Source: Sphaerolaimus hirsutus (lineage: Eukaryota > Nematoda > Chromadorea > Monhysterida > Sphaerolaimidae). From it: DNA of 64,000 nt. This document shows positions 1-64,000 of this stretch, piece by piece; the stretch's first letter is position 1; every line of letters begins with the position of its first letter. The DNA lies in assembly GCA_964036195.1 (NCBI GenBank), contig OZ038456.1, positions 19,406,001 through 19,470,000 on the forward strand, given 5' to 3'. The notes beneath the pieces were generated by a model. That model did no database searches, was not told the origin of the DNA, and saw nothing but the letters and a program-made list of their open reading frames with translations. A program made the translations under genes and the position numbers.

Positions 1-24
1 CCCCCCCCTAGGAGACCCCTGACG

Positions 25-240
25 TCACTCCACAGAACCACCGCCATTATCGCAATATGACAATACCCAAATGATTAAGCAGTTCACCCACAACATGCTA
101 GGCAAAATTTCATTGAACTGCTGGACCATTAGATGCTTCAACTGCTCAATGTCCATCATTTTGGACAACTGTGGACTGCAGACCTTCTCCTTCACATAAC
201 TCCAAAGGAAAATGTCCATTCAATGTGCTACACGTTCTAA
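25..240 (-). pseudogene. possible Tc1/mariner-type transposase C-terminal scrap
   Basis: The minus strand encodes a short stretch with FLWSYVKEKV followed by EQLKHLMVQQFNEILPSML and CDNGGG. This resembles the region around the last acidic residue of IS630/Tc1-type DDE transposases (typically FLWGYxKxxV, then a helix, then a C..xG ending). No upstream catalytic domain is readable, so this is at best a decayed remnant. The likeness is from family knowledge and could be chance. Confidence 0.3.
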
Positions 241-789
241 CATAAAAATCTTGCTAGATGAATGTGTGCTCTTAACATACTAAATGGGGTGCATTTATCT
301 ACTACCATAGCAAATTTGAACAGTTTTCATATAAAATTGACTTGTTGAGAGCAGATTGAAACCGTGCGCCTGACGTGCGCCACCCTGTATATAAATAGCT
401 TTGTAGAGGAAAACTTGATGGAAACATGTCACGATTTTTGGCCATTTCAGTTTTCAAAAAGGTCAGGGTGATAACTAGTGTGTGTAGGCACAATATTTAC
501 CTGCTTCAAATACAATTTGAACCCAATAATGCTGTACATGAACAGAGAGATTTTCTGGAGAAAATCACTCACAAATTTCTCTTGCACAGATTACATGTTT
601 TAGTCATGTATTGCACCACAATGTATCAAGTATGAGTGATTTTCTCAGTGATTTTTTTTCAAATTTAAAAAATATATATAAATATATCACTCAGAATTTA
701 GAAAAAATATAAATATATATAAATCACGGGTTATTTATATTTATTGTGATTTTCGAAAATATAAATCACGGGTTATTTTTCGAATGCTA
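241..789. other. AT-rich spacer, no gene seen
   Basis: Low-complexity AT-rich sequence. A 16-base block AAATCACGGGTTATTT occurs twice (about 722 and 764) within an imperfect palindrome of AT runs. I see no coding exon. Confidence 0.5.
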
Positions 790-1118
790 AATACGGTATG
801 TGTTCTATCCTTTCACCGAGAACACACACGCGGCTGCACGAACAAACTATTTATAATTAAGAGCGCACGCGCTATTATATCACGCCGCAATTAGTCAATG
901 TTAAAAGTGACATTTCTGTCTGATTAAGCCGCAGGTTCCCCGCGCTATTCTTTGTTCTATGCCACAGAATGTTTCAATTCATTTACATGATATACCTACG
1001 CGTTTTCTGTATTCTACAGATAATCATCATTTTCCGACTTATTACCGACGAAGTCATTTTTCAGTGAAGCCGCCGCCATGCGACTGTTCTGATAATGATG
1101 TGCACGTGGTGTAAGGAC

Positions 1119-1552
1119 TAGTGATGGAAAAAGCGCCAGGACTTTGGCGCCAAGCGCCAAAAGCGCCATGGCGCTTTTCCGAACTCGCCGAACTTTCCGG
1201 ACAGCGCCAACCGCCAATGGCGCCAGAGCAGAATGGCGCCAAGCGCCAGAAGCGCCATGGTGCTTTTTGCTTTGGCGCTAGCGCCAAGCGCCAGCGCCAG
1301 GCGTTTTGTTCCTGGCGCCAAGCGCCAAAAGCTCCATGGCGCTTTTCATGGGTGTGGCGCCAGACACCAATATTGTCACACAAATATAGCGCCAAGCGCC
1401 AAAAGCGCCATGGCGCTTTTTGCTTTGGCGCTAGCACCAAGCGCCAGCACCAGGCAAAAATAGTCGATCACTAGTCGCAATGTTTCTGTGCCAATTGTGT
1501 GCGCCGGTCACGCCGGTGCGCTTGCATTTTTCAGGTGCCCTTTCCATCACCA
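1119..1552. mobile_element. GCGCC-rich hAT-like element, copy A
   Basis: Begins TAGTGATGGAAAAAGCGCC and ends near TTTCCATCACCA. The interior is packed with the palindrome GGCGCC and its extension GCGCCATGGCGC, spaced about 8-12 bases. Sister copies at 26934-29040 and 30010-30418 have 8-base target duplications, which places the family in hAT. No clear duplication survives around this copy. Ala/Trp/Arg-rich open frames across it are by-products of the repeat. Confidence 0.75.
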
Positions 1553-1571
1553 GTCTATCTAGGACTACCTA

Positions 1572-1995
1572 CCGTATTACCTCGAATTATCCCCCCCCCC
1601 TTGAATTAACCCCCCCTCGAAATACCCCCCCTAAATTTCGGCTGAGGAAATAATAACCCCCCCCCTCGAAATACCCCCCCTAAAATTGAGTGTAACGTGA
1701 ACGTACATGACAATACCGCAGTTTGTGATCTGTACAATGCAGAACAAACGTTAAAACTGATGATTAAGTGACGTTAGGGAAGGGTTTTTGTGTATATACA
1801 GTAATATATGCCTATAAACACATATAAATCTATGTGATTGTTCGATTTTTCTACGTCTGCGTATGGGGAATTTCCAATAATTTCTGACGAAATAATAGAC
1901 CCCCCCCTCGAATAACCCCCCCCCTCGAATTATCCCCCCCTCAAATTTTGCTGGCGAAATAATAAACCCCCTGGGGGTATTTCGAGGTAATACGG
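1572..1995. mobile_element. pogo-like MITE, C-rich cassette
   Basis: Ends are CCGTATTACCTCGAATTA and its inverse, flanked by TA (1570-1571, 1996-1997). The interior repeats a TCGAAATACCCCCC-type cassette in both orientations. Copy B of the segmental duplication is empty here (near 37738). The left junction carries an extra TACC. Confidence 0.85.
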
Positions 1996-2023
1996 TATGT
2001 TGAATAATCGAAATCATCGAAAC

Positions 2024-2369
2024 CAGGGTTGGTTTTAGTAAAATTCTTTTTACTAAAATTGTATTTTATTTTTAATAAAATTGTATTTTATTTTTATTAA
2101 AATTGTATTTTATTTTTATTTTATTCTTCAATTTTCCATTTTATTTTTATTTTATTCTTCAATTTTTCATTTTATTTTAATTTTATTTTTTATTTGAGTT
2201 TGTGACCAGGATTCATTTAAGTAAAATTCTTTTTACTAAAATTGTATTTTATTTTTATTAAAATTGTATTTTATTTTTATTTTATTCGTCAATTTTACAT
2301 TTTATTTTTATTTTATTCTTTAATTTTCTATTTTATTTTTATTTTTTTCCTGAAATTTTGCCAACCCTG
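2024..2369. mobile_element. hAT MITE, CAGGGTTGG family
   Basis: Starts CAGGGTTGG and ends CCAACCCTG. It is flanked by ATCGAAAC at 2016-2023 and 2370-2377. The unoccupied site with a single ATCGAAAC is at 37759-37766 in copy B. The 346-base interior is TTTTATTTTATT-type low-complexity sequence with no coding potential. Confidence 0.92.
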
Positions 2370-2502
2370 ATCGAAACCCATCACACTTGAGTATGCTTTT
2401 TATCAAAGTGGCCGTTTTTGCATATTTTGCAAGATTGTATATTTTTATTCGCTGTTTTAGATGAAAAAAATTCTGGGAGATTTATATTAAAAAAATAACG
2501 GT

Positions 2503-2790
2503 GATGCCCTAAAATCAATTTGTCGACGGTCATTGCATGAAATAGCCATCGACAAATTGATTTTTGGGCATCACCGTGAAATTGATTTGTCGGCGGACCA
2601 CTTTTCATCGAACGTTTTTCTTTCAAATTCGAATTTAACATCTCCCATATGAAATTTTTTCATTCTAATTCGAGTATTGAACATTCATTTTCAATAAAAA
2701 ACTCGTAAACATGAAAATAATGGATTTATCGGTGACGTTTTATTTGTCGTATCACCTTCTATTTATCGTTGTGCTGTAACTCCGGCTAAG
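2503..2790. repeat. right arm of a large hairpin, left arm lost
   Basis: Matches the right half of the palindrome at 37921-38420 (for example TCAATTTGTCGACGGTCATT, then CATCTCCCATATGAAA). The matching left arm is absent here, so copy A cannot form the hairpin. Downstream sequence to about 3040 is shared unique-looking DNA without a recognisable gene. Confidence 0.7.
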
Positions 2791-3222
2791 TATTTACCTA
2801 TGTAGAATTTTTCTCTCTAAATCACCCATTCTTCGATACTAGTTGTAGTAGCTCGTAGTATACCGCCATGTAAAGGCATCGCTGCTAAATACCCATAAAG
2901 TACATCGTCACATTTTCGTTCGTGCAGACTTCTGTTACGGTCTAGCTGCTATTTAATAGAACTGAATGTGAAAGAACAGCTATCGAATTAGCGTAGCAAA
3001 AAACACCTGACAGGGAAACATTAGCTTGTTCCATCTTACATACCGTATTACCTCAATTATAGGTATACTTTCAATTGATTTCGTCGCTTTTTACTGTACC
3101 TTCAATTCGAGGGTATCTTCAATTGTTTTGACCGATTTTGCAAACGTTTAACCAACAGTGAACAACAACGCAATTCATTTTTCAAACTGGAATGTACCAA
3201 AATGGTGGACCGGGCCTAATAT

Positions 3223-3282
3223 TTACAAGTTGACAGAGTTGTCTGGGTGCCCTTTGGCACCATTTTCATCGTTGTCCGCCAT
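3223..3282 (-). pseudogene. pogo-type transposase N-terminal remnant
   Basis: An ATG at 3282 opens a 19-codon frame beginning MADNDENGAKG before a stop. It matches the start MAENDENGAEV of the longer remnant at 9610-9768, which reaches a recognisable HTH motif. The match links element F and the 9425-9868 element to one autonomous parent. Confidence 0.6.
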
Positions 3283-3655
3283 GTTTCGCAACTGTTTTTA
3301 TGATTTTACGCGTTTTGGCATGCTGCCAACGGTGCCTTATATCAGAGGTATACCTTCGATTGGAGGTACGCCTCGGGGGTAGAGGTATACCTTCGATTGG
3401 AGGTACGCCTCGGGGGTATCTTGAATTTTGACCCTCCGAGTGGTTGGATAGATAGCAAATCGCTCCTCCGGAGGGATAGATAGCTGAAAAATTTTCTGGG
3501 GGGGTTGGGGGGGGTTGTGGTGGTTCGATATAAAGGTTTTTTTCGGGGCATAGAAGGAAGAAAAGGGAGAAAAATCGCTAAAAGTAGGTGTAAAATAGCA
3601 CAAAATGGGTATAGAAGAGCATATAGTACTTAAAATAGCGGAAAATAGGCAGTTA

Positions 3656-3915
3656 CCGTATTTCCTCGAAATACCCCCCCCCCCTCGAAATACCCCCCTC
3701 AAAATGGGCACTATGATATTGTGGTCCGGGAAATGCATAACAGACGTTCAAAACACTCACTGTGTTACGCTAGACAATCGTTTATACCATCTACATCCTC
3801 ATATAAGGCTGTAAAAACTTATAAATGGTGGTTATTGTTGCATTTTTCACATTTTTCTCTCAAAATTTTCACTCTGAAAAAATAAACCCCCCGGGGGTAA
3901 TTCAAGGAAATACGG
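3656..3915. mobile_element. pogo-like MITE, C-rich cassette
   Basis: CCGTATTTCCTCGAAATACC at the left and the inverse at the right, flanked by TA at 3654-3655 and 3916-3917. The empty site, one TA, is at 40134-40135 in copy B. This pair shows that the family duplicates TA on insertion. Confidence 0.93.
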
Positions 3916-4269
3916 TAGATGCATGAACTAGTGATTTTGGAGGTGAAAATCTATATATAGGTAGGTATGAAAAATAGCGATTTAGAGCGAAAATTGGGGT
4001 ATGGTTTCTGAAAAATCGCTCCAGATAGGTAGATAGCTGGTCGATTTGGGGGGGGGGGGGTTTAGGGGATAGTAGCCCAAAATATTGCCTCCGGGATAGA
4101 TAGATAGCTGGGTGGTTTGGGGGGGGGGTAACCCCCCCCAACCCCCCCATTCGAGACCCCTGGTACGCCTTATATTTATTTTGTCATGCTCAAAAAAGTC
4201 AAAAGGTATACCTTATATTAGAGGGTACCTTATATTAGAGGTACACCTTATATTGTAGGTAATATGGTA

Positions 4270-5921
4270 CCGTATTTCTTCTAGTAGAATGGCATACCTC
4301 CAATAGAACGGCACATCCAAAAGAACGGCAGTTTTTGGCACTTGTTTGCACTAACGAAATAGATCTTCCAATAGAACGGCACCTCCAATAGAACAGCAGG
4401 TATAAATTACGTTGGAAGAGTGCCATAACACACAAATATAAGAAAAATGGGTGGTGAGAACATCCAAGCTGTTCAGAATTATGATTTAGGGTTATTTGAA
4501 CGGGGCAGGCCTGATACGCACACGTGCCCGATACGCACATATACCCGTTTTTTTCACTTGACACTTTTTCAAGTGATTTTCAGATATGAGTAAAGTGAAA
4601 AAAAGTTGCGCAATGACACGAGTGAACTTTTTTCACTTCACTCCAGCGTTGCAGCAGAGTTCACACGTTTTTTACGTTCACACATTCACACAAGTCAATA
4701 AAAATCATCAGTAATAAAAATCACACACAAAAAATTCACACACTCCCATTTGTTGCTGTTTTACGATGAAACAGCTTTTCACACACTATGTAACTGTGTG
4801 CCTCAATGTGTTAAATTGTATAGATTCACACACAGCAGAAGGTCAATATTTAGGTGACCTCTGCACACTGAAAACTATAGTGCCCATCACATTACAGTGT
4901 GGGTCAAATAGCAATGTGAGAGCATGTGTTACATTGTGAGAGCAATTTAATGTAATGAGAGTTAAAAAAATTGGTTTTATTAGGACAGTATATGGTAGAT
5001 TTCATAGTAAAGTGAGCAGTCAGTTGAGCAAGAATAAAAATTCTGAGTGCAAATTAAATTTTATTGAATATGTAAAGAGCTGTAAATATAACTATATCTA
5101 TGCATAGAATTAGAAATAAAACTTAAAACACAATTAAAAATCCCATTCTAAGGTCAATAATGCCATATAAATATATGAATGTATGAAGTGCATTTAAATG
5201 AAAATGCAATTTGAGTTTGCATTTTCAATGTGGGCCACCTTTTCTTTTGACCCCTTTGTCTTGACTGCTATGTAACATGAGATAACAGCTGCATTTGCAC
5301 AAGCAACTCAAATTATAGCAATATTATTCACACAGTGTTGTAAATTCACACATTTTTTATGTGTATTTTTTTCGGCTGTGATTCAGCCCAAAAATTTCAC
5401 ACGCTCCCAAATTCACACATTTTTTCACACACCGAAAATGGGAGCTGCAAGCCTGCTTCACTCGTATCTGAAAATCACTTGAAAATGTGTCAAGTGAAAA
5501 AAACAGTGAAAAATAGCCATTTTTCACTGTTTTTCATTTGACACATTTTCAAGTGATTTTCAGATATGAGTGAAGTGAAAAAGTTTACTAATGTCATTGC
5601 GCAACTTTTTTTCACTTTACTCATATCTGAAAATCACTTGAAAAAGTGTCAAAGGAAAAAAACGGGCATATGTGCGTATCGGGCACGTGTGCGTATCAGT
5701 GCACGCCCATTTGAACATTCTGTTTTGTTTGAATTGATGATCTGATAGTAAAATGTTGTTTATTTTTTATAAAAGACACTATGTTCAAATGAAAAATGTC
5801 TGAAAAATATTGGTGAAAAAAATAGAACGGCAGCCGCAATAGAACGGCACCTCTAATAGAACGGCAGGTAAAAAAGTTGATGAAAAAATAGAACGGCGCT
5901 CTTCTATTAGAAGAAATACGG
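4270..5921. mobile_element. pogo-like element U, split by a hAT element
   Basis: Ends CCGTATTTCTTCTAGTAGAA and TTCTATTAGAAGAAATACGG, flanked by TA (4268-4269, 5922-5923). The interior repeats an AATAGAACGGCA cassette. The hAT element 4502-5708 is inserted in it; without that and its 8-base duplication it is about 437 bases, near the 443 bases of the sister 40516-40958. Its left TA is also the right TA of element F. Confidence 0.88.
4502..5708. mobile_element. hAT-like element, GATACGCAC family
   Basis: Flanked by ATTTGAAC at 4494-4501 and 5709-5716; copy B has one ATTTGAAC near 40748. Ends are imperfect inverted repeats sharing TGATACGCACACGTGCCCG, followed by a second layer of inverted repeat (AAGTGATTTTCAGATATGAG). 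A central hairpin lies at about 5458-5580. No transposase frame is readable in the 1.2 kb. Confidence 0.88.
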
Positions 5922-5965
5922 TATTTGCAATGTTCTCATTTAACGTTTCACTTTGAAATACGAAT

Positions 5966-6165
5966 NNNNNNNNNNNNNNNNNNNNNNNNNNNNNNNNNNN
6001 NNNNNNNNNNNNNNNNNNNNNNNNNNNNNNNNNNNNNNNNNNNNNNNNNNNNNNNNNNNNNNNNNNNNNNNNNNNNNNNNNNNNNNNNNNNNNNNNNNNN
6101 NNNNNNNNNNNNNNNNNNNNNNNNNNNNNNNNNNNNNNNNNNNNNNNNNNNNNNNNNNNNNNNNN
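5966..6165. other. assembly gap (200 N)
   Basis: Exactly 200 unknown bases, a conventional placeholder length. The gap begins where copy A of the duplication ends and stops at the first base of an inverted-repeat arm, so it probably marks a palindrome or repeat the assembler could not cross. Confidence 0.98.
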
Positions 6166-6921
6166 ATCAGCAATATCAGAAACCCCTGTAGTCACTGTAT
6201 CAAAAACCCACATGGATCATGTCATGATCAGGGTTGGCAAAATCTCAGAAAAAAATAAAAATAAAATAAAAATAAAATGGAAAATTGAAGAATAAAATAA
6301 AATAAAATAAAATGAAACATGAATAAAATAAAAATAAAATACAATTTTTATACAATTTTACTACAATTTTAGTAAAATGAATTTTACAAAAATCAATCCT
6401 GGTCACAAACTAAGATGAAAAATAAAAATAAAATAAAAATAAAATGGAGAATTGAAGAATAAAATAAAAATAAAATGGCAAATTGAAGAATAAAATAAAA
6501 ATAAAATAAAATTTTTATACAATTTTTATACAATTTTACGAAAATGAATTTTTATAAAACCAACCCTGGTCATGATTTGTAATTTGGTATTGTTATTGTT
6601 TGTATTGTTGGTACATTACATATTGCTTTTCTAAAAACATGGCTAGCATGCGGGCAAGCTGAACTATAAGATATGGAAGTTGAAAGTGGAGGTATAGAAG
6701 TCCAAAGTCAATAAAGCCCTCAATTCTTTTCCACCTAACCCATACAGAGCCCGTGGTTGGATATCTTATAGTTCAGCTTGCCCGCATGCTAGCCATGTTT
6801 TTAGAAAAGCAATATGTAATGTACCAACAATACAAACAATAACAATACCAAATTACAAATCATGACATGATCCATGTGGGTTTTTGATACAGTGACTACA
6901 GGGGTTTCTGATATTGCTGAT
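6166..6921. repeat. perfect inverted repeat, 161-base arms
   Basis: The right arm 6761-6921 is the reverse complement of the left arm, made of 6166-6228 plus 6577-6674. Both total 161 bases and I found no mismatch. The 86-base loop is 6675-6760. A hAT MITE interrupts only the left arm; the right arm shows the unoccupied site. The left arm runs straight into the gap. Confidence 0.88.
6229..6568. mobile_element. hAT MITE, CAGGGTTGG family
   Basis: CAGGGTTGG to CCAACCCTG, flanked by GTCATGAT at 6221-6228 and 6569-6576. The opposite arm of the surrounding palindrome (about 6863-6880) has the target once. The interior is AATAAAATAAAA-type sequence. Confidence 0.93.
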
Positions 6922-7345
6922 GGTAGTTTGCACTGCATCGTGTCAGTACATTACCATAAATTTTAAAAAGGACCCCTTGTGCTTACAATATTTCAAATAA
7001 TGGGGTCTTATTATGTGGCGTAGATAATGCACCAGTTTTGACACAACATTACCATAGGCCTAAATAGAGAGCAATGGGAAAAACTGGCAAATAATTAGAT
7101 GGTGGACCCACGGGCTTTATTTTCAAAGGGATTCATAATTGATGTGGTAACAAGTGTCCATTAGTATTTGTTAAAGTATAGTAAAACATGAAAACCCGAC
7201 CGAAGGTCAGAGAGAATTTAATATCTACATATAAAGAGGTTAAAAAATAGGTTCTCTCTACAGGTCAGAGAGAACCTATTTTTCTATAAAATCTGAGGGG
7301 ATATAGATGAATCATAAACCATATGAATTGATAGTTAGTGCACAC
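6922..7345. other. spacer, hairpin only
   Basis: No coding exon seen. It contains one clean hairpin at 7243-7283, listed separately. Confidence 0.5.
7243..7283. repeat. 17-base-stem hairpin
   Basis: AAAAATAGGTTCTCTCT at 7243-7259 is repeated inverted at 7267-7283 with a 7-base loop. The related half-copy GGTCAGAGAGAATTTAA at 7206 suggests it belongs to a decayed element. Confidence 0.7.
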
Positions 7346-8197
7346 TAGGGATGGCCAAAAAAGGTGTTTTTTTCAATGACAGGGTTTTTAAAGAAAACCG
7401 TTTTTTCAAAAACAGCATTTTTTCTTCTTCAAAAGCTGCCAGCATAGGCGGCACAAGGACCCAATTTGTGCTTGTGACAATCGCATTGACTGAAATTTGA
7501 CTTTGTGACACTTTTTACTAGGTATACATGAATAATTGTGCTTTTAGTTGGTATTTCTGCTTGTGACACCAAAAATTCCGCTTGTGACATTCACAAACGC
7601 ACAAGCACTTGCGCTGCCTATGGCTGCCAGATATGGTTATGAGTCAACATATACAGGTATATCAGACAGGTGACAGTACTTTGTGGTGTTATATTTAGCC
7701 ATATAATGGCTGTGGAGCCATGGGATTTTATAAGTGATGATTTCTGTCAAAAATATCCAGTTTATGTTGACTTATTACAAATATTGGCTTTTGTCGAATG
7801 TTTGTGACTTCAAATGAAGTTGGCTTTGGAATAGTGTTTAAATTAGGTTACAATAGAAGGCTAATTCATCAGAAGTGATTTTTCACACTGTACAAGGAGG
7901 CACATTGACTGGATATTGTATACTACACTAACATATCACACCTTATTATGGCACAATAGCATGAACAAATGGAAGCTTTTACATAAAAAATGCTGCAAAA
8001 CCAATGAAAACAACCACAAAAAGTAAGGTGCATGTGAAATTGCATGCTTGCGTGCTGAAAAAATGCAAAATACCTAGTGCTTAGTACAAAAAATTTTGGT
8101 CAATGTTTAAAAAAAAACGGTTTTGATGGTTTGGTTTTTTTTAAATAAAACGTTTTTTATTTAAAAAAACCTTTGAAAAAAACATTGGCCATCCCTA
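7346..8197. mobile_element. hAT-like element, TAGGGATGGCC family
   Basis: Starts TAGGGATGGCCAAAA and ends TTGGCCATCCCTA, flanked by GTGCACAC at 7338-7345 and 8198-8205. Subterminal AAACGTTTTTT-like stretches occur at both ends. The 852-base interior has no open frame I can assign. Confidence 0.9.
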
Positions 8198-8214
8198 GTG
8201 CACACTCATCGCTT

Positions 8215-8672
8215 TAGGGTTCAAATGGGATTGACTTTTCAGGATCGGGATCGGGATTGGTTTTTTGAGATTTCGGAATCGGGATCGGGATCGGGATTAG
8301 CCGGGATTGGGGTCAAGGGATCGGGATCGGGATCGGGATTGGCATTTTTTCGGGATCGGGATTGGGGTCTTGGGATAGAGATTTTGGCCAATGTTTTGGC
8401 ATCCACAGTTGTTCATAAAGGTCTAAAAACACTGTTGGATGCCAGAAAGGTGGCATAAAATGAACGCTGGGGGTTTGCATTCACATTTTTGCATGCAAAA
8501 ACGTCGTTTTTTCACTGTTGATAATTTCCGCTAATTTTTCTGGGTTCAGGATCCTGGACTTCGGAGTTTCTCGGGATCGGGATCGGGATTTGAAAAGTTT
8601 CGGGATCAGGATCGGGACTGCTAAATCCTGGAATTTCACGGGATCCGGGATTGGGATCCCGTTTGAACCCTA
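8215..8672. mobile_element. hAT MITE, GGGATC-repeat family
   Basis: TAGGGTTCAAATGGGATT to CCCGTTTGAACCCTA, flanked by CATCGCTT at 8207-8214 and 8673-8680. Both subterminal regions are tandem GGGATC hexamers. A shared core (ATGCCAGAAAGGTGGCATAA, then GGGGGTTTGCATTCACA) matches the sister at 36782-37258 in opposite orientation. Confidence 0.93.
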
Positions 8673-8712
8673 CATCGCTTTGTGTGGTAATATAATTGAG
8701 GCATCTAATTTT

Positions 8713-9142
8713 AAAGTCGACAAGTCCCCAAAATGCGATTTTGAGATAATCGCATTTTAAGATTCAAACCCAATTCCAGACCCGTGGTGCGTGTCCAATT
8801 TGGCTCTCTCATGATTTCCATTAAGTTCCATATGTTGACAATAGAGTGTCAATTTTTCAGCCCCTAATCTCAACATATATGTGAAAAATGGGGTGTCCAT
8901 AAAATTCCATTGAGTCAGAGCAAAACTGTTTTTGGGAGGGAAATGGCCTTCTTGCACGTGAGAACATTTTTGTTTCCGCACGCGTTGCTCCTCCCTTGTG
9001 GGAAATTTATGCACTTGTCGACTTTTAGAAATCGGTGCCCATAGTGGACTTATCACATTTCTTGTGTTTTTTTCCCATAAAAAAGGATGCGGAGGACGGA
9101 CTTGTCGAATTTTAGCCCAAAACTAAGTGGACTTGTCGACTT
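8713..9142. repeat. inverted-repeat element, GTCGACAAGTCC ends
   Basis: AAGTCGACAAGTCC near 8714 and GGACTTGTCGACTT ending at 9142 are inverted. Another internal copy of the motif is near 9015, and an AATGCGATT hairpin is near 8731-8758. No target duplication is evident, so class is unknown. 9143-9422 shows nothing else. Confidence 0.4.
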
Positions 9143-9424
9143 CTCTTGCCCAATTTTTTTCTTGCCGTGGGCCAAGTTTATTTAAGTCCCTAATTCCGCG
9201 TGTGTAACTTTCAAAGCTGTTACGAAACTACCTTTATTCACAGGACACTGCACGTGCAAATTAAAAGTGTCTGCATTCTGTGTGAAATCATTCACCAATC
9301 GGGTACAATGACCCTATGAACTTCGCGCCTCGTATCTTTTGCATTGGGCATACTTCTCACGTGGCATACTTTGCACGCAGTTCACTCAAAATTATATATG
9401 TTCTAATAAGGTTGTAGACTATTA

Positions 9425-9868
9425 CCGTATTACCTCCAATATAAGGCATCCCTCTAATATAAGGTACCCTCTAATATAAGGTATAACTTTTGGCCATTTT
9501 GAACGCGATGAAATAAATATAAGCTACCCTCTAATATAAGGCATATCTCTAATAAGGCACAGCTGGCTGCGTGCCAAAACGCGCAAAATAATACAAACGG
9601 TAGCTAAACATGGCGGAAAATGATGAAAATGGTGCCGAAGTGCACTGCGATAACTCTTCGTCGACTTCCGCCGCTGAAAAAAGTGTCAGAATATGGCGGC
9701 ACTATTCACTGGAAGAGAAACTTTGAATTATTGACCAGATGAAAATCTGGCGAAAAAAATTGAAGGTACCCTCTAATATAAGGTACCCTCTAATATAAGG
9801 TATAACTTTTGGCTCTAAAAATCTGATGAAAACAATATAAGGTATACCTTATATTAGAGGTAATACGG
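9425..9868. mobile_element. pogo-like element P with transposase remnant
   Basis: Ends CCGTATTACCTCCAATATAA and its inverse, flanked by TA (9423-9424, 9869-9870). The interior repeats the CTCTAATATAAGGTA cassette on both sides. The centre holds the start of a transposase on the + strand (9610-9768), the best evidence here that this TA-flanked superfamily is pogo/Tc1-mariner. Confidence 0.88.
9610..9768 (+). pseudogene. pogo-type transposase N-terminal remnant
   Basis: An ATG at 9610 opens 38 codons beginning MAENDENGAEV and reaching HYSLEEKL, then TGA at 9724-9726, then IIDQMKIWRKK in the same frame. A basic/aromatic lead, YSLEEKL, then a short hydrophobic helix is what the N-terminal CENP-B/pogo-type helix-turn-helix looks like. 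No DDE domain follows; the element closes with its terminal cassettes about 100 bases later. It is an internal-deletion derivative. Confidence 0.6.
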
Positions 9869-10074
9869 TATATATGGTGGTTTTTGTCACATTTTTCTAC
9901 GTCTGCACTTCGTCTGCATTTTTCTACGTCTTTACATTATTAGTACCAGGAGTTCAAAAAAATTTCAGGCGAAATAATACCCCCCCTCGAATTACCCCCC
10001 CCCCCTCGAAATACCCCCTCAAAATTCTCACTCTGAAAAAGTAAACCCCCTGGGGGTATTTCGAGTAAATACGG
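9869..10074. mobile_element. right part of a pogo-like C-rich element
   Basis: Ends GGGTATTTCGAGTAAATACGG then TA at 10075-10076. The core (TGCATTTTTCTACGTCTGC, then GCGAAATAATA) is the same as in 46275-46717. No matching left half is seen; element P probably replaced or interrupted it. Confidence 0.65.
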
Positions 10075-10076
10075 TA

Positions 10077-10826
10077 TACTCTGCGGACCGCGTGCTATGC
10101 ATTTTTCTGAAGGAAACCCTCCATCATGACGTCATCGTCAATAAAATAAAATTTGTTCCACAAAAAAAGAAGAAAAAAGACCGTTTCGGGAAATAAACAT
10201 TCATTCTTGCAAGCGACTCCGCCTTTTTCTTTTTTGGAATATTTTCCTTTTTTGTGAAGTGCGTATTTACATAAGTATAAAACTCGTGCGTTATCGACTA
10301 AGACATAAATAATAGAGGGCGCAAACTTTGCGGTCCGCCGAGTATACTTATGTCTTTGTGGACAAAAAGCGAGGAGGATACTTATGCACTCACTCACAAA
10401 ACAAATATTTATAAAATAAAAAGGCGGAGTCGCAATCAAGCGATGAATGTTTTTTCCTGATACTTTTTTGGAACAATTTTGATTTTATCAACGATGATGT
10501 CAAGATGAAGTGTTCCCTTTAGAAAAATGAATATATTTCTGTCCGCTGAGTAGCTATACTCGGCGGACCGCAAAGTATGCGCCCAAAATTAGTTATTGGT
10601 TGATAACGCACGAGCAGGATACTTATGTATGCACTTTCACAAAAAAAAATATATTTAAAAAAAAATTTTTAAAGAAAAAAGCGGAGTCCCATACAAGCGG
10701 CGAATGTTTTTTTCCTGAGACTTTTTTTTCTTAATTTTTGCTGAACAATTGTGATTTTATCAACGATGACGTTATGATGGGGTGTTTCCTTTAGAAAAAT
10801 GCATATCGTGCGGTCCGGCGAGTATA
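10077..10826. repeat. cluster of GCGGACCGC inverted-repeat elements
   Basis: Left end TATACTCTGCGGACCGC and right end GCGGTCCGGCGAGTATA are inverted, followed inward by TATGCATTTTTCTGAAGG and its inverse. Internal copies of the same ends at about 10329 and 10552 suggest two elements side by side. Related pieces lie at 34552-34830 and 56765-56982. The class is not clear from the flanks. Confidence 0.6.
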
Positions 10827-10861
10827 AGTAAGAATGTAAAATTCAATTCCCTTAATTGCAG

Positions 10862-11045
10862 TCTACCCGAACATGAGCGACGATGTGATCGTATACATTT
10901 CTATGGCGCGACTCCGACCCGAGGCTTATTTCGTCAACGATACTACGTTGTATCAAAGTTTGCCACGTTTGAAAACGGCATTCGATATGTATCAGGAGAT
11001 GCATGGCTTCAACATTACGTTTACCGATTTCTTCAATAATACCGG
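10862..11045 (+). CDS. DEG/ENaC exon: start of extracellular domain
   Basis: Acceptor TTAATTGCAG before 10862 and donor GTGCGT at 11046. The exon enters with two bases of a split codon and leaves in phase 2. It encodes YPNMSDDVIVYISMARLRP onward to TFTDFFNNTG. This is where the family has the variable segment just after membrane helix 1; NDT, NIT and NNT are possible glycosylation sites. No other frame is coherent. The preceding exon, which should carry the helix 1 region, was not found between 1 and 10861. Confidence 0.75.
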
Positions 11046-11081
11046 GTGCGTTTGTGTCCATAGCAGGGCTATGTAGGTTTC

Positions 11082-11623
11082 TAGGGTGTCAACTTTCCGT
11101 TTTCCGTTTCCGCTTTCCGCAGGCAAAATTTTTCCGTTTCTGTTTTCTGGTCGCTGAATTTTTTCTCCATTTCTGTTTCCATTTTTCGGCTGCTAAATCT
11201 TTTTCAGTTTCTGTTTTTCCAGCTCATTTTCCATTTTCTGGCTCAATTTCCTGTTTTTCTGCCTTTTTGATATTTTCCAGATCAATTTCCTGTTTATCTG
11301 TTTTTTTTCTCGATTTTCTGGCTCAACTTTCTTTTTTCCTATTTCAGCCAAACTGGTAAAACTGCATGCAGGTTTTCCAATTATGCAAATTTCAGTTGCA
11401 AATGCTGTTTCCAGTAACATTTCTATAATTTTTCCAATTTACAGCAAAATTTCTGCAATTTTTTCATTTCCATGCAAATTTTCCTTTTTCTGTTTTCCAG
11501 CATTTCATTTTCCATTGTCCATCTGCCAAAAAATTTCTGTTTCAATTTTCTGGCAAGTGTAAAAACAATTCATTTCTGTTTACATTTTCCGTCATGTGCC
11601 CAAAAATTTTTTTTGACACCGTA
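11082..11623. mobile_element. hAT-like element, TAGGGTGTCAA family
   Basis: Starts TAGGGTGTCAACTTTCCG and ends TTTTTGACACCGTA. The interior is built of TTTTCCGTTTCCG-type repeats, as in 41620-42176, which has a proven 8-base target duplication. The flanks here (TAGGTTTC and GTTCAGAC) do not match, so this copy is old or rearranged. It lies 36 bases after the channel exon. Confidence 0.7.
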
Positions 11624-12622
11624 GTTCAGACTCCTCTGGAGCAGGGTTGGCAAAATCTCAGAAAAGAATAAAAATAAAATAAAAATAAAATGGAAAATTG
11701 AAGAATAGATAAAATAAAATAAAATGGAAAATTTCAAAATAAAAATAAAAATTGTATAAAAATTCAAATTTTTGTAATTTTTTTGTAAAATTGTATACAA
11801 ATTCATATTTTTGTAAAATTTGTATAAAAATTCATATTTTTTGTAAAATTTTTTCCTGTTGTTTATAGTTCAACCTGTTCATTCGCGGAGCTGGGGCAGG
11901 CCCAAGCCATGTAAAGTGTTCAAAATGTCATATGAAATGGAATGGAAAGTGTCAATTTTCATGAAAATGTTAAGTAAAGTGTCAATTGTCATGACAAATA
12001 TAAATTAAAGTGGAAACTGTAAAGCAAATTGTATCCAAATCTTATCTTTTGTATCCAAATCTTGTTGTTTTTGTAACCAAATCTTATGTGAACATTTGGA
12101 AAGAAAAACATAAGATTTGGATACCAAAATATAAGGTTTGGATACCAAAACATAAGATTCAGATACACAATTTACACTCTGCATGACATTTGTCATGACA
12201 ATTATACTTTGCTTGACATTTGAGATGCCAATTGACTCTTTACTACATTTGTCATGACAATTGACACTTTGCACGATGTTTTACAAATGCGCCCAGAAAA
12301 CTCCAGTAATCCTTCTACTGAAAATGTAAACCATTCTTATCGATAATTCACAGCAAAAAATGGATCCGTGAAGCGTGTGGAAGCGGGCTGGATGCGCGTG
12401 AAGCGGCGCGCTTCCACACGCTTCCACACGCTTCCACCAACATCACGAGATTCTGGGTGAAGTGTCTTCCACACGCTTCACCTATCTTCACCATGCGCAT
12501 CCAAACATGTGGAAGACACTTCACGGGGTTGGCACTTCCACACGCTTCCCCCGCGTATACATTTGCGTGGGAGCGCCATATTAAGAAGCGTGAAGTGCCT
12601 TCACGCAGATTTTCGTGATGTG

Positions 12623-13721
12623 TGTAAAATAATACGGAACTTGTTGAAGTGACTTGTGAACCAGCTCCTATTCCTAACCGAGGAAGAGGACAAATGTGAA
12701 AGTATGTAAGTTGACGTGAAGCGTCGTCTCTAGTTGACGTTCCGTTATTTTATCAAATGTGATTAGTTGAGTTGAAATGAATTGACGTGAGTTAGTGTGA
12801 AGCAAATTTAGATTGTTTACCAAAGGTTTTGACGAACGTTTTTATTTAGACAATTAAATACGAAGAAATAAAAGTAAATAAAATATATATAAAAATATAC
12901 GTAAACAAAGGAATTAATTTACAACTAAATTAATTACTTAAATAAAACGTAAAAGAAGCTCTAATTACCAGAGAAATAAGGTAATTTAAAGAAGGCACTT
13001 AATTACGACAAAAGGCGACAATTAAGTGGCGCGGTTGTGAATAAAGCACCTCAAACAGCGCAAGTGTGAATTAAAGCACTGAGGTGACTTTTAGCACCAA
13101 GAGTTAAACTTAGCACCAAAAACAAGCGACTTAATTAAAGTGACTACGGCGCTTATTTAGATCCTAGGAAGAGATTCGTGTGAAGTTGACGAGGTTGCAA
13201 ACACTGCCGATTTTAGCTGTGAAATCGGCTTATAAGGGCCAGACTGATGGCGATTGGTTTGGCGCCAATCGGTCGGCTCTAATCTCCGATTTTTACCCAA
13301 CATTTCCAATTGTGAAAGTTCAATCCTTGCTCGCTCGCTTCTCCGATGAAAAGCGAGCTAAACTGGCAAGATAGTGAAAATGTGAGACAAGCCAGACAGC
13401 ATTTGAAATGGCGCGCGGGCCCGGCCCCCCACTCGGGGCGGGCCCGCCGCTTAACATAAACATGACGGCGTATATGCGTGCTGCTTGTCAAGGAAATGTG
13501 GCGGAATGTGAGCAATGACTAAGATCTAAATATGTGAGCGATGTGAAGCGCACATTGTAAACAACATCGCTTGAGATATTAAATGACGAATGTGAAGATG
13601 TTAAAATTGGAATGTAAATATGAATGAAATCTTGATAAGTTGAATTAATTAAATATAAAAGCAAACAAAAAGACGTTAACTTAAATATTATAGGTTTTAC
13701 ATTTTACGATAATGTTACACA
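12623..13721 (-). repeat. BEL 3' LTR
   Basis: On the + strand it starts TGTAAAATAATACGG and ends AATGTTACACA, giving the usual TG...CA ends. It is identical to 23806-24904 except for about four substitutions. It includes a GC-rich palindromic stretch GGGCCCGGCC / GGGCGGGCCC around 13415-13447. A 64-codon frame inside (13180-13374) lies antisense to the element and is probably chance. Confidence 0.95.
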
Positions 13722-13727
13722 CTCCCG
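13722..13727 (-). other. possible polypurine tract
   Basis: Directly upstream of the 3' LTR in element sense is CGGGAG, where plus-strand priming is expected. The purine run is short and interrupted, so this is placed by position only. Confidence 0.35.
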
Positions 13728-13805
13728 AAACTAGAATAAAAATTAAATTTAATTTAATTTTATCTCAGCCAATCTTGGCAAATTGATGTGAAACAAAAAT
13801 CAAAA

Positions 13806-15731
13806 TCAAACGCCTGTGATACTCTCATCACTCCTGTGGTAGCAGATCGTCGGCGTCTTCGACGCCGGCATTTTCCCGGCCCTCCTCATGATGCTTGTCC
13901 ATGGGTTCGACGGCATCCTCCTCAGGCTGGCTGCCTTCCCCGTGTCCGGGCGCCTGGTCTTCTGGGGCCCCCGCTGGTCTGCCTGGCCAGTTGGGGAGCT
14001 TCTCAGATTCCTTGGCGAGCCTCTCGAAGGCTTGTCGGAGCGTGTCGGTCTCGTCGACGATCGTCTTCGACGGCTCGGTGGGCTGCCATTGCTCCGATGC
14101 TGCAAGCGGTTGGCTTGATAGCAAGGGGACATGGGAGGTTGTGAATGAGGTCGTACATTGTGAAGTGATTGAGTTGAATTGGTCAAATGGTACGGAGGGG
14201 GATCTAGATCTTGATCGTGACTTTCTTCCATCTCTCCGAGCTCTATGTCGGACTGTGAAGGTGTTTGTTTGAGGAAGGTCACGGATCTTTTTAGATCGTT
14301 TAACTTTTGATTTGACCAGTTTTTTATTGATGTTATTGAATTTGTGAAAAGTTTGGGGTATAAAGGAAAATGTCTGGTGTGACGATTGCTGCTCACCTGG
14401 GAGCCCTGCGACTCCAGCGAATCTCTTGAGTCGCTTTTGCAAGGGCTCGCGGTCAGGGATTGCGTCTTCCATTGTGACTTCTGCTGTGACAGGCTCGGTG
14501 ACTGTGAGTCTGGCGTTTGGTGATGAGCTCTGCGGTTGTGACTCGCAGGGGGGTGCAGGTTTTGTGACCCGGCACGCACCCGTCTCCATTTCGATTTCTT
14601 CGGCGCGTTCGGTACTATAACCGACCGGGGGATCCGATCTAGGCTGTACCGAGCGTCCTGAAAGCCGTTTGAATGGAGATACTCGTTTGAGGGGTGTGAC
14701 AAACTTTGAAGGTAACTGTGACGAACTTGACGATTGTGTGACGGTTTGATTTGACAAAACGGGTTTGTTGAAGCCGCTTTTCGGTTTCTTCTGGCGGTTA
14801 CGTCGCCGTCGCTTACCGATTTTTCCTTGCTGAACGGACGGGGTTCCCATTTGTTTGGGCTTCTGTCCCTTCTGCCCTTTCTTCGGAAAAAGCCCTTGAT
14901 GTCTGGCAGCATACCCCTGCCGGTTACGAGCCGCCACTGCATGTAAACATAAGCAATATACCCAATACAAGCAATTGTGATAATAATGAGTATGATGTTC
15001 ACAGCTGTTTGAAGTGGCCCAGTAAGTAACGTGTCTAATGCTGACGCACCACCTGTGACGCTACCGTGAATAATGTGACCCAATTCTTTTCCTACACCTT
15101 CAAAATATGCACCAACCCCTTGGCCAATGCCAGCAATATATGCTTGCACTGCTTTAGGATCGTTGGATTTTGTTGCAATATAATCGACTGAACGTGTGAC
15201 TTGTTGTTCGAGTTGTTGCAAATTTTGAAAGTGATGATGTGCAGCCATGATACTGAATGCAATGTCAGTCATGCTTACACCTGGTGACCCGGAAACATTT
15301 AGTGTGAATGGTTTCCACGAGCCAGCCCAAATTAATTCGATTGGGAGTTTTGTGACGTGCAAATTCGTTGGTCCATTTTCGTTGGCCCATGAATTATCAT
15401 TTAATTGATAATATTTGTGATCTTTCATGAGACAATGATCTATTGGTGAATGTGTGATCAGATCATTGGTGCCAGGAGCAACGAACATAATATGTGGGTG
15501 ATTTGTGACTTTGACCGGCAGAAATTTATAACAAGTATTGTTATATTCATGTTGAAAATAAATAATTTCTGCTGTGACAGGTTTACAATCCCAGAACATT
15601 AATATATCTCCATGCCATTCCGCATAGAGATTTTGACGTCCTAGCAATGCTCGCAAGCCCAGTGTGGGATTAAATGTGACAATTGCATGAATTATATCTA
15701 GCTGGGTCTGACGGATGTGACATAATTGTTG
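13806..15731 (-). CDS. envelope-like protein, C-terminal part with long tail
   Basis: This continues in the same frame after the TAG at 15732-15734; the first internal ATG is at 15656. In order it has a Cys-containing ectodomain stretch, a Gly/Ala-rich segment, one strong membrane helix (IILIIITIACIGYIAYVYMQ, about residues 220-240 from the ATG) and a long, basic, Ser/Pro-rich tail of roughly 370 residues. The tail contains PPPY (14191-14202), the form of motif retroviral proteins use to recruit budding machinery. The order of ectodomain, single anchor and tail is that of a viral envelope glycoprotein; I could not assign the fusion class. It has probably decayed because of the upstream stop, unless there is readthrough. 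Confidence 0.6.
   Translation of the reverse strand, partial: QQLCHIRQTQLDIIHAIVTFNPTLGLRALLGRQNLYAEWHGDILMFWDCKPVTAEIIYFQHEYNNTCYKFLPVKVTNHPHIMFVAPGTNDLITHSPIDHCLMKDHKYYQLNDNSWANENGPTNLHVTKLPIELIWAGSWKPFTLNVSGSPGVSMTDIAFSIMAAHHHFQNLQQLEQQVTRSVDYIATKSNDPKAVQAYIAGIGQGVGAYFEGVGKELGHIIHGSVTGGASALDTLLTGPLQTAVNIILIIITIACIGYIAYVYMQWRLVTGRGMLPDIKGFFRRKGRRDRSPNKWEPRPFSKEKSVSDGDVTARRNRKAASTNPFCQIKPSHNRQVRHSYLQSLSHPSNEYLHSNGFQDARYSLDRIPRSVIVPNAPKKSKWRRVRAGSQNLHPPASHNRRAHHQTPDSQSPSLSQQKSQWKTQSLTASPCKSDSRDSLESQGSQVSSNRHTRHFPLYPKLFTNSITSIKNWSNQKLNDLKRSVTFLKQTPSQSDIELGEMEESHDQDLDPPPYHLTNSTQSLHNVRPHSQPPMSPCYQANRLQHRSNGSPPSRRRRSSTRPTRSDKPSRGSPRNLRSSPTGQADQRGPQKTRRPDTGKAASLRRMPSNPWTSIMRRAGKMPASKTPTICYHRSDESITGV
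13828..14970 (-). CDS. 380-codon overlapping frame in the envelope tail
   Basis: A second ATG-started frame, -1 relative to the envelope frame, stays open for 1143 bases across the tail region. Its product is very basic at the start, with GKRRRRNRQKKP near 14781-14816. It has SRSRSRSPS in the middle and an acidic C-terminus (EEDAVEPMDKHHEEG). An arginine-rich motif plus SR dipeptides would suit a nuclear or RNA-binding accessory protein. I recognise no family. It may be a real overlapping gene, or the tail of the envelope frame may be the passenger. Confidence 0.4.
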   Translation of the reverse strand: MYWVYCLCLHAVAARNRQGYAARHQGLFPKKGQKGQKPKQMGTPSVQQGKIGKRRRRNRQKKPKSGFNKPVLSNQTVTQSSSSSQLPSKFVTPLKRVSPFKRLSGRSVQPRSDPPVGYSTERAEEIEMETGACRVTKPAPPCESQPQSSSPNARLTVTEPVTAEVTMEDAIPDREPLQKRLKRFAGVAGLPGEQQSSHQTFSFIPQTFHKFNNINKKLVKSKVKRSKKIRDLPQTNTFTVRHRARRDGRKSRSRSRSPSVPFDQFNSITSQCTTSFTTSHVPLLSSQPLAASEQWQPTEPSKTIVDETDTLRQAFERLAKESEKLPNWPGRPAGAPEDQAPGHGEGSQPEEDAVEPMDKHHEEGRENAGVEDADDLLPQE

Positions 15732-18700
15732 CTAGATTGATCCAAATTGTTTTTGTTCTAGATGTGCAATTTTATCAACTTCGTATTGTTGACGGGCTGT
15801 GAGCAAGTGAAACACACCAACATCAAGATTTGGTGCGAGTTTGAAATGAAGAGGAGCTTTTTCGGTTTCCGGTTTTTTCAATTTCTTAAGTTGATATCGA
15901 AGAAATTGAATGAATGCCGAGCCCTGGTCAATATATTTTGCGTCTTTTGGCACGCATTCTGCATTATTTGGAAATTGTTGTGATCTCCATGTGACAGAAA
16001 ATGCAGCTTGCAATTTTTCCACTATGTAATGATTTTGTGAATATTGCGCATCGAATTGACCAATCTCTTGGAATGCACACTGCTTGTTAAAAGCAGTAGC
16101 ATTCCATAAAGAGACGCCATTGTCGCTGTCATAACAATAGCCGGCTTGTGGGTTGCAATGTGACAAATCTTGAATTTCGGAAACAATTTTCTTTCCGTCA
16201 AGACTTGCGACCACACCTTCCTCTATGTGAAAGTTCATTACTGTGTTACTCAGATTGTGACAAAAGTAACAATAATCGATGTGAAGTGATTTGTTGGTGC
16301 TCCACAATGCATGACCGATTTTTATTAAGGGTTCGCCTTTCCAAGTTTTATTTTGGTAGGCGATCATGCAATCGTAGGTTGTGACTCTGTGGTTTTTAAT
16401 GATTTCTGGTGGCAGCATAGCTTTTCCGCCCACCAGACTCATATATGTAACTATAGTATGCTCTTGTTGAAAGCATCTATAAATTGGTGTCGTTTGCGGT
16501 TGAACACGCAATGTCCATATGGACACCACAATATCTTCTATGGCTGTAACTTGAGGAAAGTGACATGTTACTTTTTCCGGAAGTTGAATTGCGTGACCAG
16601 TGCGTGTTTTATGGCACAGATTGAAAGTTTTGTGATATTGATCTGTCCATGTGAGCGCGTTGGCTAATTTTGATTGTATTAGCAACGTGAGCGCCATTAA
16701 ATGCGACACGTTTCCCCAGAACGAATATGTGCCAGTGTAGCGACATGTTCGACGTGGGTTTGCGCGTCTTGCATCTTGTTGTGAAGATTGTGATTGTTGA
16801 TGTGATTGATCTGTTTGTGAATCATCACCCTTATCAGGTGAAGGTTGTGAATTATCATCATCTTTTACCTCAGTGTCGATTTTATATTCAACACCGTCCT
16901 CTGTGTCGATGTCAAGAGGCACTAGGTTAGATGGAGATCTACGTGTGCGACGGCCGTTGCTTGACAATACTGTGACTGCACGTATTTTGCCATCGCTTGA
17001 CACATGTATTTCGTGAACGCGGCCCATTTGCCACATGCCGCGTGGCTGTTTATCATCTGTGATTAACACCACTTGGCCACGTTTGGGAGCTTCGTTGATT
17101 GTGCCTTTTTTCAAGCGTTGATTTTTAGCTCGATCTTTGAGTAGGTCAATGTATTGACGTGACCACTCATACCAAAGCACTTCACGATTGTGACGAATTT
17201 GGTCCCAAAGTAATGTGATGTCATCTCTATCCTTTTCAGGCACAGAGTTGAGTGCAATTTCATCAATGCAATTGACGTCATTGACTCGTGGGGGTGTGAG
17301 TGTGTAGGATTTTCCGATTTGTGAAGGTGTGAGTTCGAAAGATCCATCCGTGAGCTTATCCCATTCCTCTTTTGGAATTTTTCGCATGGGTTCAATCATG
17401 GTGGAATCGAGTTCCATCTCACGTTTTTCATCCATGTAACATGGTGGTGGGGTGCCCCAAAGAAAATGTATTGGGCGCAGTATCGCTGCACCAATGTCTG
17501 TGTTTGACAAGTATGACAATGGTCGCGTATTGACGGAGAATTCGACGTCGAGCATGACTGTGAGAAATTCATGCCATGTGAGACAACGTCGTCCGCATGC
17601 TTTTTTGAGCAAGCGTTTGACTAAGCCTACCATGCGTTCGTACACGCCGCCTTGCCAAGGACTGTTGGCTGTGATAAAGTGCCATTTTACGTCCGGTAGC
17701 ATTTTGACACAATTTTTGAATGCTGGGGCATTGTCGGACCAAATTGTGTCCGGCATGCCACGGCGCGAAATAAAACGATTTAGGGCCATAATTGTGTCGG
17801 CTGTTGAGACACTATTAGTTGACTCTAAATGAATGGCGCGTGTGCTGAAGCATGTTAGCAACAAAATGTGTTGACTGTGATGGGTTCCGTTCTGTGAATA
17901 AACTAACGGTCCCATATAATCAATGCCAATATGTTGAAATGGCTTGATTTGTGATTGAGTTCGAGTGACAGGTAATGTGTGAAAATCAGGTAATGTGAAT
18001 GGACCTCCTTCCGCTTTGCGGCATGTGACACATTTGCGCAAAATTTTTGCAACTACCTGCTTGGCACTTGACAACCAGCAGTGTTCGCGTAAATCTGCTA
18101 AAGTGTGAAGCATGCCACTGTGACCAGCAAGCTCATGAAAATGAGTAACCACTAGCGTTGTTAACCACCCGTTCTTTGGCAGGTAGTAAAACAACGAAGG
18201 GTTTCGGTGTTCCTTGTGAGACACACGCGTGACACAATATAATAAATTATTCCACGCGTCCCATTTGAGCATGTGGTGTTTGCCAAGTTGCGCTTGTGAA
18301 ATGCAACTGGCACATTCCTCTGCCTGTGAAATGCGCAATACATGTCTAAATGCTTCGTTTAAATCAGCTTGTGTGATGGGTTTTGATAAATATTCGCTTT
18401 CGCGCTTTGCAGCTTTATGCATGGAGCGATTTAGCCAATATGTTTTGACACGAAGTAGATATACGACAGTGCGCAGCAATTTTGACAGTGTTGAAAATCG
18501 TCGAATGTCGATTTCGAATGGATTTGAAGGGATGTGACGTTGTCGACTTTCGACAAACGGATTTTGAGGAGTGACATTTTGTGACAAATTGGGGTCCAAA
18601 TTGACAGGTACTTGCTGTGCAAGAGCATTAGCTGGTTGTGAATCAGGCTGTGAAACAGGCTGTGAAGTTACTGCTCCAGCATATAAAGGTCGACTGATGT

Positions 18701-19511
18701 GAGTGTCGCCTTTCGCAAGCTCTTCGGTGACAGGTTGCGCTTGATGTTGCGAAATGTCAAGCATGGTTGATGTGAGAGGTTCAGCTAAAAATGTGGGTCC
18801 GGTAAACCACATTGTTTCGATCATTAGTTGATCAAAAGTACAACCCCGTGATGCGATGTCAGCTGGGTTGTCTTTTGTAGCAACCTTGCAAATTTGAATG
18901 CAATGTTTTGACATTAGTGAATGGATTTTTGTGACCCGATTGTTGACAAAAGTAGCCAGCGGCTTTGCGGTATATAGCCAGCCGATGACAACTGTGCTAT
19001 CGGTCCAAAGGAAATTACTGTGAATTTTCCATCCACCCAGCTCAACGAGTTCATGATGTAAATAATCGATGAGCTGTGCACCAATTGTGACACCTAGCAA
19101 TTCCAAGCGTGTGATTGTGAGGGGTTGACCTTGTTTTGACGGAAGTGGGGCTAGTTTTGTGCGAGCTGTGAGAAAACCACTAAAATATCGGTCATCTTCA
19201 TAGCCATATTCGTCGGGTGAAATCGCTTTTTGACGCAAATAAGCACAAACGGCGTATCCATCTTTTGAGGCATCACAAAACACATGTAATTCTAATGGCC
19301 GTGTGACGGCTTTGACATCGATGCCAAAAGAATGAAATGAGCGCGGGAATTTGATTTGACTTATGGACGAGAGATGTCGTTTTAAATCGTCCAGTAAGTC
19401 ATCCGCCTCTGGGTCTTCGATAAGTTCATCCCAGGTTGTGATATTGCACCTTTGAATTATTTGTGACACGCGAAATTTCAACCGAAATAACAGCGGGTGC
19501 TGTGATGCCAA
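15732..19511 (-). CDS. pol: BEL pol: RNase H and integrase, running into envelope-like N-terminal part
   Basis: The frame holds a BEL-type RNase H region (HVFCDASKDGYAV near 19290, WTDSTVV near 19000). Next come an integrase zinc-binding HHCC module (HELAGHSG ... CVTCRKAEGG, about 18155-18010) and a DDE core (GIDYMGP, WSDNAPAF, YERMVGLVKR, about 17930-17620). An integrase C-terminal domain of the kind found in BEL elements follows (near 17100-16930). The frame does not stop there: after a Ser/Gln-rich linker an internal ATG at 16697 begins a hydrophobic signal-like segment and a Cys-rich ectodomain, ended by TAG at 15732. The nominal start at 19511 is only where this frame begins; reverse transcriptase is in the preceding frame. 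Confidence 0.9.
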   Translation of the reverse strand: MASQHPLLFRLKFRVSQIIQRCNITTWDELIEDPEADDLLDDLKRHLSSISQIKFPRSFHSFGIDVKAVTRPLELHVFCDASKDGYAVCAYLRQKAISPDEYGYEDDRYFSGFLTARTKLAPLPSKQGQPLTITRLELLGVTIGAQLIDYLHHELVELGGWKIHSNFLWTDSTVVIGWLYTAKPLATFVNNRVTKIHSLMSKHCIQICKVATKDNPADIASRGCTFDQLMIETMWFTGPTFLAEPLTSTMLDISQHQAQPVTEELAKGDTHISRPLYAGAVTSQPVSQPDSQPANALAQQVPVNLDPNLSQNVTPQNPFVESRQRHIPSNPFEIDIRRFSTLSKLLRTVVYLLRVKTYWLNRSMHKAAKRESEYLSKPITQADLNEAFRHVLRISQAEECASCISQAQLGKHHMLKWDAWNNLLYCVTRVSHKEHRNPSLFYYLPKNGWLTTLVVTHFHELAGHSGMLHTLADLREHCWLSSAKQVVAKILRKCVTCRKAEGGPFTLPDFHTLPVTRTQSQIKPFQHIGIDYMGPLVYSQNGTHHSQHILLLTCFSTRAIHLESTNSVSTADTIMALNRFISRRGMPDTIWSDNAPAFKNCVKMLPDVKWHFITANSPWQGGVYERMVGLVKRLLKKACGRRCLTWHEFLTVMLDVEFSVNTRPLSYLSNTDIGAAILRPIHFLWGTPPPCYMDEKREMELDSTMIEPMRKIPKEEWDKLTDGSFELTPSQIGKSYTLTPPRVNDVNCIDEIALNSVPEKDRDDITLLWDQIRHNREVLWYEWSRQYIDLLKDRAKNQRLKKGTINEAPKRGQVVLITDDKQPRGMWQMGRVHEIHVSSDGKIRAVTVLSSNGRRTRRSPSNLVPLDIDTEDGVEYKIDTEVKDDDNSQPSPDKGDDSQTDQSHQQSQSSQQDARRANPRRTCRYTGTYSFWGNVSHLMALTLLIQSKLANALTWTDQYHKTFNLCHKTRTGHAIQLPEKVTCHFPQVTAIEDIVVSIWTLRVQPQTTPIYRCFQQEHTIVTYMSLVGGKAMLPPEIIKNHRVTTYDCMIAYQNKTWKGEPLIKIGHALWSTNKSLHIDYCYFCHNLSNTVMNFHIEEGVVASLDGKKIVSEIQDLSHCNPQAGYCYDSDNGVSLWNATAFNKQCAFQEIGQFDAQYSQNHYIVEKLQAAFSVTWRSQQFPNNAECVPKDAKYIDQGSAFIQFLRYQLKKLKKPETEKAPLHFKLAPNLDVGVFHLLTARQQYEVDKIAHLEQKQFGSI
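16697..16700 (-). other. internal ATG, likely start of envelope-like protein
   Basis: The ATG ends at 16697 on the + axis and begins MALTLLIQSKLANALTW, a plausible signal peptide, directly after the integrase C-terminal domain. It marks where the envelope-like region starts within the long pol frame. Expression would need a spliced or internal message, or cleavage of a polyprotein. Confidence 0.5.
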
Positions 19512-21696
19512 TAGGATCGTATGTTGAAGCCAGCAATTTGTTCAAATTGCGGCGTGTGGCTGTGACAATGAGCGTGAAATCTTTCTTAGGAGCTGGCACC
19601 GCAATGGTGTCTTCAATGTGATCGTAAACGAGACCCATTACTTTGATATATTGTGACTTTTTCGGGTTGAGGTCATCAGGTTTGATTTTCTCCGAAACCA
19701 TAGGCGAATTTGTCATCCATTCGCGCATGTTGAAATTTGCTCTTGCAAAAACAGCTTTAATTAAACGATAGAGCTGTATTGCATATTTGTCATCATCTAC
19801 GCTGATAACTAAATTATCAACGTAAATGCTGTTGAGCAACAGCTCCAGTTTCATTCGTTCATTGGTCTCAGCGGGATGCATGTGAGCTAATTCCGCTTCT
19901 AGGTGATATTTGATAACAGTTGACAAAATGGATGGACTGCATGTGAGACCAAACAGCACCCTTGTGAATTGCATCATTTGAATATTGTCTTCATGAGATG
20001 GAATGGTGTCATCACGCAGCCAGTAAAATTTTGTGAAAGCGCGTGATTTTTGGTGAAGAGCAATTTGTAAAAATGCTTTCTCAATATCTGCTAATAACAC
20101 CACTTTTCCGGCTCTGAAGCGAAGCATTAATCCGAGCGCCAGTGGTGTGAGAACTGGGCCTCGAAATAAGCAATTGTTGAGACTTGGCTTGCCTGCAGAA
20201 CCATCATACACTATTCGACATGTTGTCGATCTGCCAGGTGTGATGACAGGTTGGTGAGGTAAGATGTGTTCTTGCAAACCATCTTGTGAACCATATACGG
20301 GTTCTATGACACCCTTGTGAAGTTGATCTGAGATGACTTTCGCGTATGTGGCGAATAAATCGGGATCTTTTCTGAACCGTTTCAACAGTGACAGAAAGCG
20401 ACGAAATGCTTCTGCATTGTTGGTTGGCAATTCTTGAATGGTTGATTTGAATGGCCAATCCACGCTATAGCGACCAGTTTCTGGATCGAGAGTAATTGAT
20501 TCCAGAATTAACTGTTCAGCTATGTCATCATCATGTGATAATGGATCATCTGTGATACCTATTGACTCAAGACTGTGAAACTGAAATAATGTCTCTTGGC
20601 CAACAGCAACAGCTGATGAAGCATGTGAACTGCATGAAACCATGAATTGATGTGGTGAAATGTCAGGTGTTGTGACAAATGACTGTGATGACGCATTTCC
20701 ACCAAGCATCAATCCAAGTATTGATTCGACTATGATCAATCCAGATGGGAGTTCGATTTCTGTTGGTCGAATGTCGAACTTCCAATAATAGTCTTGACCA
20801 ATGACTACATCTGGTTGACATAATTTGTGACAAAACTCATCAGTCATTTCGGTCAATTCAAGCGGTTCCGCGAATTGTTCTTGTGCATGTTCACCGTACA
20901 CAATATAAATGACTGTTTTGTCATCTTGTGACAAAGGAGGTGGGCATGCATATGTTGCCAAATTATCCACTGCACGTAAAGTGAGCGGAATTTGTAACAT
21001 ATTGCCCTTATTGTCGACGTGTTTGTAAATAGGCATGACAGCCTCGACCAAAAACGTATTGACTGTGACAGGCGTTTTTGTCGCAAACACATTCATTTGA
21101 AGAACAACATCTCCTTTGTTTTCAAAGTTATACTCATTTGCCACGGATGCCTTAATGTATGAATATTCGCATCCAGTGTCAAAGAATATTAACAAAGGGT
21201 CTGTGACTCGATTTAATTCAGCGTCTTTATTAATTAATGAAGCCTGGGCCACTTGCAAACGAACAATAGGCGCAAAATCGAACTCACATTCTTGTTCTGC
21301 CTGCTGTCTGGTAGCGGTGTTGGGGTTACCGTAACCCGCCTGTGCGCTCAGCACCTCCACCGTGGGCCTGTGACTGGGTTGAAGTGGCACCGACGATGAC
21401 ATTTGGTTCGGGTTGAGGTGTGGGTACATCTCGTACCGTTTCTGCTGGAAGCCGCGGATTTTGGCTTCGACGGTCTCCATGTCCATGTCGTCCTTGATGA
21501 GGCTGGCGCGGAGCGTCGTCCACAGCTCATTTTCGCTGTGATACTTGCGGGCTTCCTCTTGAGCTCTAGCCTGGAGCTCATTCGCGGGCTTCGGCCATTC
21601 GCCCATGTCCAGCGGGCCGTCCATATCCAGTTGATACAGCGTATGCTGTCTCCACCGGAAATCGTTCTCGTCCGGTGGGATGACACACACGCTCAT
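19426..21696 (-). CDS. pol: BEL pol: aspartic protease and reverse transcriptase
   Basis: A 756-codon frame. The protease active-site DTG is in LIFFDTGCEYSYI (Asp about residue 173), the form seen in BEL/Pao. The reverse transcriptase follows with TCRIVYDGSAG, LLADIEKAFLQI, FGLTCSPSIL and the catalytic YVDN at residues 625-628 (usual form YVDD). The frame overlaps gag by 119 bases in the +1 register, so a frameshift is expected for Gag-Pol. It ends early: after STYDPIGITAP the reading continues sensibly only in the next frame, a one-base change near 19497 at a short C run. Confidence 0.92.
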   Translation of the reverse strand: MSVCVIPPDENDFRWRQHTLYQLDMDGPLDMGEWPKPANELQARAQEEARKYHSENELWTTLRASLIKDDMDMETVEAKIRGFQQKRYEMYPHLNPNQMSSSVPLQPSHRPTVEVLSAQAGYGNPNTATRQQAEQECEFDFAPIVRLQVAQASLINKDAELNRVTDPLLIFFDTGCEYSYIKASVANEYNFENKGDVVLQMNVFATKTPVTVNTFLVEAVMPIYKHVDNKGNMLQIPLTLRAVDNLATYACPPPLSQDDKTVIYIVYGEHAQEQFAEPLELTEMTDEFCHKLCQPDVVIGQDYYWKFDIRPTEIELPSGLIIVESILGLMLGGNASSQSFVTTPDISPHQFMVSCSSHASSAVAVGQETLFQFHSLESIGITDDPLSHDDDIAEQLILESITLDPETGRYSVDWPFKSTIQELPTNNAEAFRRFLSLLKRFRKDPDLFATYAKVISDQLHKGVIEPVYGSQDGLQEHILPHQPVITPGRSTTCRIVYDGSAGKPSLNNCLFRGPVLTPLALGLMLRFRAGKVVLLADIEKAFLQIALHQKSRAFTKFYWLRDDTIPSHEDNIQMMQFTRVLFGLTCSPSILSTVIKYHLEAELAHMHPAETNERMKLELLLNSIYVDNLVISVDDDKYAIQLYRLIKAVFARANFNMREWMTNSPMVSEKIKPDDLNPKKSQYIKVMGLVYDHIEDTIAVPAPKKDFTLIVTATRRNLNKLLASTYDPIGITAPAVISVEISRVTNNSKVQYHNLG

Positions 21697-23527
21697 CGGT
21701 TCCGTGTGTGAAGGCGGATACGATGGCGGTGCATGTGACGAAGCTGCGCCCGTTGTGATTACCTACCGACGAATTAGCGCTCGTTGCTTTGACAAAGGCT
21801 TTATTTTGTGAATTGTTTACCTGACGCCTGGCGGGTGCCTGTCTGGTAGGACAGAACGCCCCGTGATGTTGACCAATCTGGCGACAATAGTAGCAACTCA
21901 ATCGTTGAGTGCATTGTGCCGCTTGATGGCCTCTGCGTGTGCAGCGCGTGCACACGTCGCCCAAAGCTTGCAACCGTTCAGTGCGCTCTCTCGGTGTGAC
22001 GTATTGAGGGCAATCGGTTGTGTAGTGCTCTTTGATGCCACAGAACAGGCACTCGAATTTCGGCTTGCGATAGTCAGCAGCAGGTTGTGAGGACTGCTTT
22101 TGACTAATCGCTCCGATCGCCGGAGTTCTGGGAGGTTGGGTGGAATTTTTATTTTTTCCTTGTGGTTTACCAGCGTTAGCATTGGTACCAGCAAAAGCAA
22201 CCGTATTGTGAATAGGTTTTTGTTTTGTAAAGGTGTTTTGTGATTTATTTCCTTTTTTCTTTTGCTGTTGCCAACCTCCTTCATTTTGTGACTTTTTAAA
22301 CGATGAATTTTGTGATTTCTGAACAACATTTGAAGATTGTGAACTTGGTTGTTCAGTTTTCATCGCATCTAAACGAGCACGAGCAATGGTAGTTAACGCA
22401 TCAACAAACCTGACGACTGTGAGTTCTGTGTCGCCAGTTGCAGCAGTGTGCATCGAGTTCCGGTGTTCTTCTGTGACGGCAAGAACAATATTATCGGGTA
22501 AATAACCACGAATTATTCTTAACACTGCACCAGAATCGACACTTTCACCCCTTTCTTTAAGTTGATTGAGAGTTGACAAAAGGGTTCGTGTGAAATTTGT
22601 GAGAGAGTCTCCTCTTGACGAAGGTTTTTCAAGTGAATACAATTTATCCCAAAGGGCGGCTTGTACCCGATGCGTTTCACCAAAGTTTGATTTTAACATG
22701 GTGACCGCTGTGATGTAATCTCGACCATCACCTTTTAATCCGGCCAGCAGTTCCGCTGCTGGACCGATAAGGCTGAGCTTGAGGTATGTATATTTCATAC
22801 CATTTGACAAATTAGCTCGGTCGTGAATTTGAGCTCGAAAAATCTCCCACCAAGCTGCCCATTCTAACGGATCACCGTTATATTTAGCAAGCTCGATTTT
22901 AGGTAACTTTAACAAAGTTTCCGGTTGTGAAGGTTGAGAACTACTACCCATATTGATATTGTTGTAAGGGGGTTGTGAAGGGGGTTGAGTAGTGAAATCA
23001 ACATTAACATTTGACTGACCTTTCAAGGAAAGTATCAACCTTTCCGCGGATTTGATGTGCGCTTGGGCAGACACCATTTTCGATTCCAGCTCATCCATGA
23101 GCATCGTCGCGTTGTTCGAGCCCGAATAGAGCGCGCACTCCAATTTTGCGTTGGCGCTCTTCGCTTCTTCGGCTACTCCGTCTTGGTCTCTGTCCAAGCT
23201 TGTGATGTAATCTTGGACAATAGATGTGAATCTGTCCATAGCTGTGGACAGGTCCGAGCGTTTCAGCTCGGCTTGGTAGACGTATGCCTGAAGTGATTCT
23301 AACACTTCCTCCGCCGCTTGTAAGTTTACAGCGGCGGGTTGTGACTCGTCTTTGACGATTTTAGGAATCGGTTTAGTTGTGAATCGTAACACGCCGGTGC
23401 GTACTCCAGTCAACGCTTGGCTATGCTGAGTCAATGGATGAGTTGTGTCGGACTCATCTACGTTGCTCTGAGGCATAGCTGAGGCGGCAGTTGCACCTCG
23501 CAAAGCGCGTAGGCGTTCGTCGGCCAT
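21578..23527 (-). CDS. gag: BEL Gag
   Basis: A 649-codon frame starting about 260 bases inside the primer site. An N-terminal charged helical region (residues about 60-170) is followed by the BEL/Pao gag core, LPKIELAKYNGDPLEW near residue 206, then SLIGPAAELLAGL. A Gln/Lys/Asn-rich linker leads to three zinc knuckles at about residues 492-560: CLFCGIKEHYTTDC, CTRCTRRGHQAAQC and CYYCRQIGQHHGAFC. The first two are CX2CX4HX4C; the third has one extra residue. The C-terminus overlaps pol in another frame. It appears intact. Confidence 0.92.
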   Translation of the reverse strand: MADERLRALRGATAASAMPQSNVDESDTTHPLTQHSQALTGVRTGVLRFTTKPIPKIVKDESQPAAVNLQAAEEVLESLQAYVYQAELKRSDLSTAMDRFTSIVQDYITSLDRDQDGVAEEAKSANAKLECALYSGSNNATMLMDELESKMVSAQAHIKSAERLILSLKGQSNVNVDFTTQPPSQPPYNNINMGSSSQPSQPETLLKLPKIELAKYNGDPLEWAAWWEIFRAQIHDRANLSNGMKYTYLKLSLIGPAAELLAGLKGDGRDYITAVTMLKSNFGETHRVQAALWDKLYSLEKPSSRGDSLTNFTRTLLSTLNQLKERGESVDSGAVLRIIRGYLPDNIVLAVTEEHRNSMHTAATGDTELTVVRFVDALTTIARARLDAMKTEQPSSQSSNVVQKSQNSSFKKSQNEGGWQQQKKKGNKSQNTFTKQKPIHNTVAFAGTNANAGKPQGKNKNSTQPPRTPAIGAISQKQSSQPAADYRKPKFECLFCGIKEHYTTDCPQYVTPRERTERLQALGDVCTRCTRRGHQAAQCTQRLSCYYCRQIGQHHGAFCPTRQAPARRQVNNSQNKAFVKATSANSSVGNHNGRSFVTCTAIVSAFTHGTDERVCHPTGRERFPVETAYAVSTGYGRPAGHGRMAEARE

Positions 23528-23787
23528 AGCAAAGTTCGATCGGTTTATTGCTTATTAGCAAAGTGGTAGCTAGCTGTGAACGAAATAAAATAATAAATAT
23601 AAATATTTCGTTACTTGTGACTTGTACTTGTAAAATCGTAAGTAAATATGCACGCGCTACTAACGATTTTGCGTCCAAAAACGTATTACCGTAACCTCGT
23701 GCTTGTGACTCAGGCTGTGAAAAACAATTTCCAATGAAATTTCGCGCGAGACGACTTAATTAGAGTGACCAATTAGTTTAATTAGTC

Positions 23788-23805
23788 ACCCTGCTCGCTG
23801 CGCCA
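23788..23805 (-). promoter_or_regulatory. BEL primer-binding site, tRNA-Ser type
   Basis: Immediately inside the 5' LTR. The + strand reads ACCCTGCTCGCTGCGCCA and abuts the LTR. All 18 bases agree with the 3' end, including CCA, of the animal serine tRNA with TGA anticodon as I remember it, so that tRNA probably primes reverse transcription. Confidence 0.75.
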
Positions 23806-24904
23806 TGTAAAATAATACGGAACTTGTTGAAGTGACTTGTGAACCAGCTCCTATTCCTAACCGAGGAAGAGGACAAATGTGAAAGTATGTAAGTTGACGT
23901 GAAGCGTCGTCTCTAGTTGACGTTCCGTTATTTTATCAAATGTGATTAGTTGAGTTGAAATGAATTGACGTGAGTTAGTGTGAAGCAAATTTAGATTGTT
24001 TACCAAAGGTTTTGACGAACGTTTTTATTTAGACAATTAAATACGAAGAAATAAAAGTAAATAAAATATATATAAAAATATACGTAAACAAAGGAATTAA
24101 TTTACAACTAAATTAATTACTTAAATAAAACGTAAAAGAAGCTCTAATTACCAGAGAAATAAGGTAATTTAAAGAAGGCACTTAATTACGACAAAAGGTG
24201 ACAATTAAGTGGCGCAGTTGTGAATAAAGCACCTCAAACAGCGCAAGTGTGAATTAAAGCACTGAGGTGACTTTTAGCACCAAGAGTTAAACTTAGCACC
24301 AAAAACAAGCGACTTAATTAAAGTGACTACGGCGCTTATTTAGATCCTAGGAAGAGATTCGTGTGAAGTTGACGAGGTTGCAAACACTGCCGATTTTAGC
24401 TGTGAAATCGGCTTATAAGGGCCAGACTGATGGCGATTGGTTTGGCGCCAATCGGTCGGCTCTAATCTCCGATTTTTACCCAACATTTCCAATTGTGAAA
24501 GTTCAATCCTTGCTCGCTCGCTTCTCCGATGAAAAGCGAGCTAAACTGGCAAGATAGTGAAAATGTGAGACAAGCCAGACAGCATTTGAAATGGCGCGCG
24601 GGCCCGGCCCCCCACTCGGGGCGGGCCCGCCGCTTAACATAAACATGACGGCGTATATGCGTGCTGCTTGTCAAGGAAATGTGGCGGAATGTGAGCAATG
24701 ACTAAGATCTAAATATGTGAGCGATGTGAAGCGCGCGTTGTAAACAACATCGCTTGAGATATTAAATGACGAATGTGAAGATGTTAAAATTGGAATGTAA
24801 ATATGAATGAAATCTTGATAAGTTGAATTAATTAAATATAAAAGCAAACAAAAAGACGTTAACTTAAATATTATAGGTTTTACATTTTACGATAATGTTA
24901 CACA
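23806..24904 (-). repeat. BEL 5' LTR
   Basis: Same 1099 bases as 12623-13721 with about four substitutions. It holds 14 copies of TGTGA on the + strand by hand count, so that enrichment is not confined to coding sequence. Promoter and polyadenylation signals were not located with confidence. Confidence 0.95.
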
Positions 24905-25683
24905 ATGTGTGTGGAAGCCCTGGCAGCTTGGTGAAGCGTTCGGGAAGTGTTGGCGTGAAGACACTTCCCGACGCTTCACCGCGCATCCACACACACATTT
25001 TTTGCTGTGATTGTAACTTAACACTTGCAACTAGCTAACAATACATACTGCATGCAACTTTTGCAAAGTAATGGAAAAATTTGTCACATGTTTTTCATGT
25101 TTAGGTCTAATTATCAAATTTTTCTGACCTTGCATGCAAGATTCAGATTTTTTGTAAAATTTCTGTAAAATTTTTGTAAAATGGTCCATTTTATTATTTT
25201 ATTATTATTTTGGAATAAAATAAAATAAAATGAAACAAGAATAAAATTAAAATAAAATACATTTTTATACAATTTTTATACAATTTGTATACAAATGATT
25301 TTTATAAAACCAACCCTGCTCTGGAGGGAAATATACAGAAAATCGTTGAATGAGACCCCAGGGGAGATATTTTTACATCAATGTTTTAAAGGAGGGGCTT
25401 ATTCAAGGGGTCGAGTTATTTTTTCCTCATAAGTTTCAGGAAAATTTGGACTTAATTCATTGACATGAATGCCACTCCACGGGTGTAGGCCAACAGGTTC
25501 AACTGGCCGTAGAGGTTCAATATATAGGTTATTTCGAGTATAGAAGCAGAGAAAGGGAGCATAATCGCTGAAAACAGGGGAGACTCTCTGTTTTCATTTT
25601 TCCGGCTTGTGATCCCTTTTCCGGCTGCTGAAAAATTTTTCCTTTCCATTTTTCCCGTCTAATTTAGCCTCCCTCCATTCAAG

Positions 25684-25777
25684 CTTTGACTGCGAGGACC
25701 TTATCAAATCGTGTTCTTTTGGCTCGGAGCCAATAAATGATTGTTGCCAGTACGCCGTTCCAACGATGACCGATCTG
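25684..25777 (+). CDS. DEG/ENaC exon (5' half of a MITE-split exon)
   Basis: Acceptor CCATTCAAG before 25684 gives the single base needed to complete the split codon from 11045. The product FDCEDLIKSCSFGSEP onward to QYAVPTMTDL has the family's Cys-x(6)-Cys-x(n)-CC pattern before the conserved GKCY element. Reading then runs into a MITE at 25778 and reaches TGA within about 25 bases. The upstream pyrimidine tract comes from a TTTTCC-type transposon remnant (about 25600-25665). Confidence 0.75.
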
Positions 25778-26017
25778 GTGCCAGTTCCGCGAATTGAGAA
25801 GTGAGAAGCAAAATGGCAAAAGTGGAGTAAAATGGCAAAAGCGAAGTGAAATGGCAAGTAAATTGGCAAAAGCGAAATAAAAAATAAAAAGTAATTTCTC
25901 TTCGCTTTTGCTTTACTACTCCTTATTCACTTCGCTTTTGCCATTTAACTTCGCATTTGCCATTTACCTTCGCATTTGATATTTTACTTCTCACTTCTCA
26001 ATTTGTGGAACTGGCCC
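25778..26017. mobile_element. MITE inserted in a channel exon, GCCAGTTCC ends
   Basis: Ends GTGCCAGTTCC and GGAACTGGCCC are inverted, with CTG on each side (25775-25777, 26018-26020). The boundary is uncertain by one or two bases; a 3-base duplication would suit a PIF/Harbinger-like element. The interior repeats AAATGGCAAAAGCGAAGT in both orientations. A relative is at 45210-45384. Its insertion separates TMTDL from GKCYQF of the channel. Confidence 0.8.
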
Positions 26018-26020
26018 CTG

Positions 26021-26138
26021 GGCAAATGCTATCAATTTGGCGCCAATTTAAAAAATCAGAGAAGGTGGAAACAGATAATCAGTGGTGCCATTTATGGCCT
26101 GAATATTTTGATGGATGTTCAGACTAAAGAAGAAAGTC
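26021..26138 (+). CDS. DEG/ENaC exon (3' half of a MITE-split exon)
   Basis: It encodes GKCYQFGANLKNQRRWKQ onward to YGLNILMDVQTKEES and ends in phase 1 before donor GTACGT at 26139. The family has the same order: (F)GKCYTF, a loop, then GLxxxLDxQ. There is no AG near the start that could serve as an acceptor, which supports a MITE interruption, not an intron. An in-frame rescue by splicing from GTGCCA at 25778 to the AG before AGAAGG (about 26060) is possible but would delete GKCYQF. Confidence 0.75.
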
Positions 26139-26260
26139 GTACGTTTTTTCTCAACCTTACAAATTATTCGAAAGACCGATGAAACAAGTTATGGTCATTT
26201 CTGTCTTGCTTGTTCGTTACTTCAGCAATTGTAAACAATAGGTAAACAGAGAAAAATTAT

Positions 26261-26376
26261 CGTATTTCTTCTAATAGAATGGCGCCCTTCTATTTTTTTT
26301 CGTCAAATTTTTGACCTGCCCTTCTATTCGAGACGCCCTTTTATTGGAGACTGCCCTTCTATTAAACTAAATACAG
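26261..26376. mobile_element. short pogo-like MITE, cassette U
   Basis: Starts CGTATTTCTTCTAATAGAAT after TA and ends AAACTAAATACAG before TA; GCCCTTCTATT cassettes lie between. Both ends are slightly degraded. It lies in the channel intron between 26138 and 26505. Confidence 0.7.
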
Positions 26377-26504
26377 TATTTATTGATCGGTTTTATTTAA
26401 CGTCACGAACAACCTTTCACACCACTTATCACTGCCTTTTCAGATCACCAACATACTTATAATACCATCCACACAACATCATAACATCTTATCATATTTT
26501 CTAG

Positions 26505-26641
26505 GTTTCGTGGACACTTTCCTAAGAGACGTTGGGGTCAAAGTGTTGCTACATAGTGAAACGAATGTGCCTGTGATGTCGCTGGCGGGGCACGCGGCCG
26601 CGCCGGGCACCAAAATGTATGGAGCTATGAGCGTCAGACAG
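26505..26641 (+). CDS. DEG/ENaC exon: GVKV/PG region
   Basis: Acceptor TTTTCTAG before 26505, donor GTGGGT at 26642. Two leading bases complete the split codon from 26138, and it ends in phase 0. The product contains DVGVKVLLHSETNVPVMS and AAPGTKMYGAMSVRQ, matching the family's AGVKVxIHxxxxPP ... GxxxxPG block in the extracellular domain. Confidence 0.85.
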
Positions 26642-26938
26642 GTGGGTGATGGCAAAATGACAAATGGCAAGTCGATGGCAAGGACAAACTGCTTGGGAAA
26701 ATGTGTTGTTGTTTTTTAAACTGTTTTTTTTTCTGAAATGGTTTTCAAAATTTTCTATTTAAAAAATACTTAGATTTTTTAAATTATGTTTTTAAATCAT
26801 CCAAGTCGTTCTTTCCAAATTGAGAATTTTCTAATTTTTGGAACAGTTTTGAATGAATCTAAATGTTTTGGAATAGGTTTGCTTTGCAACCACTTCCGCA
26901 TTGTTCTTTTTGTCTGCTAACAATGCATGTGTGTAGTG

Positions 26939-28165
26939 CAGAGTTGTACAAATACTGGTATTTTTGGAAAACGTAAACGTAAATACCTTTTCAAAATCAA
27001 AAGTATACCGTATTTACTCGAATAATTCCCCCGGGGAATTATTTTTTTGTCAGACATTTTTGAGGGGGGAACTATTCAAGGGGGGGAATTATTCAAGTGG
27101 GGGATTATTATTTCGTCAAAGTTTTTAGCCATGTTTCTATCACACTAAATACACATCCTGTTTCCATTCGTAGTGCACACTTGCATTTTTGAACACCCGA
27201 TGTACTGCATTTGCATTCAGTGAATCAAACCACACACAGTTATTTTGCTTGGGTTGACTTCATCGATAGTTTTTGAAATAAATGTGCATTAACTACCTTC
27301 CATCATTGGGGGGGGGGGGGGATTATTCAAGTGGGGGAATTATTTTTTCCTCACTCGCCTAACAGGGGGGAATTATTCGAGTGGGGGAATTATTCAAGTG
27401 GGGGGAATTATTCGAGTAAATACGGTAAATACTAAAACGTAAGGTATTTTTAAAATACCGGGGAAAACATAAAATAAAACGTAAACATAAAAATTATATT
27501 AAGTGCTTCCGCTATCAGATAATACAAAAAACACAATGGGTTTTTTAACAACATTATGGATGTTCATATGATCCCCATCGACATGTTCTGCTTACCTGTA
27601 TTTGTTATATATTAAGAATGATGGGATCGGGGTATTGAATTGGGATTGGAGTTCACATTTTGCATCATTGTCAACTAGTGGGTGTCAACTATAAGGTGCC
27701 AATTCCATAACAGGAGAACTAAAAAAATTTTAGTAAAAAGAAAGTAAAAATTGAAAGAAAAGTAAATTTCTAAGTGAAATGGCAAGTTAAAAGACAAATG
27801 GCCAGTCATGAGAAAACACTTGAAATGTCTTTGACTTTTTATTTGCATTTCAGTTCTCCCTCACAAAAAATACTTTCCTTCAGATTTTTAATTTCACTTA
27901 TAAATTGGTGTTTGAGTTCTCCAATTGCGGAATTAGAACTCCTCAACATTAGAACATGTTGAACTCATCATAATACACTACATTTGTCAAACAAAAACAG
28001 TTCCGTGTAGCATATTTTTACGTTTTCTCTGGTACCCGGGTAATTGTGCTAGGAAAACGTAACAAAGCGTAACGGTATTTTTGGAAAGCGTAAACGTAAA
28101 CGTAAGTATAAATACCCGAATAACCGGGTATTTCGGGTAAACGTAAATACGTTTTCGCAACTCTG
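26939..28165. mobile_element. hAT element, CAGAGTTG family, carrying a pogo MITE
   Basis: CAGAGTTGTACAAATACTGG to TTTTCGCAACTCTG, flanked by GTGTAGTG at 26931-26938 and 28166-28173. It is collinear with 62368-63201. Subterminal regions repeat ACGTAAACGTAA and the palindrome CCCGGGTA / ACCGGGTA. The extra length comes from the pogo MITE at 27008-27425. Confidence 0.92.
27008..27425. mobile_element. pogo-like MITE, cassette E
   Basis: CCGTATTTACTCGAATAATT to its inverse, flanked by TA at 27006-27007 and 27426-27427. The sister hAT copy is empty at 62441-62442. Interior cassettes read GGGGGAATTATTCAAGTG. Confidence 0.93.
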
Positions 28166-29130
28166 GTGTAGTGATGGAAAAGCGCCAGAAAAAAGGGCGC
28201 CAGGCGCCAATGGCACCATGGCGACATTCAGAAAGTGGGCGCCAAGCGCCAAGGGCGCCACAGAAAAAGGGCGCCAGGCGCCAAGGGCGCCAGGCGCCAC
28301 GGAAAGAGGGCGCCAAGTGCCAAGGGCGCCATGGCGCCATTTGAATAATAGGGCGCCAGGATAAATAAGTGCATACAACACCCTGCGTGTGCTAAAAGTG
28401 TTTCTACAGCACCCTAGTACAAGCATTCACTACTTAATTTGCGTTCTCCAGGGTGTAATGAACAAAGACAACACTAGCAACAAAAAAATTCGAGTAAAAT
28501 TCACATGGCAATTCAAACACAATGGATATTGTCATTTGACAACAATCCATTCACTTCAAATTAACTTTTCCAATCATGTTTCCTCGAAATGGACAAAAAA
28601 ACGGAATTGCAACGATTTGAATCCGTTGATTTATGATTTTGCAAGTGTAACATTCCATCATTCTCGTCTTCTGATCTGTCAGACACATCTGATGAACCGT
28701 TGCACAAAAGATTTATACCCACTCACACCACTTTGTCCATTTTTCTGGCGAATTCAGATCATCCATGAATGCGTTTTTCATCTTTTTTCCATTTATACAG
28801 CACTCACCTTGAAACCCTGTTGGCGCCTTTTTGGCGCCCTTTAAAAGCAGGGCGCCAGGCGCCAAGGGCGCCACGGAAAAAGGGCGCCAAGCGCCAAGGG
28901 TGCCATGGCGCCTTTCAGAATGTGGGCGCCAGGCGCCAGGGGCGCCACAGAAAAAGGGCGCCAAGCGCCAATGGCGCCATGGCGCGGCTCCCTTTGGCGC
29001 CCTCATATGGCGCCAGCGCCAAGGCGCCATTCCATCACTACATGTGTGTAACGGTGGTATTTTCTTAACCAAAAGTACCACTTAAAATTTTCGAACTTGA
29101 AAATAAAGTTTTGCAAAACAATATATATTA

Positions 29131-29498
29131 GGTGCCATATTTCTTCTAATAGAACGGCGCCCTTCTATCTTTTTGGCAACTTTTTTACCTGCCCTTATAT
29201 TGGAGACGCCCTTCTGTTGGACAATTCATAGAATGACGATACAGAGTTCATTCAACAATGAATGTACGTTCATGAAGTTAAATACCTAGTACAATATCAA
29301 TGGACCAAAGTCCCTAAATCACAGCATCCGCTGATATTTTTTAATGAATTTGGCGCAATACCAGCACTTTGTGTACCTTCTATTGGAGATTGCTCTTCTA
29401 TTTATTTCGTGATGCAAATTAAGTCGAAAAAGTGTACCTTCTATTGGAGACGCCCTTCTATCAGAGATCTGCCCTTCTATTAGAAGAAATATTTACGG
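29131..29498. mobile_element. pogo-like element, cassette U, degraded left end
   Basis: Left GTGCCATATTTCTTCTAATA, right CTATTAGAAGAAATATTTACGG then TA. Interior GCCCTTCTATT cassettes. It lies in the channel intron before the 29623 exon. Confidence 0.7.
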
Positions 29499-29622
29499 TA
29501 AGTGTTTTTCAGGATGGCAATAAAAATTTAAAAAATCAGAAAACATTGAAAAATTGGTACAAAATTCCAAAATTTAAAATTTTTCTTTGAAATTTGAAAA
29601 ATTCACCATCGACATATCGCAG

Positions 29623-29845
29623 ATAAGCCTACTGGACAAGTGGAACTGGGGCAACTGCAGCAGCGTGTGGGAGTTGCCCAAACCGGACACCATTGGCTTT
29701 CAAAAATATTGGCAGAATTTCTTCCCTGAAAGGAAATATTCTTACTCAAATTGTGTCATAAATTGCCTGTTCAATTTCTTTTGCTTCACCTGTAAGTGTG
29801 ATCCGTTGAGATATAAAATGTTGCAGAATGGAGATAATGAGGATG
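29623..29845 (+). CDS. DEG/ENaC exon: Cys-rich region
   Basis: Acceptor ACATATCGCAG, donor GTGAGT at 29846; enters in phase 0 and ends in phase 1. It begins ISLLDKWNWGNCSS, the family's W-G-x-C turn, and continues with YSYSNCVINCLFNFFCFTC then KCDP. That fits the paired cysteines of the palm/thumb domain (family pattern YSxxxCxxxC...CxC). Confidence 0.85.
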
Positions 29846-30009
29846 GTGAGTGAAGTTGAAATTTTTTTAATTAATTTAGTTAATGTAAGTATTTAGTAAA
29901 TGCATAAATGTGGATGATGATACGGGTTTTCAATTTCTCATGGAAAAAGTTTATTAATGTTGTAAAAAGCGCCAACATAAAAGCACCATACGCCAAAAGC
30001 GTCATGACT

Positions 30010-30418
30010 AGTGATGGAAAAAGCGCCAGGACATTGGCGCCAAGCGCCAAAAGCGCCATGGCGCTTTTCCGAACCCCAGCGCCAAGCGCCAATGGCGCCG
30101 GAGCAAAATGGCGCCAAGCGCCATGGCGCTTTTCTAGACCACAGCGCCAAGCGCCAATGGCGCCAGAGGATATTGGCGCCAAGCGCCAATAGCGCCAGCG
30201 CCAAAAAAGTTTTGCTTCTCATTTATGCACTGCTATAAATTTGTTTTTGGCGCAAGATACAAGTCATTTGCAGTCACTTTTGTTCTTTTTGTCTTGTGGG
30301 TGTTTGGGCTGAGTATAGCACACCATCTGTAAAAGGTGCTAAGATTTTTTGGATGATGATGGATGATGTTTTGGCTGAAATTTTGTCGCCATGACGCCAT
30401 GGCGCTTTTCCATCACTA
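30010..30418. mobile_element. GCGCC-rich hAT MITE
   Basis: TAGTGATGGAAAAAGCGCC to GGCGCTTTTCCATCACTA, flanked by GTCATGAC at 30002-30009 and 30419-30426. The interior has arrays of GGCGCC palindromes on the left and about 150 bases of ordinary sequence on the right. Confidence 0.93.
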
Positions 30419-30426
30419 GTCATGAC

Positions 30427-30556
30427 TAGCGTGTAAAATTTCCGTTTTCCATTCCCGTTTTCCGCAGGCAAACTTTTTCCGTTTTCCATTCCGTTTTCCG
30501 GCAAGTGCAAACTTTTTTCCGTTTCCGTTTTCCGTAAAAAAATTTGTTGACACCTA
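30427..30556. mobile_element. short hAT-like fragment, TTTTCCG family
   Basis: TAGCGTGTAAAATTTCCG and TTTGTTGACACCTA are degraded ends of the TAGGGTGTCAA family. Only about 130 bases of TTTTCCG repeat remain between them. It starts right after the target duplication of the preceding element. Confidence 0.6.
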
Positions 30557-30771
30557 AATCATGAAGCCTCTGTTCCTACCCTTAGCGCCAAGCGACAAAT
30601 GGCGGCGCAGGAAAATGACCCTTTTTGAATTGGTGCTAAATCGGCATCGACTTTTATATACCTGTAACCTACCGGTATTTAATTTAGCAGCAAAATTTTA
30701 CTTTTTCGTGACACTGCACTTTATCGTCACACTATACTGTAATCGTCTCTCCAAACATCTTTCTGTTCTAG

Positions 30772-31114
30772 GTGTATACCCTGTAAAATTCAATAACGAG
30801 GCAGTCATACCCGATCCGCACAAAACCTGCGACGCAATTGATTTGTATAATTGCTCACAGCAGCTTATGGGAAATGCGGAAGGGGAACGTCCGTTTTTTT
30901 TACATTTCACTATTTTACAGGTTAATGTATCACTTGTTACCACGGCCGGAAATTTCACAGGTTTTTATATAGAATTGTGGACAAAAATGTGTTCGTGCGC
31001 AATGGATTGTACTAGGATTGAATACAATATGGAAGTGTCTGCGTCAAATTTGGCTAACAAGGTGAATTTGAAAAAAATGTCCGATGAGTTTAATGTAACT
31101 GACTACTACATCAA
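30772..31114 (+). CDS. DEG/ENaC exon(s): thumb and approach to membrane helix 2
   Basis: Acceptor TTCTGTTCTAG, donor GTGAGT at 31115. It encodes VYPVKFNNEAVIPDPHKTC with CDAIDLYNC, then LWTKMCSCAMDCTRIEYNME, then NLKKMSDEFNVTDYYIK. This matches the family's CxPxxxxxC ... CxCxxPC ... YIxENxxxL order. A segment at 30889-30972 (84 bases, GT...AG, in frame) looks unlike the family and may be a small intron; removing it keeps the frame and brings the cysteines to normal spacing. Confidence 0.85.
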
Positions 31115-31209
31115 GTGAGTTTTTCTAATTTAACGGTTAATTTTTCTTCCACACGCATTTATATTTTTTACACATTCACTTTATTTATCAATAAACTATA
31201 CGTTTCCAG

Positions 31210-31301
31210 GGAGAACTTTGTTGAAATAAACATTTATTCAAAGGACACATTTTATGAAGTACATGCGCAACAGCAAGCGACCAGCACAACTGGAGTTTTA
31301 A
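31210..31301 (+). CDS. DEG/ENaC exon: beta strand before helix 2
   Basis: Acceptor GTTTCCAG; the first base completes the lysine codon from 31114. It encodes ENFVEINIYSKDTFYEV and then TSTTGVL, equivalent to the family's ENxLxLxIxFxxxxYE...; donor GTTTGT at 31302 in phase 1. Confidence 0.82.
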
Positions 31302-31339
31302 GTTTGTGTTGTTTTTAACTGTTTTACTGTACATCCTCA

Positions 31340-31600
31340 AATAATGTTCCAGGGGGTGTTATTATTAAGTCAGAAGTTTTGGAGGGGGGTTATTCAAGGT
31401 GGTTATTTATTACAACAACAAAAACAAGGTATCCATGCTATAATTCATGTTCATCAGCATACAAATCATTCAAATACACATTGTGAATACACATATCAAA
31501 TACCCAGAGGTGGGGATTATTCACGGGAGAGTATTTTTTTATCACATGGCCACAGGGGGGACTTATTCAAGTGGGGATGTTATTAAAGGGGGTCTTGTTC
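31340..31600. mobile_element. decayed pogo-like element in a channel intron
   Basis: G-rich cassettes such as GGGGTTATTCAAGGTGG and GGGGGGACTTATTCAAG face opposite ways, but the CCGTATT ends are not intact. Probably an old copy of the GAATTATT/GACTTATT cassette group. Confidence 0.45.
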
Positions 31601-31682
31601 AATTATTTATGTTTGAATTGTATTTAAGGTCTGGGGATTTATGGTGGATTCTCTTTTAACAGCAACACAATTCCATTTTTAG

Positions 31683-31861
31683 GTGAAATCGGTGGCAGCA
31701 TGGGTCTTTTCATGGGTATGTCAGTGGTCACAATGTCGGAAATTTTCATATTTATGATGAAAACATTCTGGGGACTCTTGTGCAATACTCGACGCAAAAT
31801 GAAAGTTTACAAGACTCAAGTGCAAGAGAGAAAAGAGAGCAGACATGCTTTGTATGAACAC
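31683..31861 (+). CDS. DEG/ENaC exon: membrane helix 2 with GxS filter
   Basis: Acceptor CCATTTTTAG; two bases complete the serine codon from 31301, ends in phase 0 before GTTTGT. It encodes EIGGSMGLFMGMSVVTMSEI then a hydrophobic run and basic NTRRKMKVYKTQ. GMS is the G-x-S selectivity filter of the family, and the acidic residue following TMS sits where the family has its conserved glutamate. The basic stretch marks the cytoplasmic side. Confidence 0.9.
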
Positions 31862-31934
31862 GTTTGTTTTTCCCCTTGTTCTGTTTTATTTTTTTATTTA
31901 TTTTTGTTTTTGAAAGTGAAAAATCTGTTCGCAG

Positions 31935-32135
31935 GACTCTGGAAATCAAATTACTGATAGTGAGAAGTATAATATGCCATTCGAGGAAACTTTTGGATCG
32001 ATTTTCACCTTTGACAACGACTATTCGCAGTTTAAAAAAGCCTCTGAGTGCCAAGATGCCGATTTAAGTGGATATGATCCAAAAAATTATTCAACAGAAT
32101 TCGGAGGTTCACTGTATTTATTATCCCCCATTTAA
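31935..32135 (+). CDS. DEG/ENaC last exon: cytoplasmic tail
   Basis: Acceptor TGTTCGCAG; phase 0; 66 codons from DSGNQITDSEKYNMPFEE to GGSLYLLSPI, then TAA at 32133-32135. An acidic, Ser/Tyr-rich intracellular tail without a PPxY motif. The continuous frame, the good acceptor and the lack of later exons support it as the last exon. Confidence 0.75.
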   Translation, partial: DSGNQITDSEKYNMPFEETFGSIFTFDNDYSQFKKASECQDADLSGYDPKNYSTEFGGSLYLLSPI

Positions 32136-32343
32136 TAGTGAGGGAAGTATCATGTATGGATAGCAGGATTCTTTGAACACAAGGCTACACTAAATACATG
32201 GTGCCTTTATTACTGTCAATGAAAATGCTCCATTAGTATGTGTGAAAGTGTTGAATACAGCATAGCCGGGCCGAAGGTCAAGCAAAGAATCCTGCTAGTT
32301 TTATTAATAGCTGTTATTGTGTAGACATCATTGCATGTACATG

Positions 32344-32349
32344 AATAAA
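32344..32349 (+). terminator. possible polyadenylation signal of channel gene
   Basis: AATAAA about 210 bases after the channel stop codon and before the next transposon begins at 32401. AATAAA is common in this AT-rich DNA, so this is positional support only. Confidence 0.35.
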
Positions 32350-32400
32350 TTTAAATGTTTGTTTTTGTGTATGTGAATTCACGCAAGGAACAGCTATGTA

Positions 32401-34022
32401 CTGTATTTCCTCGAAATACCCCCTCAAAAACCCCCCTCAAAATGGACACAATGAATTTATTAGCCCCCCCCACCTCGAAATACCCCCCCCCAAATTGACT
32501 GTAAATAGAATGTTTATGACAAAAGCTACTGTTTGTGATCCGGACGATGCACAACAGACGTTAAAAACAATGCCTGTGTTATACTCGGGTGACATTACGT
32601 CGTACATTTTTCCAGAGGAAACACTCCATCATGATCAGTGTTTGCAAAATCTCAGAATAAAAATAAAAATAAAATGGAAAATTTAAGAATAAAATAAAAT
32701 AAAATAAAATGGAAAATTTCAAAATAAAAATAAAAATTGTATAAAAATTCAAATTTTTGTAAAATTATAGTAAAATTGTATACAAATTCATATTTTTGTA
32801 AAAATTGTATAAAAATTCATATATTTTTTGCAAAATTTTTATCATGTTGCTTGGGGTTCAACCTGTTTATTCGCGGAACTGGGGCACTCCCAAGCACTAC
32901 AACTGTCAAATGTCATATGAAATGTCATGCAAAGTGTCAATTGTCATGACAAATCTTAACTATGGTGTCAATTGCCATGACAAATATAAATAAAAGTGGC
33001 AACTGTCAAGCAAATTGTATCCAAATCTTATGTTTTGTATCCAAATCTTGTTGTTGTTTTTGTATCAAATCTTATGTGAACATTTGGATACCAAAACATA
33101 AGATTTGGATGCACAACTTATACTTTGCATGACATTTGCCATGACAATTGGCACTTTGCTTGACATTTGAGATGCCAATTGACTTTACTTTACATTTGTC
33201 ATGACAATTAACACCTTGCATGACACTTTACAAATGTGCCCAGCACACTCTAGTAGTCCTTCCACTGACAATGCAAACCATTCATATCAATAATTGTAAC
33301 TTAACACTTGCAACTAGCTAGCAATATGTACTGCGTGCAACTTCTGCAAAGTAATGGCAAAATTTGTCACATGTTTTTCATGTTTAGGTCTATAATTATA
33401 ACATTTTTCTGGCCTTGCATGCATGATTCTGAATTTTTGTAAAATTTCTGTAAAATTTTTGTAAAATGGTTCCATTTTATTATTTTATTAACATTTTTGA
33501 ATAAGATAAAATAAAATAAAATGAAACAAGAATAAAATTAAAATAAAATACATTTTTATACAATTTTTATACAATTTGTATACAAATGATTTTTATAAAA
33601 CCAACCCTGATCATGATGTGATCACTTTTGTCGCCATCATCATCTCTTGCCATCGTTGTCTTCATGACGTCATCACTTCGTCTTCATCACGTCTTCCATA
33701 AGTCCTCGGCTGGCTGTCTGCCAGCCGAAGACATAACTCCCATCTGTTTGTAGAGTATCGTGTCTGCGGAGTATACGTCAGAACCTGTTTTACACCATCT
33801 ACATATTTAGTGTAAGTCGATAGACTCTTATACATGGTGCTTTTTGTTGCATTTTTGGACGTCAGCGTACATTACAAACACCATTTTAGTACTGGGAGTT
33901 CAAAAAATTTCTGGCGAAATAATAAACCCCGCCCATAAAATAATACCCCCCTCTCGTTTAACCCCCCTCAAAATTCTCACTCTGAAACAATCACCCCCGC
34001 GGGGTATTTCGAGGATATACGG
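32401..34022. mobile_element. pogo-like C-rich element carrying a hAT element
   Basis: CTGTATTTCCTCGAAATACC to ATTTCGAGGATATACGG, flanked by TA (32399-32400, 34023-34024). Interior landmarks (AATGGACACAATGAA, TTGCATTTTTGGACGTC, GGCGAAATAATA) match 46275-46717. A 974-base hAT is inserted at 32636. Confidence 0.82.
32636..33609. mobile_element. hAT element, CAGGGTTGG family, long form
   Basis: CAGTGTTTGCAAAATCTC to CCAACCCTG, flanked by ATCATGAT at 32628-32635 and 33610-33617. It is the uninterrupted relative of 11642-25318. Its interior has repeated TGTCATGACAAAT motifs and a hairpin of AAATCTTATGTTTTG / ATAAGATTTGG. No transposase frame. Confidence 0.93.
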
Positions 34023-34049
34023 TACCTACATTTATACAGTACTTTCTGG

Positions 34050-35190
34050 CAGAGTTGTTAAAATACCGGTATTTTTGGAAAGCGTAAGCGTAAGCGTAAA
34101 TACACTTTCCAAATTTCGAGTATGGATACTGTAAGCGTAAGGTATTTTTAAAATACCTAGGAAAGCGTAAAATAAAGCGTAAGCGTAATTTTTTAAAAGA
34201 AAGTGCTCTCGCTGTTGAGCAACAGAAAACACCTTTTGATGAGGTAATAAATCATTTTCATGCATAATTTCAGCAGTAGGGCCGGAATTAGAGCTCACGT
34301 CGAATCGACGCTGAGCTCTAATTCCCGCTTAGCATCACGCAAGTCAATGTTTATTCATCCTTCACATAACTCTGACTTTGTGCTGTCGATTCGATGTCAC
34401 TGGCATCATCATTGAAATTCATTTTACAAGCACAAAAATTTCAAAAAATAAAATACAAATTGAATACAGTTTAACATTTTTCATACATGTTTATGCCCCC
34501 CCCCTATATTTTCCGTGAAAAACTTATGTGCACATTTTTTTTGTATATTGCGCGGACCACACACTATTTATTTTTCTGAGGAAACACTCCGTCATGATAA
34601 TCATGATTAATACAATCAATGTTGTTCCTACAAAACGTATACTCGGTGGACATAACACTTAGTATGGAATACCTACCATAACCCATCTGAATTATGAACC
34701 AAAAATTATACAGATTTTTCATCATAATACCATATCGTTTTTACTATGAAAAATAAATTACGATATAATTCACATGATTTTATTCATTAAATTATGGTAG
34801 GTTTTCATACGAAGTTTGCTGTCCGTCGAGTTTATTAGGAAAAAATTAGTTGCTCGTGCACGACTCCACCTTTTTATTCTTTAAATATTTCTCTTTCTTG
34901 CGTAACTGTCTGCCATATCCCACTCGTGCCATTATCGACATAATAATTCTGGATGAATAAGTACTTTTCACTCTGCCAACTATATACGACCCTGTTTGAT
35001 GCTTTCTCAAAAAGCTATATAAACACGGTCCTGCGCAAATAATTTTTACGCTTTCTGTACCCGGGTATTTTGGCTGGGAAAGCGTAGCAAAGCGTAAGGG
35101 TATTTTGTAAAAGCGTAAGCGTAAGCGTAAGTATAAATACCCGAATACCCGGGTATTTCGGGTAAGCGTAAATACGCTTTCGCAACTCTG
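34050..35190. mobile_element. hAT element, CAGAGTTG family
   Basis: CAGAGTTGTTAAAATACCGG to TTTCGCAACTCTG, flanked by CTTTCTGG at 34042-34049 and 35191-35198. Subterminal AAGCGTAAGCGTAA repeats at both ends. An acidic minus-strand frame of about 23 codons beginning MNFNDDASDIES lies near 34430-34360, where relatives have other acidic starts. A GCGGACC-type fragment sits inside at about 34552-34830. Confidence 0.92.
34284..34325. repeat. perfect 14-base-stem hairpin
   Basis: GGAATTAGAGCTCA and TGAGCTCTAATTCC flank CGTCGAATCGACGC, which is itself largely palindromic. It lies inside the hAT element 34050-35190. Confidence 0.75.
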
Positions 35191-35198
35191 CTTTCTGG

Positions 35199-36374
35199 TG
35201 TTTGTGCTTTTTCTCGCTGAGCTGTCTAACAAAAAAATATCTACAAAAACAGTCATTGACAAATAGGTACCCAAATAAATAAATAGGTACCTAACCCATG
35301 TTTTACTCAAATAAATGACTTTTACATAACATGGACGATATTCGTGGCTCGCTCGAGTAAACACTAGTATCCTATTTCTGGAGTCTGGTATTCTGTTTGG
35401 CCAGTGAATTGAATGCTTTTGCATTGGTTTGGGATATAAAGCATGCGCCCGGTCTGGAGGCACGATGGCAAAAACAAATTTGAAAAATTGCAAACTTTTT
35501 TGAATTTTTTTACTTTGAATTTTTATGCTACCACTAGGACAAACATTTAAAAAGCAATTTTATGCAGACAAATTAGAAAATTTGAAATTTGAAAAGTGTT
35601 TTCAATTTTTTGCTATTTTTGGTAAATGCATTAAGATGCGTCAATAAAATGCAGGTACAAAAAAACACAAATGCATTCTAACTTCTATCTCACGTGGATC
35701 TTTTTTTAGCAGCCAAATTTTTTTTTCATAAAAGTCGAAAAACGTCATCGCTGTTATAACGCTATACGTTAACTCATTCACAAAAATGATTTCTTCATCT
35801 TTTACACAAAAATCGCACGCTTTGTCATCATTGGCACGCTTCCAACGTGAGGCATATATGAGTGCGAGGGCAGAGTATCATAGCCGTCAAGTATAGTACA
35901 AAAAATTGAAAATTTGAAAATTCGACAATTTTGATTTTTTTGACTATTGGACTTTTGAAAATTCGCCCATTTTTGGGAAAAAATTGGGATTCAAAAAGTA
36001 ATGTTAGGAAAACACAATACACTAACAAAAAAGTAAACACTTTTTCCATGGTGTTTGCCATCGCGAGTCCGGATAGCCCGAATGCAATCTATTTAATCTT
36101 ACCCGCGGCAACGGAATGGGTAAAAATCTCACTCTTTTGATCGTTTTTCCCCGGGGAGAAGAGATCGCATCTGTGGGTTGTCAATTGCGAATTGGTCCCT
36201 TTTTTTGCCAATTTATCACGCCGACATATTTAACTTTTATAGGCAGTATCCAATTCTGGGTGCGTGAGTTTTAATAAATGACTATTATTACGTTTTCCCC
36301 TCAAATTTGTTTACCATAACGTTTGCATCGTGATTCTCGCTTCCTTCCTGCGCATGCTCTCAGTGAGTAAATTA
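35199..36374. other. spacer, no gene seen
   Basis: AT-rich with scattered short frames. A 215-codon minus-strand frame ending in this stretch crosses from the hAT end into flanking DNA and is not protein-like. I see no transposon ends here. Confidence 0.45.
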
Positions 36375-36532
36375 CCGTATATTCTCGAATAAGTCCCCAG
36401 GGGAGTTATTTTTTGGTTTGAAGTTTTTGAGTGGGGGGGAGGGGGTTATTCGACGGGGGGCTACCGCAAATATTTCTTCTAATAGAAAAGCGTCGTTCTA
36501 CTGGAGGTGCCCTTCTATTAGAAGAAATACGG
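36375..36532. mobile_element. two abutting pogo-like fragments
   Basis: A left end CCGTATATTCTCGAATAAGT (cassette E type) is followed after about 90 bases by a compact cassette-U unit ending TATTAGAAGAAATACGG then TA at 36533-36534. It forms the left boundary of segmental copy B. Confidence 0.6.
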
Positions 36533-36781
36533 TATGTGTTCTATCCTTTCACCGAGAACACACACGCGGCTGAACGAACAAACTGTTTATAATTAAGAGC
36601 GCACGTGCTATTATATCACGCCGCAATTAGTCAATGTTAAAAGTGACATTTCTGTCTGATCAAGCCTGGGGTTCCCCGCGCTATTCTTTGTTCTATGCCA
36701 CAGAATGTTTCAATTCATTTACATGATATACCTACGCGTTTTCTGTATTCTACAGATAATCATCATTTTCCGACTTATTAC

Positions 36782-37258
36782 TAGGGTTCAAACGGGATCC
36801 CGATCCCGATCCCGGATCCCGTGAAATCCCGGGATTTAGCAGACCCGATCCCGATCCCGATCCCGAAATCCCAATCCCGATCCCGATCCCGATCCCGAAA
36901 ACTTTCAAATCCCGATCCCGGAAAAAATAGTGAAAATTATAAAAAGTGAAAAAATGACATTTTTGCATGCAAAAATGTGAACGCAAACCCCCAGCGTCCA
37001 TTTTATGTCACTTTTCTGGCATCCAACAGTGTTTTGAGACCTTTATGAACAACTGTGAATGCCAGAACAGTGACGAAAATCTCTATCCCTAGACCCCAAT
37101 CCCGATCCCGAAAAAATGCCAATCCCGATCCCGATCCCGAAATCTCAAAATACCAATCCTGATCCAGATCCCGAAACCCCAATCCCGATCCCGATCCCGA
37201 AATCTCAAAAAGTGAATCCCGATCCCGATCCCGAAAAGTCAATCCCGTTTGAACCCTA
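36782..37258. mobile_element. hAT MITE, GGGATC-repeat family
   Basis: TAGGGTTCAAACGGG to CCCGTTTGAACCCTA, perfect inverted ends, flanked by CTTATTAC at 36774-36781 and 37259-37266. Copy A has the unoccupied site near 1035-1045. Subterminal regions are tandem CCCGAT hexamers. Open frames rich in DRDRD and SGSGS are by-products. Confidence 0.94.
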
Positions 37259-37339
37259 CTTATTACTGACGAAGTCATTTTTCAGTGAAGCCGCCGCCAT
37301 GCGACTGTTCTGATAATGATGTGCACGTGGTGTAAGGAC

Positions 37340-37724
37340 TAGTGATGGAAAAAGCGCCAGGACTTTGGCGCCAAGCGCCAAAAGCGCCATGGCGCTTTTC
37401 CGAACTCGCCAACCGCCAATGGCGCCAGAGCAGAATGGCACCAAGCGCCAGAAGCGCCATGGTGCTTTTTGCTTTGGCGCTAGCGCCAAGCGCCAGCGCC
37501 AGGCGTTTTGTTCCTGGCGCCAAGCAAAAATAGCGCCAAGCGCCAAAAGCTCCATGGCGCTTTTCATGGGTGTGGCGCCAGGCGCCAATAGCGTCACACA
37601 AATATAGCGCCAATCGCCAGCACCAGGCAAAAATAGTCGATCACTAGTCGCAATGTTCCTGTGCCAATTGTGTGCGCCGGTCACGCTGGTGCGCTGGCAT
37701 CTTTCAGGTGCCCTTTCCATCACC
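37340..37724. mobile_element. GCGCC-rich hAT-like element, copy B
   Basis: The segmental counterpart of 1119-1552, with the same TAGTGATGGAAAAAGCGCC start and TTTCCATCACC end but different numbers of GGCGCC units inside. Unit gain and loss therefore happened after duplication. Confidence 0.75.
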
Positions 37725-37920
37725 AGTCTATCTACGACTATGTTGAATAATCGAAATCATCGAAACCCATCACACTTGAGTATGCTTTTTATCAAAGTGG
37801 CCGTTTTTGCATATTTTGCAAGATTGTATATTTTTATTCACAGTTTTAGATGTAAAAATTCTGGGAGATTTATATTTGAAAATAACAGAGCATATCAAAA
37901 TATTGCTACATAAATAATGC

Positions 37921-38420
37921 CGGAGTTACAGCGCAACGATAAATAGAAGGTGATACGACAAATAAAACGTCACCGATAAATCCATTATTTTCATGTTTAC
38001 AAGTTTTTTTATTGAAAATGAATGTTCAATACTCGAATTAGAATGAAAAATTTTTCATATGGGAGATGTTAAATTCGAATTTGAATGAAAGACGTTCAGT
38101 GAAAAATCGTCCGCCGACAAATCAATTTCAGGGTGATGCCCTAAAATCAATTTGTCGACGGTCATTGCATGAAATAGCCATCGACAAATTGATTTTTGGG
38201 CATCACCGTGAAATTGATTTGTCGGCGGACCATTTTTCATCGAACGTTTTTCTTTCAAATTCGAATTTAACATCTCCCATATGAAAATTTTTTCATTCTA
38301 ATTCGAGTATTGAACATTCATTTTCAATAAAAAACTCGTAAACATGAAAATAATGGATTTATCGGTGACGTTTTATTTGTCGTATCACCTTCTATTTATC
38401 GTTGTGCTGTAGTAACTCCG
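37921..38420. repeat. large near-palindrome, arms about 240 bases
   Basis: CGGAGTTACAGCGCAACG at the left is inverted as the sequence around GTTGTGCTGTAGTAACTCCG at the right. The centre is near 38163 (GTCGACGGTCATTGCATGAA). Both strands give 72-codon frames beginning MLNSNL, a consequence of the symmetry and not two genes. Copy A keeps only the right arm. Confidence 0.82.
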
Positions 38421-38641
38421 GCTTAAGTACCTATGTAGAATTTTTCTCTCTAAATCACCCATTCTTCGATACTAGTTGTAAATAGTAGCTCGTAGTATAC
38501 CTCCATGTATAGGCATCGCTGCTAAATACCCATAAAGTACATCGTCACATTTTCGTTCGTGCAGACTTCTGTTACGGTCTAGCTGCTATTTAATAGAACT
38601 GGATGTGAAAGAACAGCTATCGAATTAGTGTAGCAAAAAAC

Positions 38642-39505
38642 CAGAGTTGTTAAAAGGTACGTACGTTTACTCGAAAAATACGCGTACGCGCGTACGCGGT
38701 AAATACGTTTACATATACTTTTAAAAAAAATATCGTACGCACTCGTACGCGTACATTTTCAAAGCATACGCGTACATAAAATGTATTTCAGAAAATTCAA
38801 TGTGGGGGCTATTTATAAAGTGACTACAGTGCTATGTATTTACAGACGTGGTTCCGTTGAATATAAAAGATACGCGGGGGTAGCGCGCTTTAAAAATAAA
38901 TAAACGCAACCAAATCGAAATGGCTGCGGAGACAATCGAAGTGGAAACGAGTCGCGAGAGCGACGATGGAATGGATGATTCATCCGGTACCACTGAAATC
39001 CCAGCTGGGGATGAACTGGGCTGGATGAAGCTGGGCACTGGTTTGTGTTGGGAAAAGGTTGCACCTCGCTCCCGAAACATTAGAGAAGGAGCTTTTTATT
39101 CGCTTCAATTATAAGAAGTGTTTCTAGTGATTTACCAGATTTGGATGAGTTAGGTTATATTTTTGTTGCCGCTATTCTTGCTATTTTTATCTCCTACAAT
39201 AAAGAGACCCTGAAAACTATGTTTTCTATCATTTTCTTAAACAAAAACATATGTTGTGTGGTACACGCATGAAAAAGTGCCCACTTTACACCCACTTGAA
39301 ATAATATTGACGCCTCACGAAAGGTGTAGCGTCAGGAATGACGAAAAGTGGTCGTTTCTACACTCGCAAGAAAAGTACCCAAATTTACGCGTACATACGA
39401 GTAAAAAAAAGTATTTTATGTTTTCGATACTTTGTGGTGAGTAAAAAAAAAATACTTACGTTTACATATACTTTTGAAAAAAGTTCAGTAATTCTAACAA
39501 CTCTG
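38642..39505. mobile_element. hAT element, CAGAGTTG family, with acidic ORF
   Basis: CAGAGTTGTTAAAAGG to TAACAACTCTG, flanked by CAAAAAAC at 38634-38641 and 39506-39513. Copy A has the empty site near 3000. Subterminal motif CGTACGCGTAC. It encodes a 64-codon frame at 38920-39114. Confidence 0.94.
38920..39114 (+). pseudogene. hAT-derived N-terminal coding remnant (putative)
   Basis: A frame beginning MAAETIEVETSRESDD, acidic and Gly/Ser-rich. A minus-strand frame in the relative at 41432-42461 begins MADEIIEVARGEESDD. Two elements with very different interiors sharing MA-E-IEV---ESDD suggests both kept the first exon of the family's transposase. No BED zinc finger or DDE domain is present. 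Confidence 0.5.
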
Positions 39506-39551
39506 CAAAAAACACCTGACAGGGAAACATTAGCTTGTTCCATCTTACATA

Positions 39552-40513
39552 CCGTATTACCTCAATTATAGGTATACTTTCAATTGATTTCGTCGCTTTT
39601 TACTGTACCTTCAATTCGAGGGTACCTTCAATTGTTTTCGACAGATTTTGCAAACGTTTACCTAACCAACAGTGATGAACAACAACGCAATTCATTTTTC
39701 AAACTGGAATGTACCAAAATGGTGAACCAGGCCTAATACAAGTTGCACAGAGTTGTCTGGGTGCCCTTCGGCACCATTTTCATCGTTGTCCGCCATGTTT
39801 CGCAACTGTTTTTACGATTGTACGCGTTTTGGCATGCAGCCAACGGTGCCTTATACCAGAGGTATACCTTCGATTGGAGGTACGCCTCGGGGGTATCTTG
39901 AATTTTGACCCTCCGAGTGGTTGGATAGATAGCAAATCGCTCCTCCGGAGGGATAGATAGCTGAAAAATATTCTGGGGGGGTTGGGGGGGGGGGGTTGTG
40001 GTGGTTCGATATATAGGCTTTTTCGGGGCATAGAAGGAAGAAAAGGGAGAAAAATCGCTAAAAGTAGGTGTAAAATAGCTCAAAATGGGTATAGAAGAGC
40101 ATATAGTACTTAAAATAGCTGAAAATAGGCAGTTAGATGCATGAACTAGTGATTTTGGAGGTGAAAATCTATATATAGGTTTGACAAATAGCGATTTAGA
40201 GCGAAAATTGGGGTATGATTTCTGAAAAATCGCTCCAGATAGGTAGATAGCTGGGCGATTTGGAGGGGGGGGGGTTAGGGGATAGTAGCCCAAAATTTTG
40301 CCTCCGGGATAGATAGATAGCTGAGCGGCCTCCGGGATAGATAGATAGCTGGGTGGTGGGGGGGGGGTAACCCCCCCCCCCCCAACCCCCCCCCATTCGA
40401 GACCCCTGGTACGCCTTATATTTATTTTGTCATGCTCAAAAAAGTCAAAAGGTATACCTTATATTAGAGGGTACCTTATATTAGAGGTACACCTTATATT
40501 GTAGGTAATATGG
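39552..40513. mobile_element. pogo-like element F, uninterrupted
   Basis: The 962-base counterpart of 3043-4267. TA flanks at 39550-39551 and 40514-40515; the site of the nested MITE in copy A is an intact single TA at 40134-40135. The interior carries the same decayed transposase start on the minus strand. Confidence 0.88.
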
Positions 40514-40515
40514 TA

Positions 40516-40958
40516 CCGTATTTCTTCTAGTAGAATGGCATACCTTCAATAGAACGGCACATCCAAAAGAACGGCAGTTTTTGGCACTTGTTTGCACTCA
40601 TGAAATTAATAGAACGGCAGCCTCCAATAGAACGGCACCTCCAATAGAACAGCAGGTATAAATTACGTTGGAAGAGTGCCATAACACACAAATATAATAA
40701 AAATGGGTGGTGAGAACATCCAAGCTGTTCAGAACTATGATTTAGGGTTATTTGAACATTCTGTTTTGTTTGAATTGATGCTCTGATAGTAAAATGTTGT
40801 TTATTTTTATAAAAGACACTATGTTCAAATGAAAAATGTCTGAAAAATATTGGTGAAAAAAAACGGCAGCCCCAATAGAACGGCACCTCTAATAGAACAG
40901 CAGGTAAAAAAGTTGATGAAAAAAATAGAATGGCGCTCTTCTATTAGAAGAAATACGG
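40516..40958. mobile_element. pogo-like element U, uninterrupted
   Basis: The 443-base counterpart of 4270-5921 without the hAT insertion. It shares its left TA (40514-40515) with element F; right TA at 40959-40960. Confidence 0.9.
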
Positions 40959-41297
40959 TATTTGCAATGTTCTCATTTAACGTTTCACTTTGAAATACGA
41001 ATGTGAGATGTCAATTTCTGATTGGCAAGTCTGCAAAACGGCACAAACAGATGCACTATGTTAGAGCTAGTTTCTAGTCACATCCGTGAACATACAAACT
41101 ACCATATTCTCTTTGAAATAACTCCGGGGTTTTTTTGTCACACGTTTGTTGACAGGGGAGTTATTAGAGGGATGTTGTTTTTGTTGCAGGAATCTTAATA
41201 AATTCTCACTTTTCTGGTATGAATTGATTGAATCTATAGAATCGTTCACAAGTACCTTAAAGCCCTGTAAAATGTCAAATTACCAGTATAAATACTA

Positions 41298-41377
41298 TTA
41301 GGTTGTCAACTAAGTAACATTAATTTTTTGCGATCACACATACGCAAAAAATTAAGGTTACTTAGTTGACAACCTAA
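41298..41377. mobile_element. 80-base palindromic mariner MITE (MADE1-like)
   Basis: TTAGGTTGTCAACTAAGTAA at the left is inverted to end in GTTGACAACCTAA at the right, with TA on both sides (41296-41297, 41378-41379). Size, the TTAGGTTG start and the near-perfect palindrome match the layout of mariner-derived MADE1-type elements in vertebrates, whose transcripts can be processed to microRNA. No transposase is present. Confidence 0.85.
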
Positions 41378-41619
41378 TATATAAACTTAGCATTTTACAG
41401 GGCATTTTACACCACGTTTCGAAGAGAATTGCAGAGTTGTTATAAGTACTGAAACTTTTCAAAGTAAACGTGAACCCTGGGTACAAAAAAAACGTAACGA
41501 ATTTTTTTTACTTTTACACTGCGGAAAAGGTGAGTAAACGTTAATACAAAATATTTTTACTCAGGGAAAACGTGAAAAGCGAGTATGTTTTCGATTTTGT
41601 ACCAAGGAAAACATAAAAG

Positions 41620-42176
41620 TAGGGTGTCAAATTTCCGTTTTCCGTTTGCGTTTTCCACAGGCAAATTTTTTCCGTTTCCGTTCCGTTTTCCGGCTGCTGA
41701 ATTTTTTTTTCCGTTTTCCGTTCCGTTTTCTGGCAACTTTTTTATTCGTTTATGTTTTCCAGCTCATTTTCCATTTTCCGGCTATATTTTCAGTTTTTCT
41801 GCCTTTTTTCCATTTTCCGCCTAAATTTTAATTTTTCCGCCTCATTTTACTTTTTTCTGGCTCAACTTTCTGTTTTCTGATCAGCCAAACTGGTAAAAAT
41901 TCATGCAGATTGTCAGTGATGTAAAATTTTCTTTCAACTTCCAGCATAATTTCAGCAAATTTTATCCATTTTCCGGCAAAATTTCAGCAAGTTTTTCCAT
42001 TTCCGTGCAAATTTGATTTTTCGTTTCCGTTTTTTTCAGCCTCTTTTTCCGTTTTCCGGCCGCTGAAATTTTTTTCCGTTTCCGTTTTCCGCCAAGGGCA
42101 AAATTTTTACTGTTTTCCATTCCGTTTCCCGGCTGCTGAAAAATATTTTCCGTAAAAAATTTTTTTTGACACCCTA
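41620..42176. mobile_element. hAT MITE, TAGGGTGTCAA family
   Basis: TAGGGTGTCAAATTTCCG to TTTTTTTGACACCCTA, flanked by CATAAAAG at 41612-41619 and 42177-42184. The 557-base interior consists of TTTTCCGTTTTCCG variants with CCGGC(T)GCTGAA interruptions. Confidence 0.94.
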
Positions 42177-42179
42177 CAT

Positions 42180-42253
42180 AAAAGTGAGTAAAAGCTAAAG
42201 TGTGAGTCATCGCTTTCCTCACCTCTCGCAACTTCAATAATTTCATCTGCCAT
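42180..42253 (-). pseudogene. hAT-derived N-terminal coding remnant (putative)
   Basis: An ATG at 42253 opens MADEIIEVARGEESDD, resembling the frame at 38920. It runs toward the nested element at 42176, which interrupts it. Confidence 0.45.
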
Positions 42254-42469
42254 TTTTACAGTCGTGTCAATTTGATTGAGTCGTTTTTGCTTGTTTGCAC
42301 CCAATTATTTTTTCGGAATTACGTTTTCAGTACTCGGGTATTTTCTAAAAGTAATCGAGTAAGTGGGTACTGGTATTTTTCAGGAGAAAACGTAAATGTG
42401 TTTACTCAGTACTCGAGTGTACGATTTATCGAGTAAACATAAATACGTTGTAACAACCACGGAGAATTG

Positions 42470-44096
42470 ACACGGTCTGGGAAGCAGGAGCGCCCCCCCC
42501 CGTCTCAGCTACTCACCAGAGGGGGGGGAGGGGGCTATTCAAACCGGGGGTGCTATTCGAGCGGGAGCCGTCATTCAATCGCATACAGTGCGCACCTAAA
42601 AGCGAAGCTCACACGGCAGGAACTCAACTGCGCGCACTGGTCCGCTGGGTGCCACTGCCCAATCCCCATGTGCAAACGCAGTTTGTCCACTCCCGCTGTT
42701 GCACGGCGCTGTGCAATGTGCGTCTGTAGAGTTTGGTTGGCCAGTGGATCAGGGGTGGGAAATATTTTGTGTGGGAAGTGTTTTTATTTTTTTCTCCTTT
42801 AATGGTTTTTAATTTTGCATTTTTCAATTTTTTTTAATTAATTTATTTTATTATTATATAAAAAAAATTTTTTCTTCAAATTCTTGAATTTCTGTTAAGA
42901 TTTTTTTCTACTACCTAGATTATTGCATTGTTTGGTCAATTTTGAATACATCTTTCTGAGCGGCCATCCAAGCTGTTGCAGAGGTCACATTTGCACATTT
43001 TTCGCCCCACAGATGGATATAAATATGCGGAATAGTAGCTTAAAATGATGTTTGTGTGGGTCAAGCATATTACGCATGTAAATGCCCATCACACATGAAG
43101 AGCATGAAGACACATTATATACACATTATGCCCACAGGGGTAAGAAAAGGGGGCAGGTAACCCCACCCCAAACTGCCCAGCTATCTATATATCCCAGGGG
43201 CATTTTTTTGGTTACATTCCCCTGAATACCCCCCACAAATTGCTTAGCTGTCTAGCTATCTGGTGAAATTTTGAACAATTTTACCCTAATTTTCACCCAA
43301 AATAGTTAGCTTTCATACTTGCTATTGATTTTCACCTTCAAAATCACTATGCCATGTGTTTTATTCTTTATTTTCAGCATGCCTCGCCGTTTGTGCATTC
43401 TATTAATGTGTTTTTGTTTATTTTCAAAAAAAAGAAGACACTTCTGAAAATTTTCTCGGAAATTATTGTTTTACATTGTTTTACAGGAAAAAAAATCGGA
43501 AAAAAAAGAAGAAAAAAAATGCTTTCAAATTTTCTTTGCCATCGCTACACTGAACTAGTGACTTGGCACGGATTGGCGCGAGTTAAATCAGTGCGGCTAC
43601 ACGGAACAAATGGAAGATTTAGACAATGGTTTTATCTAGTTGCCATTTAGAGATATCACTGTACATGTTGTGTGGTGTTGAGTTGTATTTATGGTGCATT
43701 TAGTTGTGGTGTAGTTGAAAATTTTGCATGTTCCATCTGAACTTTGGTTTGATGTTTGCTGTAGAGTACTGTTAATTTTGCAAACAATGCATATTTAGTT
43801 GACACTTGACAGTTGGCAGCCAGTTGAGTGAAGCCAATGGTCAACTCAAGGATCTGCTTGAAACGCGGTTTTTAGTTGCCCAGAATACGTAGGTATATTT
43901 TTTGTTGCTGCGCCACCGCTAGCGTGCGGGTAAAATTATATGGGTACTAATTCCCTTTAACCAAAACGTGTTTAAAGAAAATTAATTCAGCCTGCATCTT
44001 CATCAATCGACTTTTTTTTCCCTCCATATTAGCACATGCTCACTTCACTATTCGTTCATCATTTATTAATGGAGGTAAATAATTTGTTTTGTTATA
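42470..44096. other. spacer with degraded repeat pieces
   Basis: A relatively GC-rich patch at 42580-42740 has a Cys-rich frame on one strand but no splice or family support. 43140-43330 contains AGCTATCTATATATCCC-type sequence related to the centre of pogo element F. No gene called. Confidence 0.4.
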
Positions 44097-44514
44097 CCGT
44101 ATTTCCTCGAAATACCCCCCTTGAATTAACCCCCCCCCCCTCGAAATACCCCCAGGTGTTTTTGAGCTGGGGAAAAAATACCCCCCTCCCCTCGAAATAC
44201 CCCCCGTCTGGAATTATGTACATCATGTAAGCAATGTACATGATGTATATATTGGTCGCAGTTTGCATCGCAGCTACACATATACTAGTTTGTGTAGCGA
44301 TGGACGTTGATATGTCCAAATATTTACACCTTACTTGGACACGTTGATTACCGGTTTTGAGTGTATAACAGCGTACTTTTTACTATGAAGTTCGTGAAAA
44401 TTTCAGACGAAATAATAACCCCCCCCCCCTCGAATAAGCCCCCCTAGAAATACCCCCCTCAAAATTTCCACTCTGAAAAAATAAACCCCATGGGGGTATT
44501 TCGATGAAATACTG
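44097..44514. mobile_element. pogo-like MITE, C-rich cassette
   Basis: CCGTATTTCCTCGAAATACC to ATTTCGATGAAATACTG with TA flanks. Its interior segment CACATATACTAGTTTGTGTA is the unoccupied version of the site hit by the nested element at 60388-60777. Confidence 0.85.
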
Positions 44515-44807
44515 TAATTGCTAGCTTTGATTTCTGTGTCACCGTATAAATATACGTTTCAAACGATTTAGAGACTTCGCGGGATTGATTTCTAATCTGA
44601 AACGCTTATAAAAAAGTTTATAACATAATATTTATACATATAATCAATTTTCTTATTTTCAGGTAGAGTCTGTCAGAATGCCTTGCTAATTAGCGTATAT
44701 TCAGGGAAAACATACGATATGAATGCGGCAATAAAAATTAACTATAGCAATATTTGATTTTTTTAAACAAATATTTATATTTATTTATCAAAAATACTAA
44801 ATTTATA

Positions 44808-44834
44808 ATGGCAAGAAACAGGACATACGATCAG
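44808..44834 (+). CDS. candidate micro-ORF, exon 1 of 2
   Basis: ATG followed by eight codons (MARNRTYDQ) ending exactly at a consensus donor CAG|GTGAGT. A strong acceptor TTCTTATTTTCAG at about 44662 would define a 5' exon. The following exon candidate is 45706-45738. Together they encode 19 residues. I do not recognise the peptide; it may equally be an upstream ORF of a longer transcript. Confidence 0.25.
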
Positions 44835-45209
44835 GTGAGTACTTTTGTGTCTTACAAATAAGTGACATTTTGTAATATCATTCATTCATCACATTTTACA
44901 GCTTAGTTAGCACTTGTTTGCATTCTTGATGTGCTCATTAGTCAAATTCTTATCATGCATTTTGAAATGATTGTGTCACATGAGGTGTGAATAGCTTTTC
45001 CATATATATGGATCATGCCAAGTGGAAATGTGGATTTACATGATTGGAAATATTAATGATTAACAATAAAAATAAAAGTTGAACCCATTTTATGATTCTA
45101 AGGATATCAAAGCCAGTGACTTTTCAATATTGAACATTCATATTGTTTTGTCATTTTTGAATGATATGCATTAAAACTTAGTGTCCATTCAAAGTTAAAA
45201 TAAAGTGCT

Positions 45210-45384
45210 GGTGCCAATTCCGATACTTGAGAAGTACGCATTCTAGAAGTGAGAAATGAAAATTAGAAAAAAACTGAGAAGTAAGGATTTAGAAGGAATT
45301 GAATTCATTATGTAACTTTTTTTCTCATTTTACTTCTCGTTGAAAGTTCACTCTTTTCACTTCTCTATTTGCGGAATTGACCTC
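45210..45384. mobile_element. MITE, GGTGCCAATTCC ends
   Basis: GGTGCCAATTCC and GGAATTGACC are inverted ends; the interior contains AGAAGTGAGAA and TTCTCATTTTACTTCTC in opposite orientation. It is a relative of the MITE in the channel exon. Target duplication not evident. The rest of 44835-46274 is spacer. Confidence 0.65.
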
Positions 45385-45705
45385 AGATGTTTCAGTTGTC
45401 AGTATAAATATGCTTTATATAAAATAAGTTAAAATAATACACGTGCGAAGTTTCAGCTGAAATGTCACTCTTTGTCAGTGGAATGATCTGTCAAATATTC
45501 ACATGTAAAAGATATTGATACGTCGCTGAAAACCACATATATTGTCTAAACTTGACTTACTTATTGCTTTTACTATTTTTAACCAGTCAGATATACTTAT
45601 TAATAAGTTATTCTACAAATTATACTTATGTCTCAAATTCCGATTTCTTTGATTGTATCCTATCAGTGGAATAGCGTGGTGATTTTATTTATGTTTATTT
45701 TTCAG

Positions 45706-45738
45706 GGCACATTGCCAACTTCCGAATATCCAAATTAA
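45706..45738 (+). CDS. candidate micro-ORF, exon 2 of 2
   Basis: Acceptor TTTATTTTTCAG then GTLPTSEYPN and TAA, in phase with 44834. Supported only by splice signals and continuity; no conservation data available. Confidence 0.25.
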   Translation, partial: GTLPTSEYPN

Positions 45739-46274
45739 GAAAAAAGGATTGTGTCAATCCCAAGAATATTGTAAAAAGTCACTCGATGTGATGTACCTAT
45801 ATATTTCGGTATTTATTTAATACCTCCATAGATATTGTTGGCTGCTCTGCTGTGAGGAATGAATTACATAGGTAAAATTTTTTATATTCATGTGATAAAA
45901 AATCATGCAAAAAGACATTGAGAGGCTATGCTTTTGCAACATATCATATTCACTGGAAATATAAGTCAGCTAAATAAATGAGTGGATATTGCTTTGCATT
46001 GATATAGTTTTTTTTCTTCCTTTTTTTCGAAGACATTTCAATCCATTTACGTAGGTAAACTGAATTATTTTAGAACTGTTTCATCCTGTATTTATTGACT
46101 GTGCTGGTTTGGCGGATTTGCAGCATTTATCTTGAATTTATTTATATTGAATCGTGTTTCTTTTGAATTTTCCGCACATTTTTTAAATCAAACATGTTTT
46201 ATTTTTAAACTCCTCAAAAAACTCACTAAATATTTGATTATTCAACACATTCATGAAATAAAAGAGGTAATATA

Positions 46275-46717
46275 CCGTATTTCCTCGAAATACCCCCCCC
46301 CTCGAAATACCCCCCCTGGAAATACCCCCCTCAAAATGGACACTATGAACTTATAAACCCCCCCCCTCGAAATACCCCCCCCCCCAAATTTAGTGTATAG
46401 AGAACGTAAATGACAAAGGCTGCGGTTTGTCATCTGGGTAATGCAAAACACACGTTGAAAACGATGACTCTTTTATGTGAGAACAGTGTCTGTACGTCTA
46501 CACACTTATAAATGTCTTTAGAGTCTTATAAATGGCGATTTTTGTTGCATTTTTCGACGTCTGCGTACGTTTCAGACGACATTTTAGTACTGGTATTTCA
46601 AAAAAATTCTGGCGAAATAATAACCCCCCCCTCGAAATACCCCCCCTCGTTTAACCCCCCCTCAAAATTCTCACTCTGAAAAAATAAACCCCCCGGGGGT
46701 ATTTCGAGGAAATACGG
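46275..46717. mobile_element. pogo-like MITE, C-rich cassette, well preserved
   Basis: CCGTATTTCCTCGAAATACC to GGTATTTCGAGGAAATACGG with TA flanks (46273-46274, 46718-46719). A good reference copy at 443 bases. Interior landmarks: AAAATGGACACTATGAA, GCATTTTTCGACGTCTGCG, GGCGAAATAATAACC. Confidence 0.93.
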
Positions 46718-46719
46718 TA

Positions 46720-47842
46720 GGTACCTAATCAGTTACATTTTTCAAACCACACGAGAAATTTTGCTCATTTTTCACCTGAAAATTAATCGCCCCTGAACAT
46801 CAAGGGCATATTTATGTGCATTCAAGTAGCTAGAAGCAAAAGTGTAGGGTCCATGGTGCAGTAGATTTGCACAGACATCCACATGACATCAGTAACGTCA
46901 GTGGAGTGTGTGGATTGAACATTGGTGGAAAATTGTGGGTTGGATTGAGTTGTGTTTTTTATTTATTTAGTGTGCTTTGGATGGGAAAAGCAGATTGGAA
47001 GATTTGCAGTTTTCAAGGTTTTATTGTCTTAGTTTATTTATTAGTTTTGATTTGAGGAAAATAAAATATAATCTCATTTTGGGAAAAGCACTAAAGAGTT
47101 TGAAGACTTTTTGCAGACACTCTGCCATCATTACTAACATCAAAACTCCATTACAATAAAATACCACTTTTTCCTCATCTAAATCGACTCCATCACAGAA
47201 ACTTCCCGCAAAATTTCCCGCCACTGTAAATGCAGCATAATGTAGGATACACTCATCCTTCCCCACACTGGCACAAAGTGGTGTGCATCATTGATGTTGT
47301 ATTGTGGAAGTATAGGTATTCCACTGAGTTATAGTTACTATGCGTGGAAGTCTACCATAAGACACCAGAATAATGGACCCAATTTGTATTAATATTTTTA
47401 ATCGTGATGCATTTGTTGGGATGCATGGGCTAATTGAGCAGGGAATTTCGGCGCGGCACTTTATTCATCAAATTATGGTAGCATTCAGTGCAAAGTTCCA
47501 CACAGTATAATAAAGCCACTGCGCTTGATTAGTCATCGCTATCAAGTGTAGATGATCTTTGCTCGCTAGATCGTATCACTAGGTATTGGAGACATTTTTA
47601 GACATTCAAGCTGAAATATATACATCCTATGTCTTTTTGATGGAAATTTTTCATTTTATCAACTGTCTTTGGAGGATATTTATGTTTTTAATTTCTTTAC
47701 GTTCGTTTAAACACTTTTTGATTTATTGAATTTTAGAATTTTTCAAGAATTTTGTTCTGTGCGTTTTTTTTCAGATGTGAAGTAAAAAGTAGTTTCTTTT
47801 GCCAGAAAGAAGTGGCAATACCGTTTCTGAATGTATTGCATG
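46720..47842. other. spacer, no gene seen
   Basis: A minus-strand 81-codon frame (47266-47021) has mixed composition but no family resemblance and no clear splice context. A good acceptor followed by a stop-rich stretch is near 47775. Nothing called. Confidence 0.4.
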
Positions 47843-48429
47843 CAACGATGGGTAAGTTCTCCAAAAAAAAACACTTTCTGTGTTTTGAGTTTTTCAAAAA
47901 TGAATACCTGTGTTTTGAGTTTTTTTCTTGAAAAAAACTTGAGTAACTCTGTTTTTATTTATGTGTTTTTTGTAAAAACTCGAGTTTTTTGAGTTTTTTT
48001 TTCTAAAAAACTCGAGTTTTTTCCAAAAAATATGATTCGAGGTTAATTCGAGGTAATAAGGTATACTTAAATGTCGAAACTTAAATTGTCAAATCCACCA
48101 TGAGATGTGCATGTCATCTTGAATTTCTTTTTTGTACCATTATAAAATATGAATACATTATGTACATATTTACATACTATACATGCTTATCTTATCTTGT
48201 TTAGTTTCACTGAATTAATGTGCATTCAACTGCTTCGCTGAAAAAAACACAAAAACTCAAAAAAACTTTTCTGTGTTTCCGTGTTTCTGTGTTTCCGTGT
48301 TCTCCAAAAAAAAACTCAATTGAGTTTTGAGTTTTTCAAAATTTATGAGTTTCCGTGTTTCTGTGTAAAACAAAAACACATAAACTCAATGAGTTTCTGT
48401 GTTCAATTTCTGTGTTTTTTCCATCGTTG
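47843..48429. mobile_element. hAT MITE, CAACGATGG family
   Basis: CAACGATGG to CCATCGTTG, flanked by ATTGCATG at 47835-47842 and 48430-48437. Subterminal regions consist of TGTGTTTTGAGTTTTT repeats in opposite orientations. Confidence 0.92.
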
Positions 48430-48639
48430 ATTGCATGACGGCTATGGGGTCGGACATTCGGAAACAAAATGTTGATTCAATTAGCAAAGTGCATGCTGTG
48501 CTTTATCGCAAAAAGCTTCAACATGCCAAAAAAATCTACTCCAGAAAAGTGGAAGTGCGCAAAAAGGATCTATCTTGTCCGATTCAAATTCAATTTGAAT
48601 CCAGCCCTCACCACACTGTTCAAAATGTGTATGAGTAGT

Positions 48640-48851
48640 TTTCAAAGCTAATACAGGCTGGGGCCGATCCCAGACCCTGTAAAATACCCTGGAAATGTCA
48701 AATTTTTTACAAACTGTCAAAAGTTATGTAAAATGCCCAGGTAAAATGTCAAATGTCATGCAAGGTGCCAAACGTCATGTAAAATACCCCGTAAAGTGTC
48801 CTGTAAAATGGCAAGTGTCATGAAAGTGTGAAAAGTTATGTAACATGCCCT
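48640..48851. repeat. TGTAAAATG repeat, left part, split by the LINE
   Basis: Repeats of TGTAAAATGTCAAATGTCATGCAA. Similar sequence resumes at about 55235-55460 on the other side of the LINE, ending with the opposing TCCTGGGACC-type end. The LINE thus inserted into this repeat. Confidence 0.6.
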
Positions 48852-48998
48852 GTATTATTATTATGTATCATTGGGATTCAGGGCCCTACCCCTTTGCAGG
48901 GTTACGCCCTTCCCTGATTACAACCAAAGTGATAGCTGAGAGGATCAGCCCTGTTTACTGTAACGTGTATTGACAGATGTTAACAGATTTTTGTACAT

Positions 48999-51900
48999 CT
49001 ATCGGTCATGCAAATGGCTGGTCCCATAGACTAATAATTTATCAATCTCTCTCCTGTGATTATGACATACTGATTTACCAAGCGGGTTGGTCTTCCAACT
49101 ACACGGGACGGAGCATGTAACATGCGCTATCTTTGTTCTTATATCGTTTGTCCCCCTGCAAACATATAATATGTGGTGCAGATTTGCCACTATTTTTGTA
49201 TATTTGTTTGAGCACATGCTGCATAGCTTGTGGCCACCATGTCCCCTTGTGCGTATAGCATTTAGACGTGCTCCAAACCAATTTAGCTCATTGTACCGAA
49301 CACCCTTAATCTCTATAGACGATTCATCATTCTGTCTATAAGCAAGTGCCGTTTGACTTTGTAATGTTCGCAGAGTTGCTGCTCTGCGCTGCCTATAAAT
49401 ATGCAGTTTTATGTCACTTTTGGTAAGAACGTTTGTATCAATGTTCAGATCCAAAGATTTTTTTGCTGTCTCTCTTAGCACTCTGGTCGTGTTGTCAACA
49501 CGTAACCTTCTATTTCCTGCCAATGTGCTATCTATATCCCATGCTCTATATAGCCATCTTGTCTTGTCTATCCTAGACATGTAATTATCATTTGTCAGAA
49601 CAAGTTGGAAATATTTGTCTGATGGTAATATACCATCCAGATCATGTAGTAGCGCGGCGCTACTTGTTTTGCTCGGTAGTCTTGAGATATTTCGTAGCGT
49701 TTGTATATACAACTTATCCATTTGTGTTAGCGCATTTCTCGATAAGCCGGTGATTTCCACACCAAACATGCTGGCTGGTTCAACGTAGGATTTCCATGTT
49801 ATTTTTCCATTGTATATTGGCGCCCCTGAGTTTCTTGCTGCAGATATTGCAAGGCTTGATAGTTGTTTCATTTTTATCAAACGATTTGCATTATGCTCTG
49901 AGAATGGATCAGGCCCTCTGTTTATTTGAACTCCCAGGTATCTGATGCTATCCGTTTCGTGCAGCAATGTAGTGGTTGGGTTTTCAGGATCCCCAACCAG
50001 CAGAGGCCACAATCTTTTTTTGCGCTTAGAAGTCCCCCACCGAAGCACTTCACTTTTAGTTGGGTTAATTGATACACTCCATGTCCAGGACCATTTGCTG
50101 AAGACACTTAAAAGGGTTTCTAAGTCACTATCTCTACTTGCCAACAAAACTATGTCATCAGCAAAGAACAAGGCCGGTATTTTGTCTTGTTCAAGACCAC
50201 ATTTGGCACCGCATCCTGTCTCAAGCAGGACATTAGCGAGATCATGCATGTAGATTGCATATAGTGTTGGACTCAATGCACAGCCCTGTGCAACTCCAAG
50301 TGGGTAATCCAGCGGGTCGCTTTCATAGCCCCCATATGTCATTATTGCTTTCGTATTGGAGTATACTCTAGATATAGCACCTACAAGTATTTCCGGTACT
50401 CCCATTTTCCGCATTTTTAGCCATAATTTTTGTCTATCTACTCTATCAAAGGCTTTTACTGCATCTACGAAGCACGTGACGAACTCATTTCCATTAGCTT
50501 GTGCATAGTTGAAACAAGTTTTCAGTATTTGAACATTGTCTAGTGTTCTCCTACCTGGTCTGAAGCCACCTTGCATTTCTGTTAGAGCATTAGTGTCTTC
50601 CAACCATCGTATGAGACGTTTGTTTATTATAGACATATACACTTTTTTGACATTACATGATAAACCAAGGGTTCTGTAATTTTTCAAATTTCCCTTGTCT
50701 CCTTTCTTGTGAAGAAGTATCATTTTACATAAAGTGGCATCTATAGGAATCTCACCCCCATGAAGCCAATCATTAAAGATGTCGCAAATGCGTGACATAT
50801 GCTCATCACCCAAAATTTTGAGGTGTTCGTGGAAGATAGAGGTAGTCCCATATGATTTATTGTTTTTCAATTTGTGAATAGCCTTTTCTAGTTCGACCAT
50901 ATTTATATCCATTGTTAGTTTCTTCCTTTGTTTATAACTAGTTTGAATGTTTTTCACTGACTGTGTTGTGATTTGGGAGACTTCTTGTCCCGGATGTTTG
51001 TTCATAACCACAGACCATGCTTTTTTCAGCTCAATTTTCATCTCTGCATCATTGGCGATGATTTTACCGTCATCGGCATGAATTGTATGAACAATTCCTC
51101 TGTCCCTGTGGCGGATATCATTCACACGTTGATATACAGCATTTATCTCCATTGCCGCACCGCCTTTTGCAAGTTTATGTATTACATAATCCTTGCGGTT
51201 CCTCTCATGTTCTTTTTTAAGTGATATCAATTTCTTTCTCTCTGTGTGTAATTGGTTGAATAGCTGATCGGTTTTGTTTGTGGCAGCTGATCTCCCTTTA
51301 CCGGCTGGAACACCGTGTTCTTTTCGTTTTATCTGTCGTCTCAGTTTTGCAATAACTTTTCCTTGCTTACGTATGCACAGTGGAACTTTGACTGGTAGTG
51401 GAGCCTTCACTTCCACCAATGCGGCTTCTGGGATGTCATGTATCACATCGTGATATGTGAGCATTTTTTTCTCTGACAATTTCTGCATGAAATCCATTTC
51501 TTCTTTATGGGTTTTAGGTCGCCCTATTTTGAAGTTTTCTTTCTTGCATTCGTAATGGTAGTCTAACTTAATCACCATTGCGTTATGATCTGACTGAATG
51601 GTACTGTATTCTCCTATTTCGTCAATGAATCCAGATGATATCAGATTTGGATTATTTGAAAGACACAAATCTATCACAGAATTAGCATTTCTTCTTTTAA
51701 ACGTCCACAACCCTTGCATGACAGGGTTCAGAAGCACTAGTCCGCTGCTGTGAATGAAATCTCTAACTAAATGTCCATTTTCATTTATTGTGGGGTCATT
51801 GTGCGGTATTCCTAGGTCATCAGAGCCTATATGACCATTGAAGTCACCCACAACAATAACATCTTCACTGCTACTGGAATATCTATTAGCTGAAACAGAT

Positions 51901-54386
51901 ATGTAGTGAAGGATTTTTTTATTTAACTCGTGTATCTTCAAGGATTTTTTACTCTTTGTGTTGTTTTCCATATAGGCAACAATCACGTTCAGGTTAACAC
52001 GTTTGTTTGTATCAGAGCGCTTAGCATCCCGTGAGGCACCTTTGTTGTGATTGTATTCAATTTTTATATCCAATACATTTTTATTCACATGATCATCAAC
52101 TTTGTTTAGTGTGTATTTAACACCTTTGCGAATATAAATAGAGATACCTCCTGTACCTTCTAACCCCTTATAGGTATTTACTGAGCAGTATCCACCAATT
52201 TTTGATACATCTCCATGATCAGCATGTTGTGTTTCAGTTAGACACAAGATATCTGCACCTGTTTTGAGTAAAGTATCTAGAAGCGCCATTGATTGATTGT
52301 TTAAACAGCGTACATTTTGATAGAAGAGTGTCAATGCAAAATGTTCAAGGAATGAGTATGCGCCTGGCATATCAGACCCTGATGTTGCCTCTGTACCAGG
52401 TACCAACCACAATATAATGAATGTCATCAACAAAAATTTTGAGTTATATGGTAGCGACAGTTTGTGTAATGAGTAAATTTTCTGGCCGTAGGTCAAACCG
52501 AAATAGATTAACCAGTAGCAATTTAATTCATAGACGGTAAACAGTTCAAGAAATACGTATACCATTGTAAAGTGTACTGCAAAGGTACAACTTGTACCAT
52601 CCATGAGTAATTTCCTCTTTAATTCCATCCACGTTGTTTTCAACCATTCTTTTCGAGCCTTGTATGAAATAACCAACATGTGGTTTTTTAAATTTTGAAA
52701 GATATGAGGCAAGATAGAAAATGCTAAATGAGTCGTTTTATGACCCCATGTAATACTAGCATGTATACAAATAATCATGCTGAAAATAAGTATTGTTTTC
52801 GCCCAACCGCTGTTAACGCATGATAGCGAAATAAGCAACAATGAGATTAAAAAAGCCAGTTGGGATGAACACCATATTGTATAGCTTGATACAGATTTGA
52901 TATTTTCAGCAGCAACTTTATTATGATGCGATTTGTATAAATGCGAAGGTAAACAACCAAACTTTGTGGAAGGTTTATGAGGTGATAAAATACGCCTTTG
53001 TCTATCGATATCCGTGTTTGAAGTAGCTTTGAATTTCGAGGTTGTCTCTTTTTCATGTGTGCTGTCTAAAATTTGAGGCAAAGCCCATTTTGTCACCCAT
53101 AATGCTTTGAATAAATTAATTTGATAATTTGCAAACTCGATGCACGTGAAAATCATATGTGTAAAAACGCATATAAAAATGCTATTCACTGAGCATCCAA
53201 AGACCATCCCCATGCTGCGCGGAACACAAACACATAGTAGCAAATGCATAAAAGTGCATAAAAATAACGCCAAAGAAATATATCGTGAGTGAATCATGTC
53301 CGACATTCTGGGCCAGACCGCACCACCAATCAAAATAACCCGTTGAATATGTGCGGATGCCAAGGTTCCCAATTGAAAACCTGCATTGACACCATGTTGT
53401 ATTATTTCGATTTGTGATCCTATGGATAAATTTCGCACCTGCAGTGTATTATCGATATTTGACCCAGGGATAGATGCGAGTAATTTCTCATTTTCTGCAT
53501 ATATAGATAGCCATTCACTTGCCAAGATTTCGTAAGGGATTATACAACTGTAGCATTTTGCACTTTGATAAAAGCTCGTTACAGAGTCAACATAAAGCAT
53601 TATAGATTGTCCCCTGATACTAACCGTCAAAAATGTAAAATAAACCAATTTCGCCCCACAGAAATCAGGCATTTGTTGACAAAAAGTGGGGGTGCCGAAT
53701 GAGTAGGCAGTGCTGCCTGAGTGTTTGATATGGGACATTATGCATTTTGATATAAATCGTCCTTCGCATTTTTCTAAATTTCCCTTCAAAAACTCACCTA
53801 GCCAAAATATGCTTTCAGACGATGATACCACCGGTTTGGTGGGCAAATTTCTCGTCGCGCGCACTTTTTTTTTATCATCCGTCCCAACTTCGTCCATCGT
53901 GTTAGTATATAATGTTAGATTAACTAGAAAATACCACGAACCCTGCCTGTAAGTACATATTAGCCCTTGTGTACTGTTCAAGAATACTAAACATATATCG
54001 ATATTCGATGGCAGCATTTTACTTAGTCGAAATGAACAATTTTGATGTTTTGGAGCATACATTTGGCACATTGCGAGGTCCAAAGACAATTTTTGCGATG
54101 GGTCGCGTAGTGATTGGACACTTGCAATGCACCACACGTACGTATCCACTGCATAGTTCTTCAATAAGCCAGGTATATATGAATGTGACCCAGGTATAGT
54201 CAGCGTACATGATACTCTGCCCTCACACTGATTTATGTCTCGTGTTGGAAGCGTGCCAATGATTATTAAATCATGCGATTTCTGTAAAAAGATGAAAAAA
54301 GTCATCGATGTGAATATGTTAATGAATAACATTAAAACAACAATCAATCTTGTCATCTTTTTATGAAACTTGCACGCGTTAACCAT
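48999..54386 (-). CDS. LINE polyprotein: membrane region + APE endonuclease + reverse transcriptase
   Basis: The frame is open from 55073, but the first 229 codons translate the tandem 5' units, so I prefer the ATG at 54386 (1795 codons). It starts with a signal-like segment (basic residues, then hydrophobic to about residue 35). Two Cys-rich stretches begin NQCEGR (about 54) and EKCEGR (about 205), with several N-x-S/T sites. Then come hydrophobic helices at about 370-392, 394-420, 508-548 (two), 600-635 and 650-668, the last ending LVPGTEA. The endonuclease starts at 684 (FYQNVR, LTETQ, GDFNGH, SDH at 932). The reverse transcriptase follows with FVDAVKAFDR, GVAQGCALSP and FADD near 1409. 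A CSMCSNK ... HHILYVC zinc motif lies near 1724. It appears uninterrupted by stops and so may be recently active. Confidence 0.85.
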   Translation of the reverse strand: MVNACKFHKKMTRLIVVLMLFINIFTSMTFFIFLQKSHDLIIIGTLPTRDINQCEGRVSCTLTIPGSHSYIPGLLKNYAVDTYVWCIASVQSLRDPSQKLSLDLAMCQMYAPKHQNCSFRLSKMLPSNIDICLVFLNSTQGLICTYRQGSWYFLVNLTLYTNTMDEVGTDDKKKVRATRNLPTKPVVSSSESIFWLGEFLKGNLEKCEGRFISKCIMSHIKHSGSTAYSFGTPTFCQQMPDFCGAKLVYFTFLTVSIRGQSIMLYVDSVTSFYQSAKCYSCIIPYEILASEWLSIYAENEKLLASIPGSNIDNTLQVRNLSIGSQIEIIQHGVNAGFQLGTLASAHIQRVILIGGAVWPRMSDMIHSRYISLALFLCTFMHLLLCVCVPRSMGMVFGCSVNSIFICVFTHMIFTCIEFANYQINLFKALWVTKWALPQILDSTHEKETTSKFKATSNTDIDRQRRILSPHKPSTKFGCLPSHLYKSHHNKVAAENIKSVSSYTIWCSSQLAFLISLLLISLSCVNSGWAKTILIFSMIICIHASITWGHKTTHLAFSILPHIFQNLKNHMLVISYKARKEWLKTTWMELKRKLLMDGTSCTFAVHFTMVYVFLELFTVYELNCYWLIYFGLTYGQKIYSLHKLSLPYNSKFLLMTFIILWLVPGTEATSGSDMPGAYSFLEHFALTLFYQNVRCLNNQSMALLDTLLKTGADILCLTETQHADHGDVSKIGGYCSVNTYKGLEGTGGISIYIRKGVKYTLNKVDDHVNKNVLDIKIEYNHNKGASRDAKRSDTNKRVNLNVIVAYMENNTKSKKSLKIHELNKKILHYISVSANRYSSSSEDVIVVGDFNGHIGSDDLGIPHNDPTINENGHLVRDFIHSSGLVLLNPVMQGLWTFKRRNANSVIDLCLSNNPNLISSGFIDEIGEYSTIQSDHNAMVIKLDYHYECKKENFKIGRPKTHKEEMDFMQKLSEKKMLTYHDVIHDIPEAALVEVKAPLPVKVPLCIRKQGKVIAKLRRQIKRKEHGVPAGKGRSAATNKTDQLFNQLHTERKKLISLKKEHERNRKDYVIHKLAKGGAAMEINAVYQRVNDIRHRDRGIVHTIHADDGKIIANDAEMKIELKKAWSVVMNKHPGQEVSQITTQSVKNIQTSYKQRKKLTMDINMVELEKAIHKLKNNKSYGTTSIFHEHLKILGDEHMSRICDIFNDWLHGGEIPIDATLCKMILLHKKGDKGNLKNYRTLGLSCNVKKVYMSIINKRLIRWLEDTNALTEMQGGFRPGRRTLDNVQILKTCFNYAQANGNEFVTCFVDAVKAFDRVDRQKLWLKMRKMGVPEILVGAISRVYSNTKAIMTYGGYESDPLDYPLGVAQGCALSPTLYAIYMHDLANVLLETGCGAKCGLEQDKIPALFFADDIVLLASRDSDLETLLSVFSKWSWTWSVSINPTKSEVLRWGTSKRKKRLWPLLVGDPENPTTTLLHETDSIRYLGVQINRGPDPFSEHNANRLIKMKQLSSLAISAARNSGAPIYNGKITWKSYVEPASMFGVEITGLSRNALTQMDKLYIQTLRNISRLPSKTSSAALLHDLDGILPSDKYFQLVLTNDNYMSRIDKTRWLYRAWDIDSTLAGNRRLRVDNTTRVLRETAKKSLDLNIDTNVLTKSDIKLHIYRQRRAATLRTLQSQTALAYRQNDESSIEIKGVRYNELNWFGARLNAIRTRGHGGHKLCSMCSNKYTKIVANLHHILYVCRGTNDIRTKIAHVTCSVPCSWKTNPLGKSVCHNHRREIDKLLVYGTSHLHDR

Positions 54387-54583
54387 CGTTGGCACACTTC
54401 CAGCGGGAACCACGCTGCAAGGTGTAAAGTAACCGAAGTATATTGTGTGTAAAGTGGAATGTATTTTCGCCCATAGCGTCACTGGATTTGTATGTGACCA
54501 GAATAGGTAGAAACGTATTTCAATATAGAATATGATGTGTATACCAGTGTATGTGTCGTTTAGACTAAGGTAGTTACAGGTGT

Positions 54584-54985
54584 TGCCATTTAATAGCAAT
54601 AAAATGAATTTTCGATAATGTTGGCAGAGTGCCAAAACTCGAAATTTTGGCAGCATGCGCATGCATGCCGCTGTCGATGAGACAAAAATCGATGCATTAG
54701 CACTTTGCCAACAACACTGAAACTCTGTGTCCAACTCAGACACTAGAGATACTGTAGGATTGATGAATGATAGAATGCAGTTGTACGTGGTGCCATTTGA
54801 TAGCGATCTAATGAAATTTCGAAAATGTTGGCAGAGTGCCAAAACTCGAAATTTTGGCAGCATGCGTATGCACGCCGTTGTCGAAGAGACAAAGATCGAT
54901 GTATTAGCACTTTGCCAACAACACCGAACCTCTGTGTCAAACTCAGACACTAGAGGTACTATAAGATTGATACTTGATAGAAAAT
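54584..54985 (-). promoter_or_regulatory. tandem 5' units of the LINE
   Basis: Two units of about 208 bases, the second starting at 54792, share GCCATTT(A/G)ATAGC, GTTGGCAGAGTGCCAAAACT, GCACTTTGCCAACAACAC and AACTCAGACACTAGAG. A third partial unit seems to begin near 54970. Tandem monomers upstream of a LINE ORF act as promoters in mouse L1; the same role here is inference. Inverted TGGCAGAGTGCCAA lies within each. Confidence 0.7.
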
Positions 54986-55204
54986 CACCCAAGTTCGGGT
55001 GTAAAAGTAAATTCGCCAACTTTTGGCATCTGGCCAATTCAGCCGAATCGACTACTTTGTCGATGTTGGGCACATGCCGGACCTCTAGAAGTCGCGACTG
55101 TGCCCTGAAGGCAGAAAACTCATCTGCCTTCCCTACAAACGAGCAACTGAGCTGTGGAGACGCAGGAAACAGTGTCTCTGTAGCTGTGGCCGGAACAGAA
55201 GTTT

Positions 55205-56420
55205 TCCGACCTTTTTTCTTTTCTTTTTTTCAATGTAAAATGTTTCCTGTAAAATGTCAAATGCCATGCAATGTGTCAAAGTTATGTAAAATGTTCTGTA
55301 AAATGTGAAATTCATATTTACTTCTTTACTGGAAGTTCAATATTAGACAGGTCAGTTTACATCATTTTTGACACTTTGCATGACATTTGACATTTTTCAT
55401 AACATTTTACACGATTTTGACACTTTGCATGACATTTCACATTTGACAGGACATTTTACAGAGCCCGTAACTGGATCCTGGGACCGGATTCAATTAGATT
55501 ATAAGGCGCCCAACCTTTGCGCTCAATCACTCGCATCTCGAGCGCCTTACGTGCGCCTTATTTTCTCCCAATTGGATCTGGGACCAGGTCCGAAAATGCA
55601 CCGCGCTGCATCTGCATGCCTCGTGTGCACGAGATGTGCCGCACTGCAGCTTTGTCAGTCACCATTTTGCGTGATGGGCTCACTACTTGGGTACAGGGTG
55701 GGTCATTTTAGATGGATGAGGTTTTTGAGGGCTTTTTCCTGTGGTGATTGGGATTCAATGAGAGAATGTAAAGATTGATCATGACAAAATTTGTCATTTT
55801 TTTGAGAAATGATGATTTTTCTAATCGTTTCTGGGAATAAATCCTGTGGAATTTTTTTGGTGTTTTAATCCATCAAAGCTAAGCAAAAAGCTCACAAATT
55901 GTCAAACTTTGTCAATCTCCAACCATAAATCTACCACCATTGATGTGAAGTTGCCATAATATGGTATTATATTTGAAGTAGCGCCATGGAACAGAAAAGT
56001 GTAGTGCTCTTGTGAGGATTAACCGCAAGCAGTGCACTGGAAGTTTCCTTCCCTTTATTGCTGTCATCTAAAAGAAAAGTGCCTACCAAATGAGGACACT
56101 TTGCACATGGAACTTTTGGATATTTTTGTTGGCAGAAATGTTTTTGTACTTGGATTTTTATTTGCCTTTCTGCCCTCATTAAAAAAAAGAATCATAAGAA
56201 ATATTTTTCATTGGAAATTTTATCTAAATCAGAAAGCTCTTTTTCACAGATAAAATTACCTATTTACAAAAAGCTGGACCCATCAAATACTTATATAAAC
56301 TAAATAAAAAACACCTCCAAGTGTCAGTGAAATAAAGCTAAATTATTGTAAAATTCACTTCACACAGTGCTAATAAAAATGTAGAAAAACAATTAGCTAA
56401 CCCATAAAATATATTTAATA
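55205..56420. repeat. right part of the LINE target repeat, then spacer
   Basis: 55235-55470 resumes the TGTAAAATG repeat. About 55475-55590 holds an inverted pair GGACCGGATTCAATTAGA / TCCCAATTGGATCTGGGACC around AAGGCGC-rich sequence, probably a small element. 55600-56420 shows no gene. Confidence 0.5.
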
Positions 56421-56519
56421 ATGAGCGCAAATCCGGCAATGTGGCGTGCCTCTGCAGTTTTAACAAATTTGGTCAGAATTTTCTGGAAAAAAGTGGACGA
56501 TTGCTTTGAGGGAGACTTG
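56421..56519 (+). CDS. candidate first coding exon of an unknown gene
   Basis: An ATG in an A/T-rich leader opens 33 codons starting MSANPAMWRASAVLTNLVR and ending DDCFEGDL at donor TTG|GTGAGA, phase 0. Codon composition is noticeably richer in G and C than the surroundings, and it is not in any repeat I can identify. I found no convincing second exon; an acceptor at about 57785 (GTGTTTTAG) gives only 14 more codons. I do not recognise the protein. Confidence 0.35.
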
Positions 56520-58190
56520 GTGAGAGTTTTTTTTAGTTTTATTTTTTTTTAAGATGTGCGATTGCCTTTTACACGATATAAATTTTTATGGTTACCGCAA
56601 ATCCTCGAATAATCCCCTCGCTTGAATAACCCCTGGTGACTTCGCGTTAACTATTAAACAGTTTCTGTTAGTTTCATGAACTGATTTGATTGCAAATTTT
56701 ATAATGTATTTAGGTAGGTGTTCTACAAAAAATACCGGACAAAGAATAACACCCCCCTGGGTTAACTCGGCGGACAGAAAAGTATGCGTCCAAAATTACT
56801 TATGTCTTAGCCGATAACAAGTAAGCAGGATACTTATGTACGCATTTTCACAAAAAATAGAATTAAGGGCAGTGTTGATTACAACATATGTTTCATACCT
56901 GAAATAATTTTTCGGAACATTTTTTGTTTTATAAATGATGACTTTATGATGGAGTGACGTCAGTATGTCCACAGGGTATACTTATTTGAGGATTTACGGA
57001 CATGGTATTTAATATTTATAAAAATGCGTTTTCCACTAGAATGGTTGCACAAATCCTGGCATCATTTCCCGTTGGTTTATTTTAATGAATTAATTAGGTG
57101 TGTGGCATTCCAAATTTTAGCTTAGATTAGAACTGTGTGTGTTTGACTTGTGCAAGTGAGGGCATGGTGTTTATCACATATTCCTTTAGTCACATATTCA
57201 TTATAAAGATTTCAGGGATGTAATTTCTATTGAGAGACCCTTCAGAAATTTCTTCAGAAATACCGAGAATTTTAGTGCGCTATTTTTGGTACTTTACTTC
57301 TATCTTTATAGATGCATTTATGTAACTCTGTATATATACAGCATGCTATGCAACCACGCATACTTATGTCTTATGAGCCGATGCCGAACTTATGCACGCA
57401 CTTTCACACAAAAAATTAAGAAATCAAAAGTCGAGTCAAACCAACATATGTTTCATGCCTGGTATAATTTTTTATTTTCGGAACAATTTTTGTTTTATAA
57501 ATGATGACGTCATGATGGAGTGTTTTATTCAAGAAAAATGCATAGCGTGAAGTGTGAACATGTTGCATGCAAATATGTAAATATGTCCCATTGTTTTATG
57601 GCCGAATCTTTAGACATAAAAATGCGGACAACGAGCAGAATTTCAGATGAGCCTTCAGTTGACTGCGTTGTTTACTATTTGCTTTTGACTGATTATGATT
57701 GAAGCTGAAATTCAGTTTGTAGCTCAGCGGTGCGTGCAAAATGCAGTCACTCGGAAAACTGAGCTTTGTAGTTTTTGTGTTTTAGGAAATTGTACATTTA
57801 CGATTGGAAATATCCTGTAAAAATATATGAAATTTTAATAACTATAATTTTTTATTTTTTTTTGGTTTTGGGAATATTGATGATCGAGATCGTGTTATTT
57901 ATTGTGCGTTTTGTTCAAATCTTATTTCAACTGGCAAAATGTGAATTCATGAAAATGTGTATTTTGACGATTTGTGTATTTGTGAAAATGTGTTTCCAGC
58001 TGACTTAACTAAAAAAACGTTTACTAAAAAATTCGTGTTCTGTTTCCATCGATATTTGTGCTTCTCAATGTTTGAGATTTCTGTATTTTTGATTTCTTCT
58101 ACAAAACTCACCGTCTGTTATCGTGGACTTTGCATTTTCAATATGCAAAATGTCTGATAAAAAGATGTGCTACGCCTTTTAAGTGATATA
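56520..58190. other. spacer with degraded elements
   Basis: 56594-56760 has GAATAATCCCC-type pogo cassette remnants. 56765-56982 and 57360-57545 carry GCGGAC / GATGACGTCATGATGGAGTG pieces related to the 10077-10826 cluster. A 77-codon hydrophobic frame at 57775-58008 is probably chance in AT-rich DNA. Confidence 0.4.
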
Positions 58191-58534
58191 TCGTATTTCT
58201 TCTAACAGAAGAGCGTTTTTTTTCGTCAACTTTTTACCTGCAGTTCTATTAGAGGTGCCGTTTTATTGGAGGCTGCCGTTGTATTTTTTCACCAATTTTC
58301 TCACAGATTTCTCATTTCAACATAGCCATTTGAACAACATTTTTAATGAAACTTGGGCAATATTTTAATGCATCAATTTGAGACTAAACACCTATTTGAA
58401 TGCTTTGAATGTTCTCACCATCCATCTTTGATATATTTTTGTGTTTTGACACACTCCCAACATAATTTCTATCTGCCGTTTTATTGGAGGTGCCGTGTTA
58501 TTGGAGGTATGCCGTTCTATTAGAAGAAATACGG
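58191..58534. mobile_element. pogo-like MITE, cassette U
   Basis: TCGTATTTCTTCTAACAGAA to TATTAGAAGAAATACGG with TA at 58189-58190 and 58535-58536. Interior cassettes TGCCGTTTTATTGGAGG. Confidence 0.85.
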
Positions 58535-58536
58535 TA

Positions 58537-59077
58537 TTTCCATATCAGCGCACCAATCCATTCGAAAAAATGATTGCGATCAAAACTAAAACACTATGCG
58601 TATCTGTTCCATTTGCTCCAGTACAATAAATATCATTCATATTTTCTCCTTTTATATTTATTTACCTATTCATTCAGTAAATATGCGCCTCGGGACTGGA
58701 TTCATATTTTCTATGCCCTTTGAAGCGTAAAATGTGAGGGCATAGGGACGAGTTTTGAGTGCTATATATTTTCGAAATACATCTGAGACTTTATTAGGTA
58801 TTTTGCCAAGAAAATTTTAGGGTGGGGTTTTATTCGAGTTTTTAGCTCGAGAGATATTAGACCTGATACATCATAGACCTGATTTTATGAAAGTTCATGA
58901 GCGTTTGACTGTATAAAAGTATTATTTTTTTCACACATTTGTACTCAATTCGTAAAGACCTATTCATTTTCAATTCAATGAAGCCGCCCTTTAAAACGCT
59001 ACTTGACTCGTGTTTTTTTACGTTTCGGAAAAAGGCTATCAATCAATTTTTAATCAGACCAGTGATTAATCTACCTA
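58537..59077. other. spacer, no gene seen
   Basis: No exon or element ends recognised; a short GGGGTTTTATTCGAG cassette-like piece lies near 58825. Confidence 0.4.
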
Positions 59078-59920
59078 CAGTATATACTCGAATAAGTCCC
59101 CCGGGGAGTTATTATTTCGTCAGCATTTTTGAAGGGGGGCTTATTTGAGGGGGGAGTTATTTTTTCGTCAGAGTTCATGAAAATTATTCAGTAAAATGTA
59201 CCGTATTACCTCGAATTAACCCCCCCCCCTTGAATTAACCCCCCCTCGAAATACCCCCCTAAATTTCGGCTGAGGAAATAATAAACCCCCCCCCCCCCTC
59301 GAAATACCCCCCTAAGATTGAGTGTAACGTGAACGTACATGACAAATACCGCAGTTTGTGATCTGTACAATGCAGAACACACGTTAAAACTGATGATTAA
59401 GTGACGTTAGGGAAGGGTTTTTGTGTATATACAGTTATATATGCGTATAAACACATATACATCAATGTAATTGTTCGATTTTTCTACGTCCGCGTATGGG
59501 GAATTTCCGAAAATTTCTGGCGAAATAATAGACCCCCCCCTCGAATACCCCCCCCCCTCGAATTATCCCCCCCTCAAATTTTGCTGGCGAAATAATAAAC
59601 CCCCTGGGGGTATTTCGAGGTAATACGGTATTATTAATTGACTGCACAAATTGGGTAAGTTTTGTTACATAAGTCACTTGTAGGATTACAAAGTTCACAA
59701 TTCAAGCAGCGAAATCAATGTTAGTGAACTCCAGCTGCAAGATAATACATATATTTACATGATAAATAAATACATACCTAGTTGTTTTTATGTGAAATGT
59801 TTTGAAATGTTTTATACCCATAAAGTGCGGGGTGAGTTTTTTTTGCCCTCACGCTCACAAAGGGGGGACTTATTCGAGGGGGAGGAGTTATTCGAGGGGG
59901 ACTTATTCGAGGATATACGG
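59078..59920. mobile_element. pogo-like element, cassette E, carrying a C-rich pogo MITE
   Basis: Left CAGTATATACTCGAATAAGT, right ACTTATTCGAGGATATACGG, TA flanks at 59076-59077 and 59921-59922. A second pogo element (59201-59628) is inserted in it. Confidence 0.75.
59201..59628. mobile_element. pogo-like MITE, C-rich cassette
   Basis: CCGTATTACCTCGAATTAAC to its inverse with TA at 59199-59200 and 59629-59630. Very close to 1572-1995 in length and interior (GTGTATATACAGT, then ATATGC). Confidence 0.9.
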
Positions 59921-60207
59921 TATATCTTGAATCTACGTTAATCTACGTGGTGTATACGTTGTCGCTCACAACTTGTGTTTTTTGGTATTTATGAAGACTC
60001 AACAAAATGCAGTTTTCATCATTTATGTGCTCAACACAATTTCAAGCAAGGAGGTATTTCAAGGGTTGTTATTATTGGTCAGTTTACACAAACATCGGGG
60101 TATTTTTGGGGGTTTATTTAGGGGGGTGGGGTAATTTAGGATATACGGTATCATAGAGAAGGAGCATAGATCGACAGGGCAAACTTTAAAATGGTATAAA
60201 ACGTATA

Positions 60208-60992
60208 CCGTATTACCTCGAATTATCCCCCCTTTGAATTAACCCCCCTCAAAATGGGCTGGGGAAATAATAACCACCCCTCGAAATACCCCTTCCCTTC
60301 GGAATGATGTACATCATGTACGTAATAAATACGTCATGTATGCAATGTATATTACTGCTAATTTGCATTGCAGCTACACATAGACTACCATATTTCCTCG
60401 AAATACCCCCAGGGGGTTTATTTTTTCAGAGTGGAAATTTTGAGGGGGGTATTTCGAGGGGGGGGGGCTCATTCAAGGGGGGTTTATTATTTCGTCAAAA
60501 ATTTTCACGAAATTCGTAAAAATGAGTACGCTTTTATATACCCAAAACAATCAACGTGTCCAAGTAGGGTATATCTGGACAGATCAACGTCCATCGCTAC
60601 ACAAATTAGTACATGTATGTGTATCTGCGATGCAAACTGCGACCGATATATACATAATGTACACTGCATAAATCAGACGGGGGTATTTCGAGGGGGGTTT
60701 ATTTTTTCCCAGCCCAAAACACCTGGGGGTATTTCGATGGGGGGTTAATTCAAGGGGGGTATATCGAGGAAATACGGTAGTTTGTGTAGTTATCTACGTT
60801 TTTATGTCCAAATATACCCTGTTTGAATACATTTATTACCTGTTTTGGGTACGCAAATGCCTACTATTTACTACGATCCTTACGAAAATTTCTCTCCTTA
60901 CGAAATAATAACACCCCCCCTCGAATAACCCCCCCCTCGAATTAACCCCCCTCAATAATCAACCCCCATGGGGGTATTTCGAGGTAATACGG
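60208..60992. mobile_element. pogo-like C-rich element carrying another pogo MITE
   Basis: CCGTATTACCTCGAATTATC to ATTTCGAGGTAATACGG with TA flanks (60206-60207, 60993-60994). The element 60388-60777 is inserted in it. 59923-60207 holds a further unpaired right end near 60150. Confidence 0.85.
60388..60777. mobile_element. pogo-like MITE nested in a relative
   Basis: CCATATTTCCTCGAAATACC to ATATCGAGGAAATACGG with TA at 60386-60387 and 60778-60779. The unoccupied version of the host sequence, with one TA, is in the relative at about 44284. The insert is in opposite orientation to its host. Confidence 0.88.
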
Positions 60993-61153
60993 TAGTCCCT
61001 TTCGCTCAGCTGCAGAAACTTAGCATATAAAGAAACCGCACCGCACGAACGCGATTCATTACTACTTGAATTGCGTTCGATCACAATTGAATGCACTGAA
61101 CGGAAGTGCATAAAAAGATCAGTGAAACCCAGCAAACTGGCACCCCTGCAGGG

Positions 61154-61681
61154 CGCTGTTGTTAAAACGTATTTACGTTTACTCGATAAATACGGATACT
61201 CGAGTACTGCGTAAATACGTTTACGTTTCCTCCAGAAAAAAAAATACCGGTACGCACTTACTCGCGTACTTTTTGAAATTACGCGAGTACCGAAAACGTA
61301 TTTAAGTGGGACATAGAAAGTGACATTTTGACAGACAGAACGTGACAAAAATAGGACATTTTCCTAAGAAATAGTTAACGGGAGAACAAAACACATATTT
61401 GATGTATTCTTGAGTAAAAATTGACAAAATTTCTGATTTTTACGTTTTCTGTGAGAAAAAATACTCACTTTAACATTTTATATGAGAAAAATATACATTT
61501 TTACGTTTTCTATGAGAAAAATACTCAGTTTTACGTTTTCTCAAAAAAGTATTTTACTCACGTTTTACGCAGTGTAAAAGTATTTCAAAAATACTTTACG
61601 TTTTCTGTACTCAGGGTTGAGCAAAAATAAAATACGTTTACGTTTACTTTGAGAAAAAGTTCAGTACTTTTCACAACTCTG
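61154..61681. mobile_element. hAT element, CAGAGTTG family, mutated left end
   Basis: CGCTGTTGTTAAAACG to TTTTCACAACTCTG, flanked by CTGCAGGG at 61146-61153 and 61682-61689. Subterminal repeats are TACGTTTACTCG / ACGTTTTCTATGAG. Confidence 0.88.
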
Positions 61682-62115
61682 CTGCAGGGTATATAACTAT
61701 TCGACTGAATACTGTATTTACAATGAATTCTACCGTATTTTGATGAGTGAAATCACTTGAAAAGTGTGTATTGCATCCAGCCATAGCGAGAGCGATGTAA
61801 ACAGTGTGATGCGGAAATGTAGAATTTTAGTTTTTATTCATATGGAATATGGTAGATTCGATTGCGAAGTTTGCAGTCACTGGTACTCAAGTACTACAAT
61901 ATACATACCTACATTTGATGTACGGTGTATACTTAAGTATTGCTTTATATACGCCGCTCTGTCCACCCAGCAATATCACTGGAACAAAATCATGCTTTTA
62001 CTCCCAATGCAGAGCTGACACTGGAAGCGTGCATGAATTTGCTAATATGCAGTGTTTTCCTCGCTTCGTGTATATCCTCACCACAAGCGTATATTTTCCA
62101 ATTTCTATCTGGGTT

Positions 62116-63720
62116 ACCGTATTTTTTTGAATAGACCCCCGGGGTGTGAATTTATTGTTTGATATTTTTGGTGGGGGTTTTATTCAGGGGAGCCTTGATG
62201 GGAAGAGGGTTTTTCCCATTAGACTTTTTGTAAAGATAAATTGAGGTTTAGGATATGTATTTGGCTTATAAAGTAAAGTTATACATTCCGTGAATTAACT
62301 ATGCATCAGCTGTGAATTTTATTAAGCTGCAAGTACAATTCGACGTAAAATTCAAACGTTAAATTACCAGAGTTGTACAAATACTGGTATTTTTGGAAAA
62401 CGTAAACGTAAACGTAAATACCTTTTCCAAATCAAAAGTATAAATACTAAAACGTAAGGTATTTTTAAAATACCGGGGAAAACGTAAAATAAAACGTAAA
62501 TGTAAAAATTACATTAAGTGCTTACGCTATCAGAGAATACAAAAACACAATATTTTTTACAACATTATGGATGTTCATATGATCTCCATCAACATTTTCT
62601 CTGCTTAAATACCTGTATTTTATATATATTTAGAATGATGGGATCGTGATATTGAATTGGGATTGGAGTTGACATTTAGCGTCGTTGTCAACTACTGGGT
62701 GTAGGGCCATAAGGTGCCAATTCCGTAACAGGAGAACTAACAAAAATTATGAGTGAGAAGTAATGGCAAGTTGAATGGTAAGTAAAAATTTAAAGAAAAG
62801 TAAATTTTTAAGTGAAATGGCGAGTTAAAAGACAAATGGTCAGTCATGAGAAAACACTAAAAATGTTTCCACTTTTTATTCGCATTGCAGTTCTCCCTCA
62901 CAAAAATACTTTCCTTCAACTTTTTACTTTTCACTTGCAAATTGGTGTTTGAGTTCTCCAATTGTGGAATTCAAACTCTTCAACATTAGAACATGTTGAA
63001 CTCATCATAATACACTACATTTGTCAAACAATATGGTTCTGTGTAGCATATTTTTACGTTTTCTCTGGTACCCGGGTAATTGTGCCAGGAAAACGTAACA
63101 AAACGTAACGGTATTTTTGGAAAGCGTAAACGTAAACGTAAGTATAAATACCCGAATAACCGGGTATTTTGGGTAAACGTAAATACGTTTTCGCAACTCT
63201 GTAAATTACACAGCAAATTAATTACATCAAAGTGACAAATGATATAGTTCTCAAATTTGGCATGGAAAAAGTATTTATCCATCTCTTGATTGTGTCGAAA
63301 ACTCCAAAACTCGTCAACAATTAACCTTTTCTGTAGATATGGTTTTTCAATGATTTAATGTCCAAATGACGTAAAATAAAATAGCGCGAATTCATTGAAT
63401 ACTCGATAAATATCTCCGAAAACGGAAGAATTTTAGACACGATTAACAAATGGTTTAATACTCTCTCCATGGCAAATGGGAGACTTATATCATCCAATTT
63501 TATCTAACTAATTTTGCTGTAAAATCTTACATCTGAGCTGTAAAATCTTAAAATCTGACATATCATTCAATTTTACATCTGAGCTGTAATCTAAGCTGTA
63601 CGTTACGGTTTTGTCTTTAGGATGCCCTCTCTACTCACTAATAAAAATAATATATCAGGTGGTGAAGTTATCAAATGTGAGACTTATTCGGGGGGGGGGG
63701 TCTCATTCAAGAAAATACGG
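62116..63720. mobile_element. probable pogo-like element carrying a hAT element
   Basis: Left CCGTATTTTTTTGAATAGAC after TA (62114-62115) and right TCATTCAAGAAAATACGG before TA (63721-63722) could be the two ends of one element with the hAT 62368-63201 inside. The ends are not perfect partners, so the pairing is tentative. Confidence 0.5.
62368..63201. mobile_element. hAT element, CAGAGTTG family, clean copy
   Basis: CAGAGTTGTACAAATACTGG to TTTTCGCAACTCTG, flanked by TAAATTAC at 62360-62367 and 63202-63209. Collinear with 26939-28165 but without the pogo MITE, whose target is intact here at 62441-62442. Confidence 0.94.
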
Positions 63721-63722
63721 TA

Positions 63723-64000
63723 TCATATCTCCGCAAAGCAGGCCAAATGCTACATAGCAAAAACGCATAGAGCAAAAGTGCGTGTCCGGTAATTTGTGTG
63801 AACCTTAACACGTATATGCTTTAGGTGTTAGCCTATTTTCCTCGAATGTAGCTCAAATTTCAACTGAAACATGCCTAGTTACAATGTGTAGTTGAATATC
63901 GTTGCTATTTAAAAATTTCACATTTGAGGGCAAAAAAGTCATGCATTACGTGAATATGCATGCGCTATGGTTTGTGCCATCGATTTACAACTGTGAATTG
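63723..64000. other. window end, no feature seen
   Basis: No exon or element ends recognised. Confidence 0.4.

Follow-up and report, generated by a model that had tools for sequence, protein, structure and literature searches.

The nematode Sphaerolaimus hirsutus carries on contig OZ038456.1 a non-LTR retrotransposon (LINE) whose enzymatic part is preceded, in the very same reading frame, by 684 codons that read like a secreted, multi-pass membrane protein. This raises the question whether such a LINE indeed encodes an envelope-, receptor- or anchor-like protein fused to its replication enzyme, or whether the long open frame reflects something other than a membrane protein. For five ORF1 types (I–V), of which types IV and V occur in the CR1/L2 lineages of the Jockey superfamily, the available excerpt of PMC4120745 names no transmembrane form, and it cites the suggestion that the esterase ORF1 targets membranes. 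Here, we examined the locus within a window of 64,000 nt (the whole stretch of DNA analysed, positions 19,406,001–19,470,000 of the contig) together with its relatives in the same genome. Coordinates refer to the window, and residues are counted from the ATG at 54386.

The element and its open frame

The element (Table 1) has an A-rich 5' start of the AAAAAAAGAAAA type and a 3' end composed of GGGAAGGGCG, ACCC and GGGGTAGGGCCCTG followed by an A-rich tail, both of which are common to its relatives as judged by eye; the 3' end with its tail was recognised by eye in all five ends compared (window, L042, L056, L057 and L058). Dispersed copies with this shared 3' end and a simple-repeat tail were found, some of them 5'-truncated, such as L040, which aligns with the window at 97.3% and only up to 52498. 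On both sides the element is bordered by a TGTAAAATGTCAAATGTC-type minisatellite (48678–48854 and 55239–55460). A minisatellite of the same type also follows the L042 copy on its downstream side, and it may represent a preferred target.

The initial annotation had described an uninterrupted frame including endonuclease and reverse transcriptase, and this was confirmed: read from the ATG at 54386, the minus-strand frame runs for 1795 codons before it meets its first stop at 48999, comprising an APE-type endonuclease (PF14529, residues 801–937; PF03372, residues 691–934) and a reverse transcriptase (RT; PF00078, residues 1227–1488) related to R2 and LINE-1 ORF2p in the PDB, that is, the enzyme pair of a LINE in one frame. 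The proposed start at 54386, however, does not mark the beginning of the frame, which is open from 55229 and hence from approximately the element's own 5' end. Openness of the 684 N-terminal codons is far above chance: none of them is a stop, whereas each of the remaining five frames contains 31–61 and shuffled sequence 45.7 on average.

Elsewhere in the window, a group of neighbouring long ORFs on the minus strand (13806–23527), the downstream one with a hydrophobic segment, resembles by eye a BEL/Pao-like LTR element.

Table 1. Features of the LINE copy and of its 5' region in window coordinates.
Feature	Position	Strand	Basis
Whole LINE copy	48861–55231 (ends approximate)	−	A-rich 5' start; 3' end as in relatives (by eye); flanking repeats
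Single frame without stops, 2076 codons, approximately the whole element	48999–55229	−	
Two 207-bp tandem units, 5' region, upstream of exon 1	54567–54980	−	Repeat scan
Partly palindromic interspersed repeat of ~250 bp, read in frame, encoding residues 1–66	54192–54445	−	
Exon 1 of the LINE protein (ATG, MDEVGTDDKKK...), then donor-like CTAG/GTGAGT	53798–53897	−	Likeness to relatives and donor sequence; donor use putative
Stop-free intron-like stretch, residues ~198–602, source of four "transmembrane helices"; acceptor not located	52581–53797	−	No codon-position signal; hydrophobicity near chance; analogy with relatives
Conserved hydrophobic module, residues ~603–684, with signal-peptidase-like motif LVPGTEA/TSG	52335–52580	−	Putative cut before base 52385
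APE-type endonuclease domain	51576–52319	−	PF03372/PF14529
Reverse transcriptase domain	49923–50708	−	PF00078; PDB matches R2, LINE-1 ORF2p

Origin of residues 1–602

The start resembling a signal peptide and the first CEGR motif, both of which had been taken as features of a protein, turned out to be translated from a high-copy repeat of ~250 bp. Residues 1–66 match 64 other places in the genome at the protein level, each match starting at residue 1 or 2, and this count is a lower bound (at least 64 besides the window, at least 65 in all). All 29 loci fetched (L010–L038) match 54192–54445 at 91–97% DNA identity with nearly identical ends, and in many of these copies, including the one in the window, the repeat is open in one frame across ~66 codons, the first CEGR lying within it. 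Further upstream, the 207-bp tandem units may be promoter-type monomers, which we presume by analogy. In relatives, the frame ahead of the exon 1 ATG is likewise free of stops almost to the 5' end of the element (open codons 1–303 in L059, 1–218 in L063 and 1–373 in L064). This suggests ribosome entry near the 5' end, and the model developed below offers no explanation for it.

At the ATG at 53897, the sequence TNT-M-DEVGTDDKKK resembles an exon 1, with similar TN-M-(D/E)..basic starts seen by eye in L043, L047, L056, L059, L063 and L064; the similarity is short, and blastp gave one weak match (E 0.095 to L064). It ends in a consensus-like donor, CTAG/GTGAGT, at 53797, the window showing the donor only. 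A candidate acceptor is an AG at the start of the conserved module, present in ~11 of 16 alignable rows and absent in L044, L045, L053, L054 and L055. A universal acceptor at or inside the module was rejected, since the AG is not found in every family. Between exon 1 and the module, none of the first-part blocks of complete relatives was recognised (of two matches at E up to 1, neither corresponds to a block), and because of this lack of blocks between donor and module, residues ~198–602 are, by analogy with the relatives, best read as an intron.

No Pfam family matched residues 1–684, nor residues 76–684 at up to E 10, residues 1–684 had no hit among 2513 candidates of the protein collection, and for residues 595–1095 no homologous protein was found among 4745 candidates. 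Searching the genome with residues 76–684 returned 17 matches including the window itself, the other 16 starting at residue 400 or later and 11 of these at residue 592 or later, and residues 76–399 have no match elsewhere in the 348-Mb genome. A conserved membrane domain was rejected as the Pfam, homologous-protein and genome searches were all empty for residues 76–399. The initial annotation had itself named a lack of the region in other copies as grounds for refutation, and this applies to most of it, the part that is kept, in 16 other copies, being the last ~80 residues before the endonuclease.

Moreover, the middle stretch does not look like a protein domain. Residues 198–600 carry no codon-position signal beyond shuffled stop-free sequence (P 0.53), while residues 685–884 of the endonuclease do (0/500 shuffles), although the test has limited power on short or old stretches and misses exon 1 (P 0.60) as well as residues 1485–1795, the last 311 of the RT part (P 0.38). 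Regarding the at least six hydrophobic helices described previously, windows of this kind do exist (seven windows of 19 residues with a Kyte-Doolittle mean of at least 1.4 within residues 1–684), but their number is not clearly above that in stop-free random sequence of the same composition: at a threshold of 1.5, six segments compare to 3.3 expected for residues 1–684 (P = 0.07), four to 2.3 for residues 67–600 (P = 0.17) and four to 2.0 for residues 198–600 (P = 0.12). The "membrane protein" of the window copy is best explained as a 5' region, a captured repeat and an intron, all read in frame.

Conserved blocks and GT...AG segments in relatives

With the endonuclease as query, at least 147 matches were found in the genome (146 of 601 candidates scored), and among the matches listed 45 belong to open frames measuring 2000 aa or more, 14 of them to frames of 4000 aa or more. 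The longest copies of the clade are single frames of 4,137–4,609 aa built of conserved protein blocks with unrelated in-frame segments between them. Comparison was based on seven long stretches of relatives, of which L059, L063 and L064 share ~12 conserved blocks in the same order (30–82% identity, one frame throughout), with intervening segments for which blastp gave no alignment. The first part of these copies comprises, by eye, an exon 1 of basic character, a block resembling a coiled coil and stretches rich in RGG, together with a block whose GDST and DGLH motifs are invariant in 3/3 relatives and which, judging from the motif, may be esterase-like. No esterase family was found for this block in Pfam (L058, L059) and no significant match in the PDB, its AlphaFold model (pLDDT 37.7) was too low in confidence to be used, and it was not recognised in the window copy.

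Ten sites were curated in four copies (L058, L059, L063 and L064), and of the resulting 40 site-copies 30 hold a segment, one is empty and nine were not placed, four of the latter (S1, S3, S4 and S5 of L058) lying upstream of the fetched stretch. Each of the 30 resolved segments begins with GT, ends with AG and has a length divisible by three, and sites shared across families have the same phase, the anchors having been chosen after inspection of the DNA and the count thus not being a blind test. In an automated joint search, a good part of the gaps had no shared GT/AG pair, and the scores of single splice sites vary widely, from −4.2 to 7.9 for donors and from −2.5 to 7.5 for acceptors. In L061, which is the same place as L064, the sequence runs gap-free across two sites that are occupied in other copies. 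Within the esterase-like block, a GT...AG segment of L057 has no counterpart in L058 and L059, and a separate insertion in L058 has the aligned ends GT...CG rather than GT...AG. By their ends, sites and phase, the segments in the relatives look like spliceosomal introns, which would be removed from the RNA.

Segments are free of stops and evolve neutrally

The 30 segments (7077 nt) contain no in-frame stop, whereas their two remaining frames hold 161 and 178 and shuffled sequence ~168; the four long copies concerned had been selected for long frames. In a wider count free of this selection, 61 copies among the rows listed have the exons flanking two introns, and 38 of them form one open frame across 453–1050 nt while 23 do not, with ~0.003 open copies expected by chance at 6.5% stops per codon (one gap-free copy was set aside, and three more first-exon rows had no partner). 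In L057 the frame is broken in the first part. As a host control, 10 of 12 exon rows of the Rpb2 family lie in frames of up to 269 aa and two in one frame of 606 aa; in this small sample, host introns are mostly not open.

Copies L059 and L060 share 99.56% identity across 9852 nt and differ in their 5' flanks, and an intron-bearing copy must therefore have moved or been copied recently. Of their 43 differences, 15 fall into the nine defined introns (1983 nt; 13 nonsynonymous, 2 synonymous), six into conserved blocks (3432 nt; 1 nonsynonymous, 5 synonymous) and 22 into the remainder (4437 nt; 17 nonsynonymous, 5 synonymous). Between these two copies, the intron-like segments evolve like neutral DNA. 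A codon-position signal is absent from the pooled introns (P 0.83) and present in the conserved blocks of L059 (0/200 shuffles). A hypervariable protein under positive selection was also considered and rejected in view of the neutrality between L059 and L060; on distant pairs dN/dS is uninterpretable due to saturation, one comparison also having had a misplaced anchor in L053.

A proposed LINE clade with translatable introns

Taken together, we favour, with a probability of roughly 75%, the explanation that the window element is a LINE copy of an intron-bearing clade, in which many spliceosomal introns are kept translatable and the unspliced RNA is both translated and reverse transcribed. The open frame, the alternation of blocks and segments, the GT...AG ends and the neutrality of the segments are direct observations on which this explanation builds. 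From these we infer that the RNA is spliced, that unspliced RNA is translated, that the enzyme acts with cis-preference and that the window copy has an intron of its own.

In the proposed cycle, a complete element would consist of a long first part, with basic exon 1 and coiled-coil-like, RGG-rich and esterase-like blocks, and an APE-RT part, the whole being interrupted by some ten or more GT-AG introns. Since each intron of an open copy would be 3n in length and free of in-frame stops, the unspliced RNA would form one open frame, whereas the spliced RNA would yield a compact protein. The unspliced full-length RNA would be translated through its introns, the resulting enzyme would bind its own RNA in cis, and this RNA would serve as template for reverse transcription at the target. 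Under cis-preference, a LINE protein binds the RNA encoding it. If the translated RNA is thereby also the copied RNA, introns could persist only if the unspliced RNA yields the enzyme, and they would consequently have to be 3n and stop-free, which is the pattern observed. Such a cycle would preserve introns and, at the same time, select against stops and frame shifts inside them. The window copy would have kept exon 1 and the APE-RT part, with no recognisable first-part blocks in between.

A more far-reaching version appears to us somewhat less probable than an even bet. Here, the clade with its ten or more introns would follow a two-RNA cycle reminiscent of retroviruses, with the unspliced RNA, read through every intron, as the only template, the entire element including its 5' region selected to be stop-free, and spliced and unspliced products differing by intron-encoded segments ahead of a signal-peptidase-like site.

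The hydrophobic module and alternative explanations

Of the alternatives, the one that survives best concerns the ~80-residue module and is compatible with the intron model. Accordingly, the module with PGTEA/TSG alone would act as a membrane or signal module that targets the product either to the ER or to the nuclear envelope, and signal peptidase would free the enzyme; we regard this as possible, albeit with odds clearly on the other side. The module is kept in 16 other copies, L040 covering only its last 54 residues (from residue 631), and at its end Ala occupies −1 and Thr, Ser, Ala or Cys −3 in 17/17 rows while −2 varies freely, a pattern fitting the −3/−1 rule for signal peptidase; since window/L040 and L046/L047 are pairs of near copies, not all of these rows count independently. 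Similar hydrophobic ends, TPVNA, occur in L063 and L064. In five pairs with an endonuclease dS of 0.15–0.63, dN/dS of the module (78 codons around it) is 0.64–0.83, which is weak constraint in comparison to the endonuclease (0.11–0.40), and in the closest pair, L046/L047, the module reaches 1.20 and the endonuclease 0.86. Furthermore, no 19-residue window in residues 601–684 reaches 1.5, the codon-position signal amounts to P 0.076, and the topology would presumably place the enzyme in the lumen. Constraint on the module is thus weak, but probably genuine. Of the cleavage after LVPGTEA put forward in the initial annotation, the conserved stretch and its −3/−1 pattern stand, while the multi-pass protein upstream is not supported, and a membrane-associated or signal-peptidase-like step ahead of the enzyme is possible.

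Two further observations were made around the module. At its start (52554–52577, minus strand), GTACACTTTNNNNNNGTATAC is common to eight copies (window, L041–L044 and L046–L048), synonymous positions included, and could be an RNA or DNA signal. Degenerate in-frame look-alikes of the endonuclease start (FYRNVRCL, LYQNIQ, LYQHFRCL) are found by eye upstream of the real one in L050/L056 (the same copy), L053, L059, L063 and L064, as if the junction had been duplicated.

Alternatively, the segments could be unspliced, inert in-frame insertions, e.g., introner-like or minisatellite DNA, tolerated within a giant polyprotein. Every open copy would then keep its frame without any splicing, and the L058 insertion lacking an AG end as well as the poor scores of some splice sites would fit; against this, GT and AG at 30/30 curated ends, a phase shared across families and a copy that precisely lacks the segments of two sites render this explanation unlikely. 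Slightly less probable still is that an antisense RNA, rather than unspliced sense RNA, is the template and thereby keeps the introns. This has a precedent in what PMC3846280 argues for Penelope-like elements, but it would leave the lack of stops in the sense frame unexplained, and the strand opposite to the N-terminal part of the window frame has 31–61 stops per frame.

Finally, it is very improbable that residues 1–684, joined to the enzyme, represent a genuine membrane protein of the secreted or multi-pass kind, with an envelope-, receptor- or anchor-like role. In its favour, the frame is open far above chance, the hydrophobic module with its PGTxA/T site is kept in 16 other copies and a weak alignable likeness to L041 reaches back to residue ~400 (30% identity), but residues 1–66 are a dispersed repeat, residues 76–399 are unmatched, residues 198–600 lack codon-position structure with helices near chance, searches of Pfam (also with regard to a retroviral or errantiviral envelope) and of the protein collection were empty as given above, and the comparable stretches of relatives have GT...AG ends and evolve neutrally.

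Relation to known systems and implications

In its features, the clade is similar to LINEs with esterase-type or unclassified ORF1 (CR1/L2), with which it shares the APE endonuclease and RT, the A-rich simple 3' tail, 5' truncation as in L040, and the upstream coiled-coil-like, RGG-rich and GDST...DGLH blocks of complete relatives. Unlike these, it includes numerous stop-free GT...AG segments within a single long frame. Retained spliceosomal introns are described for Penelope-like elements, which the abstract of PMC3846280 contrasts with all other retrotransposon types in their ability to disperse intron-containing genes. The present elements, however, carry an APE endonuclease and a LINE-type RT instead, no GIY-YIG domain being among the Pfam hits, and their segments are many and stop-free.

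In retroviruses and complex LTR elements, the unspliced RNA is both message and genome and spliced RNA gives rise to other products. The two-RNA logic proposed here would be comparable, whereas Pfam gave no envelope match and no long terminal repeats were seen in a repeat scan of 47500–58500. Exitrons, i.e., stop-free retained introns of cellular genes, are 3n in length, free of in-frame stops and translatable if retained; the difference is that here this state applies to the introns of an entire mobile element. Elements copied via RNA are expected to lose their introns, and titles and opening lines of abstracts in the open-access literature searched revealed no LINE whose first protein is transmembrane and none that contains multiple introns.

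For genome annotation, these elements are a warning, as stop-free AT-rich introns read in frame mimic multi-pass membrane proteins. If the explanation is true, a LINE clade with many translatable introns would offer a way to test how a retroelement decides which of its RNAs, spliced or unspliced, serves as message and which as template, and whether introns can be held in place by cis-preference alone.
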